From Rhizocola hellebori (GTDB lineage Bacteria; Actinomycetota; Actinomycetes; Mycobacteriales; Micromonosporaceae), in the NCBI RefSeq assembly GCF_016862955.1, contig NZ_BONY01000007.1, positions 144,562 through 208,561 on the forward strand: a stretch of 64,000 bases of DNA. The letters are read 5' to 3'. Positions 1 through 64,000 of the stretch are shown piece by piece; the stretch's first letter is position 1; each line of letters starts with the position of its first letter. Position numbers and translations under genes: made by a program. Below the pieces are notes generated by a model that worked only from the letters and a program-made list of their open reading frames with translations, was not told where the DNA came from and searched no databases.

Positions 1-3000
1 TGGCGCGCGTTTGCGCGGATGGCGGCATCGAGTATCTCGGGCGTATCGACAGCCAGCTAAAGGTCCGCGGTGTGCGCATCGAGCCGGCCGAGATCGAGGA
101 CGTGCTGCTGGGCTTTCCCTCCGTACACCAGGCCGCGGTCACCGCACACATTGACTCGCTGGTGGCGTTGGTGCGCCTGGACAACGATTGCGAGGTCGCT
201 CAGCTGCGGGAGCACGCGCGCGTGTTTCTCCCCTCCGCACTCGTGCCGTCGATGTTCGTGCGTGTTGACGAGTTGCCGCTAAGCCCGAGCGGAAAGGTCG
301 ACCGGCGCCGACTCGGCGCCCTAGTGCGGTCCTCTACCGATGCCCTTTCCGGGCGGCCGCCCACGAGCCCCAGCGAGTTGCTGGTGGCGCAAGCGTTCGC
401 CGAGTTGCTTCCGGTCACCCCCGGCTCGGTCCACGACGACTTCTTCGCGCTCGGTGGGCACTCCATGACGGCCACGGCACTGCTGCACAGGTTGGGACAG
501 CGCACCGGGATGTCGGTAGGGCTGCGCGACCTGTTCGCCGCGCCGAGTATCCAGGCGCTGGCCGGCCTGCTGGATGGAAGGCTGCACGGCGCAAGTGAGC
601 TTTCCACGGCGGACGTCGTCCTGACGCCACGCCCGCATGAGTGGCACGACCCGTTTCCTCTAACCGAGGTGCAGCAGGCGTACTGGATCGGGCGCAACGC
701 CGACCTTGTGCTCGGCAACGTGGCAACCCACGCCTACTTCGAAATCGACACCACCGGGCTGGATGTGGTGCGGCTGGAATCGGCGATCCGCGTGCTCGTC
801 GATCGTCATGGCGCTCTTCGCACCGTGATCCTGGAGTCGGGGCAGCAACAGGTGCTGCGCGAAGTACCGCCCTACCAGCTGGCCACCCTCGATTTGACTG
901 ACACGCCCGACGACCAGGCCGCGCTGCGCGACGTTCGTGACTCTATGTCGCACCAGGTGCTTGCCGCCGATCGGTGGCCGCTGTTCGACATTCGCGCCAG
1001 CCTGCGCACCGGTGACCGGCAGCGGTTGCACGTGAGCATCGACGCGCTCGTGGCCGATGCCTACAGCGTGCAACTGCTCACCTCCGAGCTCGCCCTGCTC
1101 TACCATCGCCCACAGACCGAGCTGGCCCCGCTGCAGTTGACATTCCGCGACGCCGTGGTGGCCCAAGCCGAGACTTTGGGGCAGCCCGGCTACGAAGGTT
1201 CCCTGGCCTACTGGCGGGAACGGCTGGCCGACCTGCCGAGCGGTCCGGAGCTGCCGTTGAGCCGGTCCCCGGAATCGGTCTCCCAGCCGCGATTCCAGCG
1301 CTGGGCACACAAACTCGACGCGGACCTGTGGCAGGCGCTGGTGGCCCGTGCCGCCACCGCAGGCGTGACGCCGTCAGTGGCCGTGCTGGCCGCATTCACC
1401 GAGATCCTCACGACGTGGAGCCGGCATCCGCACTACGCGGTCATGCTGACCCTGTTCAACCGGCGCGGGGACCACCCGGATCTGTACCGGATAGTCGGTG
1501 ACTTCACCTCGGTGACACCACTTGAAGTCGATCACCGTGAGCAGGAGTCCTTCATCGCACAGGCCCGAGCGATCCAGGGTCGCATGTGGACGGACTTGGA
1601 CCACCGCGCAGTCGGCGGGATCACGGTGTTGCGGGAGTGGGCACGCTCGCGCGGCGGGCGCCCGGGCTTGCTCGCACCGGTCGTGTTCACCAGCAATCTC
1701 GGGCTGCCCGACGACTCGGCCGCCACAGAACTGCCGCCGCTGGGTCAGATCGAGTACGGCGTTACCCAAACCCCGCAGGCCTACCTCGACCACCAGGTAG
1801 CGGAGGCGCCCGACGGTCTGATCCTGCATTGGGACGCGATCGCCGAACTGTTCCCGCCGGCCCTCATCGACGACATGTTCAACGCCTACGTCCACCTGCT
1901 CACCGCGTTGGCCGACGGCACCCGGGCGTGGGACGAACCGGTGCGTGGATTGCTGCCGCCCGAGCAGTCCGCTCGCCGCGCGCAGGTGAACGCGACCGCA
2001 TGCGCGGTGACCAAGGCGACGCTGCCGACATTGTTCGCCGCTTCGCTTGCGCGGCACCCAGAGGCCCCAGCGGTCATCACCTCGTTCGGGCAGTTGAGCT
2101 TCCGTGAGCTCGCCGACCGGGCTGGCGGGGTCGCGCGAATGGTGGAGGAGCGTGGCGTCAAACCCGGCGACCTCGTGGGCGTTTCCGGGCCAAAAGGCTG
2201 GGCCCAGGCCGCGGCCGTGCTCGGCGTGACAGCGGCCGGAGCCGCCTACGTGCCGCTGGAACCCGACCTGCCCGACAGCCGGCGGCGGCTTCTGGTGGAA
2301 CAGACCGGCGTACGCATCGTGCTCGACGCCTCGGACGTCGAAAACGCTGGCGCTGCTCCGCTTCGCGGCAACCCGGCGGCTACCGACCTCGCCTACGTCA
2401 TCTTCACGTCAGGCTCCACCGGTACCCCCAAAGGGGTCATGATCGACCACCGGGGCGCGGTCAACACCATCGAGGACATCAATCGGCGCTTCGGAATCGG
2501 CCCGGCCGACCGGGTGCTCGGGTTGTCCTCATTGAGCTTTGACCTGTCCGTCTACGACTTGTTCGGGATCTGGGCGGCCGGCGGCGCTGTCGTGCTGCCC
2601 GACCCGGACCGGCTACGCGACCCCAGACACTGGCTGCAGTTGCTGCGCACCGGGCAGGTGACGGTGTGGAACACCGTTCCCGCACTGCTCGACCTGGCCC
2701 TGGAGTACGCCGAAACCGCACACGCGCCGGAGCTTTCGCAGCTGCGCGTGGTCATGCTCAGCGGCGACTGGATTCCCGTCGGCCTGCCAGACCGCCTGCG
2801 GCGCAAGGCACCGAGCGCGCAGGTGATCAGCCTTGGCGGCGCTACCGAGGCGTCGATCTGGTCGGTCTTCCACCGTATTGGCGAGGTGGATCCGGCCTGG
2901 CCGTCGATTCCCTACGGCCGACCGCTGGCCAACCAGCGAGTCTATGTGCTTGACCACCGATTCGAGCCCCGGCCCGAATGGGTTCCAGGTGAGCTTTACC

Positions 3001-5054
3001 TTGCCGGTACCGGTCTAGCGCTGGGCTATCTCGATGACCCGGTCCGAACGGACGCGCAATTCATCAACCATCCACGCACCGGCGAGAGGCTCTACCTCAC
3101 CGGTGACATCGCCCGCGCACGACCCGAAGGTGAGCTTGAATTCCTGGGCCGCGAGGACGCCCAGGTCAAGATCAGCGGGTTCCGGATAGAGCTTGGCGAA
3201 GTCGAGGCCGCCATGCGCGCCGTGGACGGCATCACAGCGTGCGCGGCCACGGCCGTAGGCCCCCGCACGGGCGATCGCCGCCTGGCCGCGTTCTTCGTGG
3301 GGCAGGCAACGGAGCAGGACGTACGAGCCGCGTTGCGACAGGCTCTACCCGGTTACCTTGTGCCGACAACGGTGCGGCGCGTTGACGCCCTGCCGCTGAC
3401 CGCTCAGGGCAAGGTAGATCGCTCCGCGCTCGCCACGTTGAGTGAAGCCACGCCTGCGGCCGCGCCGGCGATGCCCCCACCGGATGAACTCGTGTCGAAG
3501 TTGGCGGCCACCTGGGCTGTCGTGCTCGGCGTCGAATCGGTGGACCTCGACGACAATTTCTTCAACCTCGGCGGCACGTCACTGGTGGCAATACGCCTGC
3601 TGCTTCGGCTGGAGGCCGAAATCGGCCGCAAGGTGTCACTCGGCCGGCTCTACGAAGCTCCGACGCTGCGCGAGCTGGCGCTGGCCATTAGCCAGGCACA
3701 GACGACAGTTGACGGCAGGGTGTCGCTGCCAGCCGATCCCGCACGGCGCTATGAGCCGTTCCCGCTGACGTCGGTGCAGGAGGCCTACTGGATGGGCAGG
3801 CGGTCGACGATGACGCTGGGCGGCGTGTCGACCCACAGCTACGTCGAGCTGGATGTCGCCGGACTGGATGCGGACGCGCTGGAGAGTGCGGTCAACAGGC
3901 TCGTCGGACGGCACGACGCTCTGCGCACCATCGTGCAGCCGGATGGAACCCAACGCGTGCTGCGGGAGGTGCCACGATTCCAGGTGCACCGAACCGATGT
4001 GGGTGCCGATCTTGAAAGCATCCGCGAGCGCATGTCACACCGCGTATACGACACCAGTCAATGGCCGCTCTTCGACATCGCGGTGTCGCGTTTGGACGAC
4101 GACACTTCACGTATGCATGTCAGTGTGGATCTGATCATTGCCGACGCGCTCAGTTTCAACATCATGCAACAAGAACTGCTGGCGTATTACGACAACGATT
4201 CTGCGCCGCTGCCGGAACTTGGGTGTACTTTCCGCGACTATCAGAGCGCGATCAACGCTGGCCGCAACGCTCCCGGACGCCGTGCCGCCGAGCAGTATTG
4301 GCGTTCCCGGGTGCCCGCTCTGCCCGCAGCGCCACCGCTGCCCATGGCGCGCAGGCTTTCTGAGCTTTCCAGTCCGCGCTTCGCGCGGCTGGAGACCCGC
4401 CTGTCCCGCGCCGACCTGGCACGGCTGCGTGAGCACGGCTCTGCCCGTAATCTCACCCCCTCTGGTCTGCTGTGCGCCGGATACGCCGACGTGCTGGCGA
4501 TGTGGAGCCAGACCAGCCGGTTCATCATCAACCTGACCACGTTCAACCGGCTGCCATTGCACCCGGACATCGATGCAGTGGTGGGCGACTTCACCTCGAC
4601 GACACTGCTTGCGGTCGACGCGACCGGTGCGACGTTTACCAAGCGGGCCCAGGCGATGCAGCAGCAGATCTTCCGCGACCTGGAGCATCGCGAGTTCAGC
4701 GGGGTCGATGTGCTGCGCCTGATCCGCCGGGACCCGAGTCGCCGCGACAACGCCTTCGCGCCGGTGGTCTTCACCAGCATGCTCCTGCCGGCCGTGAGTC
4801 CGGACCGCCAACGCGTGCCAACGGGCCGTGCCTGGCCGGCGCAGGTCGCCTACAGCGTGAGTCAAACCCCGCAGGTCCTTCTGGACTTCCAGGTCTACGA
4901 GCACGACGGCGGCCTGGTGCTCACCTGGGACTACGTGGCTGAAGCCTTCCCGGACGGGATGGTCACGGACATGTTCGACGCCTACGGGCGGATCCTGCGC
5001 TCATTGGTCACCGACAGCGAATATTGGGAAGTAGGTCCGGGATGGACACGATGA
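1..5054 (+). CDS. NRPS, BlmIV-like: (A)-T-Cy-A(Cys)-T-Cy, 5' end outside window
   Basis: Reading frame is open from base 3 and enters in the middle of an adenylation domain (YLGRID, KVRG), so the gene starts left of the window. Domain order: C-terminal A part (to about 330), carrier (Ser of LGGHS at 462-464), heterocyclisation domain Cy1 with DxxxxDxxS at 1041-1067, complete A domain (TSGSTG near 2410, SFDLSVYDLFG, GGATEASIWS), carrier (LGGTS Ser at 3579), and Cy2 with DxxxxDxxS at 4128-4154. The A domain's SFDLSVYD, LSGDWIP and GGATEASIW segments are those of cysteine-activating domains (inference from family knowledge). Two Cy domains with one Cys A domain followed by an A-T-Ox protein is the BlmIV/BlmIII arrangement that builds the bithiazole of bleomycins. 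The first module's substrate cannot be read. It heads a long overlapping operon. Confidence 0.93.
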   Translation, partial: ARVCADGGIEYLGRIDSQLKVRGVRIEPAEIEDVLLGFPSVHQAAVTAHIDSLVALVRLDNDCEVAQLREHARVFLPSALVPSMFVRVDELPLSPSGKVDRRRLGALVRSSTDALSGRPPTSPSELLVAQAFAELLPVTPGSVHDDFFALGGHSMTATALLHRLGQRTGMSVGLRDLFAAPSIQALAGLLDGRLHGASELSTADVVLTPRPHEWHDPFPLTEVQQAYWIGRNADLVLGNVATHAYFEIDTTGLDVVRLESAIRVLVDRHGALRTVILESGQQQVLREVPPYQLATLDLTDTPDDQAALRDVRDSMSHQVLAADRWPLFDIRASLRTGDRQRLHVSIDALVADAYSVQLLTSELALLYHRPQTELAPLQLTFRDAVVAQAETLGQPGYEGSLAYWRERLADLPSGPELPLSRSPESVSQPRFQRWAHKLDADLWQALVARAATAGVTPSVAVLAAFTEILTTWSRHPHYAVMLTLFNRRGDHPDLYRIVGDFTSVTPLEVDHREQESFIAQARAIQGRMWTDLDHRAVGGITVLREWARSRGGRPGLLAPVVFTSNLGLPDDSAATELPPLGQIEYGVTQTPQAYLDHQVAEAPDGLILHWDAIAELFPPALIDDMFNAYVHLLTALADGTRAWDEPVRGLLPPEQSARRAQVNATACAVTKATLPTLFAASLARHPEAPAVITSFGQLSFRELADRAGGVARMVEERGVKPGDLVGVSGPKGWAQAAAVLGVTAAGAAYVPLEPDLPDSRRRLLVEQTGVRIVLDASDVENAGAAPLRGNPAATDLAYVIFTSGSTGTPKGVMIDHRGAVNTIEDINRRFGIGPADRVLGLSSLSFDLSVYDLFGIWAAGGAVVLPDPDRLRDPRHWLQLLRTGQVTVWNTVPALLDLALEYAETAHAPELSQLRVVMLSGDWIPVGLPDRLRRKAPSAQVISLGGATEASIWSVFHRIGEVDPAWPSIPYGRPLANQRVYVLDHRFEPRPEWVPGELYLAGTGLALGYLDDPVRTDAQFINHPRTGERLYLTGDIARARPEGELEFLGREDAQVKISGFRIELGEVEAAMRAVDGITACAATAVGPRTGDRRLAAFFVGQATEQDVRAALRQALPGYLVPTTVRRVDALPLTAQGKVDRSALATLSEATPAAAPAMPPPDELVSKLAATWAVVLGVESVDLDDNFFNLGGTSLVAIRLLLRLEAEIGRKVSLGRLYEAPTLRELALAISQAQTTVDGRVSLPADPARRYEPFPLTSVQEAYWMGRRSTMTLGGVSTHSYVELDVAGLDADALESAVNRLVGRHDALRTIVQPDGTQRVLREVPRFQVHRTDVGADLESIRERMSHRVYDTSQWPLFDIAVSRLDDDTSRMHVSVDLIIADALSFNIMQQELLAYYDNDSAPLPELGCTFRDYQSAINAGRNAPGRRAAEQYWRSRVPALPAAPPLPMARRLSELSSPRFARLETRLSRADLARLREHGSARNLTPSGLLCAGYADVLAMWSQTSRFIINLTTFNRLPLHPDIDAVVGDFTSTTLLAVDATGATFTKRAQAMQQQIFRDLEHREFSGVDVLRLIRRDPSRRDNAFAPVVFTSMLLPAVSPDRQRVPTGRAWPAQVAYSVSQTPQVLLDFQVYEHDGGLVLTWDYVAEAFPDGMVTDMFDAYGRILRSLVTDSEYWEVGPGWTR

Positions 5055-7558
5055 ACTCGGCAGTTGCGGCCATGGTCTCGCCCAGCCAGGCCAACCTGTG
5101 GCAGCGAGTCAACCAAACGCCCGAGGTCCCCGCCACTACACCCGCCGCGCTCCTGCTCGACATCGCCAGCCGCCGTGCGGACAGGCCCGCCGTGATCACC
5201 GGCCAGCGCGAGCTGACATACGCCGAATTGCTTGGCCTGGCTCAAACCGTTGCGGCGCATGCGCCCGGACCAGTGGTGATCTGCGTCGAGCCGGGCTGGG
5301 AGCAGGTTGTCGCGGTCGTGGCCGCTCTGGTCGGTGGACAGCGCTTTGTCGTGGCGAGCCCGGACGCGTCACAGTCGGCCAGGTGGGGGCAGCTTGCGTC
5401 AATGCCAGGCGGCCTGGTGCTTACGCAGAGCTGGTTGGAGAACCGGCTGCGCTGGCCGGAGGGGACCCAGCGGATCTGCCTGGACAGCGTCCAGCCTGAG
5501 CGCAGCGAGGCCAGGCAACAGCTCGTCGATCCGGCCAGCGTCGCCTGCCTGGCACCACATCCGATTACGCACGATGGACTGGCCACGCCGATCACCGACC
5601 TGATTGAACGGTTCGGTCTCGGCCACGACGACCGGCTGCTCGCGGTATGTCCGCTGGGCGACGAAGTTTCGATCGCGGCCATCCTGATGATGTTGCTCTC
5701 CGGCGGTGCGGTGGTCGTGCCTGACGACATCGACCTGCGTACCCCTGCGGTATGGGTGGATCTGATGCTTGAGCATCGGGTCACCGTCTGGCATTCGCCG
5801 CCGGCCCTCGCCGGTCTGCTTGCCGAGCATCTGCACCAGCGCGGCGACGACCGTCCCGAACAGCTGCGAATCGTGATGCTGGGCGGGGAACCGTTCCCGC
5901 TGTCGCTGGCAGGCTGGCTGCGCCGGGCGCTCGGCGACCAGCCGCGCCTGGTCAACTTGGGACCGGGTGCCGGAGCCGGGATCTGGTCGACCTGCTATGA
6001 ACTCGACGAGCCGGATGCGCGCAGGGGCCATCTTCCGATTGGAGCGCCACTTGCGGCGACCTCAACCTACATCCTCAGCGACGCACAATTGCCGTGCCCG
6101 GCCTGGGTCAACGGACGGCTGCACCTAGGTGGCCGGCTTCTGGCACCGAGCGATCAGGACCCGACGGAGGCAATGGGCGAGACCGTAGTCCGCACCGTGC
6201 ACAGCGGACGCTTGCTGCCCAACGGTGTGCTCGAGCTCGGCGGCGAAGACGACACGCGCATCACCGTTTCCGGGCACACCTTCAACCTGCGTGACATCGA
6301 GGCGGCGCTTGCCACCCATGAGGACGTTTTGCATGCGGCGGCCGTCGCGGCTGGCGAAAGTTCGGTAGCGTTCGTCAAAGTCGCACCGGGCAGGCAGGCC
6401 ACCGGTCCGCAACTGCTGGACTACCTGCGCACCAAGATGTCTCCGTACCTGCTGCCCGAGCGGATCGAGACCGTGGGGTCGTTCCCGCTCACCCCCTCCG
6501 GCCGCATCGACCGCGCTGCGCTTGCCGCACGAGTCGAGACCCACCCAGCGACCACCACGACGCCGGCACCTATCGCTCTTGGCGTCACGAACAGTGACTT
6601 GATCGAGCGCGCCTGCGCGCTGGCCGCTCAGATTCTGGACGTGGCTGACGTGGCACCGGACATGAACCTGTTCGACGTCGGCGCCACGTCCGTGCAGCTG
6701 GTCCGGATCGCGGTGCGGGCCGAGGTCGAGCTGAAGATCAAGGTCGATGTGGAGGAGCTGCTGCGCTTCCCGTCTATCGGTGTGCTGGTGAGCTCCGGGC
6801 GTCCAGAAGGCGACGCTATCGATGCGAGCCAATGGATTGACGAAGGCGTCATCTTCGACCCGCTGGAGCGCATCGCGTTCAAAGAGCGCCGGCCAGGCGT
6901 GCGGCACCAGCTCACCGAGGTGGCAGGAATCCCGCTGGCGGATGGCGAAACCGGCGATCTGGCCCGCAGGCGCACACACCGGCGTTTCCAAATCGAGCAA
7001 CCGGTGCCGCAGCAGGCACTGGCGCACCTTCTGGGCCACCTGCGCCGCCTGGACGATGCGGATGAACCCAAGTACGCCTACCCGTCAGCGGGCAGCCTCT
7101 ATCCCGTGCAGGCCTACCTCACCGTCAACGCCGGCCGTGTCGAGGGCATCGACGAGGGTTCCTACTACTACCACCCCGAGCTGCACCGGATCATCCCGCT
7201 TGCGCCGGGCGCCCAGGTGGACGCCAAGGCACACGCCTGGGTCAACCAGGCCGCTGCCCGCGATGCTGCCTTCTCGCTTTATCTGGTGGCGGACCAAGAC
7301 GCGATCGCGCCCATGTATGGCACGCGGTCGCGCGACTACGCACTGATCGAAGCGGGCGCTATGTGTCAGCTCCTGATGGGCGCTGCGGCCGGATGCGGGC
7401 TGGGGCTGTGCCCGGTCGGCGAGATGGACGATACCGTGCTGCGTGAACCGTTGCGGCTCAAAGAGAGCCATGCTCTGCTGCACACCCTGCTGGGCGGCCT
7501 GCCGGCCGAGCTCGACACCGCCGAGGCCGAAATGCTGGCCCGGATGGGTTCACGATGA
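5042..7558 (+). CDS. NRPS, BlmIII-like: inactive A - T - FMN oxidase (thiazoline to thiazole)
   Basis: 838 residues. The N-terminal 500 residues have the length and order of an A domain but lack the ATP-binding TSGSTG motif, the NxYGPTE-like motif is LGPGAGAG, and the final catalytic Lys is Arg (SGRIDR), so it should not activate an amino acid. A carrier follows (FDVGATS), then a nitroreductase/SagB-type FMN oxidase (YPSAGSLYPVQ, GAMCQLLMGAAAGCGLGLCPVG). This matches BlmIII, in which the preceding protein's Cys A domain loads the carrier in trans and the oxidase aromatises thiazoline. ATG at 5042 overlaps the previous stop by 13 bases and has GGAAGTAGG upstream; ATG at 5051 is a second option. 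Confidence 0.92.
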   Translation: MDTMNSAVAAMVSPSQANLWQRVNQTPEVPATTPAALLLDIASRRADRPAVITGQRELTYAELLGLAQTVAAHAPGPVVICVEPGWEQVVAVVAALVGGQRFVVASPDASQSARWGQLASMPGGLVLTQSWLENRLRWPEGTQRICLDSVQPERSEARQQLVDPASVACLAPHPITHDGLATPITDLIERFGLGHDDRLLAVCPLGDEVSIAAILMMLLSGGAVVVPDDIDLRTPAVWVDLMLEHRVTVWHSPPALAGLLAEHLHQRGDDRPEQLRIVMLGGEPFPLSLAGWLRRALGDQPRLVNLGPGAGAGIWSTCYELDEPDARRGHLPIGAPLAATSTYILSDAQLPCPAWVNGRLHLGGRLLAPSDQDPTEAMGETVVRTVHSGRLLPNGVLELGGEDDTRITVSGHTFNLRDIEAALATHEDVLHAAAVAAGESSVAFVKVAPGRQATGPQLLDYLRTKMSPYLLPERIETVGSFPLTPSGRIDRAALAARVETHPATTTTPAPIALGVTNSDLIERACALAAQILDVADVAPDMNLFDVGATSVQLVRIAVRAEVELKIKVDVEELLRFPSIGVLVSSGRPEGDAIDASQWIDEGVIFDPLERIAFKERRPGVRHQLTEVAGIPLADGETGDLARRRTHRRFQIEQPVPQQALAHLLGHLRRLDDADEPKYAYPSAGSLYPVQAYLTVNAGRVEGIDEGSYYYHPELHRIIPLAPGAQVDAKAHAWVNQAAARDAAFSLYLVADQDAIAPMYGTRSRDYALIEAGAMCQLLMGAAAGCGLGLCPVGEMDDTVLREPLRLKESHALLHTLLGGLPAELDTAEAEMLARMGSR

Positions 7559-8565
7559 GCACAAATCCGCTGGGCATCGCCCGCCGTCAGCCGGTTGCCA
7601 CCTCGGCGGCCGATCAGGTCGTGCCTACCGGAACACACAGGCTGCCCTACGAAGTCCACCCGTCGGCCGGCGTCGACCTGGCCGAGTGGGCGCGCGGCAA
7701 CTCTTCCACGGTGGACAACTGGCTGCACCGCTATGGCGCGGTGCTGTTCCGCGGCTTCGACGTCGGCCTCGACCGGTTCGCGGCAACCGCGGCGGCGCTG
7801 GCCGGTCCGCCGCTTCCGTATAGGGAGCGCTCCACGCCGCGCACCGAGTTGGCCGAAGGCGTGTACACCTCGACCGAGTACCCGGCCGACCAGCCGATCG
7901 CGCTGCACAACGAGAACGCCTATCAGCGCAGCTTTCCAGCCCGGCTGGTGTTCGGCTGCGTCACACCATCGGCATCCGGTGGTGCGACACCGCTGGCCGA
8001 CTGTCGAAAAGTATTGGGCCGCATCGACCGAGCGGTCGTGGACACCTTCCAGCGCAGGCAGGTGCGCTACACACGCCACTTCCACGAGAGTGTTGGCCTG
8101 TCCTGGCGCGAGGTGTTCGGCGAGTCCGATCCCGGCCGCGTCGACGAATACTGTGCCGCACAGGACATCGCCACCGACTGGCGTGACGGTCAGCTGAGCA
8201 CCGTGCAGGTGCGGCCCGCGACGGCGCGGCATCCGGCCACCGGTGAGCTGACGTGGTTCAACCACGTCAACCTCTTCCACCCCTCGGCGCTGGCTGAACC
8301 GGTACGCGAGGCGCTCGTCGCCCAATACGGACAAGACCGGCTGCCCCTCGACGTCTGCTACGGCGACGGTTCAGCCATCGAAAACGATGCCCTGGCAAGC
8401 ATTCGCGCTGCCTATGCCGCCGAGACGGTCGCCGTGCCGTGGCGCGAAGGCGACGTCCTGCTGGTGGACAACGTGCTCGTCGCACATGGCCGTGAACCAT
8501 ATCAAGGGCCGCGCCGGATCGTGGTCAGTATGGGCGGCACCCTGTGGCATGGCGGTGCCCCATGA
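7555..8565 (+). CDS. TauD/SyrP-like Fe(II)/2-oxoglutarate hydroxylase
   Basis: 336 residues. TauD-like fold signs: LHNENAY (His-x-Glu, metal ligands) and a distal VAHGREPY-RRIVVSM segment carrying the second His and the 2-oxoglutarate Arg. GAVLFRGFDV near residue 65 and NHVNLFHPSAL are typical of SyrP-like enzymes that hydroxylate a carrier-bound amino acid, often Asp or His at the beta carbon. In a bleomycin-like cluster a beta-hydroxy amino acid is expected, so this or the AspH-like gene at 12478 could make it. The start codon overlaps the preceding stop (ATGA), so translation is probably coupled. Confidence 0.85.
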   Translation: MSTNPLGIARRQPVATSAADQVVPTGTHRLPYEVHPSAGVDLAEWARGNSSTVDNWLHRYGAVLFRGFDVGLDRFAATAAALAGPPLPYRERSTPRTELAEGVYTSTEYPADQPIALHNENAYQRSFPARLVFGCVTPSASGGATPLADCRKVLGRIDRAVVDTFQRRQVRYTRHFHESVGLSWREVFGESDPGRVDEYCAAQDIATDWRDGQLSTVQVRPATARHPATGELTWFNHVNLFHPSALAEPVREALVAQYGQDRLPLDVCYGDGSAIENDALASIRAAYAAETVAVPWREGDVLLVDNVLVAHGREPYQGPRRIVVSMGGTLWHGGAP

Positions 8566-9617
8566 TTGTACGTGCGCTCAGGCTCACCGGTGTGGTTGAC
8601 GACGCTCGCCTGCTGGCGGCCGTGCGGGAGGCGACCACTTCGCTGGAGTTGTTGACCGCGCCCTCCATCGGTGCCGACACAGCGGCCGACGACACGCATT
8701 GCCTGAAGATGCTTGCTGCACAACGCGAGCGGTGTTTGGTGCAGCTGTACCGCCTGCCCAACAGCGACACCGAGGACCATGTCGTGCTCGCTGTCGCCGC
8801 TGATCCGATGGTGCTAGACCTGCGTTCGGCCTACCTGCTGCTGGGAGCGGTGATGCAGGCCTACTTCGGGCGGTTCCGAGCGATTGAGTATCCGTCGTAC
8901 ACCGAGGCCGTGGGCGGCATCGACAACCGTGTGGCACCGTCGCGGGCTGCCTTGTGGGCCCGCCGCGTCGGCGCATGGCCACGGCGGTGGCCAACGGCGG
9001 ACGTTGACAACGACCTTCACGTCCCGTTCCCCACCTGGGCCAAGCTGTGCGGGATCGGGGACTACATGGGCAACCACAGCTCGATCACGGTGATAGCCCT
9101 GCTGGCGTGGTGGCTGCGATTCCAGGCCGGCCGCGTGGAGCCTGCGACGTTCCTGGCAGAGCTCGACCTGCGCGAGTACCACGGCCTCGGCTCGGTCATC
9201 GGACCGCTGACCGACCGGATCGCCTTCCAAGTCGACGTCACGCCGGAGATGTCGTTTCGGGAGCTGGTGCGTCGATGCCATGCCGGTGTGCTCGACGCGG
9301 TGGTGCATTACGTGCCGTTCCAGGTGGTGCGCGAGCTGCCATGCTGGCCCGGCTGTGATGTCGCCGTCCACTACTGCCGGACGCCGCCGCTGAGCTCGGC
9401 CACCCGCGGTGAGGAAACACTGGAGCGTCTTGGCCTGTCCATTGAGCTGTTCCACGAAGGGGCACTGGCACGGCTGACCGGTCACACCCCCGACGCGGCC
9501 TTGTCTGTCGACGTCGCCGAGTCCGGCGATGGGGTAGAGCTCATCGGTATCCCTCTCGAAATTTCGGTCATCGACAAGGTGATCGCCGATCCTGATATCC
9601 CGCTGGCACGACTGTGA
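8562..9617 (+). CDS. Condensation-domain-like protein lacking HHxxxDG
   Basis: 351 residues. The sequence follows a condensation domain ([16 protein letters not shown] and [17 protein letters not shown] match the later C-domain motifs), but where HHxxxDG should be there is [12 protein letters not shown], so the catalytic His pair is missing. It may be a structural or recruiting partner, or a decayed free-standing C domain of the kind found in bleomycin clusters (BlmII-like). It overlaps the upstream gene by four bases (ATGA) and is followed after seven bases by the MbtH-like gene. Function is unproved. Confidence 0.7.
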
Positions 9618-9624
9618 GGAACGC

Positions 9625-10212
9625 ATGACCGACGAAGAATTCGACGATACGACCGTCTACCGCGTCGTGATGAATCACGAGGAGCAGTACTCGATCTGGC
9701 CCTCCGATCGTGACCTTCCCGCCGGTTGGCGAGATGAAGGCACGAGCGGCCCAAAGGCTGCCTGCCTCGCTCACATCGAAGAGGTCTGGACCGACATGCG
9801 CCCGCTGAGCCTGCGCAAGTTCATGGAGGAAGTCGCTTCGACGCCTCCGCCACCGGAGCAGGACGAGCCGGAGGACGACGGCGAATCGCTGGTGTCGCGC
9901 CTTTCCACGGGCGAACATCCGGTCGAGGTGACGATCCGGCCCGAGCGCACAGCCGCCGCGCTGCGCGAGGCCATCGAGCGAGGTTACGTCTTCATCCGCT
10001 TCACGCAGACCGAGGGCGGCACCGAACTCGGGGTGCGCCTCGACCTGTCCGCGTGCGACCTGGGCGGCGCTGACTTCGACACGGCCACAGGGCATGTCGC
10101 CCTGGCGGGAGACCTCACGCTCGACTTCGAACCTGTCCGGTGCATCGCTGACATCGATCTGGCCACGATGACCGGCTTCGGCCATCTGACGGCCAGCGAG
10201 CACGCGGCATGA
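9625..10212 (+). CDS. MbtH-like protein with an extra C-terminal domain
   Basis: 195 residues. Residues 10-70 are MbtH-like: [24 protein letters not shown], and an [10 protein letters not shown] segment standing for the usual YIExVWTDMRP. MbtH-like proteins bind A domains and help them fold and work. Typical family members end near residue 70; this one continues through an acidic Pro-Glu-Asp linker (about 75-90) into about 105 residues I do not recognise, rich in beta-strand-like stretches ([21 protein letters not shown]). RBS GAGGAACGC precedes the ATG. Stop overlaps the next ATG. Confidence 0.85.
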
Positions 10213-11315
10213 CCAGCGCCCCGGCCCCGCCGCAGCCGCCACCGAAGCGGGTGGGGGTGTTCGCGCGCCTCCGGGAGCCGGGGCTGGGGGATCTGGTCCA
10301 GCGCAACATCTTCTTGGCATTGACCCGGAGCGCGTTTCCCGATGCGGAGATCACCCATGTGTTGCCGCGCACCACGGTGGAGCGCTTCGGCGAATTCCTG
10401 GCCCGGCACTCCCGGGCAACAGAGGTGCTGTGCTGCCCCGATTATGGCAATGACGACACCGCGGCGTGGACTGCCTTCGCGGAGCAGGCCGCCCAGTTCG
10501 ATCTGTGCATTGTGGACCCCGACAGCCACGACCTTGGCGGCGTGCAGGCAGCCTCATTCGGGATTGCCCGTCGGATAGGTTTCGCGTTGGGCCGCACTGG
10601 CCCGCAGGGATTGACCACGGCTATCCGCATCCCCCGACCGCTGTTCGGGGCGCCGGATCTGTTCGATTTCGCCACCGGATTGGCGGCAGCGCTAGGCGTG
10701 CCTGCGTCCGGATACGCCGACACCGTGCCACCGTTTCCCTTCACGCCCGAGCCGCTGCCCGGCCTAGCCCGGCCCACGATTGTGTTCCACCCCGGCGGCG
10801 CTCCACATTGGAACCGCCGCTGGCCACTGGCGCACTACATCGAGCTCGGCCAGCGGCTTCGCGACGTCGCAGGCACCGTCGTGTGGGTCGGCTCCCCGCA
10901 GGAGGCGAGCGAGCTGCAACGCGCCGGCACACACGTGATCGCCGGAGCGGATCTCAACAGCCTGGCCAATCTGCTGGCCCAGGCAGATCTGCTCGTAGGC
11001 AGCGACTCGGCGCCTGCTCACATCGCCGCCGCGGTCGGCACGCCGACGATCGTCCTCTACGGGCCGACATTCACCGAATTCATGTGGGCCCGCGTCTACC
11101 CAAATCACCAGGGCATCAACCGGCGCTACCGCTGCCAGCAGATCCGCAACCTGCAGCTCGGTGCCGGACCAGGGGTGATGCCGTGCGAGCACCAATGCCA
11201 CTACGCCTACTCCGGGGCCGACGGGCCATATCCGAAGTGCCTTACCGACATCACCGTCGATGAGGTCTACCACGCGGTGCTGAAACGGATCCCAGTGGAG
11301 GTGCCACGTGATTAA
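10209..11315 (+). CDS. Glycosyltransferase family 9 (heptosyltransferase-like)
   Basis: 368 residues. GDLVQRNIF near the N terminus and the C-terminal half [52 protein letters not shown] are the hallmarks of ADP-heptose:LPS heptosyltransferases (GT9). In bleomycin-type clusters a GT9 enzyme (BlmE type) transfers the sugar to the hydroxy-amino acid; together with the HldE-like gene at 14917 it suggests a heptose-pathway-derived sugar on the peptide. Starts inside the previous stop (ATGA) and overlaps the next gene by eight bases. Confidence 0.88.
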
Positions 11316-12474
11316 CGTCTTTCAGCCGACACTCGGCGAACAGGAACTGGCCGCCGTCACCGACGTCTTCGCGAGCGGCTGGCTCGGGCGCGGGGCGCGC
11401 ACGACGGCATTTGTGCAGGAATTCGCCGACCACCTGGGGGTGGCTGCCGAGCACCTGGTGCCGGTGAACTCGTGCACGGAGGCGCTGTTCACCACCATCG
11501 AGCTGCTCGGCATCGGAGCCAGCGATGAAGTCGTCATGCCGAGCATCAGCTTTGTCGGCGCCGCCAACGCGGTAGCCGCGGCCGGTGCCAGGCCGGTGTT
11601 CTGCGACGTCGATCCGCACACGCTCAACCTGACAGTGGACCACCTGGCTGCCAAGATTAACTCCCGCACCTCCGCGGTCATGCTTTTACATTATGGCGGG
11701 TACCCGGGGCAGCTCGCCGAGATCGCCGCGCTCTGCGATGAGCGGGGCATCCCGCTCATCGAGGATGCGGCATGTGCGGTGGCCTCCCGCGCGGACGGCC
11801 GTGCGTGCGGCACAGTGGGTGCATTCGGGGCGTGGAGCTTCGACGCGATGAAGATCCTCGTGATGGGCGACGGCGGCATGCTCTATTGCCGCGAGCCGAA
11901 TCAGGCGCGCCGGGCCGCCCAGCTGACCTACCTCGGTCTGGGCAAGACCAGCGGCATATCGCAGGCGGTCACCTCAACGCAACGGTGGTGGGAAATCGAC
12001 ATCGAGTGTTTCGGCCGCCGCTCAAGCATCAACGACATCGACGCAGCCATCGGTTCGGTGCAGCTGCGCCGGTTGCCGCAATTCGTCGCGCGCCGCCGCG
12101 AGATCGTCGAACGATACGAGACCGGCCTTGCCGGGCTCGAAGGCCTGCGCCAGCCGCCAGCCCTTCCGGCTGGACACACGTCGTCGTACTACTTCTATTG
12201 GGTGGGCCTGACCGGCGGCATACGCGACGAGGTCGCGCGGCACCTCTACGAGCGCGGCATCTACACGACCTTCCGGTACCACCCTCTGCACCTTGTCGCG
12301 GCCTACGGCAGCGACGCGCGTCTTCCCGGCGCCGAGCGGGCCGCGGAGGAGACGCTGTGCCTGCCATTGCACCAAGGCATGGACGACGCCATGGTCGAGA
12401 AGGTCATCGACGAGACGCGTGCGGCCGTGCTCGCCTGCCGCGAGGCCGGTCGACTGTCGGCCCAGGAGGTGTGA
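11308..12474 (+). CDS. DegT/DnrJ/EryC1 PLP aminotransferase (sugar type)
   Basis: 388 residues, GTG start. Family features: NSCTEALFTTIELLGIG (substrate loop), DEVVMPSISFVGAANAV, LIEDAACAVASR (PLP-ring Asp) and SFDAMKILVMGDGGM with the Lys expected to form the Schiff base. Such enzymes put an amino group on NDP-sugar or cyclitol ketones. A second family member lies at 25287. Its substrate is unknown; the neighbouring GT9 and HldE-like genes suggest a sugar nucleotide. Confidence 0.88.
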   Translation: MINVFQPTLGEQELAAVTDVFASGWLGRGARTTAFVQEFADHLGVAAEHLVPVNSCTEALFTTIELLGIGASDEVVMPSISFVGAANAVAAAGARPVFCDVDPHTLNLTVDHLAAKINSRTSAVMLLHYGGYPGQLAEIAALCDERGIPLIEDAACAVASRADGRACGTVGAFGAWSFDAMKILVMGDGGMLYCREPNQARRAAQLTYLGLGKTSGISQAVTSTQRWWEIDIECFGRRSSINDIDAAIGSVQLRRLPQFVARRREIVERYETGLAGLEGLRQPPALPAGHTSSYYFYWVGLTGGIRDEVARHLYERGIYTTFRYHPLHLVAAYGSDARLPGAERAAEETLCLPLHQGMDDAMVEKVIDETRAAVLACREAGRLSAQEV

Positions 12475-12477
12475 GCT

Positions 12478-13401
12478 GTGGGCATCGTCGACACGGAGTT
12501 GCGGCGCACATATTCGGCGCTCATTGAGGTCATGCTGCGTGAGGGCCTGACCAGTCTGGCTCGTGAGACCGCCGAAACTGCGGTGCGCCAAGGGCTGTGG
12601 GCCGACGCCAGCCAACGGCCGATCGACTATTGGCCCGAAGGCGGCCATCAGCCGGTCTACGAGCCCAGCGACTACTGGTTCGTCGGGCATCTCGAAAACA
12701 GCTATTCAGCCATACGCTCGGAGATCGACGCGCTGCTCGCCGATGACCGTCCCGGGTTCGCACCAGTCGACGAACCTTTGCTGGGCAAAGGAAAATGGGA
12801 TCAGGTCGTGCTTTACGAGGCGGGCCGGCGGCAGGAGCGGGCCTGTGAGTTGTTCCCGGTGACCGCTTCGGTGATCGAGCAGATCCCGGAGGCCACCACG
12901 CTCGGCCCGGGCGTGGTCACACTGTCCTGGCTGGAACCGGGCAGCCACATCGTGCCGCACTGCGGGCGCACGAATGCCCAGATGCGGGTCCACCTCGGCC
13001 TGCGGGTGCCGGGCGGCGCCTCGATACGGGTCGGTGACCAGACCCTCACCTGGGAGGAGGGCCGCTGCATCGTCTTCGACGACTCTTACGAGCACGAGGT
13101 GTGGCACCGCGGTGACCAGCCGCGCCTGGTGCTCCTGCTTGACGTGCTCAACCCGTGCCTGGACGCGGCCCTGCGCACACGTCTGCTTGCCCGGCGCCAG
13201 TCGTCGTCCGATCAGATCGCCCGCTACCTGGCCGAGCACGACATCGACAGGGTGGAGACCGACGACCACGGCGTCGTGCTGCGCCCGTCGGCGGGCGTAT
13301 CAGCGCTCGTGCGGCGATACATGACCGAGACGGGAGCGACCGCGGTGCAACGGCATGGACGGGAACTGCGCTTCGAATACGGCGATGGGCGGCAGTCATG
13401 A
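12478..13401 (+). CDS. Aspartyl/asparaginyl beta-hydroxylase-like enzyme
   Basis: 307 residues, GTG start three bases after the previous stop. The core HxD-less AspH fold is visible: SWLEPGSHIVPHCGRTNAQMRVHLGLRVPGG (metal His), WEEGRCIVFDDSYEHEVWHRGDQPRLVLLLDVLNP (second His and 2-oxoglutarate-binding Arg). The N-terminal 90 residues resemble leader regions in other secondary-metabolism AspH-like proteins. A relative exists in bleomycin-family clusters, where beta-hydroxyhistidine is needed (family knowledge). Stop overlaps the next gene's ATG. Confidence 0.85.
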   Translation: MGIVDTELRRTYSALIEVMLREGLTSLARETAETAVRQGLWADASQRPIDYWPEGGHQPVYEPSDYWFVGHLENSYSAIRSEIDALLADDRPGFAPVDEPLLGKGKWDQVVLYEAGRRQERACELFPVTASVIEQIPEATTLGPGVVTLSWLEPGSHIVPHCGRTNAQMRVHLGLRVPGGASIRVGDQTLTWEEGRCIVFDDSYEHEVWHRGDQPRLVLLLDVLNPCLDAALRTRLLARRQSSSDQIARYLAEHDIDRVETDDHGVVLRPSAGVSALVRRYMTETGATAVQRHGRELRFEYGDGRQS

Positions 13402-13655
13402 CAGAGCTGGCAGAGATCGCGGCGGTGGTAAGCGCGGCATGGCAGGAAGTGCTGCGGCGCGACGACTTCGGCGCAGACGATGACTTCATCGAGATGGGCG
13501 CGACCTCGCTGGACGCAGTGCGAATCGTCGCCCGGGTGTCCGAAGACCTGGATCTGGACCTGTCCGTGCGGGTGCTGCTGGAGCCGCGAACGCTCACCGG
13601 CATGGTCGACCGCGTGCGCCAGGAAGCGGCAGCTCAGGCAGGAGCGTCCACATGA
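13398..13655 (+). CDS. Discrete peptidyl carrier protein (type II PCP)
   Basis: 85 residues. FIEMGATSLDAVRIVARVSEDL holds the phosphopantetheine Ser (GATS). ATG at 13398 lies inside the previous stop, and the stop overlaps the next ATG. It resembles the free-standing carrier BlmI in position and size. A stand-alone carrier beside two hydroxylases suggests it presents an amino acid for hydroxylation, or receives one from a discrete A domain. Confidence 0.88.
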   Translation: MTELAEIAAVVSAAWQEVLRRDDFGADDDFIEMGATSLDAVRIVARVSEDLDLDLSVRVLLEPRTLTGMVDRVRQEAAAQAGAST

Positions 13656-14920
13656 GATTCATGACGCACGACGCGACGAAGGCGGAGCTTCTCGCCGCTT
13701 GCATGCACAACAATGTGATGTGGATGCGCCGCCTCGTCGAGGCGGGTGGCGGCACACTGTTCCAGGAGGACGGGCTGGAGTGGGCGGCCACGTGGCATCC
13801 AGGCCGGGAGATCACGGCATTGGTGACTCAACACCCCGATCCCTCGCTACGCGGCCGCATCGACGCCATCGGCGAATACGGGCGAGCCAACAGCGTCGAC
13901 GTCGTCAGCTACTGGGCGATGGACGCGACCTGGGCCGGGCAGCTGGATATCTGGCTGTGCGCTCGCGGGTTCCGTTCCGGTGGCCGCCCACATTGGATGG
14001 CTGTGGATCGTGCGACCTATCCCGAGAGCTCTTCCTCCGGCGAGTCCCCGATGACGTTTCCGGACACATTCGACGACCACACCGTGCCGGAGCTGTTGTG
14101 CTACAACCCGATGTCGCGCGAGATACGGCAAGCTCTGGTCAGCCGGCAACCGCAACGGGTCTGGCAGGCCGTATGGTGGCGCAACGGCTCGCCGGTCGGC
14201 ACGTTGTCGATCAACCTCACCGAAGGTGATCTGGGTGTGGGCGGCATCCACGACCTGTTCTTCCTGCCCGAAGCACGCACCGCGGGCATCGGCTTGGAGC
14301 GATTCGACGCCATCAGAGAGTTCGGGCGCAAGTTCGACGTGCGCTACGGCATCGCCAACGCGGTCGACGAGGCAGCACCGCTGTATCGGGTCATGGGATT
14401 CCAGTCGCTCGGGTTTGGACAGACGTGGTGGCTTCCCCGGCACGCTGCCCAGCGCGCGCCCGATCCGAAGCAGGTGGCCTTCGCCGAGGCGCTTGGGGAA
14501 AGTGATATCAGCGCAATCGAGGCACACGCCCATCCGTCCGTGTTGGACCAACCGCTTGCCAATGGCATGACACCACTGCGCCTTGCCGCTTACTACAAGC
14601 GACCCGAGGTGGCGCGATGGTTGATCGATCGCGGCGCCACGCCCGATTTGCTGGTGGCGTGGGAACTGGGCTGGAAGGACGAGGCGACGCAACTCCTGCA
14701 GGCCGACCCTTCGTTGGCCACCAAGCGCCAGCCGAACAGCGGCAAAACACTGCTTCACGTCGCGGTGGAACGTGACCATCCCGACCTGGCGGCCCTGCTG
14801 CTCGATTCCGGTGCCGATCCGCAGGTGCGCGATGAACGCCACCACGGTACGCCGTTGGACTGGGCTGTGGAATTGCGGCGCAGGCGGGTCGGGGCCGTGT
14901 TGCGAGGCAGGACCAGATGA
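13652..14920 (+). CDS. GNAT acetyltransferase fused to ankyrin repeats; candidate self-resistance
   Basis: 422 residues. Residues 60-265 look like a GNAT fold (GGIHDLFFLPEARTAGIGLERF, YGIANAVDEAAPLYRVMGFQSLG at the acetyl-CoA site and C-terminal end). Residues 270-415 hold ankyrin repeats (GMTPLRLAAYYKRPEVARWLIDRGA, GKTLLHVAVERDHPDLAALLLDSGADP, GTPLDWAVELRRR). Bleomycin producers protect themselves with an N-acetyltransferase (BlmB), so this is the best in-window resistance candidate, but the ankyrin tail is unusual. The ankyrin gene at 28078 in the mercury region is related in style. Confidence 0.75.
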   Translation: MRFMTHDATKAELLAACMHNNVMWMRRLVEAGGGTLFQEDGLEWAATWHPGREITALVTQHPDPSLRGRIDAIGEYGRANSVDVVSYWAMDATWAGQLDIWLCARGFRSGGRPHWMAVDRATYPESSSSGESPMTFPDTFDDHTVPELLCYNPMSREIRQALVSRQPQRVWQAVWWRNGSPVGTLSINLTEGDLGVGGIHDLFFLPEARTAGIGLERFDAIREFGRKFDVRYGIANAVDEAAPLYRVMGFQSLGFGQTWWLPRHAAQRAPDPKQVAFAEALGESDISAIEAHAHPSVLDQPLANGMTPLRLAAYYKRPEVARWLIDRGATPDLLVAWELGWKDEATQLLQADPSLATKRQPNSGKTLLHVAVERDHPDLAALLLDSGADPQVRDERHHGTPLDWAVELRRRRVGAVLRGRTR

Positions 14921-16344
14921 ACGTGGACCTGGCCCGGCTGCTCGACGATGTCGTGGACATCAAAGTGGCGGTCATCGGCGACGCGTTGCTGGACGTCTTC
15001 GTGGCCGGAGCTATGCGCGGACTGTGCCGGGAGGCGCCCGCTCCGGTGGTCGCGGTGCTGGGTCACACCGAAGCGCCGGGTGCGGCCGCGAATGCGGCGG
15101 CCAACGTGGTCGCGTTGGGTGGGCAGGTCCGGCTGGTGTCGGTGGCCGGGCATCAGCTGCGGAATCTGCTTGAGGCCCATCGGGTACCCACAGCAAATGT
15201 TTTGGAAGGTCCTACGGTCGTCAAGAAGCGGGTCGTAGCGGGCGGGCACATCCTGATGCGCCTCGACGAGGGCCACGGCGTGGGCGTGATGCCCGCCCTC
15301 GACGCGAATCTGGCCGACGCTGTCGCACAGGCCCATGCGCTGGTGATCAGCGACTACGAATATGGCGTGCTCGGTCCGCACAGAATGCCGGCGCTGCATC
15401 AGGCATCCGATCGCGTGGACGTGACCGTGGTGGACGCCAAACATCCGGCGCGCTACCGCGACTTGCGCCCGACCGCGTCGACGCCAAATTACGCCGAGGC
15501 CGTGCAGATGCTCGGCCTGCCGTTGCTGGACAACGACGGCGAGCGCCTGGCACAGATCCTCGGGCACGGCGACGATCTGCTCGCCGCGACGGGTGCCAGG
15601 CTGGTCGCGGTGACGTTGAGCGGCAACGGTTCCGTGCTGTTTGAACAAGGTAGGCCGCCGTATCGCGCGGTTGCCACTGGCGCGGCCCCCCATGATGTTG
15701 TCGGCGCAGGCGACGTCTTCGCCGCCGCGTTGGCCCTGGCGCTGGGCGCTCACGCACCGGCGCCGATCGCGGTGGAGTTCGCCACCCAGGCGGCCACATG
15801 CGCATCGCTCGGCTCGGCCGGCATCACGGCCCGCTGCGCCCGGCAGCAACTGGCCGCACGGCTGCACTCCGGTGACAAGACGCTCGCAGTGCAGGACCTG
15901 GCACAGTGGGCGCGAACCATGCACACCGCCGGCATGCGGATCGTGTTCACCAACGGCTGCTTTGACATCCTGCACGAAGGGCACGTCGCCGTGCTGAGCC
16001 AGGCCAAGGCGCTGGGCGACCGGCTGATCGTGGCGATCAATGACGACAGCAGCGTGCGCGCTCTCAAAGGTCCAGGCCGCCCGGTGATCGACCTGTCTGG
16101 ACGGATGCGCACACTGGCAGCGCTGGGCTGCGTCGACCACGTGGTCGCCTTCTCCGGGCCAACGCCGATCGAACTCATCGAGGCGGTGCATCCGGATCTC
16201 TATGTCAAGGGTGGCGACTACGCGTCGATGGCGCTGCCGGAGCTTCCTGTATTGCGCCGGCTCGGAGTGGAAGTAAGGCTACTGGAGTATGTCGAGGACC
16301 GATCGACCAGCCGCATTATCGAACAGGTTCGATCATTTAGCTGA
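14917..16344 (+). CDS. HldE-like bifunctional sugar kinase / nucleotidyltransferase
   Basis: 475 residues. N-terminal PfkB/ribokinase domain (VIGDALLDVFVAG, PGAAANAAANVVALGG, HDVVGAGDVFAAALALALG with the catalytic Asp) and C-terminal cytidylyltransferase-like domain (FTNGCFDILHEGHV, KGPGRPVIDLSGR, YVKGGDY, VEDRSTSRIIEQVR). HldE phosphorylates D-glycero-D-manno-heptose-7-phosphate and then adenylylates it. In bleomycin-type clusters a homologue (BlmC type) begins the sugar pathway used by the GT9 partner. ATGA overlap with the upstream gene. Confidence 0.9.
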   Translation: MNVDLARLLDDVVDIKVAVIGDALLDVFVAGAMRGLCREAPAPVVAVLGHTEAPGAAANAAANVVALGGQVRLVSVAGHQLRNLLEAHRVPTANVLEGPTVVKKRVVAGGHILMRLDEGHGVGVMPALDANLADAVAQAHALVISDYEYGVLGPHRMPALHQASDRVDVTVVDAKHPARYRDLRPTASTPNYAEAVQMLGLPLLDNDGERLAQILGHGDDLLAATGARLVAVTLSGNGSVLFEQGRPPYRAVATGAAPHDVVGAGDVFAAALALALGAHAPAPIAVEFATQAATCASLGSAGITARCARQQLAARLHSGDKTLAVQDLAQWARTMHTAGMRIVFTNGCFDILHEGHVAVLSQAKALGDRLIVAINDDSSVRALKGPGRPVIDLSGRMRTLAALGCVDHVVAFSGPTPIELIEAVHPDLYVKGGDYASMALPELPVLRRLGVEVRLLEYVEDRSTSRIIEQVRSFS

Positions 16345-16357
16345 TAGGGGAGGATCG

Positions 16358-16642
16358 ATGTCTAGTCAGGATGCGCCTATCGCCGACCAGGCCGTGTATG
16401 AGGCAGTCGTGGACGCGGTCGATCTGGTGTGCGGGCTTTCGCGGTCCGAGCTCGATCCCAATCTGACGATCGACGAACTGGGCATCGACTCGCTGAGCGC
16501 CGCGGAGATCGTGCAAGAGGTGGAGAAGACACTCGAGATCACGGTGGATATGACGACGATAACCTCCTCATGGTCGTCATTCACCTTGGCCGGCCTGGCG
16601 AAGATGTTTGTGGACACGCGAGAGGCCGGCCATGGCTCCTGA
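16358..16642 (+). CDS. Acyl/peptidyl carrier protein
   Basis: 94 residues. DELGIDSLSAAEIVQEVEKTLEI holds the phosphopantetheine Ser; the DSL sequence is closer to acyl carrier proteins than to NRPS carriers. GGGGAGG precedes the ATG. The next gene (A-T-C NRPS) starts inside its 3' end, so the two are coupled and the carrier may receive the substrate of that A domain or deliver an acyl group. Confidence 0.87.
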   Translation: MSSQDAPIADQAVYEAVVDAVDLVCGLSRSELDPNLTIDELGIDSLSAAEIVQEVEKTLEITVDMTTITSSWSSFTLAGLAKMFVDTREAGHGS

Positions 16643-19631
16643 TTCGCAGTCGACCATCCATGGGATGTTCGAGCGCCAGGCGGTGTTGCGACCCGACGTG
16701 GTCGCGGTTCGGCATCGCGGCCACGCCGTAACCTATGGCGCGCTTGCCACCAGGGCCCGGGGCTGGGCGGGCCATCTGCGCGACACTGGTGTCAGGCCCG
16801 GTGACTTGGTGGGCATACAGCTCGACCGGTCGGTGGACATGGTGGCTGCGATGCTCGGTGTGCTGATGGCGGGCGCCGGATACGTGCCACTGGATCCCGC
16901 GTACCCGCCAGAGCACGTCGCCTTCATGGCTGCGGATGCCGGGCTGGCGACGATCATCTGTGAACCGGCCGCGGTGGCGAGCAGTCGGTTCGTTCCGGTG
17001 CCGGCGTCGGCGGCCCAGGTCGCATATGTTCTCTACACCTCAGGGTCCACGGGCCAGCCCAAGGGTGTGCCGATGACGCACGCCAACGCGGTAGACATGC
17101 TCACCTGGGCGACCGGTGTGTTCGGCGACGACCTCCTGGTGGTGCTCGCCTCGACCTCGATCTGCTTCGACTGCTCGATCCTGGAGATCTTCGGCCCGCT
17201 GACCTACGGCGGCACAACGGTTCTCGTCGACAGCGTGATGGATCTGAGCGCGGAGCCCAGCGGGTTGGGTGTGCGGCTGGTCCACAGCGTGCCATCGGTG
17301 ATCACGGAGCTGCTTCGCACCGACCGGCTCCCACAGACGGTGCGCACCGCGATCGTCGGGGGAGAAGCACTGTGGGCCGGGCTCGTGGAGCAGATCTACG
17401 CGCGCAGCTCGATCGAACGATTGGTGAATCTGTACGGGCCGACGGAATTCACCAGCTACGCCACCATGGCCATCGTCGAGGCTCAATCAGTAGGCGACCG
17501 AGGTTCACCGCCGATCGGGCTGCCCGTGGCAAACACCCGGATCCACCTGCTTGACTCTGCGGGAAATGCCGTGGCACATGATGAGCCAGGGGAGATGTTC
17601 ATCGCCGGGGCCGGGTTGGCGCACGGATATCTCGGCAGACCCGGCCTTACCGCCGAGCGGTTCGTGCCCGAGCCCGGTGGCGGCAGCCCGGGCGAGCGGA
17701 TGTATTGCACCGGGGACCTCGGCGCCTGGGGAGCCGACGGCAACCTCTACTTCTTCGGGCGCATCGACGATCAGGTGAAGGTGCGAGGTGTGCGCATCGA
17801 GCCGACCGAAGTCGAACACGCTCTGCTCGGCCATCCGGCCGTGCGCGAAGCCGTGGTGGGCACCGTTGGCAGCCAACCCGGTTCGATCGAGCTGGTTGCC
17901 TACATTGTGTCCGATGTGGACGAAATCGTCGCTGTTGACGCGCTGCGCATCTTCTTGCGTGAGCGGGTGCCTTCGCCGCTTGTCCCAGCCCACTACGTGT
18001 TCCTGCGCCAGCTGCCGCGGCTGCCCAACGGGAAGATCGATCGGCGCCGCCTGCCCGCGCCGGGCCCCGCGGAGGTGGCGTGCGCCTCCGGGACGCCGCC
18101 CCGGTCGCAGTTGGAGGGTCTGCTGGCGCAGCTATGGGCGGAGGCGGCTGGGATCGAAGAGGTCGACGTACACGCCGACCTCTTCGCACTCGGTGGGCAT
18201 TCGCTTCCGGCGCTGCGCGTGCGAGTCCGGGCCTCCGAGGTGCTCGGCGTGGATCTGCCGCTTCGGATTTTCTTCGAGCAGCACACGGTCGCCGATCTTG
18301 CTGCGGAGATCGACCGTCTAACGGCCGGCCAGGTGGCACAGGTGACGCCTCACTTGGATCCGGTGAAGCGCGGCGAGCTCAGTGCCACTCAACTGGAAAT
18401 CCTCAAACGGGCGGAGCGGGACGACGGCGGGTTGGTCCTGCCGCTGGTCGTCCGCCTTACCGGAAACCTGAGTCTGGCTGCGCTACGGTGGGCCACTGCG
18501 ATGGTGGTGCAGCGCCACGAGATCTTGCGTTCGGTCGTGAGCACGCCACCACGCTTGGCCGTCGCCACACCCCCGGAACTGATCCTCATCGACGGTCAGG
18601 CGGATTTCGTCGACCTCATCGCCCGTCCCTGGGATGTGCGCCTCGAACCGCCTGTGCGGCTATTCGTCGCCCGTCTCGGCGAGGACGACCATGTGTTCGG
18701 CGTTGTGCTGCACGCGATCGCCGCAGACGCATGGACCGTGGAGACGGTCAGCCTTCAGATCCTTGAGCTTTATGCGGCCGCGATTGGCGGCAGGCCGGTG
18801 CCGACAGTGCGGACCGTCCAATACGCTGAGTGGGCCGCCGAACGCGCGGCTCGGCGGGACTCGCCAGCAGGCAAGGAACAGCGGCGACATTGGGAAGAAA
18901 TGCTTGCCGAAGCGCCAGTGCTCACGCTGCCCGGCGATGTGCGCCGCGCAGCGCCCGGTCCGGCTCACCTGCATATCTTCTGGCTCGGTGAGGCAACGGT
19001 CCGAGGGCTGATCGGCCTGGCCCGCGAGGAATCCGCCACGCCCTACATGGCCGCGGTCACCGCGTTCGCGGCCGCCCTGCACGCGACCACCGGTCAACCC
19101 GAGACGATGATCGGCTGCCCGACCTCGGGGCGGCTGCGTCCCGAGCTGACCACCGTCGTCGGCCCGTGCATGGACGCGTTGGCGCTGCGCTGCGACGCGT
19201 CCGGCGAACCAACATTCCGTGAGCTGCTGCGCCGCGTCCGTTCGACGTCACTGGCCGCATACGCCAACGATGCCGTCCCGTTTGTGGAGATGGCCTCGGG
19301 CTTCCCGCAGCATCCGAACCGCCATCCGGTCTTCCAGACCAGCGTTGTCCTGCAGCAGCGTCCTTCGCTGCTCGATCCTTCTTACAGCGCTGAACTCATG
19401 GGACGCCAAGACATCGGCGGCATTCAGCTTTCCGGTGTCCTTGACGAGCCACCGATGACCGCCCTGGACATCGAGCTTGCCTTCTTCGAGCGCGACGGCG
19501 ACTGGGAGGGCGTGCTGACCTGCCGCAGCGACGTTCTCGCCGCTGAAGAGGTACAGGCGTTCGCCCAAACGCTGAGCGATCTGGCATCGGCAGCCGCCGA
19601 CGCGCCGGACAGTCCGATCAAACGAGCTTGA
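16632..19631 (+). CDS. NRPS A-T-C
   Basis: 999 residues. Full A domain: VLYTSGSTGQPKGVPMTHAN, CFDCSILEIFGPLTYGG, NLYGPTEFTSYAT, YCTGDLG, GRIDDQVKVRG, PNGKIDRR. Carrier: FALGGHSLPAL. C domain from about residue 590, whose active-site motif is LHAIAADAWT: second His and Asp of HHxxxDG are kept, first His and Gly are not. Pocket residues begin D-C; I do not predict a substrate. Domain order A-T-C means it passes its amino acid to a downstream carrier in another protein. Confidence 0.9.
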   Translation: MAPDSQSTIHGMFERQAVLRPDVVAVRHRGHAVTYGALATRARGWAGHLRDTGVRPGDLVGIQLDRSVDMVAAMLGVLMAGAGYVPLDPAYPPEHVAFMAADAGLATIICEPAAVASSRFVPVPASAAQVAYVLYTSGSTGQPKGVPMTHANAVDMLTWATGVFGDDLLVVLASTSICFDCSILEIFGPLTYGGTTVLVDSVMDLSAEPSGLGVRLVHSVPSVITELLRTDRLPQTVRTAIVGGEALWAGLVEQIYARSSIERLVNLYGPTEFTSYATMAIVEAQSVGDRGSPPIGLPVANTRIHLLDSAGNAVAHDEPGEMFIAGAGLAHGYLGRPGLTAERFVPEPGGGSPGERMYCTGDLGAWGADGNLYFFGRIDDQVKVRGVRIEPTEVEHALLGHPAVREAVVGTVGSQPGSIELVAYIVSDVDEIVAVDALRIFLRERVPSPLVPAHYVFLRQLPRLPNGKIDRRRLPAPGPAEVACASGTPPRSQLEGLLAQLWAEAAGIEEVDVHADLFALGGHSLPALRVRVRASEVLGVDLPLRIFFEQHTVADLAAEIDRLTAGQVAQVTPHLDPVKRGELSATQLEILKRAERDDGGLVLPLVVRLTGNLSLAALRWATAMVVQRHEILRSVVSTPPRLAVATPPELILIDGQADFVDLIARPWDVRLEPPVRLFVARLGEDDHVFGVVLHAIAADAWTVETVSLQILELYAAAIGGRPVPTVRTVQYAEWAAERAARRDSPAGKEQRRHWEEMLAEAPVLTLPGDVRRAAPGPAHLHIFWLGEATVRGLIGLAREESATPYMAAVTAFAAALHATTGQPETMIGCPTSGRLRPELTTVVGPCMDALALRCDASGEPTFRELLRRVRSTSLAAYANDAVPFVEMASGFPQHPNRHPVFQTSVVLQQRPSLLDPSYSAELMGRQDIGGIQLSGVLDEPPMTALDIELAFFERDGDWEGVLTCRSDVLAAEEVQAFAQTLSDLASAAADAPDSPIKRA

Positions 19632-19642
19632 GGAGAACGCCC

Positions 19643-21886
19643 GTGTGGCTATTGCGTCGCCGCGTCCCCATGCGGATGCAACTCAACACGGTCGAATGCG
19701 GAGCAGCCTGCCTGGCGATGGTGCTGTCGTACTTCCGGCGCAACACCTCCATCGCCGAATGCAGACCACTTTGTGGCGGTGGCAGGGGCGGGGTCAGCGC
19801 CGCCGCGATCGCCTCCGCTGCGCGCGAGTTCGGCATGACGGCCCGCGGCTACCGTCCCGCACCGGAGTTGTTCGGCAACATTCCGCTGCCTGCCATCGCG
19901 CACTGGGAACGCAATCACTACGTCGTCATAGAGCGCTGGTCGCCCCGCTCCGTGGACATCGTCGACCCGGCTTGGGGCCGGCGAACCCTGAGCCGCCGTG
20001 AATTTGACAACAGTGTCTCGGAAGCCGTGCTCGTCATGCAGCCCGGCGATGCTTTCGAACGCCGAGGGAAGACCGCCGAGCCGTCCACCGGCCGCAGACT
20101 GTTCGCCACCATGACGAGCCTGCCCGGCATCCGCCGCGTCATGGCGCAAATCCTGATCGTGACCGTGCTGCTGCAGCTATTCGGCCTGGCGCTGCCCATC
20201 GCCACCAAGCTGATCGTCGACAACGCCTTCGGCGCGCAGCAGAACACGGTCGTCGTGGTGATCGGGCTTGCGCTGGCGGTGACCGTTCTGGCCCAGGTGG
20301 TGGCCACCTATCTGAGATACATGCTGCTGATCTATCTGCAGGGAAGGCTGGACTGGCATCTTCTCACCGGTTTCGCCGAACACATCTTCCGCCTGCGGCT
20401 GCGCTTCTTCCACCAGCGCACCACCGGCGACATCGCGGTGCGCCTGGGAAGCATTGGCACGCTGAGGGACATGCTGGCCAACCAGACCATGACCGCGATC
20501 CTGGACGCGACACTTCTGCTCATCTACGTAGGGCTGATGTTCGTCTTCGACGCTCTCCTGGCCGCGGTGGTCGTGGGTGTGCTGGCCACTCAGATGGTGG
20601 TCGTGGCGATGTTGCGGGGCCGAGTCCGGGATCTGATGGCGCGTAGCGTCATCGCGCAGTCCCGGGTGCAGGAATACATGGTGCAGACGCTGTCGGGCAT
20701 CGCGACGGTCAAGGCCACCGGAGCCGAGGCACACACCGCGGCCGAGACTTCCGAACGGCTGACCGCGTGGACAATGGCGACACTGCGCCGTGGCCATCTT
20801 GTCGCAGGCATGGAGACCTATTCCGGCGCCGTGCGGTCGTTGACTCCACTTCTGGTGTTGTGGCTGGGAATATGGCGGGTCATGGACGGCCAGCTCAGCC
20901 TGGGCACACTGGTGGGATTCATCTGGCTGGCCGGCGCTGTGCTCGGGCCGGTTGCCACGCTTGCGGGAAACTGGCAACGGCTGCAGATGGCCGGCATCTT
21001 GCTGGAGCGGCTCGGCGACGTGCTGCGTGAGCCCGGCGAGCCGACCGGTGCGCTTGCGCCACCGCCGTCGAAGCTCAAAGGATCGACCATCGAATTGCGC
21101 AACGTGTCCTATCGGTACGACGAGCACGGCCGGTCCGCGCTCGACGACGTGTCATTCACCGTCGAGCCCGGCGCGCGGGTCGCGATCGTGGGGCGCAGCG
21201 GTGCCGGCAAGAGCACGTTGGCCATGCTGCTGCTCGGTCTGTATCAGCCGACGGGCGGGCAGCTTATGTACGAAGGCGTTCCCTACTCGCAGTTGGACGT
21301 GCGGGCGCTTCGGCGTCGCTTCGGTGCAGTGGTTCAGGAACATTTCACCATTCGCGGCACCGTGCTGGAGAACATCGCGTTCGCCCATCCGGACGCATCG
21401 ACGGATGACATCCTTTGGGCCGCACGGATCGCCGAGGTCGATGACGAGGTGAGCGAGCTGCCGCTCAAGTACGACACTCCGCTGGCCGAACGCGGCGTGG
21501 GCCTCTCCGGTGGGCAGCTGCAGCGTCTGGCCATCGCGCGTGCGCTGGTCGGCCGGCCATCGCTGCTCATCCTCGACGAGGCGACCAGCCATCTCGACGG
21601 CGAGACCGAACAGCGCATCGTGGCCAATCTGCGCGAAGTCGCCTGTACTCAGATCGTGATTGCGCATCGGTTGAGTACCATCCGCAACGCGGATCTGATC
21701 ATCGTGCTTCACGACGGGCAGGTCATCGAGTCGGGTAGCCACAGCGAGCTGGTGGAGGCCGGCGGCCCCTATTCGGCATTGGTGGCCGCACAGATCGGCC
21801 TTGCCGCCGCGGACGACGGGACTGCCTCGGAGGAGGATTGCAGCCCGCTTTCGTCATTGCTGAGCATGTTCGAAGTCGAGCCCTGA
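19643..21886 (+). CDS. C39-peptidase ABC exporter (bacteriocin-processing type)
   Basis: 747 residues from GTG with GAGGAG eight bases upstream. Residues 10-130 are a C39 cysteine peptidase with its triad visible: Cys19 in VECGAACLAMVL, His92 in HWERNHYVV, Asp108 in IVDPAWG. Then six membrane segments (about 150-430) and an ATP-binding domain (GRSGAGKST, LSGGQLQRLAIARAL, LLILDEATSHLD). Such transporters cut double-glycine leaders from ribosomal peptides while exporting them. In this NRPS operon the natural cargo would be the glycopeptide, so either the peptidase is vestigial in role or a leader peptide lies elsewhere. Last gene of the operon; followed by a terminator hairpin. Confidence 0.9.
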   Translation: MWLLRRRVPMRMQLNTVECGAACLAMVLSYFRRNTSIAECRPLCGGGRGGVSAAAIASAAREFGMTARGYRPAPELFGNIPLPAIAHWERNHYVVIERWSPRSVDIVDPAWGRRTLSRREFDNSVSEAVLVMQPGDAFERRGKTAEPSTGRRLFATMTSLPGIRRVMAQILIVTVLLQLFGLALPIATKLIVDNAFGAQQNTVVVVIGLALAVTVLAQVVATYLRYMLLIYLQGRLDWHLLTGFAEHIFRLRLRFFHQRTTGDIAVRLGSIGTLRDMLANQTMTAILDATLLLIYVGLMFVFDALLAAVVVGVLATQMVVVAMLRGRVRDLMARSVIAQSRVQEYMVQTLSGIATVKATGAEAHTAAETSERLTAWTMATLRRGHLVAGMETYSGAVRSLTPLLVLWLGIWRVMDGQLSLGTLVGFIWLAGAVLGPVATLAGNWQRLQMAGILLERLGDVLREPGEPTGALAPPPSKLKGSTIELRNVSYRYDEHGRSALDDVSFTVEPGARVAIVGRSGAGKSTLAMLLLGLYQPTGGQLMYEGVPYSQLDVRALRRRFGAVVQEHFTIRGTVLENIAFAHPDASTDDILWAARIAEVDDEVSELPLKYDTPLAERGVGLSGGQLQRLAIARALVGRPSLLILDEATSHLDGETEQRIVANLREVACTQIVIAHRLSTIRNADLIIVLHDGQVIESGSHSELVEAGGPYSALVAAQIGLAAADDGTASEEDCSPLSSLLSMFEVEP

Positions 21887-21897
21887 CCCAACGAAAT

Positions 21898-21925
21898 ACC
21901 CGGCACCGATCGCTCGGTGCCGGGT
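21898..21925. terminator. Bidirectional terminator hairpin
   Basis: A perfect 12-base stem (ACCCGGCACCGA against TCGGTGCCGGGT) with loop TCGC lies between the convergent genes ending at 21886 and 21933. There is no T-run, as is common in actinomycetes. Confidence 0.75.
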
Positions 21926-21932
21926 GGATGGC

Positions 21933-22373
21933 TCAGTCCTTGCCAGGCTCGGCCGTGCGCTGCCAGGCACTCGCGAACTCGTCGCGCAGCGCGCCGTCGC
22001 CCTCGAAGTTGAATACAGTCTTGGCTTCGAAGGCGCACACCGGCATCCGGTTCACCATGCACGTGACCTGCAGCTCTGCCACGAGAGACCGGTCGTCGGC
22101 GGACATGGTGCCTATACCGCTGGCGGACGCCTCCATGCCCCCGCAGGCCGCGAACTTGGGCGACTCCGCCTGTATCCTGTAGGCCTTCTGATCGGGGCTA
22201 TGCACGAGGGTCATCGTCTGCGGAACGCCTTCGCGGTCCACCGACTGCCAGGTGCCCGAGATGTCTGGACCTGCCGTGGCACCGGTCGGCACGGCAACTG
22301 AAGCAACCGAAGCGGCGATGACCACCACTGTCGCCATGACGATCCTGCGTAGCATCACGCCTGAACGTGCCAT
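21933..22373 (-). CDS. Small exported protein, unknown function
   Basis: 146 residues. Signal peptide: MLRRI, then a hydrophobic stretch ending VPTGATAG. The mature part starts DISGTWQSVDREGVPQ, resembling lipocalin-like or DUF-type small beta proteins, with three to four Cys that could form disulfides (FAACGG, VTCMVNRMPVCAF). RBS AAGGGAG before ATG. It is convergent with the NRPS operon and separated from it by a hairpin. Function unknown. Confidence 0.75.
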   Translation of the reverse strand: MARSGVMLRRIVMATVVVIAASVASVAVPTGATAGPDISGTWQSVDREGVPQTMTLVHSPDQKAYRIQAESPKFAACGGMEASASGIGTMSADDRSLVAELQVTCMVNRMPVCAFEAKTVFNFEGDGALRDEFASAWQRTAEPGKD

Positions 22374-22481
22374 GGAATCTCCCTTCTCAGAGCTATCCGC
22401 GAATCCAGATGTGTCGACATCATAAGCCCGCTTCGAGGCGAGTAACCAGTGGTCAACTTCGATTAATGAGTTGTGCTTCTA

Positions 22482-23474
22482 CTACGTTCGCGAAACCGCC
22501 ACCGGTTTGCCCGTGATTCGCGACTCGGTGGCCGCCTCGGCGATCAGCATCGCCGCGAGTGAATCGTGGGCCGTGCATTCGGCTTGCGCTTGTCCGGCGG
22601 CGACGCGCAGAAAGGCCCGCAGCTCAGCCTCGTATGCCAGGGCGAATCGTTCCAAGAATCCTGGATATGGCTCGCCAGTCGGCTGGCTCGACGCCGGTGC
22701 GGCGATCAACGGCGCGCGATCGTCGAGCCCCGCCACGAGAGTGTTCTTCGAGCCGCACACCTCCAGGCGCACGTCGTAACCAGCGCCGTTGTAACGCGTG
22801 GCCGTGCACACAGCCAGGGTCCCGTCATCGAGGGTGAGCAAAGCCATGCCCGTATCCACGTCGGACGCCTCGGTGAAGAACGCGTCACCGCGGTTGGCGC
22901 CCGTGGCGTACACCTCGACGACCTCCCGTCCTGTGACGAACCGGATCGCGTCGAAGTCGTGCACCGAACAGTCCCGAAAGATCCCTCCGGAAGTCGGTAC
23001 GTATGACGCATGCGGCGGTGCGGCATCGCTGGTGCAGGCGCGCAGAGTGTGTAGCCAGCCAAGCTCGCCCGCGCGCACGGCGTCTCTGATCGCGAGGTAT
23101 CCGGGGTCGAACCTTCGTTGGAAACCGACCTGGACGGGGACGTCGGTCGCAGCCAGATCTGCTACGAGTGCGCGGCTGGACGCCAGATCCGCCGCGAGCG
23201 GCTTTTCGCAGAAAACCGGTACCCGATGTCCCACCGCCCGCCGGACAAGCCCGTCATGGGCGGGGGTGACCGCAGCGACCACGATCGCGTCGAGCCCGCT
23301 GGCGAACAGATCATCAACGGTGGCCACCGCTTTGGCGCCTATCTCGTCGGCCACGGCCTGCGCCCGCGCGGGATCAAGGTCGGCGATGAGGATCTGTTCG
23401 GCCTCCGGCAACCTCCCGAGCATCCGCGCGTGCACCATGCCCATCCGACCTACGCCGATCAGACCGACCTTCAT
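22482..23474 (-). CDS. Gfo/Idh/MocA oxidoreductase (inositol/sugar dehydrogenase-like)
   Basis: 330 residues. N-terminal Rossmann motif GLIGVGRMGMVHAR; FCEKPLAADL contains the conserved Glu-Lys-Pro of the family; GGIFRDCSVHDFD holds the catalytic Asp/His region. Best resembles inositol 2-dehydrogenases. Such an oxidoreductase and a DegT aminotransferase (25287, on the other side of the C-T NRPS) often work together to oxidise then aminate a sugar or cyclitol. ATG at 23474 has AGGTGGGA upstream. Divergent from the NRPS gene at 23574. Confidence 0.88.
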   Translation of the reverse strand: MKVGLIGVGRMGMVHARMLGRLPEAEQILIADLDPARAQAVADEIGAKAVATVDDLFASGLDAIVVAAVTPAHDGLVRRAVGHRVPVFCEKPLAADLASSRALVADLAATDVPVQVGFQRRFDPGYLAIRDAVRAGELGWLHTLRACTSDAAPPHASYVPTSGGIFRDCSVHDFDAIRFVTGREVVEVYATGANRGDAFFTEASDVDTGMALLTLDDGTLAVCTATRYNGAGYDVRLEVCGSKNTLVAGLDDRAPLIAAPASSQPTGEPYPGFLERFALAYEAELRAFLRVAAGQAQAECTAHDSLAAMLIAEAATESRITGKPVAVSRT

Positions 23475-23573
23475 CCCGTCCCACCTCACCATGCCTATTG
23501 CGCCTCGATGCCCGACATCATAGATTCGAAAATCCGGATATTCATCGGCGCGTTGGTGGCGGAAGGTCGATCG

Positions 23574-25202
23574 ATGGGCGAGGCGGACAGCCTAGGTGGC
23601 CGGACGGAGCTCCTGTCGAGCAACCAGCTGCGAATGTGGCTGTATTGCCAGGCATTGCCCAAGACGCCGACCTTTCACGGCCCGGTCGCCGTGCGCCTGG
23701 ACGGCCCACTACACGCTGCCGGTTTGTCGGCTGCGGTGGACCGCCTCGCCGCTCGCCATGAGATCTTGCGAACCCGTTTCCCTATCGTCGGCCACGCGCC
23801 GGTTCAGCTCATTGAGGGCAGCGCACGCGTGCGTGTCTCGTGGGTGGACCTCACACACTTGCCACCGTCCACTCGGGACGGAACCGTACTGGGGCTGATG
23901 GACCGAATTGCGGACCACGGCTTCGACTATGCCTCGGCTCCCGCATGGAGTGTCGTGATTGTCCGCTTGACCCCAGTGCAACATGTCTTGGCGCTCACGG
24001 CCCATCACATGATCGTCGATCTATGGTCGATCGGCCTCATGATCGACGAGTTGTGCGACCTTTACCGCACAGCGTCTACGGGCTTGCCATCGGACCTGCC
24101 GCCGGCGCCACTGCAGCAGGCGGCGCTGGCGGCCCAGCAACGCGATCGTCTGTCGCGCGCGCGGACAATCGCCCGGCAGCAGTGGTGGCGTCAGCACCTC
24201 AACGGAATACCAGCGGCGCGGCTGGTACCTGACCGTCCATCACCCAGCGTTCCACGCCTGACCAGCGACGTCTACCAGACCCAGCTCGACCCAGGTCTGA
24301 GCGAGGACATCCGTGCCCTGTCGAAAGACTTGGGCGCGACCGTCTATGCCACGACATTCAGCGCGCTGGCGGTGCTTCTCGCCAGATGGTGCGACCAGAC
24401 CGAGTTCTCGGTCGTCTCCAACACCTCCGGCCGGCTCGGAAGAGACGCAGAGCAGGTCGTCGGCACGCCGGTCGAATACCTGATCGTGCGCCTGGACACC
24501 GCAGGCGACCCCACGTATCGCGACCTGGTCACGCGCATCGGGGAGGCCGCGCTGGAGGCGTTCGACCATATGCTTCCGCTGGACGACATGGTGCAAGCCA
24601 TCGATCCCGGCCGGCAGTTGTGGCCCAGTCCGTTGCGTCAGCTGGGTTTCGCGGTACTCAACACGCCACGCGCGACACCGTCGTTGCCCGACGTCGATCT
24701 CAGCCCGCTGACGTCGATCGCCCCGTTCACCGAGGTGGGCATCTCGGAAGGCGAGCTGTGGGTGGAGATCTTCGAGGCGGGCTCAGGCCCGCTGGGCATC
24801 CGCTGGCAGTTTGGCACGGGTCTTTTCGAGCCCTCGTCAGCACAAGCGGCAGTGCAGGCGCTGACGGATGTGCTCGCCGAGGCGATGACGGGTCCCGACC
24901 GGCGGCTTTCGGAGTTTGCTGTTTCCTATCGGCCGCAGCCTGTCGCCGCTGCAGTCGCTCCATCCTCGACACCGGACGACATTGTGGTCGAGTCGGTCAA
25001 GGCCGCTGTCGCGCATGTGCTAGGCGTTGACCCTGTTGCCGAGCGCGACAATTTCTTCTTGCTTGGTGGGGGTACCGCCGACGCCGTCGCGATGGCGGGA
25101 ATCCTGTCCACCCAATGGAATGTCGAGCTGGGGGCGCTGGAGGTGGAACTGGCGCCCACGATCAGGGGGATTGCCGTTGCCGTGGCGCGCAGAATGTCCT
25201 AA
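23574..25202 (+). CDS. NRPS C-T with Thr in place of carrier Ser
   Basis: 542 residues. C domain from LLSSNQLRMW with intact HHMIVDLWS (HHxxxD kept, Gly replaced by Leu), then RDNFFLLGGGTADAVAMAG, a carrier whose normal LGGxS reads LGGGT. The phosphopantetheine attachment Ser is missing, so this carrier is probably not primed unless Thr serves. Start chosen at 23574 because GGAAGG lies seven bases upstream; ATG at 23508 is in frame and possible. A half-site ATCCGGATAT at 23532-23541 lies in the divergent promoter region. Confidence 0.85.
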   Translation: MGEADSLGGRTELLSSNQLRMWLYCQALPKTPTFHGPVAVRLDGPLHAAGLSAAVDRLAARHEILRTRFPIVGHAPVQLIEGSARVRVSWVDLTHLPPSTRDGTVLGLMDRIADHGFDYASAPAWSVVIVRLTPVQHVLALTAHHMIVDLWSIGLMIDELCDLYRTASTGLPSDLPPAPLQQAALAAQQRDRLSRARTIARQQWWRQHLNGIPAARLVPDRPSPSVPRLTSDVYQTQLDPGLSEDIRALSKDLGATVYATTFSALAVLLARWCDQTEFSVVSNTSGRLGRDAEQVVGTPVEYLIVRLDTAGDPTYRDLVTRIGEAALEAFDHMLPLDDMVQAIDPGRQLWPSPLRQLGFAVLNTPRATPSLPDVDLSPLTSIAPFTEVGISEGELWVEIFEAGSGPLGIRWQFGTGLFEPSSAQAAVQALTDVLAEAMTGPDRRLSEFAVSYRPQPVAAAVAPSSTPDDIVVESVKAAVAHVLGVDPVAERDNFFLLGGGTADAVAMAGILSTQWNVELGALEVELAPTIRGIAVAVARRMS

Positions 25203-25255
25203 GTAGACGTTGGTGGAGCTGGCGTAATTGGTGGGCTCGGCGTTATGTTACCTAA

Positions 25256-25273
25256 TATCCGCTTAACCGAATG
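25256..25273. promoter_or_regulatory. Operator-like inverted repeat before aminotransferase
   Basis: TATCCGC-TTAA-CCGAATG, 13 bases upstream of the ATG at 25287. It matches the repeat class found before merA and the other mercury-region genes (7-base arms, 4-base AT-rich centre), with two substitutions from a perfect palindrome. Confidence 0.6.
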
Positions 25274-25286
25274 CAGGAGCGGCCCC

Positions 25287-26573
25287 ATGACAACATCCCC
25301 TCTTGCCGTCCATGGCGGCGAACCGGTGCGCACCAAGCCTTGGCCGGCATGGCCGCAAAGCACTCCAGCCACGCTATCCATGCTCGGCGAGGTGCTGGAG
25401 TCGGGTCGGTGGGCGATCAGCGCACCCTATGCCGGCGCGCGCAGCTTCGAGCGGCGGTTCAGTGACGCGTTCTGCCTGTTCAACGCCTGCCGCTTCTGCG
25501 TACCGACCTCAAGCGGCACCACGAGTCTGATGGTGGCATTGGAGGCGTGCGGCGTAGGTGCGGGTGACGAGGTCATTATTCCGGGTCTGACATGGGTGGC
25601 CAACGCCTCGGCGGTGGCCGCGGTCAACGCTAAGCCGGTGCTGGCCGACATCCATCCCGAGACACTGTGCATGGACCCCGAGTCCGTGCGCGCGCGTATA
25701 GGCCCGCGCACCAAGGCAATCACGGTGGTCCACCTCTACAGCGCCGTCGCCGATCTGGATGCGCTCGCCTCAATCGCCCGACAGCACGGCCTTGTCCTCA
25801 TCGAGGACTGCGCACAGGTGCATGGCGCCCGATATCGTGATCGCACCGTCGGCACGTTCGGCGCAATGGGAACATTCAGCATGCAGGCGACCAAGGTGCT
25901 CACCAGCGGCGAGGGCGGAGCAGTGATCACCAACGACGCCGATCTTGCGCGGCGCGCCGAGCACTTGCGTGCTGACGGCCGCTGTTACGGCCGCGATACA
26001 CCGGCTGTTGGCACCATGGAACTGGTCGAGACCGCTGACGTGATGGGGCACAACTACTCCCTGTCGGAGTTCCAGTCCGCCGTGCTACTCGCCCAGCTGC
26101 AAATGCTGCCGCAGCAGAACGAGATCCGAGCCCGCAACGCGGCCCTGCTTGATCGCCTGCTCACGAATTGCGGTCTGACTCCACAACTGACCTCTCCGGG
26201 GACGACGAGCCGGACCTACTACCAATACGCGGCACTGCTGCCGCCCGACATGGTGGCGCAGGCCGATCTCGGCACGATTGCCGCCGCGCTGCGCGCGGAG
26301 TTGGGGCTATCCATAGCCGGCGGCTACAGCCCGCTCAACACGAACCGGCTCTACGACCCCCACACGCGCCGCCGCTTCACCGAGCTGGCTGGCCAGGACC
26401 TGTCGATACAGGGCCATTCCCTACCGGTAACCGAAGACATCATCGGACGTCTGCTGACCTTCCATCACGCGGGTCTGCTCGGCGACGAGACCGACATGAA
26501 CGACATCGCAGAAGCCGTGATCAAGGTGGCTGACAATCTTGCCGCGCTGGCAAAGACCGAGCTCAGGGTGTGA
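25287..26573 (+). CDS. DegT/DnrJ/EryC1 aminotransferase (scyllo-inosamine / AHBA-synthase type)
   Basis: 428 residues. PTSSGTTSLMVALEACGVGAGDEVIIPGLTW, LIEDCAQVHGARY and FSMQATKVLTSGEGG (Schiff-base Lys) are the family motifs; the length and the start LAVHGGEPVRTKPWP resemble inosamine aminotransferases and AHBA synthases. Its likely partner is the oxidoreductase at 22482. AGGAG is eight bases before ATG. An operator-like repeat sits in the short promoter, unlike other NRPS-cluster genes, so it may respond to the same regulator as the mercury genes. Confidence 0.9.
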   Translation: MTTSPLAVHGGEPVRTKPWPAWPQSTPATLSMLGEVLESGRWAISAPYAGARSFERRFSDAFCLFNACRFCVPTSSGTTSLMVALEACGVGAGDEVIIPGLTWVANASAVAAVNAKPVLADIHPETLCMDPESVRARIGPRTKAITVVHLYSAVADLDALASIARQHGLVLIEDCAQVHGARYRDRTVGTFGAMGTFSMQATKVLTSGEGGAVITNDADLARRAEHLRADGRCYGRDTPAVGTMELVETADVMGHNYSLSEFQSAVLLAQLQMLPQQNEIRARNAALLDRLLTNCGLTPQLTSPGTTSRTYYQYAALLPPDMVAQADLGTIAAALRAELGLSIAGGYSPLNTNRLYDPHTRRRFTELAGQDLSIQGHSLPVTEDIIGRLLTFHHAGLLGDETDMNDIAEAVIKVADNLAALAKTELRV

Positions 26574-26591
26574 GGGTGCTGCCTGCTGCGG

Positions 26592-27077
26592 GTGTGCGAC
26601 GATCGGCCGGTGAACATACAGAAGGTGTCCACGGTCGCGGAGACCGGTCCGCGGGGAAATATGTTCGTCCCAGTACCTTTCGATCCGGACCGGGTGTGGA
26701 CGGCAAAGGCCAGGCACCACGTCAGAGGAACGATCAACGGTCTGAGCTTCCGGGCGGTGCTGGAAGACCACGATGGCAGGTGGGGGTTCGTGCTGGGGCC
26801 CTCTGCGCTGGGAGGCTTCAGGTTTCCTTCCGGGGACAAGGTGGTGCTCGTTATCGAGCCCGAAGGCCCACAGCGTGATGACCTCGACGAGGACGTCGCG
26901 GCCGCGCTCGACGCCAACCCCGAGGCGGGAGCCTTCTTCGACTCGCTGGCGCAGTTCTACCGAAAGGCATATCTGCGCTGGATCGACGGCACCAAACGCC
27001 GACCCGACGTTCGCGTCGAGCGCATCGATGAGTTGATCCGTCTACTCAAGACCGGGCACAAGGAGCGGCCCAAGTGA
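26592..27077 (+). CDS. DUF1905 / YdeI-like protein
   Basis: 161 residues from GTG at 26592; GTG at 26610 is an alternative. N-terminal part (WTAKARHHVRGTINGLSFRAVLE, GFVLGPSAL) matches DUF1905 beta-barrel proteins, and the C-terminal part (FFDSLAQFYRKAYLRWIDGTKR-PDVRVERIDELIRLLKTGHKERPK) matches the YdeI/OmpD-associated tail. Some relatives are called bacteriocin-protection proteins, though the basis is weak. It follows the aminotransferase by 18 bases and may be co-transcribed. Confidence 0.78.
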   Translation: MCDDRPVNIQKVSTVAETGPRGNMFVPVPFDPDRVWTAKARHHVRGTINGLSFRAVLEDHDGRWGFVLGPSALGGFRFPSGDKVVLVIEPEGPQRDDLDEDVAAALDANPEAGAFFDSLAQFYRKAYLRWIDGTKRRPDVRVERIDELIRLLKTGHKERPK

Positions 27078-27102
27078 TGAAACATGAACCGCGGCACCAC
27101 AA

Positions 27103-27129
27103 GGCGAGCTGGCGTCGTGCCAGCTCGCC
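27103..27129. terminator. Terminator hairpin between convergent genes
   Basis: Perfect 11-base stem GGCGAGCTGGC / GCCAGCTCGCC with loop GTCGT, located between the YdeI-like gene (stop 27077) and DUF169 gene 1 (stop 27148). It marks a boundary between the NRPS cluster and the mercury region. Confidence 0.75.
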
Positions 27130-27147
27130 GATGCCTAGATCGTTTGC

Positions 27148-27882
27148 CTAAGCTTGTGCGGCCGCAGCGTCGAGCGCGGCGACCTCTGCCTTGCGCTGGT
27201 TGTAATACTGCGCCATCTCGTTGTTCGCGGCGACCGTCACGCGAAGTGACTCGACGAACCCGTCGATGCCACCGCCCGGAATGACGGCAAGCATGCTGTC
27301 ATCGGGAACCTCGGTGAACGTGCGCATGCCCTTGCAGCCCAACGACAGCACCGCCCGGCCGTCGTTCATCGCCGAGGGGATGGCCGCACACGCCGGCCGG
27401 CCCGTGGTGCGTACGGGCTCTGACGCCCAGCTTGCTGAGCCGGCGGCCTCGTGGTAGATCATCGCCTGGGCGGGCGTGAGCCACATCAGCACCGCGTCGG
27501 GCTGTTGCGGAAACTCCGCGAGCGGCCCGTAGACGATGCCGGACTTGCTGCCTGGTACACCCGGGATCTTGTCGCCTTCGTCGGGGGAGAGATAGCTGCA
27601 GCCGCACATGGCGTTGACCAGCCCGCCGATTTGTTCCATCACGGGATCGGGAAGCTCGAATCCCATCACCATCGCGCCGATCTGGCACTGGTGGTGCTGC
27701 TCGGCCGAGGCGTAGAAGACCGAGCTCTCCGCGAGCGGCCAGAATCCGCAGCTTGACGGCGACACGCGGGACACCTGCGGCACGAGACTGGGTGCTTCCT
27801 GTACAAACGCCAATGCCACCGGCGGCCTGCCGAGGCCGAGTGTTGTGGTGATTTCGTTTGCTTGCTGTGCAAATTCGGCCAT
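27148..27882 (-). CDS. DUF169 protein, copy 1
   Basis: 244 residues. DUF169 (COG2043) features: PPVALAFV near residue 20, SSCGFWP, HHQCQIGAMVMGF, MCGCSYLSPDEGDKIPG, GRPACAAIP, LGCKGMRTFTEV. The conserved Cys residues suggest a metal or thiol role but the family has no firm function; it is best known from anaerobes and archaea. Two more copies lie at 37239 and 49096. It is divergent from the ankyrin-merB1 pair, with two operator-like repeats in between. Confidence 0.9.
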   Translation of the reverse strand: MAEFAQQANEITTTLGLGRPPVALAFVQEAPSLVPQVSRVSPSSCGFWPLAESSVFYASAEQHHQCQIGAMVMGFELPDPVMEQIGGLVNAMCGCSYLSPDEGDKIPGVPGSKSGIVYGPLAEFPQQPDAVLMWLTPAQAMIYHEAAGSASWASEPVRTTGRPACAAIPSAMNDGRAVLSLGCKGMRTFTEVPDDSMLAVIPGGGIDGFVESLRVTVAANNEMAQYYNQRKAEVAALDAAAAQA

Positions 27883-27904
27883 GACAACCCCTGATCCACA
27901 GATC

Positions 27905-27934
27905 CATTTGGATAGCCGACTGGATAGCCGAATA
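27905..27934. promoter_or_regulatory. Tandem operator-like repeat between DUF169-1 and ankyrin-merB1
   Basis: Two overlapping copies share a middle arm: CATTTGG-ATAG-CCGACTG (27905-27922) and CGACTGG-ATAG-CCGAATA (27917-27934). TAGCCGACTGGATA also occurs at 63650-63662 in front of the PrsW gene. The site is 22 bases upstream of the DUF169 start and could control both directions. Confidence 0.65.
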
Positions 27935-28040
27935 CGTTAGGGGGATCGATATTTGATGTCAATGTGCGAAGTCGTGTCAAGAGCCCAGATCGGCGATCCA
28001 ATTGTCCAGATGGATATTTGTTCCCATCTACGAACGGATC

Positions 28041-28058
28041 AATTAGGCTAGCCAACAC
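28041..28058. promoter_or_regulatory. Weaker operator-like repeat before ankyrin gene
   Basis: AATTAGG-CTAG-CCAACAC lies just upstream of the AGGAG that serves the ankyrin gene. It keeps the GG-CTAG-CC core but the outer bases are degenerate. A separate short inverted repeat, AGATGG...CCATCT, spans 28008-28029. Confidence 0.35.
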
Positions 28059-28077
28059 GCGCGACAGGAGCATGCCC

Positions 28078-28806
28078 ATGACCGTGATCGACCCCGGTGA
28101 CCCGCGCGCGGTCAGCGCCACCGACGCCATCCAAAAGGGCGATCTTGAGGCCCTGCGGACATTGCTGACTGAACACCCTGAGCTGGCCGTCGCATCGCTG
28201 GGCAGCACCGACGAAGGCGGGATGTCGCGCACCCTGCTGCATGTGGCCACCGATTGGCCGGGGAATTTCCCCAACGGCGCCGCCACCGTGGTACTGCTGA
28301 TCGAAGCCGGCGCGGACGTCAACGCCCGATTCACCGGGCCTCACACCGAGACTCCTCTGCATTGGGCCGCCTCCAGCGACGACGTCGCTGTTCTCGACGT
28401 GCTCCTCGATGGCGGTGCGGACATCGAGGCTGCGGGCGCTGTAATCGGCGGGGGTACCGCTCTGGACGATGCTGTCGCGTTCGCCCAATGGAACGCCGCT
28501 CGCCGTCTAGTCGAGCGGGGAGCCAACGTGAGCCTGTTCAACGCGGCCGCTCTCGGCCTCGACGGCATCGTTAACCAGCAGCTTGCGGCGGCCGGCGAAG
28601 CCGACATAACCAGAGCCTTCTGGGGTGCCTGTCACGGAGGGCAAAGGCAGACCGCTGAACACCTTCTGGGTTTGGACGCCGATCGCAACTGGATCGCGGA
28701 GTGGGACGGCCACACGCCATTGGATGCCGCGCGACGCAACGGCTTCGACGAATTGGCGCAATGGCTGGTGACCCAGGACTGCCAAGGCGTCAAGACGCGT
28801 AAATAG
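28078..28806 (+). CDS. Ankyrin-repeat protein
   Basis: 242 residues. Repeats: SRTLLHVATDWPG..., TETPLHWAASSDDVAVLDVLLDGGADIEAAG, GTALDDAVAFAQWNAARRLVERGANV, HTPLDAARRNGFDELAQWL. Ankyrin repeats mediate protein contacts. ATG at 28078 is preferred over 28072 because AGGAG ends seven bases upstream. It is followed 21 bases later by merB1, so the pair is probably one transcript. Its style resembles the ankyrin half of the GNAT fusion at 13652. Role in mercury handling is unknown. Confidence 0.82.
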   Translation: MTVIDPGDPRAVSATDAIQKGDLEALRTLLTEHPELAVASLGSTDEGGMSRTLLHVATDWPGNFPNGAATVVLLIEAGADVNARFTGPHTETPLHWAASSDDVAVLDVLLDGGADIEAAGAVIGGGTALDDAVAFAQWNAARRLVERGANVSLFNAAALGLDGIVNQQLAAAGEADITRAFWGACHGGQRQTAEHLLGLDADRNWIAEWDGHTPLDAARRNGFDELAQWLVTQDCQGVKTRK

Positions 28807-28827
28807 CGAGCCTTTGTTGGGGGAGCG

Positions 28828-29697
28828 ATGGATGGGTTTGATCTCGACATCGACGCGGTCGAGCGGGTCGGCGACTGCGCTTCGGCCTTGGTTCCCGTCA
28901 ATGGAATCAATATCATGACCGGAGCAGTCCCAGACAACGGCGCGTCAAGCCGACTTGATCCGCCGACGGCCCACGCGATTGGACAGGAACTTTCCCGCGC
29001 CTCGGCCGATGACGCCTACCCGGCACAACTCGCCGTTGGGGTGACAAGCCAGCGCCTCGTCCGGATATCAGTGGCAGGACGCGCGGTGCACAGGGCTATC
29101 CTGCGGTCTTTTGCCAGCAGGGGCTGTCGCCCCGACCGTGACGGCCTCGCGGCCGCGGCCGGCCAGCATGATCTGAACACATTGCTGGCTGAGCTACACG
29201 ATCACGACGTGATCAGGCTCGACGATCGCTGCAAGATCCGTGCTGCATACCCCTTCTCTGCTGTGCCGACCGCTCACGTGGTCGCCATACGGCAAGGCCC
29301 CACGGTCTACGCGATGTGTGCGATTGACGCTCTTGGCATGGCCACGATGCTCAACGAAGACATCGCGATCAGCTCCCGAGACCCGCAAACAGGTACACCC
29401 ATCAAGATAGACATTAGAGGCGGGCAGCCAGTTTGGGAGCCGTCGGAGACGGTCGTGTTTGTCGGGGCCTACCAAACCGCTTCTGCCGTAACGGAATCGG
29501 AAGGCGGCGACCAACCCGACAAAGCATGTGCGGTGGCCGCAGCAGATCGCTGTTGCGGGGTGATGAACTTTTTCGCCAGCGCCGACAGCGCCGATGCTTG
29601 GCAGCGTGCGAACCGGGACGTGCGTGGGCAAATTCTCAGTCAGCGGCAGGCTTTGCGGCTCGGCGATGACATCTTCGGAAATCTCCTGCGCACCTAG
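28828..29697 (+). CDS. merB: Organomercurial lyase, copy 1 (MerB family)
   Basis: 289 residues. Alkylmercury lyases break the carbon-mercury bond to give Hg(II) for MerA. The catalytic set is present: Cys164 and Asp167 in YAMCAIDALG, and Cys242-Cys243 in RCCGVMNFFAS (equivalents of Cys96, Asp99, Cys159 of the plasmid R831b enzyme). N-terminal 75 residues are extra compared with copy 2. The middle (AYPFSAVPTAHVVAI) is typical of actinobacterial MerB. GGGGGAGCG sits before the ATG. It is not next to merA; its neighbours are an ankyrin gene upstream and a glycosyltransferase downstream. Confidence 0.92.
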   Translation: MDGFDLDIDAVERVGDCASALVPVNGINIMTGAVPDNGASSRLDPPTAHAIGQELSRASADDAYPAQLAVGVTSQRLVRISVAGRAVHRAILRSFASRGCRPDRDGLAAAAGQHDLNTLLAELHDHDVIRLDDRCKIRAAYPFSAVPTAHVVAIRQGPTVYAMCAIDALGMATMLNEDIAISSRDPQTGTPIKIDIRGGQPVWEPSETVVFVGAYQTASAVTESEGGDQPDKACAVAAADRCCGVMNFFASADSADAWQRANRDVRGQILSQRQALRLGDDIFGNLLRT

Positions 29698-29819
29698 GCC
29701 CGCATCGTGCGTCCCTACGACTTGCAGGCGTCTTCGGCGCAGGCTGGCCGCGACCCAGGCTGGATCATGAAATATGTACATCTGGCGGTGTAGACGGCTG
29801 CGCGTGCGATACTCATGCC

Positions 29820-30800
29820 GTGGCGGAGAGCACTGCGAGTCCCTCGGGTGGCGCGGGAGCGCCGACGAAGCACACGAAGCCGCGCCTGGCTGTCGTCGTA
29901 GTTACCTATCAGAGTTCCAGCGTTCTCAAGGATCTGCTCGTGTCATTGCCAGAAGGGCTAAGCGGCACGGACTGGCAGCTTGTCGTCGCGGACAACGCCT
30001 CGACTGACGACACCGTGGCGATAACGCGCGAACTCGTGCCGGCGGCTCGGCTGGTCGAGATGGGACACAACACCGGATGGTCGGCTGCGCTTAACGCGGG
30101 CATATCCGCCGCGGATGAGTTCGACGCTGTCATGGTGCTCAACCCAGACATCCGGCTTGTTCCTGGCAGTGGCCTGGCTATGTACGATGTTTTTGGCCGC
30201 GAGGGCGACATCGAACGGGTCGGCATCGTGGCGCCGCGGATGTACGACGGCGGCGGCAACCTATCGCCTTCGCTGCGGCGCGAGCCTACCGTCACCCGCG
30301 CGCTTGGCGAAGCGGTGTTCGGTACCTGCGCCGGCCAATATCATCGGGTCCTCGGCGAAACCGTGTACGACGAGACCGCGTACGCGCAGAACACCACCGC
30401 AGACTGGGCGACCGGCGCGTGCTTGCTCATCTCGGCGGAATGCCTGGCCGCCACCGGTCCCTGGGACGAATCCTTCTTCCTGTACTCAGAGGAAACCGAG
30501 TACGCCCTGCGGGCGAGGGACCGTGGATTCAGGACGATGCTCGCACCGGACGCTCAGGTGATCCACTTGGGTGGGGGATCGTGTGGAGATATCGGCAACT
30601 CGGAGACCTCGCCGCGCCTATGGAGCATCCTCACCCTCAGCAAGGTGAGAATGTATCGAAAGCGCCATTCATTGCTTGCATACGCCGTGTACTGGAGCGT
30701 GGTGTTCCTGGGGCAGTCAGTGGCGGCCGCAATTGGGCGGCCCTGGGGCAGGCGTGCGGTGGCGGTACTCCTACGGCCATCCAAGGTGGAGCTCGGGTAG
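29820..30800 (+). CDS. Glycosyltransferase family 2
   Basis: 326 residues, GTG start. GT2 features: LAVVVVTYQSSSVLKDLL, VADNASTDDTV, GHNTGWSAALNAGI, VLNPDIRLVPG (DxD-like site NPD), GPWDESFFLYSEETEYALRARDRGF. The C terminus has a hydrophobic segment (LAYAVYWSVVFLGQSVAAAIG), so it is probably membrane-attached. Resembles rhamnosyltransferases of the WbbL type. Its place after merB1 is not explained by a mercury role; it may belong to cell-surface or product glycosylation. Confidence 0.85.
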   Translation: MAESTASPSGGAGAPTKHTKPRLAVVVVTYQSSSVLKDLLVSLPEGLSGTDWQLVVADNASTDDTVAITRELVPAARLVEMGHNTGWSAALNAGISAADEFDAVMVLNPDIRLVPGSGLAMYDVFGREGDIERVGIVAPRMYDGGGNLSPSLRREPTVTRALGEAVFGTCAGQYHRVLGETVYDETAYAQNTTADWATGACLLISAECLAATGPWDESFFLYSEETEYALRARDRGFRTMLAPDAQVIHLGGGSCGDIGNSETSPRLWSILTLSKVRMYRKRHSLLAYAVYWSVVFLGQSVAAAIGRPWGRRAVAVLLRPSKVELG

Positions 30801-30927
30801 ATCCGCGACGCACCCCTGATCTAAGGACTTAGGCCCGCGGTGCATGGCACGGATCAAGGAGCTGGCTCCGTCGCGCTTTTGGGTGAACCCAGCAGCCAGA
30901 TGCCCGAACCGGGTCTATCGTGCGGCC

Positions 30928-31932
30928 ATGGACGAAGCTATATCTGTCGGTTCCGCACTGGCGTGGACCGGTGACATTGGGAAGCGCTGGGGACGCTGGG
31001 TCCGTGCTCATCTAGGGATGACCATCCTGCTCAGTCTATTGGCGTTCGTTGTTGGCTGGGTGTGGAACACCTATGTGCTGGCAGTCGATCTTGACGGTTC
31101 CAATCCCGGGCCGGGCGTGGAAACGATCGCGACCGCAGACGGTCGGCCGTTGAACAACCTGTTCTGGCTGCTGTCGTTCAGCCTGGTAAGTGGACTGATT
31201 GCCTATGGTTGGCAGCGAGGCTGGCGCAGCATGTTCGGCGATCTTGCCGTGCTGCCGCGAAGGTTTGGCCAGACTATGTCGCACAATACCCGCGGCGCGT
31301 TTGCGATGTTGCTCTTGGGTCTGTCGATAAGCCTCATCATCTCCATATTCGTCCCGTCGGCGGTGTCCTTGGCATTGGGCCTGGTCCTGTTGATACTTGC
31401 CGCCACTCCGCTCGGTACCATCATCAACTTCGCTTTCATCAAGATCTGGAAGGCCCTGACGGGCAACGAAGCACCGTCGGGCGGCATGGTCGCGGTGCTG
31501 GTGGCTGGACCGTTTTTGGTCATGCTCGGCGAGGCTGCCGGGCTGCTCCTGGATTGGCTGTTCGCCAGCCTGCTCGTAGGCCTGATCCTCGGCGTTGTCG
31601 CGGCTGTGGCTTCGGTCCTGCTGGGCCGCGGCACCAGCCCTTCACCCGGCGCGACGGCTGGCATCCTGATTGGACTGATCCTCGCGCTGTCGGAACTGTC
31701 GGCGGGGCGCGCCTGGGCCGATGACGGCGGCTGGAAGGAATGCAACACCCCCGATGGCGTGCCGTGTTCGGACTTGGGGATCGGCGGCCTGTACGCCTGG
31801 TGCAGCTCCGAGGGCGCTGACGCCTTGATCGCCAGCGGAGCGATGGGCGGCGGATTCGCAGGGCTCGGCGCGGCGATCGGAATCGGATTGGGGAGTGTTG
31901 CCGCGAGCCTCGCTATGGGCGCTCAGGGATGA
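30928..31932 (+). CDS. Polytopic membrane protein, unknown
   Basis: 334 residues from ATG at 30928; ATG at 30844 in the same frame adds 28 residues and neither has a clear RBS. About six to seven membrane segments (TILLSLLAFVVGWVWNTYVLAV, LFWLLSFSLVSGLIAYGW, LLLGLSISLIISIFV and others). The C-terminal part has a short extramembrane loop with four Cys (WKECNTPDGVPCSD, YAWCSSEG) followed by a Gly-rich hydrophobic tail. I do not recognise the family. It overlaps the next membrane gene by four bases (ATGA), so the two act together. Confidence 0.65.
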   Translation: MDEAISVGSALAWTGDIGKRWGRWVRAHLGMTILLSLLAFVVGWVWNTYVLAVDLDGSNPGPGVETIATADGRPLNNLFWLLSFSLVSGLIAYGWQRGWRSMFGDLAVLPRRFGQTMSHNTRGAFAMLLLGLSISLIISIFVPSAVSLALGLVLLILAATPLGTIINFAFIKIWKALTGNEAPSGGMVAVLVAGPFLVMLGEAAGLLLDWLFASLLVGLILGVVAAVASVLLGRGTSPSPGATAGILIGLILALSELSAGRAWADDGGWKECNTPDGVPCSDLGIGGLYAWCSSEGADALIASGAMGGGFAGLGAAIGIGLGSVAASLAMGAQG

Positions 31933-32849
31933 GGCTGCCCACGCTGGCGCGCCCATTGGGGTTGTTCATCCTTGCAGGCGGTTCCATCGCGGCGCTCCTG
32001 GCCGACATCTTTGGCCTCGCGCCGATGCACCTGGTGTTCTGGTTCGCCTCGGTCCCATCCATGGCGCTGCTGGTAGTGCTGGGGTCGGTGTCCATATTGG
32101 GCGACGAGTGGCGCGACCGCATCCGGGTGGGAGCGCTGGCCGGTCTGGTGGGCACCTTTGGGTACGACATCGTCCGAGTGCCTTTTGTCATTGCGGGACA
32201 ACGGGTTTTGGCCCCCATCGATTCCTACGGCCTGCTGATCGCCGACGCCTCGGCCTCCTCAGCTCTCACCTCGACTCTGGGCTGGACGTACCACTTCTCC
32301 AATGGCATCACATTTGGGATCGCCTATGCGATGCTGGCCGCCCGCCGGCACTGGGCCTGGGCGATATTGTGGGCGATGGTCCTGGAGAGCGTGGCCTTGT
32401 TCAGCCCGTTCGGGGTGCGATACGGCATCGCGGGTCAAGTCGTGCCAATAGCGATCGCCTATGGCGCGCACCTCGCTTATGGGTACCCCTTAGGAAAGAT
32501 CGTGCAAAACTTCGACGCCGTTCGATCCCGGCTTGGCCGCTTCACCGTCGCAATCGTGCTGAGCGTGTCGGCGATCATTCTGCTCGGCTGGCTGCGCCCG
32601 TGGACCGCGCCGGCTGGGCAGGGTCCCATCGCGACCGTGACACGCGACAGGTTCGAGCCAGAGTGGTTGCGCATCAACGCAGGCGAGTGCGCGACGATTG
32701 AAAATCGTTCCGGAACGAGCTTCTCCACCTCACACGGCGAGGTAGCAGCCGCAGGTGCCAGCCGTCTGTGCTTCCCGAAAGCCGGGGTCTATCGCGTCAA
32801 ACTGGGACCACGCGCCTACTCCGGTGGATTCGTCTACGTGAACGGCTGA
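31929..32849 (+). CDS. Membrane protein with C-terminal cupredoxin-like domain
   Basis: 306 residues. Six or so membrane segments to residue 225, then a soluble domain of about 80 residues (VTRDRFEPEWLRINAGECATIENRS..., SRLCFPKAGVYRVKLG) that reads like a small cupredoxin/plastocyanin-like beta fold, with Cys in GECATIE and LCFPKAG, and a His in STSHGEV. A decayed copy of this domain lies at 61590-61784. Overlaps the preceding gene (ATGA). No firm family assignment; a metal-binding exported domain is inferred. Confidence 0.65.
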   Translation: MRLPTLARPLGLFILAGGSIAALLADIFGLAPMHLVFWFASVPSMALLVVLGSVSILGDEWRDRIRVGALAGLVGTFGYDIVRVPFVIAGQRVLAPIDSYGLLIADASASSALTSTLGWTYHFSNGITFGIAYAMLAARRHWAWAILWAMVLESVALFSPFGVRYGIAGQVVPIAIAYGAHLAYGYPLGKIVQNFDAVRSRLGRFTVAIVLSVSAIILLGWLRPWTAPAGQGPIATVTRDRFEPEWLRINAGECATIENRSGTSFSTSHGEVAAAGASRLCFPKAGVYRVKLGPRAYSGGFVYVNG

Positions 32850-33235
32850 AGGGGTTATCCACAGCGCACGGCGCTGGCCGCGAGTTGCCCATCGTGTGGC
32901 GCAGGCTGGGCTCACGCCTTAGCCGGTCTGGCACAGACCTTAGGGCTCGCTTATACGGCCGCGTTGGATGATCCTGCGATAGAAGACCTCGCTACTGTGG
33001 TAGCCGGGCCGCTAACAGGTCATTCCGGCAATCGACGGGCGCGGACCGCGAGCGTCGGGCTGTTTCACCGCCAGAGTCTGGCCATGCGGTGCCCAGGCAC
33101 CGTGCACGGGCGGGCTTTGGATCTAGTGCGATTCAGTCATCTGTTGCCATTCTGCACCCGAATGATCGAATCTGGGTCGTCCAGTTACTATCGATCGTGC
33201 TACACATGGCAGAGCCAAGCACGAAGGAGGCTGCG
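32850..33235. other. Intergenic region before arsR-1
   Basis: No supported gene. GAAGGAGG serves the following arsR. No good copy of the shared operator is visible, in contrast to the promoter of the second arsR. Confidence 0.5.
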
Positions 33236-33598
33236 ATGACACCCTCACCGCAGACTGCCCCGCTGTTGCCGGCGACAGCGGATGGGGTCGACACCATGGC
33301 CAAATTCTTCCGCGCGCTCGGTGACCCATCCAGGCTGAGGTTACTCGAGTTTGTTCTGAGCGAGGAACACTCGGTCAACGAGTGTGTCGACTACATCGGA
33401 CTCTCCCAGGGCCGGATTTCCGCCCATCTGGCCTGTCTCGCAGACTGCGGCTTTGTTCAGGTACGCCGCTCAGGCCGGCATGCGTTCTACCGAGTCATAG
33501 ACGCACGAGTGGCTGAGCTTGTCACCCTCGGGCGCGCTTTTGCCCAAGACAACTGCGACGCGCTCGACGCCTGCCACCGCATCCCCGGGGGCAGCTGA
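33236..33598 (+). CDS. ArsR/SmtB-family metal sensor, copy 1 (CmtR-like / actinobacterial MerR type)
   Basis: 120 residues. Winged helix: FFRALGDPSRLRLLEFVL, YIGLSQGRISAHLACLADCGFV, VRRSGRHAFYRV. Cys67 and Cys71 (ACLADC) match the Cys57/Cys61 pair of Mycobacterium CmtR in the recognition helix, and Cys107/Cys113 in the C-terminal tail (NCDALDAC) could complete a thiolate site as Cys102 does there; Cys50 is extra. Mercury operons of Streptomyces use an ArsR-type repressor under the name MerR, so Hg(II) is a good candidate ligand (inference). Start with AAGGAGG. A near-identical paralogue lies at 36550. Confidence 0.9.
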   Translation: MTPSPQTAPLLPATADGVDTMAKFFRALGDPSRLRLLEFVLSEEHSVNECVDYIGLSQGRISAHLACLADCGFVQVRRSGRHAFYRVIDARVAELVTLGRAFAQDNCDALDACHRIPGGS

Positions 33599-33856
33599 CC
33601 CGGCCCTCATACCGCCGATATCCGGACCCGGTCGTAAGCGCTCGGCCGCTGTCCACAGCCAATTCTGGCAAACGCCACAAGCTGAAGATCGCCGGGTGGT
33701 CACGCCATACAGCGTCCGACTGACTTTTGCCGGCGGGCTGGCGAGGTCACCACAGCCGCCAAACACATGCCACGTGCCGTCGTGAACCGGGCACCAGTGG
33801 CATTTTGATCCCTATCCGCGATTCGATCGGCGTTGACAACCAGGGTCTCGCCAAGC
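33599..33856. other. Intergenic region, no gene seen
   Basis: No open frame with coding character; downstream of arsR-1 and of the convergent gene ending at 33857. Confidence 0.4.
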
Positions 33857-34324
33857 TCAGGCATCGATCACGCCTAGCCGCATCGATGTCTCGTTCAGTG
33901 CTGCGATCACCAACTCTCCGCCGAACCGGGTCCAACCTGGGCGCACGATCGAGGGCGTCGCCACGGGTTGCACAAGCCCGGGCGTCCAGAATGGTGTCAC
34001 GAAGTGGATGTCCATGCGAGGAGCGACGTCTCCGCATCGATCGGCGGCGACTGCGAGGAAGTCGTGCTCGACGTCCTCCCGCAGGATGCCATCGCCCACC
34101 ATGGTGAGCGAGCGCATCCGACCAGAGGCCGTGATCACTTGACGTCCATTGTCGTGCACGTACTCATCGACCCGCAGGGAGTACATCAACACGGCGAACG
34201 GGCCGCTCATGCCACATTCATCGAACGAGCCTATGGCGAAAGTGACCAACGACGGGTGGACACTGAACGCCGCCATCTGCCAGGCGACCGAGGCATCCCG
34301 GCATACGCCTATGGATGCGCGCAT
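33857..34324 (-). CDS. Unknown protein, paralogue of the TAT-exported protein at 44427
   Basis: 155 residues from ATG at 34324, GGAGG nine bases upstream. It lacks a signal peptide. The stretch ITASGRMRSLTMVGDGILREDVEHDFLAVAAD matches ITAQGRMRSITMLLTGIILEDIEHDFAAIGID of the exported protein at 44427, and both have a following TPxWxxGL. I do not recognise the family; it looks like a small beta protein. It follows the membrane gene at 34417 by 92 bases on the same strand. Confidence 0.65.
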   Translation of the reverse strand: MRASIGVCRDASVAWQMAAFSVHPSLVTFAIGSFDECGMSGPFAVLMYSLRVDEYVHDNGRQVITASGRMRSLTMVGDGILREDVEHDFLAVAADRCGDVAPRMDIHFVTPFWTPGLVQPVATPSIVRPGWTRFGGELVIAALNETSMRLGVIDA

Positions 34325-34416
34325 GATGTCAGCCTCCACACCTCATCAACCTCAACCGCCCCGCCACCGTATGTGCGGCGGCGTCGCAGACGCGTGGTGG
34401 CAGCGTCGCGGTCGCG

Positions 34417-35070
34417 TCATCGAGGCAGCTCCGACCACGTGTCTGACACGTGGTGGCGCCATCTACCCACCGAGGTCCGCACGATGACGAGGCTCAGCCA
34501 CATCAGCACGATGTAGACCGGGATCCCGAACCCAAGCTGCAACGCCATCGATACAGGCACCTCAATAGACTGGGTTGGCGGCAGCGCCCGTCCGTCTCCG
34601 AATAGCTTGGTGACCTGATCCGCTAGCCACGTGCCGCGACCGACGAAGGTGTCGTGCATCACCGGCCCAGGCGTGGTTGCCAACGCGAACAGGAGCCCGC
34701 CCGCCAACGCGAACCGACCGGCACCCGGCTCTCCGGACGGCAACAGGCAAAAGCGTGCCGCCACGGGCATTATCAAGGCCAGCACTGGTGTCAGAGCGAC
34801 CAGCCCGACCGAGGAGTCGATAAACCAGTGCAAGGCTGGGCTGATAGCCGGGCCTCCTTCGCCCAGAAGGATGGAGTGGTACCAAAACATCACGGCCCCG
34901 CCGCCATAAATGAGCACGAGCGACGATATGGCCAACGCTGCCCAAGCGATCCGGTGGCGATAGAAGCTGCGGATGTGCTGGGCGAGCTCGGTGGGCCTCC
35001 ATCCTGGGCGTTGTGCCACGGGGGCGATCGGACTGACATATGTGGGGTCGAAAACTGCGTCAGGCATCAT
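34417..35070 (-). CDS. Membrane protein, unknown
   Basis: 217 residues. Membrane segments: WAALAISSLVLIYGGGAVMFW, VGLVALTPVLALIMPVAARF, FALAGGLLFALATTPG, LGFGIPVYIVLMWLSLVIV. Polar residues in or near membranes (HWFIDSS, MHDTFVGRGTWLADQV) could bind a ligand. GAGGTGAAGAG precedes the ATG. Divergent from the small Cys-pair membrane protein at 35272 across two operator-like repeats, so it is likely part of the same response. Confidence 0.7.
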   Translation of the reverse strand: MMPDAVFDPTYVSPIAPVAQRPGWRPTELAQHIRSFYRHRIAWAALAISSLVLIYGGGAVMFWYHSILLGEGGPAISPALHWFIDSSVGLVALTPVLALIMPVAARFCLLPSGEPGAGRFALAGGLLFALATTPGPVMHDTFVGRGTWLADQVTKLFGDGRALPPTQSIEVPVSMALQLGFGIPVYIVLMWLSLVIVRTSVGRWRHHVSDTWSELPR

Positions 35071-35204
35071 CTCTTCACCTCTTCCAGTAATGACCTCAAA
35101 TTTTCGGCGCAGGTCCGTTGCCCCGACGCAATGTCAACGTGGCGGGCCGGTCGCGCCGCCGTCACAAGGTCATCCGGTCGGGCGACGTGCACCCGGCATC
35201 CTTA

Positions 35205-35222
35205 CATCCGGCTTTCCGGATA
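35205..35222. promoter_or_regulatory. Operator-like inverted repeat (distal)
   Basis: CATCCGG-CTTT-CCGGATA in the divergent promoter region between 35070 and 35272. Six of seven arm positions pair. Confidence 0.65.
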
Positions 35223-35239
35223 CGATTCGCCTCGTTTAA

Positions 35240-35257
35240 TATCTGGATAACCAAATA
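35240..35257. promoter_or_regulatory. Operator-like inverted repeat (proximal)
   Basis: TATCTGG-ATAA-CCAAATA ends 14 bases before the ATG at 35272, overlapping where RNA polymerase or the leader would be. It is closest to the site at 27917 (both followed by CG). Confidence 0.65.
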
Positions 35258-35271
35258 CGTCGGAGGTAATC

Positions 35272-35529
35272 ATGGGCCAAGCCAAGAGCGAGCATTCAGC
35301 TCCCACAGCGGCTGCTGTTGGCGGTGTGGGAGCGATGGTGGCGTGCTGCACCGTGCACATACTGGTGTTCGCGGGGATCGTTGGCGGCATCGGCGCTGGC
35401 GCGATCGGCGGGCTTGCCGTGGGCGCCGGCGTCGTGACTGCTGCGGCCACCTGGCTTGTGCTGGTGCTTGTTCGCCGTCGGCTCAATGGGAGAACACGCA
35501 CCGCGGAGGCCTCCTGCGGCTCCCGTTAG
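35272..35529 (+). CDS. Small membrane protein with Cys pair; candidate Hg(II) carrier
   Basis: 85 residues. Two membrane segments (GVGAMVACCTVHILVFAGIVGGIG and GLAVGAGVVTAAATWLVLVLV) and a short tail with one Cys. The adjacent Cys-Cys pair in the first membrane segment is the feature used by MerT, MerF and similar mercury uptake proteins to pass Hg(II) to MerA, but there is no overall match I can name. GGAGG before ATG. Two operator-like repeats in its promoter put it among the most strongly controlled genes here. Confidence 0.75.
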   Translation: MGQAKSEHSAPTAAAVGGVGAMVACCTVHILVFAGIVGGIGAGAIGGLAVGAGVVTAAATWLVLVLVRRRLNGRTRTAEASCGSR

Positions 35530-36108
35530 CAGCGCTGATGAGGCGTAAGGGCAAGCCGTTGTTCCGTGCGCCGCTGGCACTCTTTTGGCCGCTGCCCTTG
35601 TCGCCGGTGTCGTTTTCGTCGGGTACCAAACGGACGCTCGCGACGGCGCCATCGCACCCGTGTCACGGTTGGTGCGGATTGCCCAAATCGCTCTGTGGCC
35701 ACAATGGACGGTAGGCTTTTCGCATCCACCCAGGCAGGGCAACGGTCGTCTACTTCCTCGCCACCAGTTGCAGCACCCGCCTGCCTTCAGTTCGCGCCCC
35801 GATGCCGAGGTGATCGCCGCATGCTTGCCATGGCGCTTGTCACGGGAATGTTGAGCCGTCAGCCTCTTGCGGATTTGCCTCGCTTCCCGCCTTTCACTTC
35901 GCGGCGGGGCGAACCGGCGTGGTATGCACCTTGGCGGGCGGCCAGCGTTGATCCGGTTATCAATCGCCTCGACATTGCCAGAGGCCCACTCACTGCCCTT
36001 ACCCGACGACTGTGTTTGCCGGCGCCCTGCGCTGCCTGGCGATCACGGTGACCGCGTCTACCTGTCGTGTACCGGGCACTAGGGGCTCTCCGGCGCCATG
36101 CCAGACTC

Positions 36109-36126
36109 TTATCGGCTAGCCGCGTG
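36109..36126. promoter_or_regulatory. Operator-like half-conserved repeat
   Basis: TTATCGG-CTAG-CCGCGTG. Core CGG-CTAG-CCG is intact; the right arm diverges. No gene starts nearby, so it may be a leftover from a lost gene. Confidence 0.35.
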
Positions 36127-36479
36127 GATCGAATATGTGGCGAGCCTTATCCTCGGATGGACTATAGTCAGCCAAGGCAATGTAGTCGACATCGCGGCAG
36201 GGATTTGTGGTGCTCGCTCTGGTCGCCTCAGTGCTGGCACCAAGGCAGCGAGCAACGCCGTCGACCACGCTGCTGGGAGGAAGAAGCACGATGATCAGCC
36301 CTGCATTGGCGCGTTGATGGCGTGCACGACTACCTGACATTCGCAGTGGTTGCGCAGCTCGGGTCATATCCGCGGACTGGGCGGGGTCTCGCCTTCTCCG
36401 CGCCACCAAGTTTGGGATCTATGGATGGACGGTAAATAGTCGCCGTGGCCGGGCCCGATGCCCGGCACCCGGTGCGTCA

Positions 36480-36497
36480 CATCCGGAGATGCGGATA
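36480..36497. promoter_or_regulatory. Operator-like inverted repeat before arsR-2
   Basis: CATCCGG-AGAT-GCGGATA, 52 bases upstream of the arsR-2 ATG. A position suited to self-control by that regulator. Confidence 0.55.
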
Positions 36498-36549
36498 TCA
36501 TCATAGGCAGGACTGCCTTGGCCAACTGCGATGAGGGAGGTGGCGGCAA

Positions 36550-36924
36550 ATGCCGGTTTCGCACGTCGCGCCGCTGTTACCAGCAACACCGGACGGCGTG
36601 GACACGATGGCGAAGTTCTTCCGCGCCCTGGGCGACCCAACCCGGCTGCGGCTGCTGGAGTTTCTGCTGTACGAAGAGCACTCCGTCACGGAGTGCGTTG
36701 AATATATAGGGTTGTCCCAAGGCCGCATCTCCACCCATCTGGCATGCCTCGCCGACTGCGGCTATATCCAGGTGCGCCGCACCGGGCGACATGCGTTCTA
36801 CCGAGTCACCGACGCCCGGGTGGCGGAGCTTGTGACCCTTGCCCAAGCGTTCGCCCAAGACAACTGCGATGCTTTGGCGGCATGCCAGCGCATCTCAGCG
36901 ACCAATCATAAGGAACCCGCCTAG
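36550..36924 (+). CDS. ArsR/SmtB-family metal sensor, copy 2
   Basis: 124 residues, very similar to the protein at 33236 across FFRALGDPTRLRLLEFLL, CVEYIGLSQGRISTHLACLADCGYIQVRRTGRHAFYRV and AQAFAQDNCDAL. Cys49, Cys66, Cys70, Cys106 and Cys112 are all kept, so both copies should bind the same soft metal. GGGAGG is upstream. Its own promoter has an operator-like repeat at 36480. It stands alone, followed by about 300 bases without a gene, and faces the HgcAB-like operon's last gene. Confidence 0.9.
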   Translation: MPVSHVAPLLPATPDGVDTMAKFFRALGDPTRLRLLEFLLYEEHSVTECVEYIGLSQGRISTHLACLADCGYIQVRRTGRHAFYRVTDARVAELVTLAQAFAQDNCDALAACQRISATNHKEPA

Positions 36925-37238
36925 CATCTAAGCCCGGTCGGGAAGCGGCATTCGACGTCAGACGGGTCGGTCGGCGGCTTCCGGATCGGGCTCGGGCGTG
37001 TGGGCCTGCCCAACATCCTCGAGTCGGGTGCGGTGGCGACCCGACGACGATGCAGGCTCCTGCGGACACATTGGCAGGACAAGAGGGTTGTGCAAGCGTT
37101 CTTTGCTATAACTACCGCCTCCAACGCGGCGTCCTAACGACTGTCGACGTCAGGTTCGCGGTTGCCCTGGATGGGTTCGTCCAAGCGCCTCCGAGGCGAA
37201 CAAGCGGCCCGCCAGCGTGCCAGACAGCGTCGTCCCAA
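36925..37238. other. Intergenic region, no gene seen
   Basis: Lies between convergent arsR-2 and DUF169-2. No open frame with coding character and no clear hairpin noted. Confidence 0.4.
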
Positions 37239-37961
37239 TCAGCGCTCGACGTCAACGGCCGCAAGCTGCTCCTTTTGTTGCTGGTAGTAGCGGGTCATCG
37301 CGTGGTTGGCCTTCTGCGTGCCTTCCACCGCTGCGGTGAAGCGCTCCAGCCGCTGCCCTGGCACCACTGAGAGCATATGGTCGTCGGCGACCTCGGTGAA
37401 GGTGCGCATTCCTGTGCAGCCAAAAGACATCGTGGGCACCGCATCCGCCGATGCCAGCGGCAGGGCAGCACACGCGGGCCGTCCGGTGACCGCCGTTGAG
37501 CCGGCTGCCCAACTTGCCGTACCTGCAGCCTCGTTGAACAGCATGGCCTGCTTAGGTGACAGCCACATCAGCACCAGATCGGGCGGGAGGGGATGCTGCG
37601 CGAGCGGACCATAAACGATGCCGTTGCTTGGACCGGCCATGGACGGCACTTTGTCAGCCTCGATCGGGTCCAAATAGGAGCACTCACACATCATGGTGAC
37701 GATGTCGCCCAGCGTGCGATAGGTCTCCGCCGGAAGGTCGAAGCCCATCACCATCGCCCCTAGTGCGCAGTTCAGGTGCGCGACGGCGGAGGCGAAGAAG
37801 GTTCCGTGTTCGGCGTCGCGCCAGAAGCTGCATGCGGATGGGCGCGGTTGGGCTGCTGCAGGGAGACCGTCTGGTGCGCTGTCGACAAAGGTCAGCGCGA
37901 TCGGGGCGGACCCCAGATCTAGTGCAGAGATCAGGCGTTGGGCGATGACGTGGTGTCTCAT
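37239..37961 (-). CDS. DUF169 protein, copy 2 (last gene of the HgcAB-like operon)
   Basis: 240 residues from ATG at 37961, with AGAAGG upstream (a GTG at 37985 overlapping the ATPase stop is possible). Family features: APIALTFV, SACSFWRDAEHGTFFA, HLNCALGAMVMGFDL, MCECSYLDPIEADKVP, GRPACAALP, FGCTGMRTFTEV. More divergent from copies 1 and 3 than they are from each other. It begins 20 bases after the P1B ATPase stop, making a co-transcribed set with the corrinoid protein. DUF169 function is unknown; the conserved Cys residues suggest metal binding. Confidence 0.9.
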   Translation of the reverse strand: MRHHVIAQRLISALDLGSAPIALTFVDSAPDGLPAAAQPRPSACSFWRDAEHGTFFASAVAHLNCALGAMVMGFDLPAETYRTLGDIVTMMCECSYLDPIEADKVPSMAGPSNGIVYGPLAQHPLPPDLVLMWLSPKQAMLFNEAAGTASWAAGSTAVTGRPACAALPLASADAVPTMSFGCTGMRTFTEVADDHMLSVVPGQRLERFTAAVEGTQKANHAMTRYYQQQKEQLAAVDVER

Positions 37962-37981
37962 CTGACCTTCTAGGGAGACGA

Positions 37982-39949
37982 TCACACCGGCTCGCTGCCG
38001 GGGACCTTAGGGTTGTATCGAAGCACCGTTGCCGAGTTGAGCACGACTGAGATGAAGCTGGCAGCGTGGAAGAGTACTGCGGTCCCGGGCGAGATGAGCC
38101 CGAACAGCGCCAGGATCAGGCCGCCGATGTTGTAGGCGGTCGCAAACAGAATGTTGAGCCGGATGGTGGAGATACCCCTACGCGCGAGCTTCATCGCAGC
38201 AAGGACTCGGTTGAGGTTGTCGCCGTGCACCACCACGTCGGCTGCCAGCGCGCTCACTTCGGCGCCCGCCGTCACCATGGCTATGCCGACATCAGCGGCG
38301 GCAAGCGCGGTGGCATCGTTGATGCCGTCGCCGACCATGGCGACGGTGTGACCTTCGCGTTGCCGCATCTGCACCTGATCGAGCTTGGCCTGAGGTGTGG
38401 CCTGTGCGCGGTAGGCGATGCCCAGTTGCTGTGCAACGGCGCGGGCTGGGTCGTCGCGGTCGCCGGTGATCATGACGATCTGTTTCACCCCAAGGCGTTT
38501 CAGCCCGGCGATGACCTCGCTCGCCTCGCGGCGCGGCTCGGCGAGGAAGCCGAGCAGGCCGATGATGACACCGTCCCTGATCAGATAGGCGATGGTGCGG
38601 CCCTCGGCTTCACGCCGCAGCGCAATCTCACGCACAATGCCGGTGATGGTGACACCGATCTGATCCAGATAACGTTCGTTGCCGACGACGAGAGAGTGCT
38701 GCTGGAACGTGGCTTTGACACCGTGCCCCGCGGCCAGTTCGAACGCGTCCGGGTCAGGCACCACCATGCCCTGCGCCTCAGCGGTTGTGACCACCGCACG
38801 CGCTAGCGGATGGCTGGACTGCTTTTCGGCGATTGCCGCCAGCTGCAAGACCTCCGCGTCGGTATAGCCGAACCCGTCGATGGCATTGAGTGCCGGGGTA
38901 GATGAGGTCAGGGTCCCGGTTTTGTCGAGCAGCACGATGCTCGCGCGACTGGCGGCCTCGAGACTGGCCGCCCCCTTGACCACGATGCCGCGCCGGGCGG
39001 CGTTGCCGACCGTGGCGATGATGGCCAGTGGGGTGGAAGCCGCGAACGCGCAAGGCGTGATGACGAGCAGGATGGTCGCCACCCGCTCCAGGGAGCCGGT
39101 CAGCAGTCCAGCGACCGCGGCCACGAGCAGGACCAGCGGCAGGAACCACAGCAGGAACAGATCCACCGTGCGCTTGGCCGGGATGTGCTCGCGTTGTGCC
39201 TTACGCATGAGCGCGACTATGCGTGCCACAGTGTTCTGGTCGGCGGTTTTGGCCGTGCGGATCTGGATGGCGCCTTGCAGGTTGTAGGTTCCGGCAAACA
39301 CTTCCTCGCCTATGCCGCGCTCGGCAGGCACAGCTTCGCCGGTGAGCATCGACTCGTCGATGGTGGTGGCGCCGGTGAGGATCACGCCGTCGACGGGCAT
39401 GCGCTCACCAGGATGCACGATGACCGTCTGTCCGATCTGGACATGTTCGACCGGAACAAGTTGCGTCTTGTCGCCGGGGATGGCCACGCGGGCCTGGCGG
39501 GGTACCAATTTGAGAAGCGCCTCCACGGCGGATCGCGCGTGCCGGCCAGTCCAGGCCATCAGAGTCTCGCCGACCCAAAGGATGAACACCACCCACGATG
39601 CGTACCAATATTCGCCCTCATAGACGACGGCGACGAGCGCGATCGTGATGAACACTTCGGTGTTCAGCTTGTTGCGTAGCTTGACTTCCGTGCTGACCAG
39701 AGTCTTGAGCGCGATCCAGAACATCGGGTAACCCAGCGTCAGCCCGACTACCCCGATGACGACCGCGACATCTGTCCAGGGTGGACGGTCGATGAAGAGG
39801 TTGATGATCGCGCCAGAGATCATGCATGCGGCTGAGGCGACCAGGAAGCGGAGGTTGCGCTTGAGCAAGCGTTCCTGGCTCAGATCAGCCTCGCCGAAGA
39901 GTCCTGCGGTCGAGGGTTCTGTCGCGACAGGTGTAGCGGTGGCGGACAT
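37982..39949 (-). CDS. P1B-type heavy-metal ATPase, TPC motif, no N-terminal HMA domain
   Basis: 655 residues. P-type features: TGEAVP, phosphorylated Asp342 in LDKTGTLT, SSHPLA (His380), MITGDRDDPA, MVGDGINDATALAAADVGIAM. The membrane metal site that is CPC in most copper or zinc pumps reads TPC (298-300, VITPCAFA). There is no N-terminal HMA or His-rich metal-binding domain. The metal cannot be read from this; TPC is found in less-studied P1B groups. It follows the HgcAB-like gene by 18 bases and precedes DUF169 copy 2, so it likely exports or loads the metal these proteins handle. Confidence 0.92.
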   Translation of the reverse strand: MSATATPVATEPSTAGLFGEADLSQERLLKRNLRFLVASAACMISGAIINLFIDRPPWTDVAVVIGVVGLTLGYPMFWIALKTLVSTEVKLRNKLNTEVFITIALVAVVYEGEYWYASWVVFILWVGETLMAWTGRHARSAVEALLKLVPRQARVAIPGDKTQLVPVEHVQIGQTVIVHPGERMPVDGVILTGATTIDESMLTGEAVPAERGIGEEVFAGTYNLQGAIQIRTAKTADQNTVARIVALMRKAQREHIPAKRTVDLFLLWFLPLVLLVAAVAGLLTGSLERVATILLVITPCAFAASTPLAIIATVGNAARRGIVVKGAASLEAASRASIVLLDKTGTLTSSTPALNAIDGFGYTDAEVLQLAAIAEKQSSHPLARAVVTTAEAQGMVVPDPDAFELAAGHGVKATFQQHSLVVGNERYLDQIGVTITGIVREIALRREAEGRTIAYLIRDGVIIGLLGFLAEPRREASEVIAGLKRLGVKQIVMITGDRDDPARAVAQQLGIAYRAQATPQAKLDQVQMRQREGHTVAMVGDGINDATALAAADVGIAMVTAGAEVSALAADVVVHGDNLNRVLAAMKLARRGISTIRLNILFATAYNIGGLILALFGLISPGTAVLFHAASFISVVLNSATVLRYNPKVPGSEPV

Positions 39950-39967
39950 GGCTTGACCGAACCTTCC

Positions 39968-41023
39968 TTAGGAGATTGCATCCACCGGGCACTGCTGAAC
40001 ACACGCGTAACAACTCAGGCAGCCCTGCGGGTCGAAGAGTGTTGCTTTGTGGTTGTCTTTGAGGCTCATCGCGCCTTTGGGGCAAACCTTGACGCAGATG
40101 TCGCAGCCATCGATGCACTTCGGCTCATCAACCACTGGCAGGAATCCTGCTGGGGCGAGCGTGGCGGGGTACAGGAAACATAGCAATTGCTGCTTGCACA
40201 CATCGGTCGGCGACCAGCTCGGGAAGTCGATCGCGACGAGGACGCCCATGGCGGCAATGGTGACCGTCCAAAAAATAACGCCCCACAGGTTCACGTCGGC
40301 AAGCCGCGCCAGAGCGCCGGACGCCGCGCCAAGCATCACTGCGAGCGGAATTCCTTGCGGCAGGCCAGGTTGAGCCGGCATACGTGGGTACACCAAAGCG
40401 AAAAGCACCGACAGCACATACGACAGGCCAGCGATAGCCAGACCGGCCCGCCATCCCATGATGAGCCCGGCCGGGACTCCCAATATGACGGCTGGCCACA
40501 GGCCCGCTCCGACACCCATCTCGACACGACGGCGCCACGGGAAGCTCACCACGTCGGCAACAAGCCGCGGGAAGCTCTGTTCCAACCACTGCGGCAGATC
40601 GTCGATCTCGATGGGCCCGAACACGACTCGCCAACCGGTGCGGTGGCGGACTTCTTTGACATTGACGCCGGGAGCCGCCAGCCGGGGCAGAACGAGCCGG
40701 TGGTGGTCCACGAGCTTGTCTATTCCCGATAGTTTGATCGCTGCCTCGACCTCGTCGGTACCGAAGTGACCGCCCGCCGATGCACACCACACGTTGACTC
40801 CACCGGTCGGTGCGATGAGCAGATAGCAGTCGTAGTTGGCAAGGACCCGGGATACCAGCCGCACGGTGTGATCGAAGTTCGCGGTGACGAACACCGGTGA
40901 GTTGCGGTCCGGGTTGCCGAATGTGCGGAGTCCTGGCTCGACCGGGAACGGGAACGACCGGAATATCAGCTGCGCGGCGGACCGCAGCCCGCCGGTGATC
41001 AGGCTGCTGCTTGCTGCAGGCAT
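39968..41023 (-). CDS. Fused HgcA-HgcB-like protein: corrinoid domain, membrane domain, two [4Fe-4S] sites
   Basis: 351 residues from ATG at 41023 (GAGGGG upstream, 25-base overlap with the methyltransferase gene). Residues 40-150 are the HgcA/CdhD-type corrinoid-binding domain: SPVFVTANFDHTV, then the cap-helix signature NVWCASAGGHF (77-87), whose Cys80 in HgcA ligates cobalt, then VLPRLAAPGVNVKEV and GWRVVFGPIEIDDLP, all positions typical of HgcA. HgcA has NVWCAAGK; here Lys is Gly. Residues 166-268 give about four membrane helices as in HgcA. Residues 300-348 are a double [4Fe-4S] ferredoxin like HgcB: CIDGCDICVKVCP and CLSCYACVQQCP. HgcB's C-terminal Cys pair is absent. Fused HgcAB-like proteins occur in other genomes and are not proved methylators. 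Confidence 0.9.
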   Translation of the reverse strand: MPAASSSLITGGLRSAAQLIFRSFPFPVEPGLRTFGNPDRNSPVFVTANFDHTVRLVSRVLANYDCYLLIAPTGGVNVWCASAGGHFGTDEVEAAIKLSGIDKLVDHHRLVLPRLAAPGVNVKEVRHRTGWRVVFGPIEIDDLPQWLEQSFPRLVADVVSFPWRRRVEMGVGAGLWPAVILGVPAGLIMGWRAGLAIAGLSYVLSVLFALVYPRMPAQPGLPQGIPLAVMLGAASGALARLADVNLWGVIFWTVTIAAMGVLVAIDFPSWSPTDVCKQQLLCFLYPATLAPAGFLPVVDEPKCIDGCDICVKVCPKGAMSLKDNHKATLFDPQGCLSCYACVQQCPVDAIS

Positions 41024-41673
41024 TTGCTGCCCCTCACGATGTGAAACGAGCCGCCATGAAACGACTCGACCCCAACGTGTTCCAGCCCGCGCTGGCCGAG
41101 CTTCTCGGCGAGGTCCTCCGTGTGATGGGTGGTGGTCTGGGTGACCGCATACGTGAGCGCCATCAGGGGTAGGCGCTGTAGCTGATACCACAACCGGCTC
41201 AGCCTTGCGGCCGGGGCGACCTCGTCTGCGACTATGAGCGTGCCGCCGGGGCGAAGGAGCCGGTACGCCTCATCGAGAGCGAACCGCTCCTCGGCCTTGC
41301 TGAGCTCGCTGAGGACCAGGCAGCACACCACGAAATCGAAGCTGCGGCCGGCGAGTACCCGATCCAGACCGGTGATGTTCAGCTCATGCAGCTCCAACCG
41401 GCCCGTGCCCAGCTCGGGAGCAAGCTTGCGTCGGGCAACGTCAAGCATCTGCTTGGAGCGATCGACACCGGTGACGGTGCACCGGCGGGCGAGCAGCAAA
41501 CTGGTGACAGCCCCTGTTCCACAACCGATTTCAAGGACCTCGCTACCTTCGTTGACGCGGTCTGCAACCTGGCGGTAGAGCCGGCCGATCCGCCCGAGAC
41601 TGATCATCCTCATACCGAGGTCATAACGTCCTGCGCTGGTCTCCAGCAGCTTCATAAATACGAACGAGGACAC
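40999..41673 (-). CDS. SAM-dependent class I methyltransferase next to the corrinoid protein
   Basis: 224 residues. Motif I VLEIGCGTGAV (47-55), acidic residue after motif II in VTGVDRSKQML, FDFVVCCLVLSEL, LLRPGGTLIVADEV. UbiE-like overall. The product ends CLQQAAA and its last codons encode the start of the HgcAB-like gene, so the two are translated together. HgcA takes a methyl group onto cobalt; here this enzyme could be the donor partner, or it could methylate a small molecule. From memory, NCBI uses the name corrinoid protein-associated methyltransferase (CpaM) for such neighbours. Confidence 0.88.
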   Translation of the reverse strand: MSSFVFMKLLETSAGRYDLGMRMISLGRIGRLYRQVADRVNEGSEVLEIGCGTGAVTSLLLARRCTVTGVDRSKQMLDVARRKLAPELGTGRLELHELNITGLDRVLAGRSFDFVVCCLVLSELSKAEERFALDEAYRLLRPGGTLIVADEVAPAARLSRLWYQLQRLPLMALTYAVTQTTTHHTEDLAEKLGQRGLEHVGVESFHGGSFHIVRGSKCLQQAAA

Positions 41674-41679
41674 AAGAAA

Positions 41680-42177
41680 TCACCCGGCTCGGCTTGTTGA
41701 GGCAGCATCTACGCTCTCTGGTGTCGGTGCGGCACAGCAGTCTTGGGTGCATCCTTCGAGGCACTGCTGGCCCGGCGGGGCTGGCGGTGGGCCAAACGCC
41801 CGCAGGCAGAGCGTGACCGCGACTGCCGTCGCCGGGAGGATCGGATATCCCAACGCACCCACCATCAACAAGACTGCGCCGGCTACCAGCTGCCATGGCA
41901 CCCTGCGGGTCGCAAGCAGCTGGCGGGCATATCCCAGCAACATGGGGGCGCCGAACAGGACAGCGATCCAAAGAACTCGAAGCGCGGCCAGCCTGGCGGT
42001 GGTGGACTGCGTGATAACAGGTGCCAGGAGCCCGGCGAGGGTCAACAACGCACTCGCCAGCGCGCTGAATTTGACCAACGTTCGCCGCCTTCGATTGCCG
42101 AGCTCGACGCTTTCCGCAAAGGTGCGCGGCACCTCATCGGGACCGCAGCACCCCGGGTCGTATCTCCTGCCCATCAT
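41680..42177 (-). CDS. Cys-rich small membrane protein heading the HgcAB-like operon
   Basis: 165 residues. N-terminal YDPGCCGPDEV, three or four membrane segments (FSALASALLTLAGLLAPVI, LRVLWIAVLFGAPMLLGY, LVAGAVLLMVGALGYPI, ATAVAVTLCLRAF), and a cytosolic-looking tail CLEGCTQDCCAAP. Cys pairs at both ends suit soft-metal capture and transfer, as in MerT/MerC-type carriers, but I find no named family. GAGAGGG before ATG. The methyltransferase gene begins six bases after its stop. Confidence 0.75.
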   Translation of the reverse strand: MMGRRYDPGCCGPDEVPRTFAESVELGNRRRRTLVKFSALASALLTLAGLLAPVITQSTTARLAALRVLWIAVLFGAPMLLGYARQLLATRRVPWQLVAGAVLLMVGALGYPILPATAVAVTLCLRAFGPPPAPPGQQCLEGCTQDCCAAPTPESVDAASTSRAG

Positions 42178-42384
42178 TGGCCCTCTCGATACAGGCGTCG
42201 CACAAATCGACTTACATCACCAGTCTCTGTGCACAACTTGTCCCATGTCAATAGGATGTATCTTAAAAAGCAGATACGTTTTTTGGAACGTCCTGACCTG
42301 CGAGATGTCCTGCTTGTCGGTGGTTGCAACGCCCGTAGGCCCGCCTGCCACGGGGGATGACAGACGGGCCGACGAGCGGCGCTT
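42178..42384 (-). promoter_or_regulatory. Promoter region of the HgcAB-like operon
   Basis: Contains an inverted repeat GTATCT (42258-42263) / AGATAC (42272-42277) with an 8-base AT-rich centre, followed on the minus strand by TTGACA (42251-42246), a possible -35 element; no good -10 stands out. The shared CCGGATA-type operator is not seen. GGCCCG (42338) pairs with CGGGCC (42370) in a loose hairpin that may end the upstream gene. Confidence 0.4.
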
Positions 42385-42885
42385 TCAGCGCGCGAACGCG
42401 CCTGGGCGCAGCAACCGAAACAACACAATGCCGGTGATGATCAAGGTGACTATCTTGAATTCCAGCCCGTACAGCGGCAGCGAGGCGGCGAAAAACGTGG
42501 TGCCCAATGTCGCCAGCAGCGGCAGCGGGCAGCCGGGGCAGGCGAAGGCGCTAAAGCCCAGCAGCAGCCCGCCGCCGACCGTGCAAACACCGGATCTTGC
42601 GGCCGCGCGGCGGGCCTTGAGAAGCCGGAAGCTCTGCACCATGAGAACCGCCGCGGTGACCGCCAGCAAGACGTTGAGCACGATCATCCCGGTTAAGTAC
42701 GGGAGCCCGAAGTACTCGGTGTACCCACTGAACGTGCCCAGTTTCGTGGTGGTCAGGTCTGCTTCGCGCCCACCCTCGCGCATATCGAACCACATGTAGA
42801 GGCCGAATATCACGACGCTGAGTGTGAGAACGCTCCGCGTACGAAGGATCGGCAAGAGCCGGGACCACCGGCCGCCAGGCGTCAT
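42385..42885 (-). CDS. Membrane protein with CPGCP motif
   Basis: 166 residues from ATG at 42885, AAAGGAGG upstream. Four to five membrane segments; the third region reads GFSAFACPGCPLPLLATLG, a Cys-Pro-Gly-Cys-Pro motif at or in the membrane that could bind a soft metal or act in thiol exchange. I do not know the family. It follows the haloperoxidase-like gene by 46 bases on the same strand. Confidence 0.72.
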   Translation of the reverse strand: MTPGGRWSRLLPILRTRSVLTLSVVIFGLYMWFDMREGGREADLTTTKLGTFSGYTEYFGLPYLTGMIVLNVLLAVTAAVLMVQSFRLLKARRAAARSGVCTVGGGLLLGFSAFACPGCPLPLLATLGTTFFAASLPLYGLEFKIVTLIITGIVLFRLLRPGAFAR

Positions 42886-42931
42886 CGTGCCAACCTCCTT
42901 TCTCATTGCCGCTCCGTGTCGCGGTGTCCGC

Positions 42932-44440
42932 TCAACCCAGCCCGAGGAAGTACAGCTGACACTTGAGCCACACCTGTGTGGCCACCAGCCGGCCCAAGGA
43001 CGCGCCAGTGGTGATGTCGTCGCGGTAGTGAACTCCACCCCAGAGGCGCGACAGCCCGGTGTCGTCGGCCATGGCGGAGTACGTTGCATAGTTGAGTAGG
43101 ACATCATTTGCTGGTGCGAAGCCAGGTTCGGCCACCGATGACAAGGCTGGGACCGTGACAGTGAAGCCGAAGTAGTCGCTTCCCTTGAACAACTTCATGG
43201 TTTCGGCCCAGGCCGCAGAGAAGGTGGTGTGCCCCGAGTTGAAGGCCGGGAACGGTGGGGTCGGGAAATGCCGTGGTTTGTAGGGGTGCCATGTGCCACC
43301 ATCGATGAGCTGGGTGCCCAGGCCGGGGCCTGCCCAGGCGCTCACTTGCTGGCCGTTGAACAGCCTGCGGATCCCGCTGATGGGCCGGACAGAGGTGAAA
43401 GCGCGCTTGTTGTCCCAGACGGCGATGCTTGAGTCGAACATCGCGTTGGTCACAGCGAAGAACAGCTTGACGTCCTGGTCCAGGGTGTGCTGGTCGCGTG
43501 CCGACACGAACTGCACGAACTCGCATAGATGCGAGGGTGGCGGCGGTTGAACCGTGTTCGGGCCGTCGGGCCAGTACGAGACAACGGCCTTTTGGCGATC
43601 GGTGAGGTTGGCGCTCAGCGACAGGATGTCGAGAGCCTGGTCGATGTAAGCCTGCGTGCCGAACTGGGCCGGGGGAACCAGGGACCGGTTTATCGAACCG
43701 GACGCCATCGCGAACGGCACCACCTGCCCCCAGTACGGCCCTCGATACGACTGCGTCACCGTCTGGCCGAACAGGTCCACGTAAGTCAGCGGCTGCCAAT
43801 GGCTTGGGTCGGACAGCGCCGCCGGGTTGAACGGGGCATTGACCACCATCGGCTGGTTGAGAGGTAGGTAGCCGGTGTAATCCTCGTAGGCGCCGGCGGC
43901 CAGGTTGCCCAGCTGGTTGGATCCATCGTTGTGGCGGTATGCCAGCAGCCCTGCGGCCGCGGTGACGCCCACGCCTGCGGGTGAGGTGGTGTCGGTGGGG
44001 TTGAGTGCAGGGTTATAGCCGAGGGACTGCATGAAGGCGTCGAATATCGGCTTCCGAGCCGGGTAGAGGTCGACGCAGGTTCGGTAGGCCGCGTAACTCA
44101 TCGCCTGGGTTCTGTTAGCGGCGGTCCGCTCCAGCAACGGGCGACGGAGCGCTCCGCCATACCGCGTGCCCGCGGCCAGCGTGTCGTAAGCCGCCCACGC
44201 GTCGTACATGGCGGTGTGCACGATGGCTAACGAGCGGGCCCACGGTCCAGGGCCAGCAGGATCCTGGCGGACGGCGTCGTTCACCTGCTTGTTCCAGCGC
44301 ACAACTATGGTCTCGCCCGCCGCTGCCGCCGGTCGGGGGGTGGCAATCGCCCCGCCGACGGCTCCCACGCCGAGCGCCGCTAGGGCAGCGCCGGAACCCT
44401 TTAACAGGTTCCGGCGGCTGACCGAGTCAGGGGTTGACAT
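42932..44440 (-). CDS. TAT-exported vanadium haloperoxidase / PAP2-like protein
   Basis: 502 residues. Twin-arginine signal: SVSRRNLLKGSGAALAALGVGAVGGAIATPRPAAA. The vanadate/phosphate-binding motifs of the haloperoxidase-PAP2 family appear in order: KRAFTSVRPISG (Lys-x6-Arg-Pro), FPAFNSGHTTFSAAWAE (SGH), and GVHYRDDITTGASLG (His and Asp). Likely acts outside the membrane as a halide-oxidising or phosphatase-like enzyme. Its start lies inside the 3' end of the exported protein gene upstream. Link to mercury is unknown; haloperoxidases can act on natural products. Confidence 0.85.
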   Translation of the reverse strand: MSTPDSVSRRNLLKGSGAALAALGVGAVGGAIATPRPAAAAGETIVVRWNKQVNDAVRQDPAGPGPWARSLAIVHTAMYDAWAAYDTLAAGTRYGGALRRPLLERTAANRTQAMSYAAYRTCVDLYPARKPIFDAFMQSLGYNPALNPTDTTSPAGVGVTAAAGLLAYRHNDGSNQLGNLAAGAYEDYTGYLPLNQPMVVNAPFNPAALSDPSHWQPLTYVDLFGQTVTQSYRGPYWGQVVPFAMASGSINRSLVPPAQFGTQAYIDQALDILSLSANLTDRQKAVVSYWPDGPNTVQPPPPSHLCEFVQFVSARDQHTLDQDVKLFFAVTNAMFDSSIAVWDNKRAFTSVRPISGIRRLFNGQQVSAWAGPGLGTQLIDGGTWHPYKPRHFPTPPFPAFNSGHTTFSAAWAETMKLFKGSDYFGFTVTVPALSSVAEPGFAPANDVLLNYATYSAMADDTGLSRLWGGVHYRDDITTGASLGRLVATQVWLKCQLYFLGLG

Positions 44441-45023
44441 TGATGCCGCCCAGGTAGACCCGTGGACCGAGCAGGCCCTGCGTGCCCGAGAGCAGCGCTC
44501 CGCCGAACATCTTCCAGTCCGAGCGGAAGGTCGATTGTGTGGAGATCGCGGTGAGCAGGCCGCCGTTCCACAGCGGCGTGGTGTAGTGCATCTCGAACCG
44601 GTCGGCCGTTACTCCCCGGTTATCGATGCCGATCGCGGCGAAGTCATGCTCGATGTCTTCCAGAATGATGCCTGTGAGCAGCATCGTGATGGATCGCATC
44701 CGGCCCTGGGCGGTGATCGTCCGCGCCGAGCGGTTGACGACGTAGGACAGGGATCCCACCGAGAACATCTCCATCGCGAACGAGCCGATCACTCCCGGGA
44801 TCGAGCCCGTCGTTCCGACCGCACATGTGGTCAGCACCGGATTCAGGTTGAACGGCGACGGGTGAAATGCTGTCGACATGTCCGCGTACATCCCGGCGCC
44901 GTAGTCGCCGAAGTTGGGTTCACTGGCGGCCGCAGCTTGCCCGGTCGCGGCCAGCACGGTGGGGACTGCGGCGGCGAGCGCCGCCCCGAGCGTGACGTTC
45001 TTTAGCACGTCTCGACGTTCCAT
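44427..45023 (-). CDS. Exported protein of unknown family (paralogue of 33857)
   Basis: 198 residues from ATG at 45023 (AAAGGTG upstream). Signal peptide MERRDVLKNVTLGAALAAAVPTVLAATGQAAA, with RRDVLK resembling a TAT signal. The mature protein shares ITAQGRMRSITM and LEDIEHDFAAIGID with the unsignalled protein at 33857. The overlap with the haloperoxidase-like gene implies coupling; a cofactor or partner role is possible. Function unknown. Confidence 0.72.
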   Translation of the reverse strand: MERRDVLKNVTLGAALAAAVPTVLAATGQAAAASEPNFGDYGAGMYADMSTAFHPSPFNLNPVLTTCAVGTTGSIPGVIGSFAMEMFSVGSLSYVVNRSARTITAQGRMRSITMLLTGIILEDIEHDFAAIGIDNRGVTADRFEMHYTTPLWNGGLLTAISTQSTFRSDWKMFGGALLSGTQGLLGPRVYLGGINVNP

Positions 45024-45437
45024 TGTGGACACCTTTCTGAGCCGATCGGAACTTGACTCGGTCACTGTGCATGGGCGCCCATCACGGCCACGCCGCGCTG
45101 GCGTGACAACGCCGTCGCGTGCGCGTTACGACAGTCCTGAAAAGCGCCCGCGGCGCTGCTCATTGCGCCCGACAACCACCGAGCGAATGCCTACGAAACT
45201 TTGACGGTCGCTATAGGACGCCTCGCAGCCGGTGGGTCATTCTGTTGTGGTACCGATGGTCCACTCCGCTGACCGGCCGGATTGCTCGGCGTCATAGTCC
45301 GCTGGATGCAGGCCCGATCATGGCGCACCGGTGCCTGCGTCAAAGAAGGAGGGATTTCGCTCAACCCGCAAGCTACGGCTCGGTAAAGTGCGATCCAAAA
45401 GTCCGGTAGGTGCATGAGATGGGCGGGAGGGCGCGGT
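45024..45437. other. Divergent promoter region
   Basis: About 400 bases between the exported-protein gene (minus) and the GntR gene (plus). No clear copy of the shared operator and no supported gene. A regulatory site for the adjacent GntR protein is plausible but not identified. Confidence 0.4.
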
Positions 45438-46412
45438 GTGCGGGTGAACATCGCCGTCAGCCGGGAGCTGGGCATCCCTCTCGGCACCCAGGTGCGCGAT
45501 CAGATCGTCGTGGCGATCTCCAAGGGCGATCTCGTTCCTGGTGACAGGCTTCCGACGATCCGGCAGCTTGCCGACTTTCTCGATCTCAACCGTAATACGA
45601 TCGCCCAGGTCTACCGAACCTTGGAGCAGGAGGGTTATCTGTCCACCCGTGGCGGCGGGGGGACCAGCGTCGCGGACACCTCGGCGACCCGCACGGCTGT
45701 GCGCATGCAGGAGCTGCATCAGCTATTGCGGGAGGCACTTCACGCTGCTGAACGCAAGGGATTCACCGCCCGCGAATTTAGCGAGGTCGCTCTTTACGAG
45801 GCAGCGCAATGGCAAGCTCTGCGGCATAAGGCATTCCTCGTTGTGGACGAATATCAAGGCGAATTAGAGTATCTTTCCCACGCAATTCGCCGCCTTATGC
45901 CCGGTGCCATCGTGCATAGTATTCTCCTAAGCGACCTCGTCAAGCAAGGAACACCGAACGTCGGATCGATGCCGGAAGCAGACTTCGCGCTCGTCCCGTT
46001 CTACTGCTTGGAACGAGCTCGCGCAGCATTGCTGGCCTCGGGAATTCCGGTCATGGCCGCCGGCATAGGGCCTTCGGTCGCCACGATTCGGCACATCGCA
46101 GAGCAAGCGCGCGGAAAAGACGTGGCGATCGTTTGCACTGAACCAGCCGGGCCGCCCTACATGGAGCGTGCAATGCGCCACGCTCGAATCAAATTCCGAC
46201 GCACCCGACATGCCTTTCTGGGCCAGCCAGACTTCGACGAGGTGGTTGAGGCGAGCGACGTCATCGTTGCCTCGGAAGGATCGGCGGAGTCAGTCGGCAG
46301 GCGTGCAGGGACCAAGCCGGTGCTCGTGTTCTCGGCCCTGCTGGACGAGGAGACTTTGGTCGCCATCCACCAGTACACGGAGACGCTGGCCAATGCAGAC
46401 AACGAGGGTTGA
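45438..46412 (+). CDS. GntR-family transcriptional regulator (YtrA-like N terminus)
   Basis: 324 residues from GTG at 45438, with GGGAGG upstream; ATG at 45414 is an in-frame alternative. Winged helix: LGTQVRDQIVVAISKGDLVPGDRLPTIRQLADFLDLNRNTIAQVYRTLEQEGYLSTRGGGGTSVA. The C-terminal 220 residues (AFLVVDEYQGELEYLSHAIRRL, EADFALVPFYCLERARAALLASGIPV) resemble a periplasmic-binding or response-receiver-like alpha/beta fold, unlike most YtrA members, which are short. Ligand unknown. It sits between the haloperoxidase set and merA. Confidence 0.82.
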   Translation: MRVNIAVSRELGIPLGTQVRDQIVVAISKGDLVPGDRLPTIRQLADFLDLNRNTIAQVYRTLEQEGYLSTRGGGGTSVADTSATRTAVRMQELHQLLREALHAAERKGFTAREFSEVALYEAAQWQALRHKAFLVVDEYQGELEYLSHAIRRLMPGAIVHSILLSDLVKQGTPNVGSMPEADFALVPFYCLERARAALLASGIPVMAAGIGPSVATIRHIAEQARGKDVAIVCTEPAGPPYMERAMRHARIKFRRTRHAFLGQPDFDEVVEASDVIVASEGSAESVGRRAGTKPVLVFSALLDEETLVAIHQYTETLANADNEG

Positions 46413-46558
46413 AGGCTAGCGCCCGCCTGCGCCAGGTGTACCACCTTGGCGACTCTTGAGGCCACCCGTCCGGTATACGGTGCGCTGGCCATGCCGCCGC
46501 AACTCCTCGCCGTCGGGTGAGAGCGCTGGGCGGGACACACCGATCTCTAACCCGTATA

Positions 46559-46576
46559 CATCCGGATAACCGGATG
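46559..46576. promoter_or_regulatory. Strongest operator-like palindrome, merA promoter
   Basis: The arms extend beyond the 18-base core to ten perfect bases each: ATACATCCGG (46556-46565) and CCGGATGTAT (46570-46579) around ATAA. It is the best copy in the window and defines the consensus. 62 bases upstream of the merA ATG. Confidence 0.8.
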
Positions 46577-46593
46577 TATCCTTGGGCTGAAGA

Positions 46594-46610
46594 TATCCGG
46601 ATACCGGACA
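46594..46610. promoter_or_regulatory. Second operator-like repeat, merA promoter
   Basis: TATCCGG-ATA-CCGGACA, centre of three rather than four bases, 28 bases before the merA ATG. Two sites upstream of merA resemble the two-site layout at 35205-35257. Confidence 0.55.
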
Positions 46611-46638
46611 CAGCCGGCGTTCACTAGGGATCGGTGCC

Positions 46639-48042
46639 ATGGATTACGACCTGGCGATCGTTGGATCGGGCGGGGCGGCGTTCGCCGCCGCAATAGCCGC
46701 CAGGCGCGCCAACGCCTCCGTGGTGATGGTGGAACGTGCTGACATAGGCGGCACGTGTGTCAACACGGGCTGCGTGCCGTCGAAGGCGTTGCTAGGGGCG
46801 GCCGAGGCGCGGCATGTCGCTTTGTCCGCGGACCGGTTTGCCGGCCTACACAGCGCGACCCTGGGCTTGGCCCTGCCTGAGCTCATCGCAGGTAAGGACA
46901 AGCTGGTCGAGTCCATGCGCAACGCGAAGTACGCTGATCTTGCAGACGAGTACGGTTGGCGGATCATCGGGGGCACTGCCCGTTTCGTCGACGGACCTGC
47001 CCTTGAAGTGACCACTCACGACGGCGCGACCGCCGAATTGACCGCGGCGCACTACGTGGTGGCCACCGGAGCCGCAGCGTGGGCGCCACCCATCCCTGGT
47101 CTTTCCGCAGCTGGCTACCTCACCTCCACCACGGCTATGCAGCTGCCTACCTTGCCGAAATCGATGATTGTGATGGGCGGCAATGCCATCGGTTTGGAGC
47201 AAGCACAGTTGTTCTCGCGGCTCGGCGTCGCCGTGACCCTGGTGGAGGTGCTAGACCGGTTGGCGCCCTTCGGCGAACCCGAGGCGTCACAGGCGATCGC
47301 CGGTGTCTTCGCCGACGAAGGGATCAAAGTGCACACTGGTGCCGAGGTGATCCAGGTGACACGAGAGGGCACCGTGGTGGCGGTGCACATGTCGCCCGGC
47401 CACACCCTTCGCGCCGATCATCTGCTGGTCGCGACCGGTCGCCGCCCCGTCACCGATGGCCTCGGGCTCGACTGCGTCGGGGTGAAACTGGGGGCAAAAG
47501 GCGAGGTCATGGTCGACGACCAGCTCCGCACCGACAATCCTCGCATCTTCGCCGCCGGTGACGTCACCGGCCATCCGCAGTTCGTTTACGTCGCGGCCAA
47601 CCACGGCACTATCGCAGCGGCAAACGCGTTGTCGCAAGCGGGCCAAAGCGTCGACTATCGATACCTGCCCCAAGTGACATTCACGAGTCCGGCAATGGCC
47701 TCGGTGGGCCTGACTCACGCTCAGGCCAAGCAGCAGGGGTTTCGGGCCGACAGCCGGGTACTGACGCTGCAGCACGTGCCTCGTGCCGTGATCAACCGCG
47801 ACACTCGCGGGATGGTCAAGCTGGTTATCGATTCGGCTACCGGGCGCCTGTTGGGCGTGCACGCGGTCGCTGAGGGGGCTGGCGAGCTTGCCGCTGCCGC
47901 CGTCTACGCACTGGCAGCGGCGATGACAGTCGACCAGGTGGCCGGCATGTGGTGCCCATACCTGACCATGGCTGAGGCGATCAAACTCACGGCACAAACC
48001 TTCACGCGGGACGTGTCCAAGTTGTCATGCTGCGCCGCCTGA
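46639..48042 (+). CDS. merA: Mercuric reductase
   Basis: 467 residues. NADPH-dependent flavoenzyme that reduces Hg(II) to Hg(0). FAD motif DYDLAIVGSGGAAFAAA, redox-active GTCVNTGCVPSKAL, NAD(P) motif MIVMGGNAIGLEQAQLFSRLG, RIFAAGDVTGHPQFVYVAA, and the C-terminal Cys pair KLSCCAA that binds Hg(II) from the partner subunit. There is no N-terminal HMA domain (short form). Two operator-like repeats precede it. merB copy 2 follows after 46 bases, so a demethylation-reduction pair is transcribed together. Confidence 0.95.
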   Translation: MDYDLAIVGSGGAAFAAAIAARRANASVVMVERADIGGTCVNTGCVPSKALLGAAEARHVALSADRFAGLHSATLGLALPELIAGKDKLVESMRNAKYADLADEYGWRIIGGTARFVDGPALEVTTHDGATAELTAAHYVVATGAAAWAPPIPGLSAAGYLTSTTAMQLPTLPKSMIVMGGNAIGLEQAQLFSRLGVAVTLVEVLDRLAPFGEPEASQAIAGVFADEGIKVHTGAEVIQVTREGTVVAVHMSPGHTLRADHLLVATGRRPVTDGLGLDCVGVKLGAKGEVMVDDQLRTDNPRIFAAGDVTGHPQFVYVAANHGTIAAANALSQAGQSVDYRYLPQVTFTSPAMASVGLTHAQAKQQGFRADSRVLTLQHVPRAVINRDTRGMVKLVIDSATGRLLGVHAVAEGAGELAAAAVYALAAAMTVDQVAGMWCPYLTMAEAIKLTAQTFTRDVSKLSCCAA

Positions 48043-48088
48043 CAAATGACCGTCGCTATTGGTTCTGCATCAATCAAACGGGAGTCCG

Positions 48089-48757
48089 ATGACGACGATT
48101 CGCGTGGGGGTCGCGGCCGAGTGCATCGCCGCGCTTAGCCCACTGGCACGGCGGCTGCACCAAACGATTCTGCACCATTTCGCCATCAGTGGGCGCCCGC
48201 CGCTGATGGCAGCTCTCAACACCGATAAGCCACTGCGCGAGCTGCACGACCGTGACGTCATACAGCTCGACGACACTGGCGAGATCCTTGCCGCCTATCC
48301 GTTCTCAGCCATCCCGACACCGCACACCGTCGCGATCGCGGATGGCCCCACCGTTTATGCGATGTGCGCGATCGACGCACTTGGCATTGCCGCGATGCTC
48401 GGCCGTGACATCACCGTCCACTCAGTGGACCCGCAGTCCGGCGACAGCATCACGGTCATCATTCGCGGAGGACAAGCGGAATGGATACCCGAGGACGCGG
48501 TTGTCTTAGTGGGATCAACGGCACCAGCGGACGAGGATTGTTGTCATGTCCCCGCAGCACAGATCTGCTGTGGTGTCATCAATTTTTTCGCAGGTACCCG
48601 CACCGCCTCGGCCTGGCTGAAACGCCACGTCAGCGTGCGCGCCGTGATCGTAGACCCGGTGAAGGCCCTCCAGATGGGCAAAGACCTCTTCGGCCCGCTG
48701 CTGAGCGACTCTGAGTCAGGGGCGCCCATCAGGCACCGTCCCGCCGTCGCTCGCTGA
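48089..48757 (+). CDS. merB: Organomercurial lyase, copy 2 (MerB family)
   Basis: 222 residues from ATG at 48089 (GGGAG upstream). Catalytic Cys93 and Asp96 in YAMCAIDALG, and Cys160-Cys161 in QICCGVINFFAG. YPFSAIPTPHTVAIADGPTVYAM matches copy 1 closely. An extra Cys pair (EDCCHV) precedes the second active-site segment. The standard merA-merB arrangement supports organomercury detoxification as the immediate role. Confidence 0.93.
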   Translation: MTTIRVGVAAECIAALSPLARRLHQTILHHFAISGRPPLMAALNTDKPLRELHDRDVIQLDDTGEILAAYPFSAIPTPHTVAIADGPTVYAMCAIDALGIAAMLGRDITVHSVDPQSGDSITVIIRGGQAEWIPEDAVVLVGSTAPADEDCCHVPAAQICCGVINFFAGTRTASAWLKRHVSVRAVIVDPVKALQMGKDLFGPLLSDSESGAPIRHRPAVAR

Positions 48758-49095
48758 CAGCGCCAATGGACGCCCCGAACTCATACGCTGCGCCCGTATA
48801 CGCAACCGTATGTGGACTCCGAAGCCGACAACGACGCCTTCCTCGATCGCAGCGAGCGATGGTGACAATACGATTGTCGGCATGGAGATATGCGAGCCAA
48901 TTCTTCCGAGACCACCTCCTCTATGCTTGTCCAGCTTGGCGAAGCGTGCACCCGAAGCCGAGCGCACACCGTCTCCGAAACATCCGATGCCGGTGCAGAG
49001 CCACGTCACATGGGCGAACTCGCGCCGCCCGCGGGGGATACGCAGCACAAGCAGTCACGCAGCGGAGGGTGTGCTAATCCAAGCGCGAGTCCCGA
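48758..49095. other. Intergenic region with short repeats
   Basis: No supported gene. CATACG (48782), CGTATACG (48795) and CGTATG (48807) make nested inverted repeats just after merB-2. CGTATGTGG recurs at 49907 on the other side of DUF169-3. Confidence 0.4.
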
Positions 49096-49827
49096 TCATC
49101 GGGCTGTCTCCATCGCGGCCATGTCGGCTTTGCGCTTGGTGTAATACGCTTCCATATTTTCGTTGGCCGAGACCGTGGTGCGCAGCGAGGCAACGAAGTC
49201 ATCGAGGCTCGCCCCTGGTACCACGGCAAGCAGCCGATCGTCTGCGACCTCGGTAAAGGTCCGCATGCCCTTGCATCCCAGAGATAGAACTGGTCTACCG
49301 TCGCTTATGGACAGCGGAATCGCCGCGCATGCGGGCCGGCCGGTGGTCCGCGCCGGCGCTGAGGCCCAGCTGGCCGAGCCGATCGCCTCTTGATAGAGCA
49401 TTGCCTGAGCGGGCGTGAGCCAAAGCAGTACCGCGGCCGGAGTCTGCGGGAACACAGATAGCTGTCCGTAGAGGATACCGGATGCGGCGGCCTCGACCTT
49501 CGGGATCTTCTCGCCCTCTTCCGGCGAGAGATATTGGCAGCCGCACATCGCTTCCACCAATCCTCCGATTTGCTGCACGACGACATCCGGCAAGGCGAAA
49601 CCCATCACCATGGCACCGATCTGGCAATGGTGATGTTGTTCTGCCGAGGCGTAGAAAACCGAGGACTCGGCTCGCGGCCAGAAGGCACAACTCGACGGCG
49701 AGATCCGGTCGGCCTGTGGCACATCGACGGGTGCCTCACGCATGAATGCCAACGCTACTGGCTGCCTGTCCAGGCTCAACAACGAGATGATTTCGGAAGC
49801 ATGCTCATGATATCTGGCCATCATCAA
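49096..49827 (-). CDS. DUF169 protein, copy 3
   Basis: 243 residues. Very like copy 1: PVALAFM, SSCAFWPRAESSVFYASAEQHHHCQIGAMVMGF, MCGCQYLSPEEGEKIP, GRPACAAIP, LGCKGMRTFTEV. Converges on merB-2. Three consecutive ATG codons mark the start and there is no strong RBS. No clear copy of the shared operator upstream; the palindromic CACACGTATGTG (49903-49914) is the only notable motif. Confidence 0.88.
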   Translation of the reverse strand: MMMARYHEHASEIISLLSLDRQPVALAFMREAPVDVPQADRISPSSCAFWPRAESSVFYASAEQHHHCQIGAMVMGFALPDVVVQQIGGLVEAMCGCQYLSPEEGEKIPKVEAAASGILYGQLSVFPQTPAAVLLWLTPAQAMLYQEAIGSASWASAPARTTGRPACAAIPLSISDGRPVLSLGCKGMRTFTEVADDRLLAVVPGASLDDFVASLRTTVSANENMEAYYTKRKADMAAMETAR

Positions 49828-49983
49828 GGTTCACTCACATTCAGTCTATATGCCCGTTAGCGCGATCCGCGCGCATCGTCAGACGTAGCGTCAAATAGTG
49901 TTCACACGTATGTGGTTGACGGCAAAGCCCAAGTTGGACTCATACGGCACTCGATGGACGAGCTATTCCGGGTGGTTTTGGCC

Positions 49984-50796
49984 CTACGCCGCCGCGAGCA
50001 GCTGGGTGAGGCGATCGGTGGGCTGTAGGCCCATCTCTCGGTGCAGGATGTCGCGATAAGACTGGTACTGCCGTTGGGCGGCGAGCTGATTGCCCTCGGC
50101 CAAGTACGCCTGAATCAGTGTTTGATGTGCCGACTCGCGGAAGGGATCCACCCGCACGGCACGCATCGCGACGTCAACGGCCGCTCCGAACCAACCCGCA
50201 TGAGTCAGGCGTTCGGACAAACTCTCCAATGCATGCAGGCGCAGCTGACGAAACCACTCTGCCTCGTTGCACAACCAGTCTTCGTCGGCTAGTTCGGGAA
50301 GCAGATCGTCATGAAAGTTGGAAGCAAGCGCATGACCGAGCTCCTCGGCGTCCATGACTATCGATCGATTGATGAGGCGTCGCGCCATCATTACCACGTG
50401 TTGCCAGTCAACTACCACGCCGGCGCACAGGCGAAGGTCATTGGCGTTGCTGTCGATCACACCGAGGCAACATCGTTGCAAACGCCAAAGCACAGAACGC
50501 AGGTTGGCCGCTGCGCGAACCGTGGTCACATCAGGCCACAGCAGCTCTGCGACCTCCCGCCGGCCGGCGTGCCCGTCACGAATGGCCAACACCGCCAACA
50601 GTCGACGGCAGCCCACGCCAAGGGCTTCATGCCGTCCGCGAACGACCAGAGCGAACCGGCCCAGTAGTTGCAAACGGGTGCCCGCACACCCAAAGTCCCG
50701 CGACGGTGTGACGGCCCCCATCGGCTGGGCGGATTCGTCTGGCACACCGCCGCCCGGTAAGACGACTTCGGTATCTGGGGCGGATAACTGGATCAT
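49984..50796 (-). CDS. SARP-family transcriptional activator (BTAD domain)
   Basis: 270 residues from ATG at 50796, GGGGGAGG upstream. N-terminal OmpR-type DNA-binding part (LQLLGRFALVV, CRRLLAVLAIRDGHAGRREVAELLWPDVTTVRAAANLRSVLWRLQR) and C-terminal BTAD helices (LADEDWLCNEAEWFRQLRLHALESLSERL, FRESAHQTLIQAYLAEGNQLAAQRQYQSYRDILHREMGLQPT). SARPs switch on antibiotic clusters. An operator-like repeat lies directly in front of it, so its production may depend on the metal sensor; this would tie biosynthesis to metal. Confidence 0.9.
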   Translation of the reverse strand: MIQLSAPDTEVVLPGGGVPDESAQPMGAVTPSRDFGCAGTRLQLLGRFALVVRGRHEALGVGCRRLLAVLAIRDGHAGRREVAELLWPDVTTVRAAANLRSVLWRLQRCCLGVIDSNANDLRLCAGVVVDWQHVVMMARRLINRSIVMDAEELGHALASNFHDDLLPELADEDWLCNEAEWFRQLRLHALESLSERLTHAGWFGAAVDVAMRAVRVDPFRESAHQTLIQAYLAEGNQLAAQRQYQSYRDILHREMGLQPTDRLTQLLAAA

Positions 50797-50820
50797 GCCC
50801 ACGCCTCCCCCTGGATGACT

Positions 50821-50838
50821 TATTCGGCTAGCCGGATA
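50821..50838. promoter_or_regulatory. Operator-like inverted repeat before SARP gene
   Basis: TATTCGG-CTAG-CCGGATA, one mismatch in seven arm positions, 24 bases upstream of the SARP ATG. One of the best copies. Confidence 0.68.
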
Positions 50839-51131
50839 CATTAAGGCCAGCGATCTCTGTCTGTCAATGTCTTGTTCAATCAAACCCACGAATGGCGTAC
50901 GCAAAGAGTCTCCTTGGCGGGCGTGATCCTGGGGTCAGGCAGCGGTTACATGGAGAAAATGATCGGTTAGCTCCAACACTGAATTGCGTAGACGATTTTC
51001 TCTGCAGTGGCGGAGAGCCGATACTCCGACTTGCTAGGCGAATTCAGCAACCCCCCGCGTGACGCAGCCGTAACGCTCGCGTCCACGGCACCGCGACGCC
51101 CGTCAAACGCCGCTGTCAACAGACTGGGACC
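50839..51131. other. Divergent promoter region SARP / CoA transferase
   Basis: About 290 bases with no supported gene. Direct repeats that could bind the SARP protein were not identified by eye. Confidence 0.4.
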
Positions 51132-52967
51132 ATGAGGAGTGCGTCCGTTTGGTCCCGCCTACATCGCGCTGCCGATGCACAGACATCGTGGGGGGACCAG
51201 CCTCCCCGACAGCGTCACGGCTCAGCGGTGACGCTGCCCCTTGACGGCTGGACTGTGAGCGGCACAGCGAGATCGGCGGTGGAAGCGCTGGTCGTGCGAC
51301 ATCTTACCTATCTCGGGGCGCAATCGAAGCCTGGAGAGAGTCTTCGGATCGCTCGAGACGGTCACGGGCTGGAGATCGCTGCGGAGTGGGCAGGGCTTGA
51401 TGAGCCGACGGCGCAGGCGGCCTACGGCCTGATGGCCATTCACGGCAGGGCTCAGGCATCTGGCCCGCAACGTCTGGCCGTGGATTATGTCACGACGGCA
51501 ACCGGGGTGATAGCGACCCAAGGCGTACTGGCAGCGCTGCTGTCGGGGATGCGGGGGCGTCCTATTGCGGCTGTCGGAACCGGCGTGGCAAACGCGGCGC
51601 TGCTGACTATTTCGCAGTACCTGGCGGCTGCTAGCGCATCTGACCCAGACTATCTAGAACCGTTGGCCTCAAACGGGACACCGCCACCGTTCGAATCCGC
51701 GGATGGCACATTGTTGGAGCTTGAGACGCTCGACCCGCAGCCGTGGGCCGACTTTTGGACCTTCTTAGGACTCACTCCCGCGGTGATCGCGCGCGCATGG
51801 AAAGCGTTCGTCTTGCGTTATGCCACCGCGACCGCTTCGCTTCCCGCTGAGCTTCACCAGGCCACGAGGATGCTGGCCTTTGAACAGCTGCGGCAAGCCG
51901 CCGAGCGTGCGGGCGTGACGATCCAGCCGGTGCGGACGTTCGGTCAGCGCTTGGCCGACGTAGAGGGGCAGTGCCAACAGCTCGGTCGGCCCTGGACAAT
52001 CAGCCCTAGACCTGGTCGGCGCACATCACCTAGCCAAGCGATGGACTCTGCTGAACCGCTGTCGGGACTGCTGGTTGTGGAGACAGGGCGCCGAATCCAA
52101 GGCCCGATGGCCGGTCACATTCTCCAGCTTCTCGGCGCGGAGGTCGTCCGGATCGAGCCATTGGGCGGCGATCCGCTGCGAGGAATGCCACCTATGGTCG
52201 GTGACTGTTCGGCGCGTTTCCTGGCACTCAACCGTAACAAGCGGGTCGTCGAGGCCGATCTACGAGCCGCTTCCGGGCGCGCCACAGTTCGCGAGCTGGC
52301 TAGGGATGCAGCCGTGTTCCTCCACAACCTGGCACCTGGCAAGGCCGCGCAGATGAGCCTTGACGCGCCGGATCTGTGGAAGATCAACCCGGGTCTCGTG
52401 TACGCCTACGCGTCGGGATGGGGCGAAGAACGAGGCGGCAGCCCGCCGCCTGGCACCGACTTCATCGCGCAGGCATACAGCGGCCTGGCACACAACGTGC
52501 GACCGGCGGGTCAGAGACCGGCTGGCTCGCTGATGACGATTCTGGATGTGCTCGGTGGTCTCATCGCGGCTGAGGGAGTCGTCGCCGCCTTGGTCAACCG
52601 CTACCGGACCGGCCGTGGGCAACAGGTGGACTCATCGTTGCTGTCGGCGGCCGGGGTGCTGCAGGCACCCATCGCCGAGTCCGCTGCCGCGCATCAACCC
52701 GTCTGGGGGATGTGGGACGCACCCGTGCCTACCGCCGATGGCCATGTGATGATCGCCGCAGGGTCGCGACCACCGCAGTCGCTGAGTCCCACAGACCTGG
52801 CCTCACAGCGCACCGTTGACGCGCTGGCAAGCCTTCGCAGCGCTGGCATGTGCGCGGTAGCCGTTTGCCAAGACCCCGCAGCGCTCGTTACAGACCCCGC
52901 CGTGTCACCGTTGGTGGAGTTCGACGGCTGCGCATTCGTCCGTCCACCTTGGAGGTTCGTGCGATGA
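51132..52967 (+). CDS. CaiB/BaiF family III CoA transferase (double-length)
   Basis: 611 residues. Residues 305-600 are a type III CoA transferase: LLVVETGRRIQGPMAGHILQLLGAEVVRIEP, LNRNKRVVEADL, GTDFIAQAYSGLAHNV (catalytic Asp), GQQVDSSLL. The N-terminal 300 residues hold a second, incomplete relative (ATGVIATQGVLAALLSGMRGR), so it looks like a tandem fusion with a degenerate first half. The likely reaction is CoA transfer between carboxylic acids. It begins the four-gene plus-strand set and overlaps the ligase gene (ATGA). Confidence 0.82.
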   Translation: MRSASVWSRLHRAADAQTSWGDQPPRQRHGSAVTLPLDGWTVSGTARSAVEALVVRHLTYLGAQSKPGESLRIARDGHGLEIAAEWAGLDEPTAQAAYGLMAIHGRAQASGPQRLAVDYVTTATGVIATQGVLAALLSGMRGRPIAAVGTGVANAALLTISQYLAAASASDPDYLEPLASNGTPPPFESADGTLLELETLDPQPWADFWTFLGLTPAVIARAWKAFVLRYATATASLPAELHQATRMLAFEQLRQAAERAGVTIQPVRTFGQRLADVEGQCQQLGRPWTISPRPGRRTSPSQAMDSAEPLSGLLVVETGRRIQGPMAGHILQLLGAEVVRIEPLGGDPLRGMPPMVGDCSARFLALNRNKRVVEADLRAASGRATVRELARDAAVFLHNLAPGKAAQMSLDAPDLWKINPGLVYAYASGWGEERGGSPPPGTDFIAQAYSGLAHNVRPAGQRPAGSLMTILDVLGGLIAAEGVVAALVNRYRTGRGQQVDSSLLSAAGVLQAPIAESAAAHQPVWGMWDAPVPTADGHVMIAAGSRPPQSLSPTDLASQRTVDALASLRSAGMCAVAVCQDPAALVTDPAVSPLVEFDGCAFVRPPWRFVR

Positions 52968-54637
52968 CTGCTCTGGCCGTCCACGATTTGGTACCTGACA
53001 CGCTGCGCAGCTGGTGGTCGTACGCCGGCTACTATCCCGGCAAGGACATATATTCGCTTTTTTGCGAGCATGTCGTGGAGCATCCAGGTCGAGTCGCGGT
53101 CATCGACGACGACCGCGAACTCACCTATCGTGATCTCGCAATTTACGTGTCACGGCTAGCGGGCGCCTTTGTCGAAGCCGGAATTCAGCCAGGCGAGGTG
53201 ATTGCAGTTCAGCTGCCAAGCGGCTGGCACGCGGTAGCCTTGGACCTGGCGGCCGCGGCTATCGGTGCGGTCGTCCTGCCGTACCCGCTCGGCCGTGGTC
53301 GCCGCGATACACTCACTCTTCTCGGACGCTCCTGTGCTGCCGCGGTTGTTATCCCTTGCAAGGTCGGGGGCACAGCCTACGACCAAATACTCGAGGAGAT
53401 ACGACCACAACTGCCCTATCTGAGGGTCGTCGTCATCGCTGGGATAAGGGGAGCGAACAGCCTCGAGGACTGGTTGACCAATGGGCCACCACTGCGTGGT
53501 CAACGCCACGTCGCTTCCTCAGCACCTGCCCGGATATTGGTTTCGTCGGGCTCCGAAGCCGACCCCAAAATGATTATTTACTCACACGACGCATTGGCCG
53601 GTGGCCGTGGCGCCTTCATCGGCGGGCTGCATGACGTCCATGCGCCGATGCGCAATCTATTCTTGGTGCCCTTGGCTTCTTCGTTCGGCTCCTCGGGGAC
53701 GGCCGTCACCATCGCCCGTCACGGCGGCACATTGATCGTGCAGTCGAGATTCGACGCTGGGCTGGCCTTGGAGCTCATCGAGGCTCACCGTCCGTACCTG
53801 GTATTTGGTGTGCCTACCATGTATCAGATGATGCTCGACCATCCGCGCATGAACCAGGTGGACACCTCCTCGCTCAGGGCGGTCGTGGCCGGCGGGTCGC
53901 GGGTGGATCCAGCCACAGTGGCCGCCTGTCGGGAGAGGTTCCGGACCGAGTTTATCAACTGCTACGGCTCGGCCGACGGCGTTAACTGCACGACAGATCT
54001 GCGAAGCGCGCCGGCCGCGGTGCACAGCGCGGTTGGCGTCCCCAACCCGCAAGTCGCCGCGATTCGCATCGTCGGCGACGACGGTCGAGATATGGCTGAA
54101 GGAGAGGTTGGCGAAATCTGGGGCCTGGGACCCATGAGTCCGATGTGCTACGTCGACCCCGAGTTCGATCAGAAATATCGGGCCCAGGACGGCTGGGTTC
54201 GCACTGGTGACCTCGGCTACCTTGACAAGCAAGGCTTTCTGCATGTAGTCGGACGCCGTAATGAAATCATCATTCGTGGCGGACGCAACCTCAGCCCCGT
54301 GGAAGTGGAGCTGCTCTTGGCCCAGCATCCGGCGGTAAAGCAGGTTGCTTGCGTGGGCATAGCCGATCCTCGTATGGGCGAACGCATGTGCGCCTGTGTG
54401 TCACTGCGCGACGGCCAAGCGCCACCCACACTTTCGCAACTGACCCAATACCTGGTCGACACACACGGCCTCGAACCTGTCAAACTGCCTGAACTCCTGC
54501 AGATATTCGACACGCTGCCGCTGTCAGCGGCCGGGAAAATCGACAAACGATGGCTGCGCGACCAAGTTTCCAGCACTCCGCAATCACCTGCAAGCAATGC
54601 ACCTACCGAGCCCGAGCCCACAGGAGAACGCCGATGA
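52964..54637 (+). CDS. Acyl-CoA ligase / AMP-binding enzyme
   Basis: 557 residues. ANL family: RILVSSGSEADPKMIIYSHDALA (ATP loop, altered from TSGTTGxPK), NCYGSADGVNCT, GWVRTGDLGYLDKQGFLHVVGRRNEIIIRGGRNLSPVEVE, PLSAAGKIDKRWLR (catalytic Lys). Likely activates an aryl or alkyl carboxylate for the neighbouring CoA transferase and dehydrogenase. The metallochaperone gene starts in its last codons (ATGA). Confidence 0.86.
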   Translation: MTALAVHDLVPDTLRSWWSYAGYYPGKDIYSLFCEHVVEHPGRVAVIDDDRELTYRDLAIYVSRLAGAFVEAGIQPGEVIAVQLPSGWHAVALDLAAAAIGAVVLPYPLGRGRRDTLTLLGRSCAAAVVIPCKVGGTAYDQILEEIRPQLPYLRVVVIAGIRGANSLEDWLTNGPPLRGQRHVASSAPARILVSSGSEADPKMIIYSHDALAGGRGAFIGGLHDVHAPMRNLFLVPLASSFGSSGTAVTIARHGGTLIVQSRFDAGLALELIEAHRPYLVFGVPTMYQMMLDHPRMNQVDTSSLRAVVAGGSRVDPATVAACRERFRTEFINCYGSADGVNCTTDLRSAPAAVHSAVGVPNPQVAAIRIVGDDGRDMAEGEVGEIWGLGPMSPMCYVDPEFDQKYRAQDGWVRTGDLGYLDKQGFLHVVGRRNEIIIRGGRNLSPVEVELLLAQHPAVKQVACVGIADPRMGERMCACVSLRDGQAPPTLSQLTQYLVDTHGLEPVKLPELLQIFDTLPLSAAGKIDKRWLRDQVSSTPQSPASNAPTEPEPTGERR

Positions 54638-54843
54638 AGGCCACGGTATACACGGTCTCCGGGATGCACTGTACCCACTGCATCGAGAAGGTCAGCTCCA
54701 ACATCGGCAAGATCACCGGTGTGACCGACGTCAACGTCGACCTCGACAGCGGTGCTGTCACGGTCACTAGCGAAGGCTCTCTCGACGATGCGGCGGTTGC
54801 GGCCGCTGTGGGCGAAGCCGGGTACACGCTCGTGGTGGCCTAG
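54634..54843 (+). CDS. HMA-domain metallochaperone (CopZ/MerP-like)
   Basis: 69 residues. GMHCTHCIEKVSSNIGKITGVTDVNVDLDSG holds the two metal-binding Cys in MxCxxC context, and GEAGYTLVVA ends the fold. No signal peptide, so cytosolic. It is an odd member of an acyl-CoA operon and is coupled to the ligase by ATGA. The P1B ATPase at 37982 and MerA both lack their own HMA domain, so this protein could serve them. Confidence 0.9.
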   Translation: MKATVYTVSGMHCTHCIEKVSSNIGKITGVTDVNVDLDSGAVTVTSEGSLDDAAVAAAVGEAGYTLVVA

Positions 54844-54955
54844 TGCCACAGATATCGATCATGTCCGGTTGGACGAGTCTCGTGGCGACTGTCTCGTCCT
54901 ATCTTGTTGCGAGCTCGGGTGGTGCCTGGCGGTGCCGGTTGCGTTGGTCTCGCTG

Positions 54956-56590
54956 ATGAGTTCCAATCTGCCAACGCGGCGCTGCAGGGTGGTGGTATGC
55001 CGGGGCTGTTGTTGCGGCAACGTCTCGAAGCATCCGGACATCGACCACAACATCCAGCTTAGCCAGCTGGCCGAGCTACCGAGCGATCAAGCAGAGATGA
55101 TGGTCTCAGGCTGCCTTGGCAATTGCCAAGACAGCAACACCATCGTGGTAGTCGCATCTCGGGTCGGCCGAGCCGCAGGCGGAGCAACGATGTGGTTTGG
55201 GCGGATGCTCACGTCCGAGCTGACCGAATTGGTGGCTCGCTGGGTTCAAGCCGGAGGACCGGGCGTCGCTGCGTTGCCGCAGCAACTGTTGCGCCATCAA
55301 GTTAAACGACCTAAGCGCGACAGGCCGGTCCAGGCTAAATCGCCGTCACGGCCTCCACCGGCGTCGCTTGCTTTCCCAGACGCGCCGCAGGTCGACACCG
55401 ACTGGTTGGGAGAACGGCCAATGTCTGACATTGCCGAGAAGGTCCGGGCATTTATTGACGAGCAGGTGCTGCCTCACGAGCGCACTCTAGTCGCAGGCGG
55501 AGGGCCGGCCCGGGAAGTTCTCACGCGACTTCGGCGCAAGGCGCAGGAGTCGAAACTCTGGGCGCCTGCGCTCTCGGTGGAGCTGGGTGGTCTGGGCATG
55601 TCGTTAAACGATTACGCATCGGTCGCGGAGCTGGAAGGCAAGTCAGAATACGGCCCAGCAGCGTTGGGTTCCGATCTGCTGCTGGACGCCACCATGTTGG
55701 ATCGCCATGCCACGTCAGCAGTGCGAGACCAATTTCTGATGCCGATGGTGAGCGGACGGGCCCGGCCGTGCTTTGCGATGACAGAGCCCGGCCTCCCCGG
55801 TTCAGACCCGACCCGCTTGCAGACCAAGGCGGTGACTGACGGCGACTCATGGGTAATCAATGGCGGCAAGTGGTTTACCTCTCGCGCGGCCGAAGCCGAT
55901 TTCGCCACGGTCGCGTGCCGTGCCTCCACCGGAATCTCCTTGATCGTGGTGCCCACGTCGAGCCCCGGCTTCAGGGTCGTGCGGTCTTTGCCGTTGTTGG
56001 GCGGGTCAGATGACCAGTATGAAATTGCCCTGAATGATGTTCGCGTGCCCCGTTGCTATTTGCTGGGATCTGAAGGCCACGGTCTGGCCATCGTAGGCGA
56101 ACGTCTGCTCCTGGGCCGCACCTTGCGATGTCTGCGGTGGCTTGGGCAGGCGCGCCGCACGTTCGACCTGATGTGTGCTCGCCTGACTACCCGCCGCGTG
56201 GGCGAAGGAACCCTGGCTGACAAGCAACTGTTGCACCGCTTTGTGTTTGACAGCTATGCGGAGCTTACCAGCGCCAGGGCGCTGGTGTACGCGGCGGTGG
56301 AGGCGCTCGCCACTGGCACTGACGCGCGAATCGCTGTCGGCATCGCGAAAGTGGTGACGGCGCGCACCTTCGACACGCTCGTCGACCGGGCGATACAGAT
56401 CTTCGGGGCAGAAGGCCTCACCGATGACACTCCGCTTCCGATGCTGCATCGCACAGCTCGGGCGGCACGGATCATGGATGGTCCCGATGAGTTGCTAGTG
56501 ACGAGGGTGGCAAGGCGCATTCTGGCCGATCACCAGGGCAGCGTGGCCACAGACCCCGTGGCGACCGCGAGAACGCAGCCGGCGAAATAG
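54956..56590 (+). CDS. [2Fe-2S] thioredoxin-like ferredoxin fused to acyl-CoA dehydrogenase
   Basis: 544 residues from ATG at 54956. Residues 8-95 resemble actinobacterial thioredoxin-fold [2Fe-2S] ferredoxins: VVVCRGCCCGNVSKHPDIDHN and VSGCLGNCQDSNTIVVV supply four or more Cys. A Pro/Arg-rich linker leads at about residue 150 to an acyl-CoA dehydrogenase (MTEPGLPGSDPTRLQTKA, WVINGGKWFTSRA, ARIMDGPDELLVTR). An internal ATG at 55421 with GGGAGAA could start the dehydrogenase alone. A flavoenzyme with its own electron carrier is inferred. The gene's 3' end overlaps the convergent GH88-like gene by 61 bases. Confidence 0.8.
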   Translation: MSSNLPTRRCRVVVCRGCCCGNVSKHPDIDHNIQLSQLAELPSDQAEMMVSGCLGNCQDSNTIVVVASRVGRAAGGATMWFGRMLTSELTELVARWVQAGGPGVAALPQQLLRHQVKRPKRDRPVQAKSPSRPPPASLAFPDAPQVDTDWLGERPMSDIAEKVRAFIDEQVLPHERTLVAGGGPAREVLTRLRRKAQESKLWAPALSVELGGLGMSLNDYASVAELEGKSEYGPAALGSDLLLDATMLDRHATSAVRDQFLMPMVSGRARPCFAMTEPGLPGSDPTRLQTKAVTDGDSWVINGGKWFTSRAAEADFATVACRASTGISLIVVPTSSPGFRVVRSLPLLGGSDDQYEIALNDVRVPRCYLLGSEGHGLAIVGERLLLGRTLRCLRWLGQARRTFDLMCARLTTRRVGEGTLADKQLLHRFVFDSYAELTSARALVYAAVEALATGTDARIAVGIAKVVTARTFDTLVDRAIQIFGAEGLTDDTPLPMLHRTARAARIMDGPDELLVTRVARRILADHQGSVATDPVATARTQPAK

Positions 56591-57483
56591 GTACCCCAGA
56601 TGACTTCGGCGCTGTTCAGGTCGGCGTAGTGGCCACCTGCGAGAACACCATTGACATCGATTCGGCCGGCTAGCCTGTCCGCCAGGGCAAGGCCAGCGGA
56701 TCGGTAGCGATCGTGAGGCAACGTCAGCAGCGCCGCGGCGGCAATGGCGGCTGCGGAGGTGTCGTCCGGCAACGGCCGGTGGGTGAGCCACCACTCCGCA
56801 GTCTTGGTCGCAACCCCAAGATGTGCTTCCCCGAGGTGGTTGGCCGCCACTGCGAACCCAAGCATTGCCCACGCGTGGCCTCGATCCCATGCCCTGACGT
56901 CCGACGGTGCGCCGGCCAGTGACACTTCAGCGCACACCTTCCCAGCTTGGTCTACGCACAGGGCGGCCAACCGAGCGGTGTGTCGGTCGGCCAGTTCAGT
57001 CTGACCCGCCCAGGAAAGCAATGTCACTACGCCCGCGAGCGCGTCCACTCCTGCCCGCGGAATACGGTCTTGGGTAAACGCTGTACCGACTGGAATGAGA
57101 CCCCACCTCGGGTCGAAGGATGTGGCGACAGCTCGGGCGCCCGCAGTGGCGATCTTCGCGGCGGTGGCATCGCCACAGAGGCGATGGGGTACTGCGGCGC
57201 CGTAGCCAAATGTCATGGCACGGGTCACCGTGTCGTCCTCCGCTCGTGGGAGCAGACGTTGCGTCCAGTTCGCCGCCACTGCTTTGTGCGTGTCCTGCCC
57301 CCACACCACTGCCCGTAGCCACAGCAGGCCGACCCAAAAGCCACCTGCCCACGATCCGCGTGCCGTGGTGGTCCACGACGGCCGCTGCGTGTCCCGATAC
57401 AGCGGAAAGCGTGCGCCGGACTCTCGCTCTATGTGTTCCACACGGCGAAGTATGGCGTCCAATGCGTGCTTGAGGGCGTTCAT
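56530..57483 (-). CDS. GH88/GH105-like (alpha/alpha)6-barrel hydrolase
   Basis: 317 residues from ATG at 57483, overlapping the MFS stop (ATGA). TTARGSWAGGFWVGLLWLRA and AWDRGHAWAMLGFAVAANHLG match the two characteristic segments of unsaturated glucuronyl/rhamnogalacturonyl hydrolases. The catalytic Asp cannot be assigned with certainty. In this place it may remove or trim a sugar from a natural product rather than degrade polysaccharide. 3' overlap with the acyl-CoA dehydrogenase gene on the other strand. Confidence 0.7.
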   Translation of the reverse strand: MNALKHALDAILRRVEHIERESGARFPLYRDTQRPSWTTTARGSWAGGFWVGLLWLRAVVWGQDTHKAVAANWTQRLLPRAEDDTVTRAMTFGYGAAVPHRLCGDATAAKIATAGARAVATSFDPRWGLIPVGTAFTQDRIPRAGVDALAGVVTLLSWAGQTELADRHTARLAALCVDQAGKVCAEVSLAGAPSDVRAWDRGHAWAMLGFAVAANHLGEAHLGVATKTAEWWLTHRPLPDDTSAAAIAAAALLTLPHDRYRSAGLALADRLAGRIDVNGVLAGGHYADLNSAEVIWGTYFAGCVLAVATGSVATLPW

Positions 57484-58649
57484 GATGTGCGCGGTGGCAG
57501 CCGCCTGCCCTCTGGGATACCGATTGAGACCAACGCCGACAGACCGAACAGGACAGCCACCGCGATCCATGCTGGACCGTAGTCCAGCGCATCGGCAAGA
57601 GCACCGAAGCTGGCTGGCCCCAGGACGAAGCCGGTGAAGAAGCCGAGGGAAACCATCGCCGAGGCGTGGCCCGCGGCCTCGCCGCGGCGCACGACGGCAA
57701 GCATGGAGACGGCGTTTCCTGCCGTTGCGGTGGCGCCGATGCCCACGGCGCCCAGCCAAATTACGGCCGGCCATGTCCACGCCGCGATCCACACAAGCAG
57801 CGTGCAGCCGGCCGCGCCTGCTGAAAGATATGACAGCACAGCAGTGACCTTGGCCTGATGATCGGCAATCCGAGTCCACCACAGGCGGGCCACCAGGCCC
57901 GATACACCGAACGCCGCCAGCACGGCGCCGGCTGCGGTGGTGGCCATGGCCAGTCGCTGCGTGGCGTACAGCGGCAGGTAAGTGTTGACTGCCGCCAAAG
58001 CTGTCCCTAGAAGCAGGGAGTAGCCCATGAGCCACCTCAGCCAATGTGAGGGTGCTGACCAGCGCCGCCATGCACCTGATGGGTCAGAGGCGGTCGTGGG
58101 CGGTACCCAAAGGACAAGGACAATCAGCATGACAACTGGCAGCAAGACGGCAAATCGCAGTCCGGCTCGCCATCCCCATGCGGTGGCCAGCGCGGGCATC
58201 GCCACTCCACAGGCAAAAGCCGCAAGCTGAACCCCCGACTGCTTGATGCCGATCGCGGAAGCTCTTTGCGACTGGTCCACCTGCTTGGCAATTAGGACGT
58301 TGGTGGCAGGATTAGCCAGCGCCTGCGCGATGCCGGCGACCGCTATTGCGGAGAGCAGCCACACGTACTTGGGGGCGAAGGACGCCGTCAGCAAGGCGGC
58401 GCTGACAACCGCAAACAGCAGTGCCAAGCCGGTGCGTGCACCGAGGGCGTCGACTGCCCGTCCGACGATCACCGAGGCGATGGCGGCGACCGCGAATGCC
58501 GCAGTCACCATGGCGCCGAGCGCCGCACGCGACAGGCCCAGATCAGCCACCAGATAGGGCCCTAGGGCGCTGATGGTGTACAGCGGGAGCATCGATGCGG
58601 CCATGCCGCCTGTCGCCACAGTCACGATCGTTGTGCGGGATTGCCTCAT
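57480..58649 (-). CDS. MFS transporter
   Basis: 389 residues with about 12 membrane segments. Loop motif GRAVDALGARTG between helices 2 and 3 matches the MFS signature. NPATNVLIAKQVDQSQRASAIGIKQSGVQ resembles permeases of the sugar-acid/CynX kind. Substrate unknown; linked by ATGA overlap to the GH88-like gene, so import or export of a glycosylated compound is possible. Confidence 0.85.
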   Translation of the reverse strand: MRQSRTTIVTVATGGMAASMLPLYTISALGPYLVADLGLSRAALGAMVTAAFAVAAIASVIVGRAVDALGARTGLALLFAVVSAALLTASFAPKYVWLLSAIAVAGIAQALANPATNVLIAKQVDQSQRASAIGIKQSGVQLAAFACGVAMPALATAWGWRAGLRFAVLLPVVMLIVLVLWVPPTTASDPSGAWRRWSAPSHWLRWLMGYSLLLGTALAAVNTYLPLYATQRLAMATTAAGAVLAAFGVSGLVARLWWTRIADHQAKVTAVLSYLSAGAAGCTLLVWIAAWTWPAVIWLGAVGIGATATAGNAVSMLAVVRRGEAAGHASAMVSLGFFTGFVLGPASFGALADALDYGPAWIAVAVLFGLSALVSIGIPEGRRLPPRTS

Positions 58650-58756
58650 GTCGTTTACCCCGCCGCCTTACCGGACCCGACCAGGCCGGGTTCCTCCGCG
58701 CCTACCCCCGCGGTCTGATTGATCCAGTCGGTGCACATGTCACCTTTCCGAGCCTG

Positions 58757-59542
58757 TCATGCGATCAGCGCAGCTGAGAGTCGTTCTGTATTTGTACGAA
58801 ACACAAACATCAAGTCAAGGTCGCTGCGGGGAAAATTCATGAGGTCAACCCTCTTAGCGCCGGCGACCTCGGGCGTGCCGGGAAGGTGAGCGTTGGCCAG
58901 GATGAGCTCTGGCTTCTTGGCGGTCAAGTCGGCGAGCTGACTCGGAGTGACCAGCTCCGGACCGAAGGTTCCCACGATCGTTAGCCCGGCGAAGGTGCCC
59001 CAGTAAGCCATGAACAGGTGGGAGATAGCCGCGCGTGGCTTGCTACCGTATTTGGACTTGACGCTGGCGGCCAGTGCGGCGTGATCTCGTTCGAATGTGG
59101 CCAGCCAACTGCTTGCGACAGAAGTGGTGCCGAATATCTGTGCCAGCCGCGTTACCTCGGCTTTGATTACCTCCACGGTATTTTCCAGCTTGACTGGAAC
59201 CAGCTTCGCATGGCCGCCCGTTGCGTCCTTAATCTTTGCGGCGAAGCCGTCGAATTCCGAGAACAGAACATAGTCGGCTTTGGCTACGGCTGCCAGATCG
59301 CTGGGTTTCGGGTCGTAGTCCGGCGGGTGTTGCAGATCGGCCGATGCGATTATAGTGATGTTGGTCGCTCCGGCGGCCTTCGCGAAGCCGCCAACCCAGC
59401 TCGTGGACGCGACGACTTTCGGGCCGCTCGAGGTACCCCCTGATGATGCTGGACCAGCCTGGGTCTCATTGCCGCAGGCTGTCAGCAGGGACAGCGCCAC
59501 GCAGATCGCGGTCATCATCTTGACGGGCCGCAGTACTCGCAT
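58757..59542 (-). CDS. Metal ABC transporter substrate-binding lipoprotein (ZnuA-like)
   Basis: 261 residues. Lipobox LLTACG near residue 23. Cluster A-I features: VVASTSWVGGFAKAAGA, LQHPPDYDPKPSDL (metal-ligand His then DYxPxPSD), ADYVLFSEFDGFA. The His-rich loop of zinc binders is absent. Shortened against typical ZnuA (about 300). GAAGGAG before ATG; the start lies 77 bases inside the permease gene. Zn, Mn or another divalent metal. Confidence 0.87.
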   Translation of the reverse strand: MRVLRPVKMMTAICVALSLLTACGNETQAGPASSGGTSSGPKVVASTSWVGGFAKAAGATNITIIASADLQHPPDYDPKPSDLAAVAKADYVLFSEFDGFAAKIKDATGGHAKLVPVKLENTVEVIKAEVTRLAQIFGTTSVASSWLATFERDHAALAASVKSKYGSKPRAAISHLFMAYWGTFAGLTIVGTFGPELVTPSQLADLTAKKPELILANAHLPGTPEVAGAKRVDLMNFPRSDLDLMFVFRTNTERLSAALIA

Positions 59543-60350
59543 TGAAGGCTCCTTCGGGAAGCAGATAAGTGACCAGGGTGAACGCTCCCGCCACCAGTAC
59601 CAGCACCGGTCCTGGCGGCTGATCCAGCGCCAGGGCCAGAGCGAATCCGCAGACGTTGCCGGCGAACCCGAAACTCACCGCTAGTAGCACCATGGAGCGC
59701 AGCGAATGGCCGAGATTGCGGGCGGCAAGCGCTGGCAGGATCGTTACCGCGTCCACTAGCAACGCCCCAGTGAGCCGGATCGAAGCGCCAATTGCCACCG
59801 CAACCACGATGAGGAGCACCAGCATCAGCAGACGGGCTGGAACCCCTGAGCACAAGGCCAATTCGCGGTCGAACATCAGCAACGCCAACGGACGTCGATA
59901 GCGCCAAAACAACAGGTGAATGACCGCCGCCAAGACGGCCAGCACGACAAGGTCTACGGGACGGGTGGCCAGAATAGACCCCCACAGCAGTTCAAAAGCG
60001 CTGGTGGCATTGACGCCAGACACAGACAGGACCAGCAGCGCACCAGCGATCGCGAAGGTCATCAGAAGGCCCATGGCCCCCGGAAGCCCAGACGGCCGCT
60101 GAGCCAGCGGGGCGACACCAGCGCCGGCTATGGCGCAGGCGGCCAGGCCACACAGCATCGGGTCAAGGCCGGTAAGAAATCCAACAGCAATGCCAAGAAG
60201 CGCGACATGCATGACGGCGAAGCGAACCGCAACGATGTCCAAACCAACGATGAACACGCCTACTATCGGCAGAGCGATCGCTGCGAGCAGAAGGGCGACG
60301 CCCGACCGCTGTACCGGCGGCAGGGTCAGTAAGTCGAGAAACTGTTGCAT
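59466..60350 (-). CDS. Metal ABC transporter permease (ZnuB-like)
   Basis: 294 residues, about eight membrane segments. FAVMHVALLGIAVGF, GVPARLLMLVLLIVVAVAIGASIRLTGALLVDAVTILPALAARNLGHSLRSM match family 3 metal permeases. It lies between the ATPase gene (two-base gap) and the binding protein gene (77-base overlap). Confidence 0.88.
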   Translation of the reverse strand: MQQFLDLLTLPPVQRSGVALLLAAIALPIVGVFIVGLDIVAVRFAVMHVALLGIAVGFLTGLDPMLCGLAACAIAGAGVAPLAQRPSGLPGAMGLLMTFAIAGALLVLSVSGVNATSAFELLWGSILATRPVDLVVLAVLAAVIHLLFWRYRRPLALLMFDRELALCSGVPARLLMLVLLIVVAVAIGASIRLTGALLVDAVTILPALAARNLGHSLRSMVLLAVSFGFAGNVCGFALALALDQPPGPVLVLVAGAFTLVTYLLPEGAFNASTAARQDDDRDLRGAVPADSLRQ

Positions 60351-60351
60351 G

Positions 60352-61041
60352 TCAGGCGATCCGCAGCCGGCCGGCGGCCATCTCGGCGATCCGATCACAC
60401 GTGCGAGACATCGCGCGGTCATGACTGACCACGATCACGGTAGCCGGAAGCGCAGCTAGCATGGCCGCAACCTGCTCCTGTCCGGCAAAGTCCAACGCGG
60501 CCGTCGGCTCGTCGGCCAGGAGCACACCCGCGCCGCCGGCAATGCATCCCAACGCGCGAGCGAGAAAAACGCGTTGAAGCTGACCTCCAGACAGCGTATG
60601 CAACGGCCGACGGAGCAGCCCGGCCACCCCCAGGTCGCCGGCGCTGTCTCTTGCCACATCGCAGTCGATAGCACTGCCAAGCAGCTCGTCGACCAGGAGC
60701 GGGAACCGGCCCGGGGTGAGACGCTGGGGAACCCAAGCTACATTGCGGCGACGAGCCATCCAGCCCGACGTTCCGTTGGCCGACTCACCGCCAACAAGGA
60801 TGTCGCCGGCGGCAAGAGGATGCAGCCCAAGCACGGCGCGCAGCAAGGTGCTTTTGCCGGAGCCGTTGGCCCCCGTGACGGCCACATGCTCACCGGCGCT
60901 GACCGTCAGATCGACCCTCTTTACGGCGATGCTGCGCCCGTACCGGCACACGACGCGCCGGAACACGACCGGCTGAGGTGATCCGGTCATGATGCGGCCG
61001 TGGGCTCGTGGCCAGGCAGCGGGCTTCTTGTGGTTTGACAC
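60352..61041 (-). CDS. Metal ABC transporter ATP-binding protein (ZnuC-like)
   Basis: 229 residues from GTG at 61041 (CGGAG upstream); ATG at 60990 is possible. Walker A TGANGSGKSTLL, signature LSGGQLQRVFLARAL, Walker B VLLADEPTAALD, and VVSHDRA. First gene of a minus-strand set running to the GH88-like gene. No recognisable Zur box was found upstream. Confidence 0.9.
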   Translation of the reverse strand: MSNHKKPAAWPRAHGRIMTGSPQPVVFRRVVCRYGRSIAVKRVDLTVSAGEHVAVTGANGSGKSTLLRAVLGLHPLAAGDILVGGESANGTSGWMARRRNVAWVPQRLTPGRFPLLVDELLGSAIDCDVARDSAGDLGVAGLLRRPLHTLSGGQLQRVFLARALGCIAGGAGVLLADEPTAALDFAGQEQVAAMLAALPATVIVVSHDRAMSRTCDRIAEMAAGRLRIA

Positions 61042-61589
61042 GCTGCTCCGACCACGGAGGCCACGCTCAGAACGGCTTCACAACAGACCCCGGTTTTGTT
61101 CACGTTGCCCTCCTTTGCCACGTCGTCCAGCTTTGACCGCGCTATATCCGACTGGCAGTGCCAGAGTTGCATCGATCATGAGGTCGGTCGGCAGCGTAGC
61201 GTGACACGCCATCTTGCTAACTCGCTAATGTCGACAGTCTGATCCTCGTAGCATCACCTGCTCGTCGTGCCGGCGTCGCGCGGCGCGCAGCTGAACCTCT
61301 GCGTGGGTTTGGTGAGCAGCGGCAACACGGACGATGAGATTGCCGAGGTGCAGTGGATTGGAGCTGTCGATCGGCCGCAAGGTCATCACCGCCGGGTATC
61401 CCCGCGAACGCAGATGGGTGTCGGGTGTAGACCTCGAAATGCCATCGGCGAAACAAGGCGACTGCCTGCTGGCCGACCTAAAGCACTGCGCCGAAACCAA
61501 GCAGGCCATCGTTACTCACGCAGGCCCGCACCCCTGATCTGTCGATCCGCTCCCAGCCGGCCGCCCGGGGCCTTGGCGCGACCTGCTAC
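61042..61589. other. Intergenic region, no supported gene
   Basis: Holds the promoter of the metal ABC operon. CCGACTGG at 61148 matches part of the sites at 27916 and 63652, but no full operator is present. Open frames here look like shadows or remnants. Confidence 0.4.
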
Positions 61590-61784
61590 CGGGGCGAAAT
61601 GCTTTCGCATCAACTCAGGCGAGTGCGTCACGATTGAAACTCGTTCCGAAACGAACTTTTCCACCTCACACGGCCAGGTGCAGCCCGCAGGCGCCATCCG
61701 CCTGTGCTTCCCGCAAGCCTGGGCTAACGCCCTACATTGAGGCCATCCGTCTACTCCGGTGGACTCGTCTACGGAAATGGCTGA
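61590..61784 (+). pseudogene. Decayed copy of the cupredoxin-like domain of the gene at 31929
   Basis: Translation gives FRINSGECVTIETRSETNFSTSHGQV and GAIRLCFPQAW, close to LRINAGECATIENRSGTSFSTSHGEV and GASRLCFPKAG of the gene at 31929. The frame is then lost, and the final segment VYSGGLVYGNG followed by a stop reappears in another frame (61749-61784), matching AYSGGFVYVNG. At least one frameshift and no membrane part, so it is a broken fragment. Confidence 0.75.
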
Positions 61785-61947
61785 GCCGCGCAATCATCGG
61801 AGAGGAGTCGGCATCTTCCCCGGGGCAGCCGTTGCGCTGGCGGCCGAAAATGCACTGCCACGGGCGAGGACGACGTCGAACAGCACCAGAATCGCGTCCT
61901 AACCGCCAACTGGCATGCGGATATCCATCCGGCTTTAGACGGGTTTC

Positions 61948-63600
61948 CTAGGCGTCTGTGCCCCCGCCGCCGCCGTCTCCCAGGGCGAGGCCGCCCAACC
62001 CGAACACGAGCACGAGTGCGGCCAGCGCTGGCGCCATTCCGCCGCCACCACCCAGACCTCCCAGGGCCAACGCCAGCCCTCCTCCCGGAAAGAGGAGGAA
62101 CAGCGCCATCGCCACGAACATGATCGCAAGAATGCAAAGCGCCGTTGAGCTGCCTAACGCGTCCAGGATGTGCGTGGGGGAGAACACCGGTCCGTGCGGA
62201 CCGTCGCCTACTAGCGCAATGAACAGAGCGATCGCGCCTGCCGCAAAGGCTCCGCAGCCGTTGATGATCCGCAGGTCACCGCGCGCGATCGGGTCAGCGA
62301 TGGGGACGGAGCGCTGTTGCGGCAGCGACCGCACGGTGAGCACGACCTGCCACGCCAGCCACACCAGGCTAACCAAGCTCAGAACCAGGACGATCGGAGC
62401 CATCAGAGGCGAGACCAGAATGTCCACGATAAAGGAGGGGAGGCGGATGCTGCCGACGGCAAAGATGAATAGACCGGGCACCAACAAGATCAAAGATACC
62501 AGAACCGGCCAGTGGGCGCGTATCCCGCCTGCGCCAGGCGGATTTGTCAGAGGCAGCTTGGCGCAACGCCATGCTTCCGTGGAGTTCCACGTGTCGATCT
62601 GTGTGCGGCTGCTACGTACCATCTCGTTCAGTTCCGCGGTGTCCGCGCCGGCGGCCTTGGCGAAGTAAAGGTTGCGCCGCACAAGGGCGAACCGCCAGGC
62701 GACCATTGCTGTCCAGGGCAGCCCCTTGGTCGCGAAGCTGGTCAATGGAACGCTGGTCGCAACATCGGCAGTGGCAAGCTTGCCTGCCTTGAGTCGTTGG
62801 TAATCCAAATAGGATGCTATGCCCAGGGCAATCAATGGATATAGCCAGTCGGCCTTGTTGAGGAACTCAAAAGGCCCCGACAGCAGGCCGACGAGCCCAG
62901 CACCTTCCGGCTTAAAGACGCGGTAGTTGAAGGTGGCGTGGTCGGCCCAGACATAGGCCATGAGCCCGACTCCCGCGAGAATCCACTTCCCGCCGCGGAA
63001 CATCAATCCCACGGCGAGCCCGCCCAGCGCACTCAATACCAGGTGCGGATTGGTGGCGACCGCTGCGGATCCGCTGAATATATCGCCAAATGCCACCGGT
63101 GCTGGCACCCACGAGGTGAGTATGGTTGGCAGTCCGGGGAAATATGTCAGCGAAAATCCGGATGCCTCTGTCCAGCCGGAGAACGGACCGCCGGTCACGT
63201 TGTACGCTTCGTCGCTGTAGCGCAGGATTGCCTCCGCGAGGGTGAACCCCGCACCTGTGGCGGCGCCGACGAGCACATAGTCGGTCAGTCCCCATTGCGC
63301 GCGGATCCTTTTGTGCAGCAACACCAGTAGCGCCAGCGGGGCGACCTTGACGATCTCTTCGATGAGCGGATCCATCGTGTACGACGCCGTGCGCACCACC
63401 TCTGACAGCGGTGTATCCGTAACAGCCGCAACGCCATTCGTATACAGCAACTGCAAAAACACCGTCAGCACACCGGCTCCGTACAACCCCACCGCTACGG
63501 TGAGGAACAGCGCGCTTAGGCGGACGGTCCGTGTCCACGAACTCAACACAGCCAGCTGCCATACGCCATAACAGGCACCGATCAGCATAAACAGCGTCAT
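61948..63600 (-). CDS. PrsW-family intramembrane metalloprotease-like protein
   Basis: 550 residues with many membrane segments. PrsW features: LIEEIVKVAPLALLVLL (EExxK), GAGFTLAEAILRY (Glu ligand region), AYVWADHATFNYRV (His near Asn). The second half (residues 350-550) is a further membrane block ending in a Gly-rich tail GGLALGDGGGGGTDA. PrsW proteases cut anti-sigma factors in Bacillus. An operator-like repeat lies upstream. Its neighbour is a broken copy of a domain from the membrane pair at 30928-32849, hinting that PrsW and those genes once sat together. Confidence 0.8.
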   Translation of the reverse strand: MTLFMLIGACYGVWQLAVLSSWTRTVRLSALFLTVAVGLYGAGVLTVFLQLLYTNGVAAVTDTPLSEVVRTASYTMDPLIEEIVKVAPLALLVLLHKRIRAQWGLTDYVLVGAATGAGFTLAEAILRYSDEAYNVTGGPFSGWTEASGFSLTYFPGLPTILTSWVPAPVAFGDIFSGSAAVATNPHLVLSALGGLAVGLMFRGGKWILAGVGLMAYVWADHATFNYRVFKPEGAGLVGLLSGPFEFLNKADWLYPLIALGIASYLDYQRLKAGKLATADVATSVPLTSFATKGLPWTAMVAWRFALVRRNLYFAKAAGADTAELNEMVRSSRTQIDTWNSTEAWRCAKLPLTNPPGAGGIRAHWPVLVSLILLVPGLFIFAVGSIRLPSFIVDILVSPLMAPIVLVLSLVSLVWLAWQVVLTVRSLPQQRSVPIADPIARGDLRIINGCGAFAAGAIALFIALVGDGPHGPVFSPTHILDALGSSTALCILAIMFVAMALFLLFPGGGLALALGGLGGGGGMAPALAALVLVFGLGGLALGDGGGGGTDA

Positions 63601-63640
63601 GCGGCGGAGATTAGCAGCCGAACGTCTCGACGAGTGTCTA

Positions 63641-63662
63641 TTATCGACTAGCCGACTGGATA
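63641..63662. promoter_or_regulatory. Operator-like repeat before PrsW gene
   Basis: TTATCGA-CTAG-CCGACTG, then a second half-site ACTGGATA as in the tandem site at 27905-27934; TAGCCGACTGGATA is identical in both. 40 bases upstream of the start at 63600. Confidence 0.55.
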
Positions 63663-64000
63663 TTGCCCGTGAGCTCGTAAACGCTCAAGACATTGGCGGA
63701 TATGGTGCGGTCCGTTGGGCGCGTTCGGTGGCGAATGCGCCGTAGCCGAAACGCGCCGTTGTCGGCCTTGCTAACAAAGTTGACCAGCGTGTTGAGGGAG
63801 TTCCAACCTCAGCCGGTCCACCGACCTGCTTTGGCGGATATTGCTTGACTAAGTTTCGTTCGACCGGCTGCGTAGCACGGGATTCGTCCGGGTTGAGCCC
63901 GCTGGCGGATGGCAGGCCGACACACTATTGGCCGACAGCAATGAATCCCCACCGATGGACAAGCCACTCCTCACCGGCCATCGTCGCCAAGCATGACTTC
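63663..64000. other. Right-edge region, no supported gene
   Basis: No open frame with coding character in the last 340 bases, and no recognisable insertion sequence end. Confidence 0.4.

Follow-up and report, generated by a model that had tools for sequence, protein, structure and literature searches.

A five-gene operon carries an HgcAB-like fusion

What would an aerobic actinomycete do with a protein that joins HgcA-like and HgcB-like domains in one chain, and what would receive its methyl group? The question was approached in the window, a stretch of 64,000 nucleotides from Rhizocola hellebori (contig NZ_BONY01000007.1). An earlier note on this DNA had described a tight minus-strand operon of five genes at 37239-42177, a description borne out by the reading frames, all five of which are open at their positions, by the intergenic gaps (CysMem-CpaM +6, CpaM-HgcAB -25, HgcAB-P1B +18 and P1B-DUF169 -4 bp) and by Pfam and NCBIfam matches confirming CdhD-type corrinoid, 4Fe-4S, SAM methyltransferase, P-type metal ATPase and DUF169 domains. 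In order of reading, the genes are:

41680..42177, minus strand: CysMem, small membrane protein, first gene of the operon; GCC near the N-terminus, Cys-rich C-terminus
40999..41673, minus strand: CpaM, class I SAM methyltransferase (corrinoid protein-associated); NF043040, 257.6 bits; SAM motif GCGTG
39968..41023, minus strand: HgcAB-like fusion, 351 aa; NVWC-bearing corrinoid domain (Cys80), then a membrane domain and two [4Fe-4S] motifs
37982..39949, minus strand: P1B-type metal ATPase with TPC replacing CPC and a total of 2 Cys; TIGR01525, 506 bits
37239..37985, minus strand: DUF169 protein (COG2043), 6 Cys; PF02596, 80.8 bits

The reading frame of the fusion opens with GTG at 41191 (407 aa) and is probably over-long, judging by homologue lengths, which fit the alternative ATG at 41023 (MPAASS...; 351 aa, overlapping the end of cpaM). 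The P1B ATPase gene is present in all three actinomycete contexts (the window; Actinocrispum, L003; and a third actinomycete, L004) and the DUF169 gene in two, L004 having none beside the pump. Since the ATPase carries TPC rather than CPC, as read from an alignment to CopA, a role as mercury pump is unsupported. CysMem matched no Pfam or NCBIfam family; its N-terminal GCC recurs in the relatives from L003 and L004, and its Cys-rich tail is confined to the window copy among these three. The idea that this tail replaces that of HgcB was rejected because the tail is not kept in L003 or L004. An additional reading frame (42385-43107) was left out as first operon gene because a conserved promoter-like site falls between it and CysMem; its profile comparisons with the CC membrane protein (Y) of Planctomycetota-type clusters (probability 3.7) and with the CC membrane protein of L106 (probability 6.0) were not significant.

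The fusion belongs to a family distinct from HgcA and CFeSP

Homologue matches reached down to a phmmer E of 3.5e-222, so that the resemblance of the fusion reflects homology, not chance. The protein passed the NF043039 model (HgcAB-like fusion protein; 320.4 bits, cut-off 285) and failed NF040863 (HgcA; 146.3, cut-off 275), NF040864 (HgcB; 39.5, cut-off 99) and PRK04165 (CdhD/CFeSP; 91.9, cut-off 306). Its kind is not new, fusion and methyltransferase both being curated families (NF043039 and NF043040), and a Streptomyces sp. CNQ-509 fusion roots a published tree, according to the available portion of PMC9948709. Domain matches support the HgcA-like corrinoid, membrane and ferredoxin architecture read earlier from the letters, and NVWCASAGGHF lies at residues 77-87 as claimed; an AF2 model was weak at residues 79-84 and across the ferredoxin part.

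The HgcA cap motif is NVWCA(A/G/S)GK (PMC7536318), for which the fusion has NVWCASAG, with the Cys kept and GK absent. The Lys-to-Gly change pointed out in the earlier note is real but no peculiarity of this protein, GK being found in 0/50 HgcAB-like rows versus 20/21 HgcA rows of the tree set. As also claimed, the C-terminal Cys pair of HgcB is missing, the chain ending in CPVDAIS with no Cys beyond the last cluster Cys, and the equivalent of HgcB Cys73 is absent as well; in ND132, Cys73 and the Cys pair are required for Hg methylation, as stated in the accessible text of PMC7305189. Of the argument for altered chemistry, the missing HgcB cysteines remain suggestive; the Lys-to-Gly change is a trait of the entire family.

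A tree was built from 50 HgcAB-like rows (hand-picked from 80 loci, the window and 91 proteins), 21 HgcA rows (excluding L098, which is broken), 2 methyltransferase-HgcA rows and 11 CFeSP rows. The 21 HgcA rows formed one clade (99/91) with the fusion outside it; the methyltransferase-HgcA chains P0088 and L136, both long branches, fell on the HgcA side. A single HgcAB-like clade received 93/51, so that a single origin is not firm. The fusion stood outside the CFeSP clade with a split of 100/100. That it could be a CFeSP/CdhD paralogue of acetyl-CoA metabolism is therefore hardly credible, being contradicted both by this tree and by a PRK04165 score far below the cut-off.

CpaM is the constant partner of the family

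The earlier note had proposed a corrinoid system with a methyltransferase of its own, a view supported by the linkage and fusion of CpaM to HgcAB-like proteins. CpaM passed NF043040 (cut-off 180), and its gene overlaps that of the fusion. Of the best 80 of 173 loci, 77 carry cpaM no more than 1 kb upstream of the HgcAB-like gene. Among the other three, L033 is a genuine exception; in L043 and L072 hardly any sequence precedes the gene. Both proteins occur in one chain in P0067, L062 and L080, which pass both cut-offs, and a search with P0067 gave 1051 matches at E <= 1e-60, of which all 120 listed, the query included, have both methyltransferase and PF03599 domains; such single chains are common. 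CpaM scored above cut-off in 3/3 actinomycete genomes carrying the fusion and in 0/10 Actinomycetota genomes with HgcA, in 8 of which methyltransferase matches were weaker, none exceeding 114 of 180 bits.

No conserved Cys was found outside the SAM motif across 92 aligned CpaM rows, making CpaM unlike a metal-binding enzyme. A phrase search found no literature on CpaM activity; for true HgcAB, SAM is the demonstrated methyl donor in the available text of PMC11588087. The genome had 8 B12-binding domains above cut-off and no CobN match, leaving an aerobic B12 route unsupported.

Mercury-resistance genes flank the operon

Around the operon lies a mercury island that the earlier note had missed, with merA, two merB, two DUF169 copies and two ArsR genes. 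Its features, with a further regulator and a promoter-like site, are:

46639..48042, plus strand: merA, mercury(II) reductase; TIGR02053, 564.5 bits (cut-off 454.45); C-terminal LSCCAA
48059..48757, plus strand: merB1, alkylmercury lyase family; PF03243, 113.7 bits (cut-off 27); aligned to MerB2 5c17
28828..29697, plus strand: merB2, alkylmercury lyase family; PF03243, 116.2 bits (cut-off 27); 48% to merB1
49096..49827, minus strand: DUF169 copy b, adjoining merB1; PF02596, 78.6 bits
27148..27882, minus strand: DUF169 copy c, close to merB2; PF02596, 94 bits
36550..36924, plus strand: ArsR/SmtB metalloregulator, CLADC motif; NF033788, 79.7 bits (cut-off 55)
33089..33598, plus strand: second ArsR regulator; NF033788, 76 bits (cut-off 55)
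45414..46412, plus strand: GntR-type regulator upstream of merA; PF00392, 55.6 bits
42236..42255, minus strand: promoter/operator-like site CCTATTGACATGGGACAAGT upstream of CysMem; unique in the window

On one side of the operon merA and merB1 lie 4.5 and 5.9 kb away, and on the other merB2 lies at 7.5 kb. The merA product is the sole MerA above cut-off among 21 matches in the 10.8-Mb genome; both MerB proteins score below the NCBI MerB cut-off (merB1 66.4 and merB2 63.6 of 193 bits). The DUF169 protein of the operon matches the two other copies at 48-51%. In Actinocrispum wychmicini the operon recurs with merA 5.7 kb away, encoding the only MerA match of that genome at E <= 1e-110, and with a merB at 8.0 kb. 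Assuming random places and independent genomes, the linkage probabilities are 0.0008 and 0.0009, and shared descent could account for the linkage in both. In L004, merA and merB are absent from the 24-kb contig; a search of the whole genome gave only a marginal match to MerB and, at E <= 1e-110, none to MerA. Two further genes of the Actinocrispum island resemble, judging from the sequences, an arsenate reductase fusion and a chromate transporter.

The ArsR gene at 36550..36924 has a 65% relative beside merA in L003, and in L003 and L004 relatives of the GntR gene (50% and 46%) are oriented divergently to CysMem. The CCTATTGACATGGGACAAGT site precedes CysMem in L003 with one base different and, less exactly, in L004. 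A second element, GATATCCGGATAC, considered as a candidate ArsR operator common to the merA and CysMem promoters, precedes merA (46592) and in L003 lies between merA and ArsR; it is not found before CysMem, where a shorter half-site occurs at 42250 with one mismatch. A consensus scan gave a single terminator-like site and no promoter-like one, below the numbers obtained with shuffled sequence.

It is possible, though on balance unlikely, that a different soft element, be it As, Sb, Pb, Cd, Sn, Se or Te, accepts the methyl group by the same SAM-CpaM-corrinoid route, the mer genes being mere neighbours in a general metal island. Both ArsR proteins are nearest to metal-sensing ArsR models, CmtR (Cd/Pb) being the best named one at below cut-off (58.9 of 150 bits for 36550..36924), hgcAB of ND132 is controlled by an arsenic-responsive ArsR (available part of PMC10349881), and the arsenate reductase-like and chromate-transporter-like genes of Actinocrispum and the absence of the HgcB mercury cysteines point the same way. 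Against this, merA and merB are the nearest dedicated metal genes in 2/3 actinomycetes, and CpaM lacks a conserved metal-binding Cys set. The same setting of two merB and merA, being one of detoxification, would also suit a reverse reaction in which cob(I)alamin strips the methyl group from methylmercury and hands it on, as a second demethylation route beside MerB. We consider this improbable: the constant partner is a SAM methyltransferase, to regenerate SAM out of methylcobalamin and SAH would be an uphill step, and MerB already performs demethylation.

A Cys-tailed branch is linked to ArsR genes

The HgcAB-like family is spread widely over archaea and bacteria (best 80 of 173 loci), with further copies in Lentzea (P0012) and Streptomyces sp. 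CNQ-509 (P0016); 72,556 plasmid records gave no HgcAB-like match (E <= 1e-10) and no CpaM match (E <= 1e-15), and no viral contigs matched the peptide patterns. One branch, making up 17 of the best 80 of 173 loci, has a Cys73-like, CSCPTC-type tail; the pattern used to compare tails matched 136/156 proteins, the remaining 20 being uncounted, and all 80 loci were classed. Within these 80, ArsR lay within 2.5 kb at 15/17 Cys-tailed loci versus 1/63 others, a contrast favoured by a limit set post hoc and by the use of one ArsR query from the Cys-tailed branch. An ArsR of L003 lies ~5 kb upstream, beyond that limit. In the flanks of 15 Cys-tailed loci, 140 ORFs were called and 110 scanned, ArsR (4) being the commonest, followed by P-type ATPase and sulfatase (3 each); several ArsR genes visible by tblastn were overlooked by the ORF caller. 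The Cys-tailed sister branch occurs in Planctomycetota, Nitrospirota and others; MerA exceeded the cut-off in 2 of 11 genomes of this branch, and none of the 11 had a clear merA or merB near the HgcAB-like gene.

At most of the best 80 of 173 loci, the types of metal gene looked for were missing from the surroundings. Two organisms with fused HgcAB, Pyrococcus furiosus and Methanococcoides methylutens, made no methylmercury according to the available portions of PMC5893877 and PMC7319479; their nearest relatives in our set (one Thermococcaceae and one Methanococcoides genome) lack the Cys tail. Such a family might methylate a cell metabolite, lipid or cofactor and no metal at all, with metal neighbours by chance or regulation, and the breadth of the archaeal and bacterial spread with CpaM as constant partner, together with the 63/80 loci that lack both the tail and, in all but one, a nearby ArsR, fits that idea. 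The frequency of ArsR at the Cys-tailed loci, the P1B ATPase in every actinomycete context and the mer genes in two of them speak against it, and we regard it as rather improbable.

A tentative model for methyl transfer to a soft metal

The explanation that we prefer, and hold at somewhat short of even confidence on the strength of sequence comparisons, is that the set acts as a corrinoid methyltransferase, fed by SAM, on a soft metal, with mercury as first candidate because the operon sits in a mer island, which is linkage and not activity. The sequence itself shows the gene order, the membership in the HgcAB-like and CpaM families, the cap Cys, the pair of cluster motifs and the merA, merB and ArsR neighbours; the steps that follow are predictions. 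The five genes would form one transcript. Reduction of cob(II)alamin by the ferredoxin part would yield cob(I)alamin on the fusion, which CpaM would methylate from SAM, and Cys80 would be the lower ligand of the cobalamin. The methyl group might then pass to a thiolate-bound soft metal brought by the Cys-bearing CysMem and DUF169 proteins, the P1B ATPase would export a metal species, and the ArsR and GntR regulators may switch the operon jointly with the mer genes. Family scores, CpaM linkage and fusions, SAM as HgcAB donor and the merA/merB neighbours count for this explanation. Counting against it are the absent Cys73 and Cys pair, the two methylmercury-negative fused-HgcAB organisms, the L004 contig without mer genes, Cys-tailed genomes mostly without MerA above cut-off, the lack of CPC and of CobN, both MerB below the NCBI cut-off, the majority of family loci without a metal gene of the sought types close by, and possible shared descent. 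Methylmercury synthesis beside two merB would also be a futile cycle. A bolder proposal, which we find doubtful, is that aerobic actinomycetes methylate Hg(II) or methylmercury by SAM-fed corrinoid chemistry wired into merA/merB resistance, through a CpaM-loaded fused HgcAB lineage whose Cys-tailed, ArsR-linked sister branch would comprise further putative mercury methylators.

Significance and comparison with known systems

New here are the placement of the operon inside a mercury island, a linkage repeated in Actinocrispum but not on the L004 contig; the CpaM linkage in 77 of the best 80 of 173 loci with the CpaM-HgcAB-like single chains; and the Cys73-like-tailed branch beside ArsR genes. 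These findings bear on the native role of the HgcA family. With CpaM adjoining and often fused to HgcAB-like proteins, SAM-to-corrinoid loading is open to direct test. The split between Cys-tailed, ArsR-linked and tailless proteins hints that the negative results from two cultured organisms may not hold for the whole family, and directs the search for metal methylation to organisms beyond known HgcAB carriers. If its proposed role is true, the operon would link mercury resistance with methylation of mercury or another soft metal.

Among actinomycete mer genes, merA and merB here share their island with an HgcAB-like operon, an arrangement not met in the literature searched. The CFeSP large subunit, which is soluble, shares the corrinoid-domain fold of the fusion but has the NVWC motif in 0/11 rows and forms a separate clade. 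ArsM-type metalloid methyltransferases have a conserved metal-binding Cys set that is not found in CpaM (92 rows); from the NF043040 family no difference of the window CpaM was found. With the HgcA and HgcB pair the fusion shares the NVWC cap motif with its Cys, the membrane domain and the 2[4Fe-4S] ferredoxin, yet it is one chain and is devoid of GK, Cys73 and the Cys pair. Other NF043039 proteins have the same corrinoid, membrane and ferredoxin domains in one chain; the actinomycete branch differs from them in stopping right after the last cluster and in having a P1B ATPase gene and, in 2/3 contexts, a DUF169 gene as operon neighbours.

The HgcAB-like operon

The five minus-strand open reading frames that the earlier note had described at 37239-42177 were confirmed on the sequence, with intergenic gaps of +6, -25, +18 and -4 bp from the small Cys-bearing membrane protein (CysMem) through the corrinoid protein-associated SAM methyltransferase (CpaM), the HgcAB-like fusion and the P1B ATPase to DUF169. 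Pfam and NCBIfam domains in the operon were CdhD-type corrinoid, 4Fe-4S, SAM methyltransferase, heavy-metal P-type ATPase and DUF169; neither collection yielded a family match for CysMem. For the fusion, ATG 41023 is the most likely start codon, rather than GTG 41191; it gives a protein of 351 residues in which NVWCASAGGHF indeed occupies residues 77-87. The pump carries TPC.

Mercury genes around the operon

The operon lies in an island of mercury-related genes.

Mercury-related genes and DUF169 copies in the window
46639-48042, merA, 564.5 bits (cut-off 454.45)
48059-48757, merB1, over the Pfam cut-off
28828-29697, merB2, over the Pfam cut-off
27148-27882, minus strand, DUF169
37239-37985, minus strand, DUF169
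49096-49827, minus strand, DUF169

This merA was the only one over the cut-off among 21 matches in the 10.77-Mb genome. Both merB products passed Pfam and failed NCBI's stricter MerB models. The DUF169 copies are 48-70% alike; one belongs to the HgcAB-like operon and each of the other two has a merB about 1 kb away or less. A role in handling organomercury or soft metals is possible for DUF169. The window also holds one GntR and two ArsR genes, the latter flanking an 85-residue membrane protein with a CC pair (35272-35529, plus strand) which by eye resembles small mercury transporters and matched no family over cut-off. A vanadium chloroperoxidase-like protein and a second reading frame with a twin-arginine-like start (42932-45065, minus strand) separate the operon from the GntR-merA genes, and non-ribosomal peptide synthetase genes with a C39-type ABC exporter (72-25202) adjoin the island.

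The same operon was found in Actinocrispum wychmicini (L003, L106), of a different family, with merA 5.7 kb and merB 8.0 kb away; this merA was the only match in its genome at E <= 1e-110. The Actinocrispum MerB (L106, 12590-13699, minus strand) carries ~200 extra residues at its N-terminus, in which there is a weak DsbA-like match. A Micromonosporaceae MAG (L004) carries the operon without DUF169, together with GntR and ArsR genes; neither merA nor merB was present on its 24-kb contig. In L003 and L004 the GntR and CysMem genes are divergent; in the window, GntR precedes merA. An ArsR gene lies beside merA (L003), beside GntR (L004) or past the operon end (window). In all three contexts a promoter-like site precedes CysMem, CCTATTGACATGGGACAAGT in the window, from which L003 differs at one base and L004 at three, as counted by eye.

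The fusion occurred in 2 of 354 Micromonosporaceae genomes (the window's and G769), in 1 of 390 from the Actinocrispum family and in 1 of 61 near relatives, window counted. Phylum-wide, 11 of 396 genomes matched it at E <= 1e-40; of these, the window alone scored over the HgcAB-like cut-off, and ten read as HgcA. This scattered, rare occurrence suggests spread by horizontal transfer; plasmid records contained no match to the fusion or CpaM.

CpaM accompanies the HgcAB-like protein

A scan of the genome collection returned 173 relatives of the HgcAB-like gene, the best 80 of which were kept as loci. In 77 of these 80, CpaM was encoded within 1 kb upstream. For two of the remaining three (L043, L072) there is hardly any sequence upstream; L033 (gene at 8588-10104) truly lacks cpaM over 9 kb of sequence, with ArsR directly upstream, and is the only clear departure from the pairing. 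In L062, L080 and P0067, CpaM and the HgcAB-like protein form one chain passing both cut-offs. With P0067 as query, 1051 matches were obtained at E <= 1e-60; all 120 listed, query counted, carried methyltransferase and PF03599 domains and nearly all carried 4Fe-4S domains (P0159 shows none). P0088 and L136, chains in which a methyltransferase is joined to HgcA with no ferredoxin part, fall on the HgcA side of the tree. The L136 chain (781-2469, Lokiarchaeota), on a long branch close to the HgcA base, occurs besides an HgcAB-like gene in the same genome.

CpaM was over cut-off in all three actinomycete genomes that carry the fusion, and in none of the ten Actinomycetota genomes with HgcA, eight of which gave weaker methyltransferase matches. 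Across 92 aligned rows, no Cys of CpaM is conserved beyond its SAM motif. Because the methyl group of purified HgcAB comes from SAM, according to the available text of PMC11588087, the simplest inference is that CpaM would load the corrinoid from SAM in the HgcAB-like branch.

Tail types

HgcAB-like proteins of the 80 loci were sorted by the stretch following the last cluster Cys. A GVCSCPTC-type tail, by eye at the place of HgcB Cys73 and often followed by further Cys, occurred in 17. ArsR lay within 2.5 kb in 15 of the 17 Cys-tailed loci versus 1 of the 63 others (Fisher p 3e-13), a contrast favoured by the use of one ArsR query taken from the Cys-tailed branch and by a distance limit chosen after viewing the loci. 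Ahead of cpaM, 10 of the 17 encode X, which looks secreted, and Y, a membrane protein with a CC pair (L005, L007, L010, L012, L014, L027, L028, L030, L036, L037). The recurring ArsR-X-Y-cpaM-HgcAB cluster, Y bearing GCCGSPMLP, is found in Planctomycetota, Nitrospirota and others; five X/Y proteins scanned had no Pfam match over cut-off.

In the tree, the window group joins the 11 Cys-tailed rows and P0046 (support 81/81, not starred). The group itself has no Cys tail, the window chain ending in CPVDAIS. Thermococcaceae (L045) and Methanococcoides (L068) loci have a KLNLxG tail devoid of the Cys-tail Cys set; two organisms related to these were negative for methylmercury when tested, as stated in portions of PMC5893877 and PMC7319479.

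Reading of the system and known counterparts

The observations of the earlier note held; its interpretation, a corrinoid methyl-transfer system with its own methyltransferase and metal pump, was supported in part. The likeliest reading, at somewhat less than even confidence, is a corrinoid methyltransferase that would be supplied by SAM and act on a soft metal, with mercury the first candidate in these actinomycetes. Confidence is low because the HgcB cysteines are missing, cultured organisms were negative, the pump is of the TPC kind, the third context lacks merA and a futile cycle can be objected.

The literature searched yielded no paper using the phrase 'corrinoid protein-associated methyltransferase' and no description of a mer island that contains an HgcAB-like fusion operon. 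The consulted text of PMC9948709 roots its tree with the fusion HgcAB of Streptomyces sp. CNQ-509, reports hgcAB together with merB in three MAGs, and also mentions Geobacter bemidjiensis and a scaffold from a hot spring that carries hgcAB and merB; hgcAB and merB sharing a genome is thus already known. An excerpt of PMC8261052 states that MerB-only genomes do not encode HgcAB. From parts of PMC7438021 and PMC10349881, respectively, hgcA is known in other classes of Actinobacteria, and hgcAB of ND132 is known to be under ArsR control.
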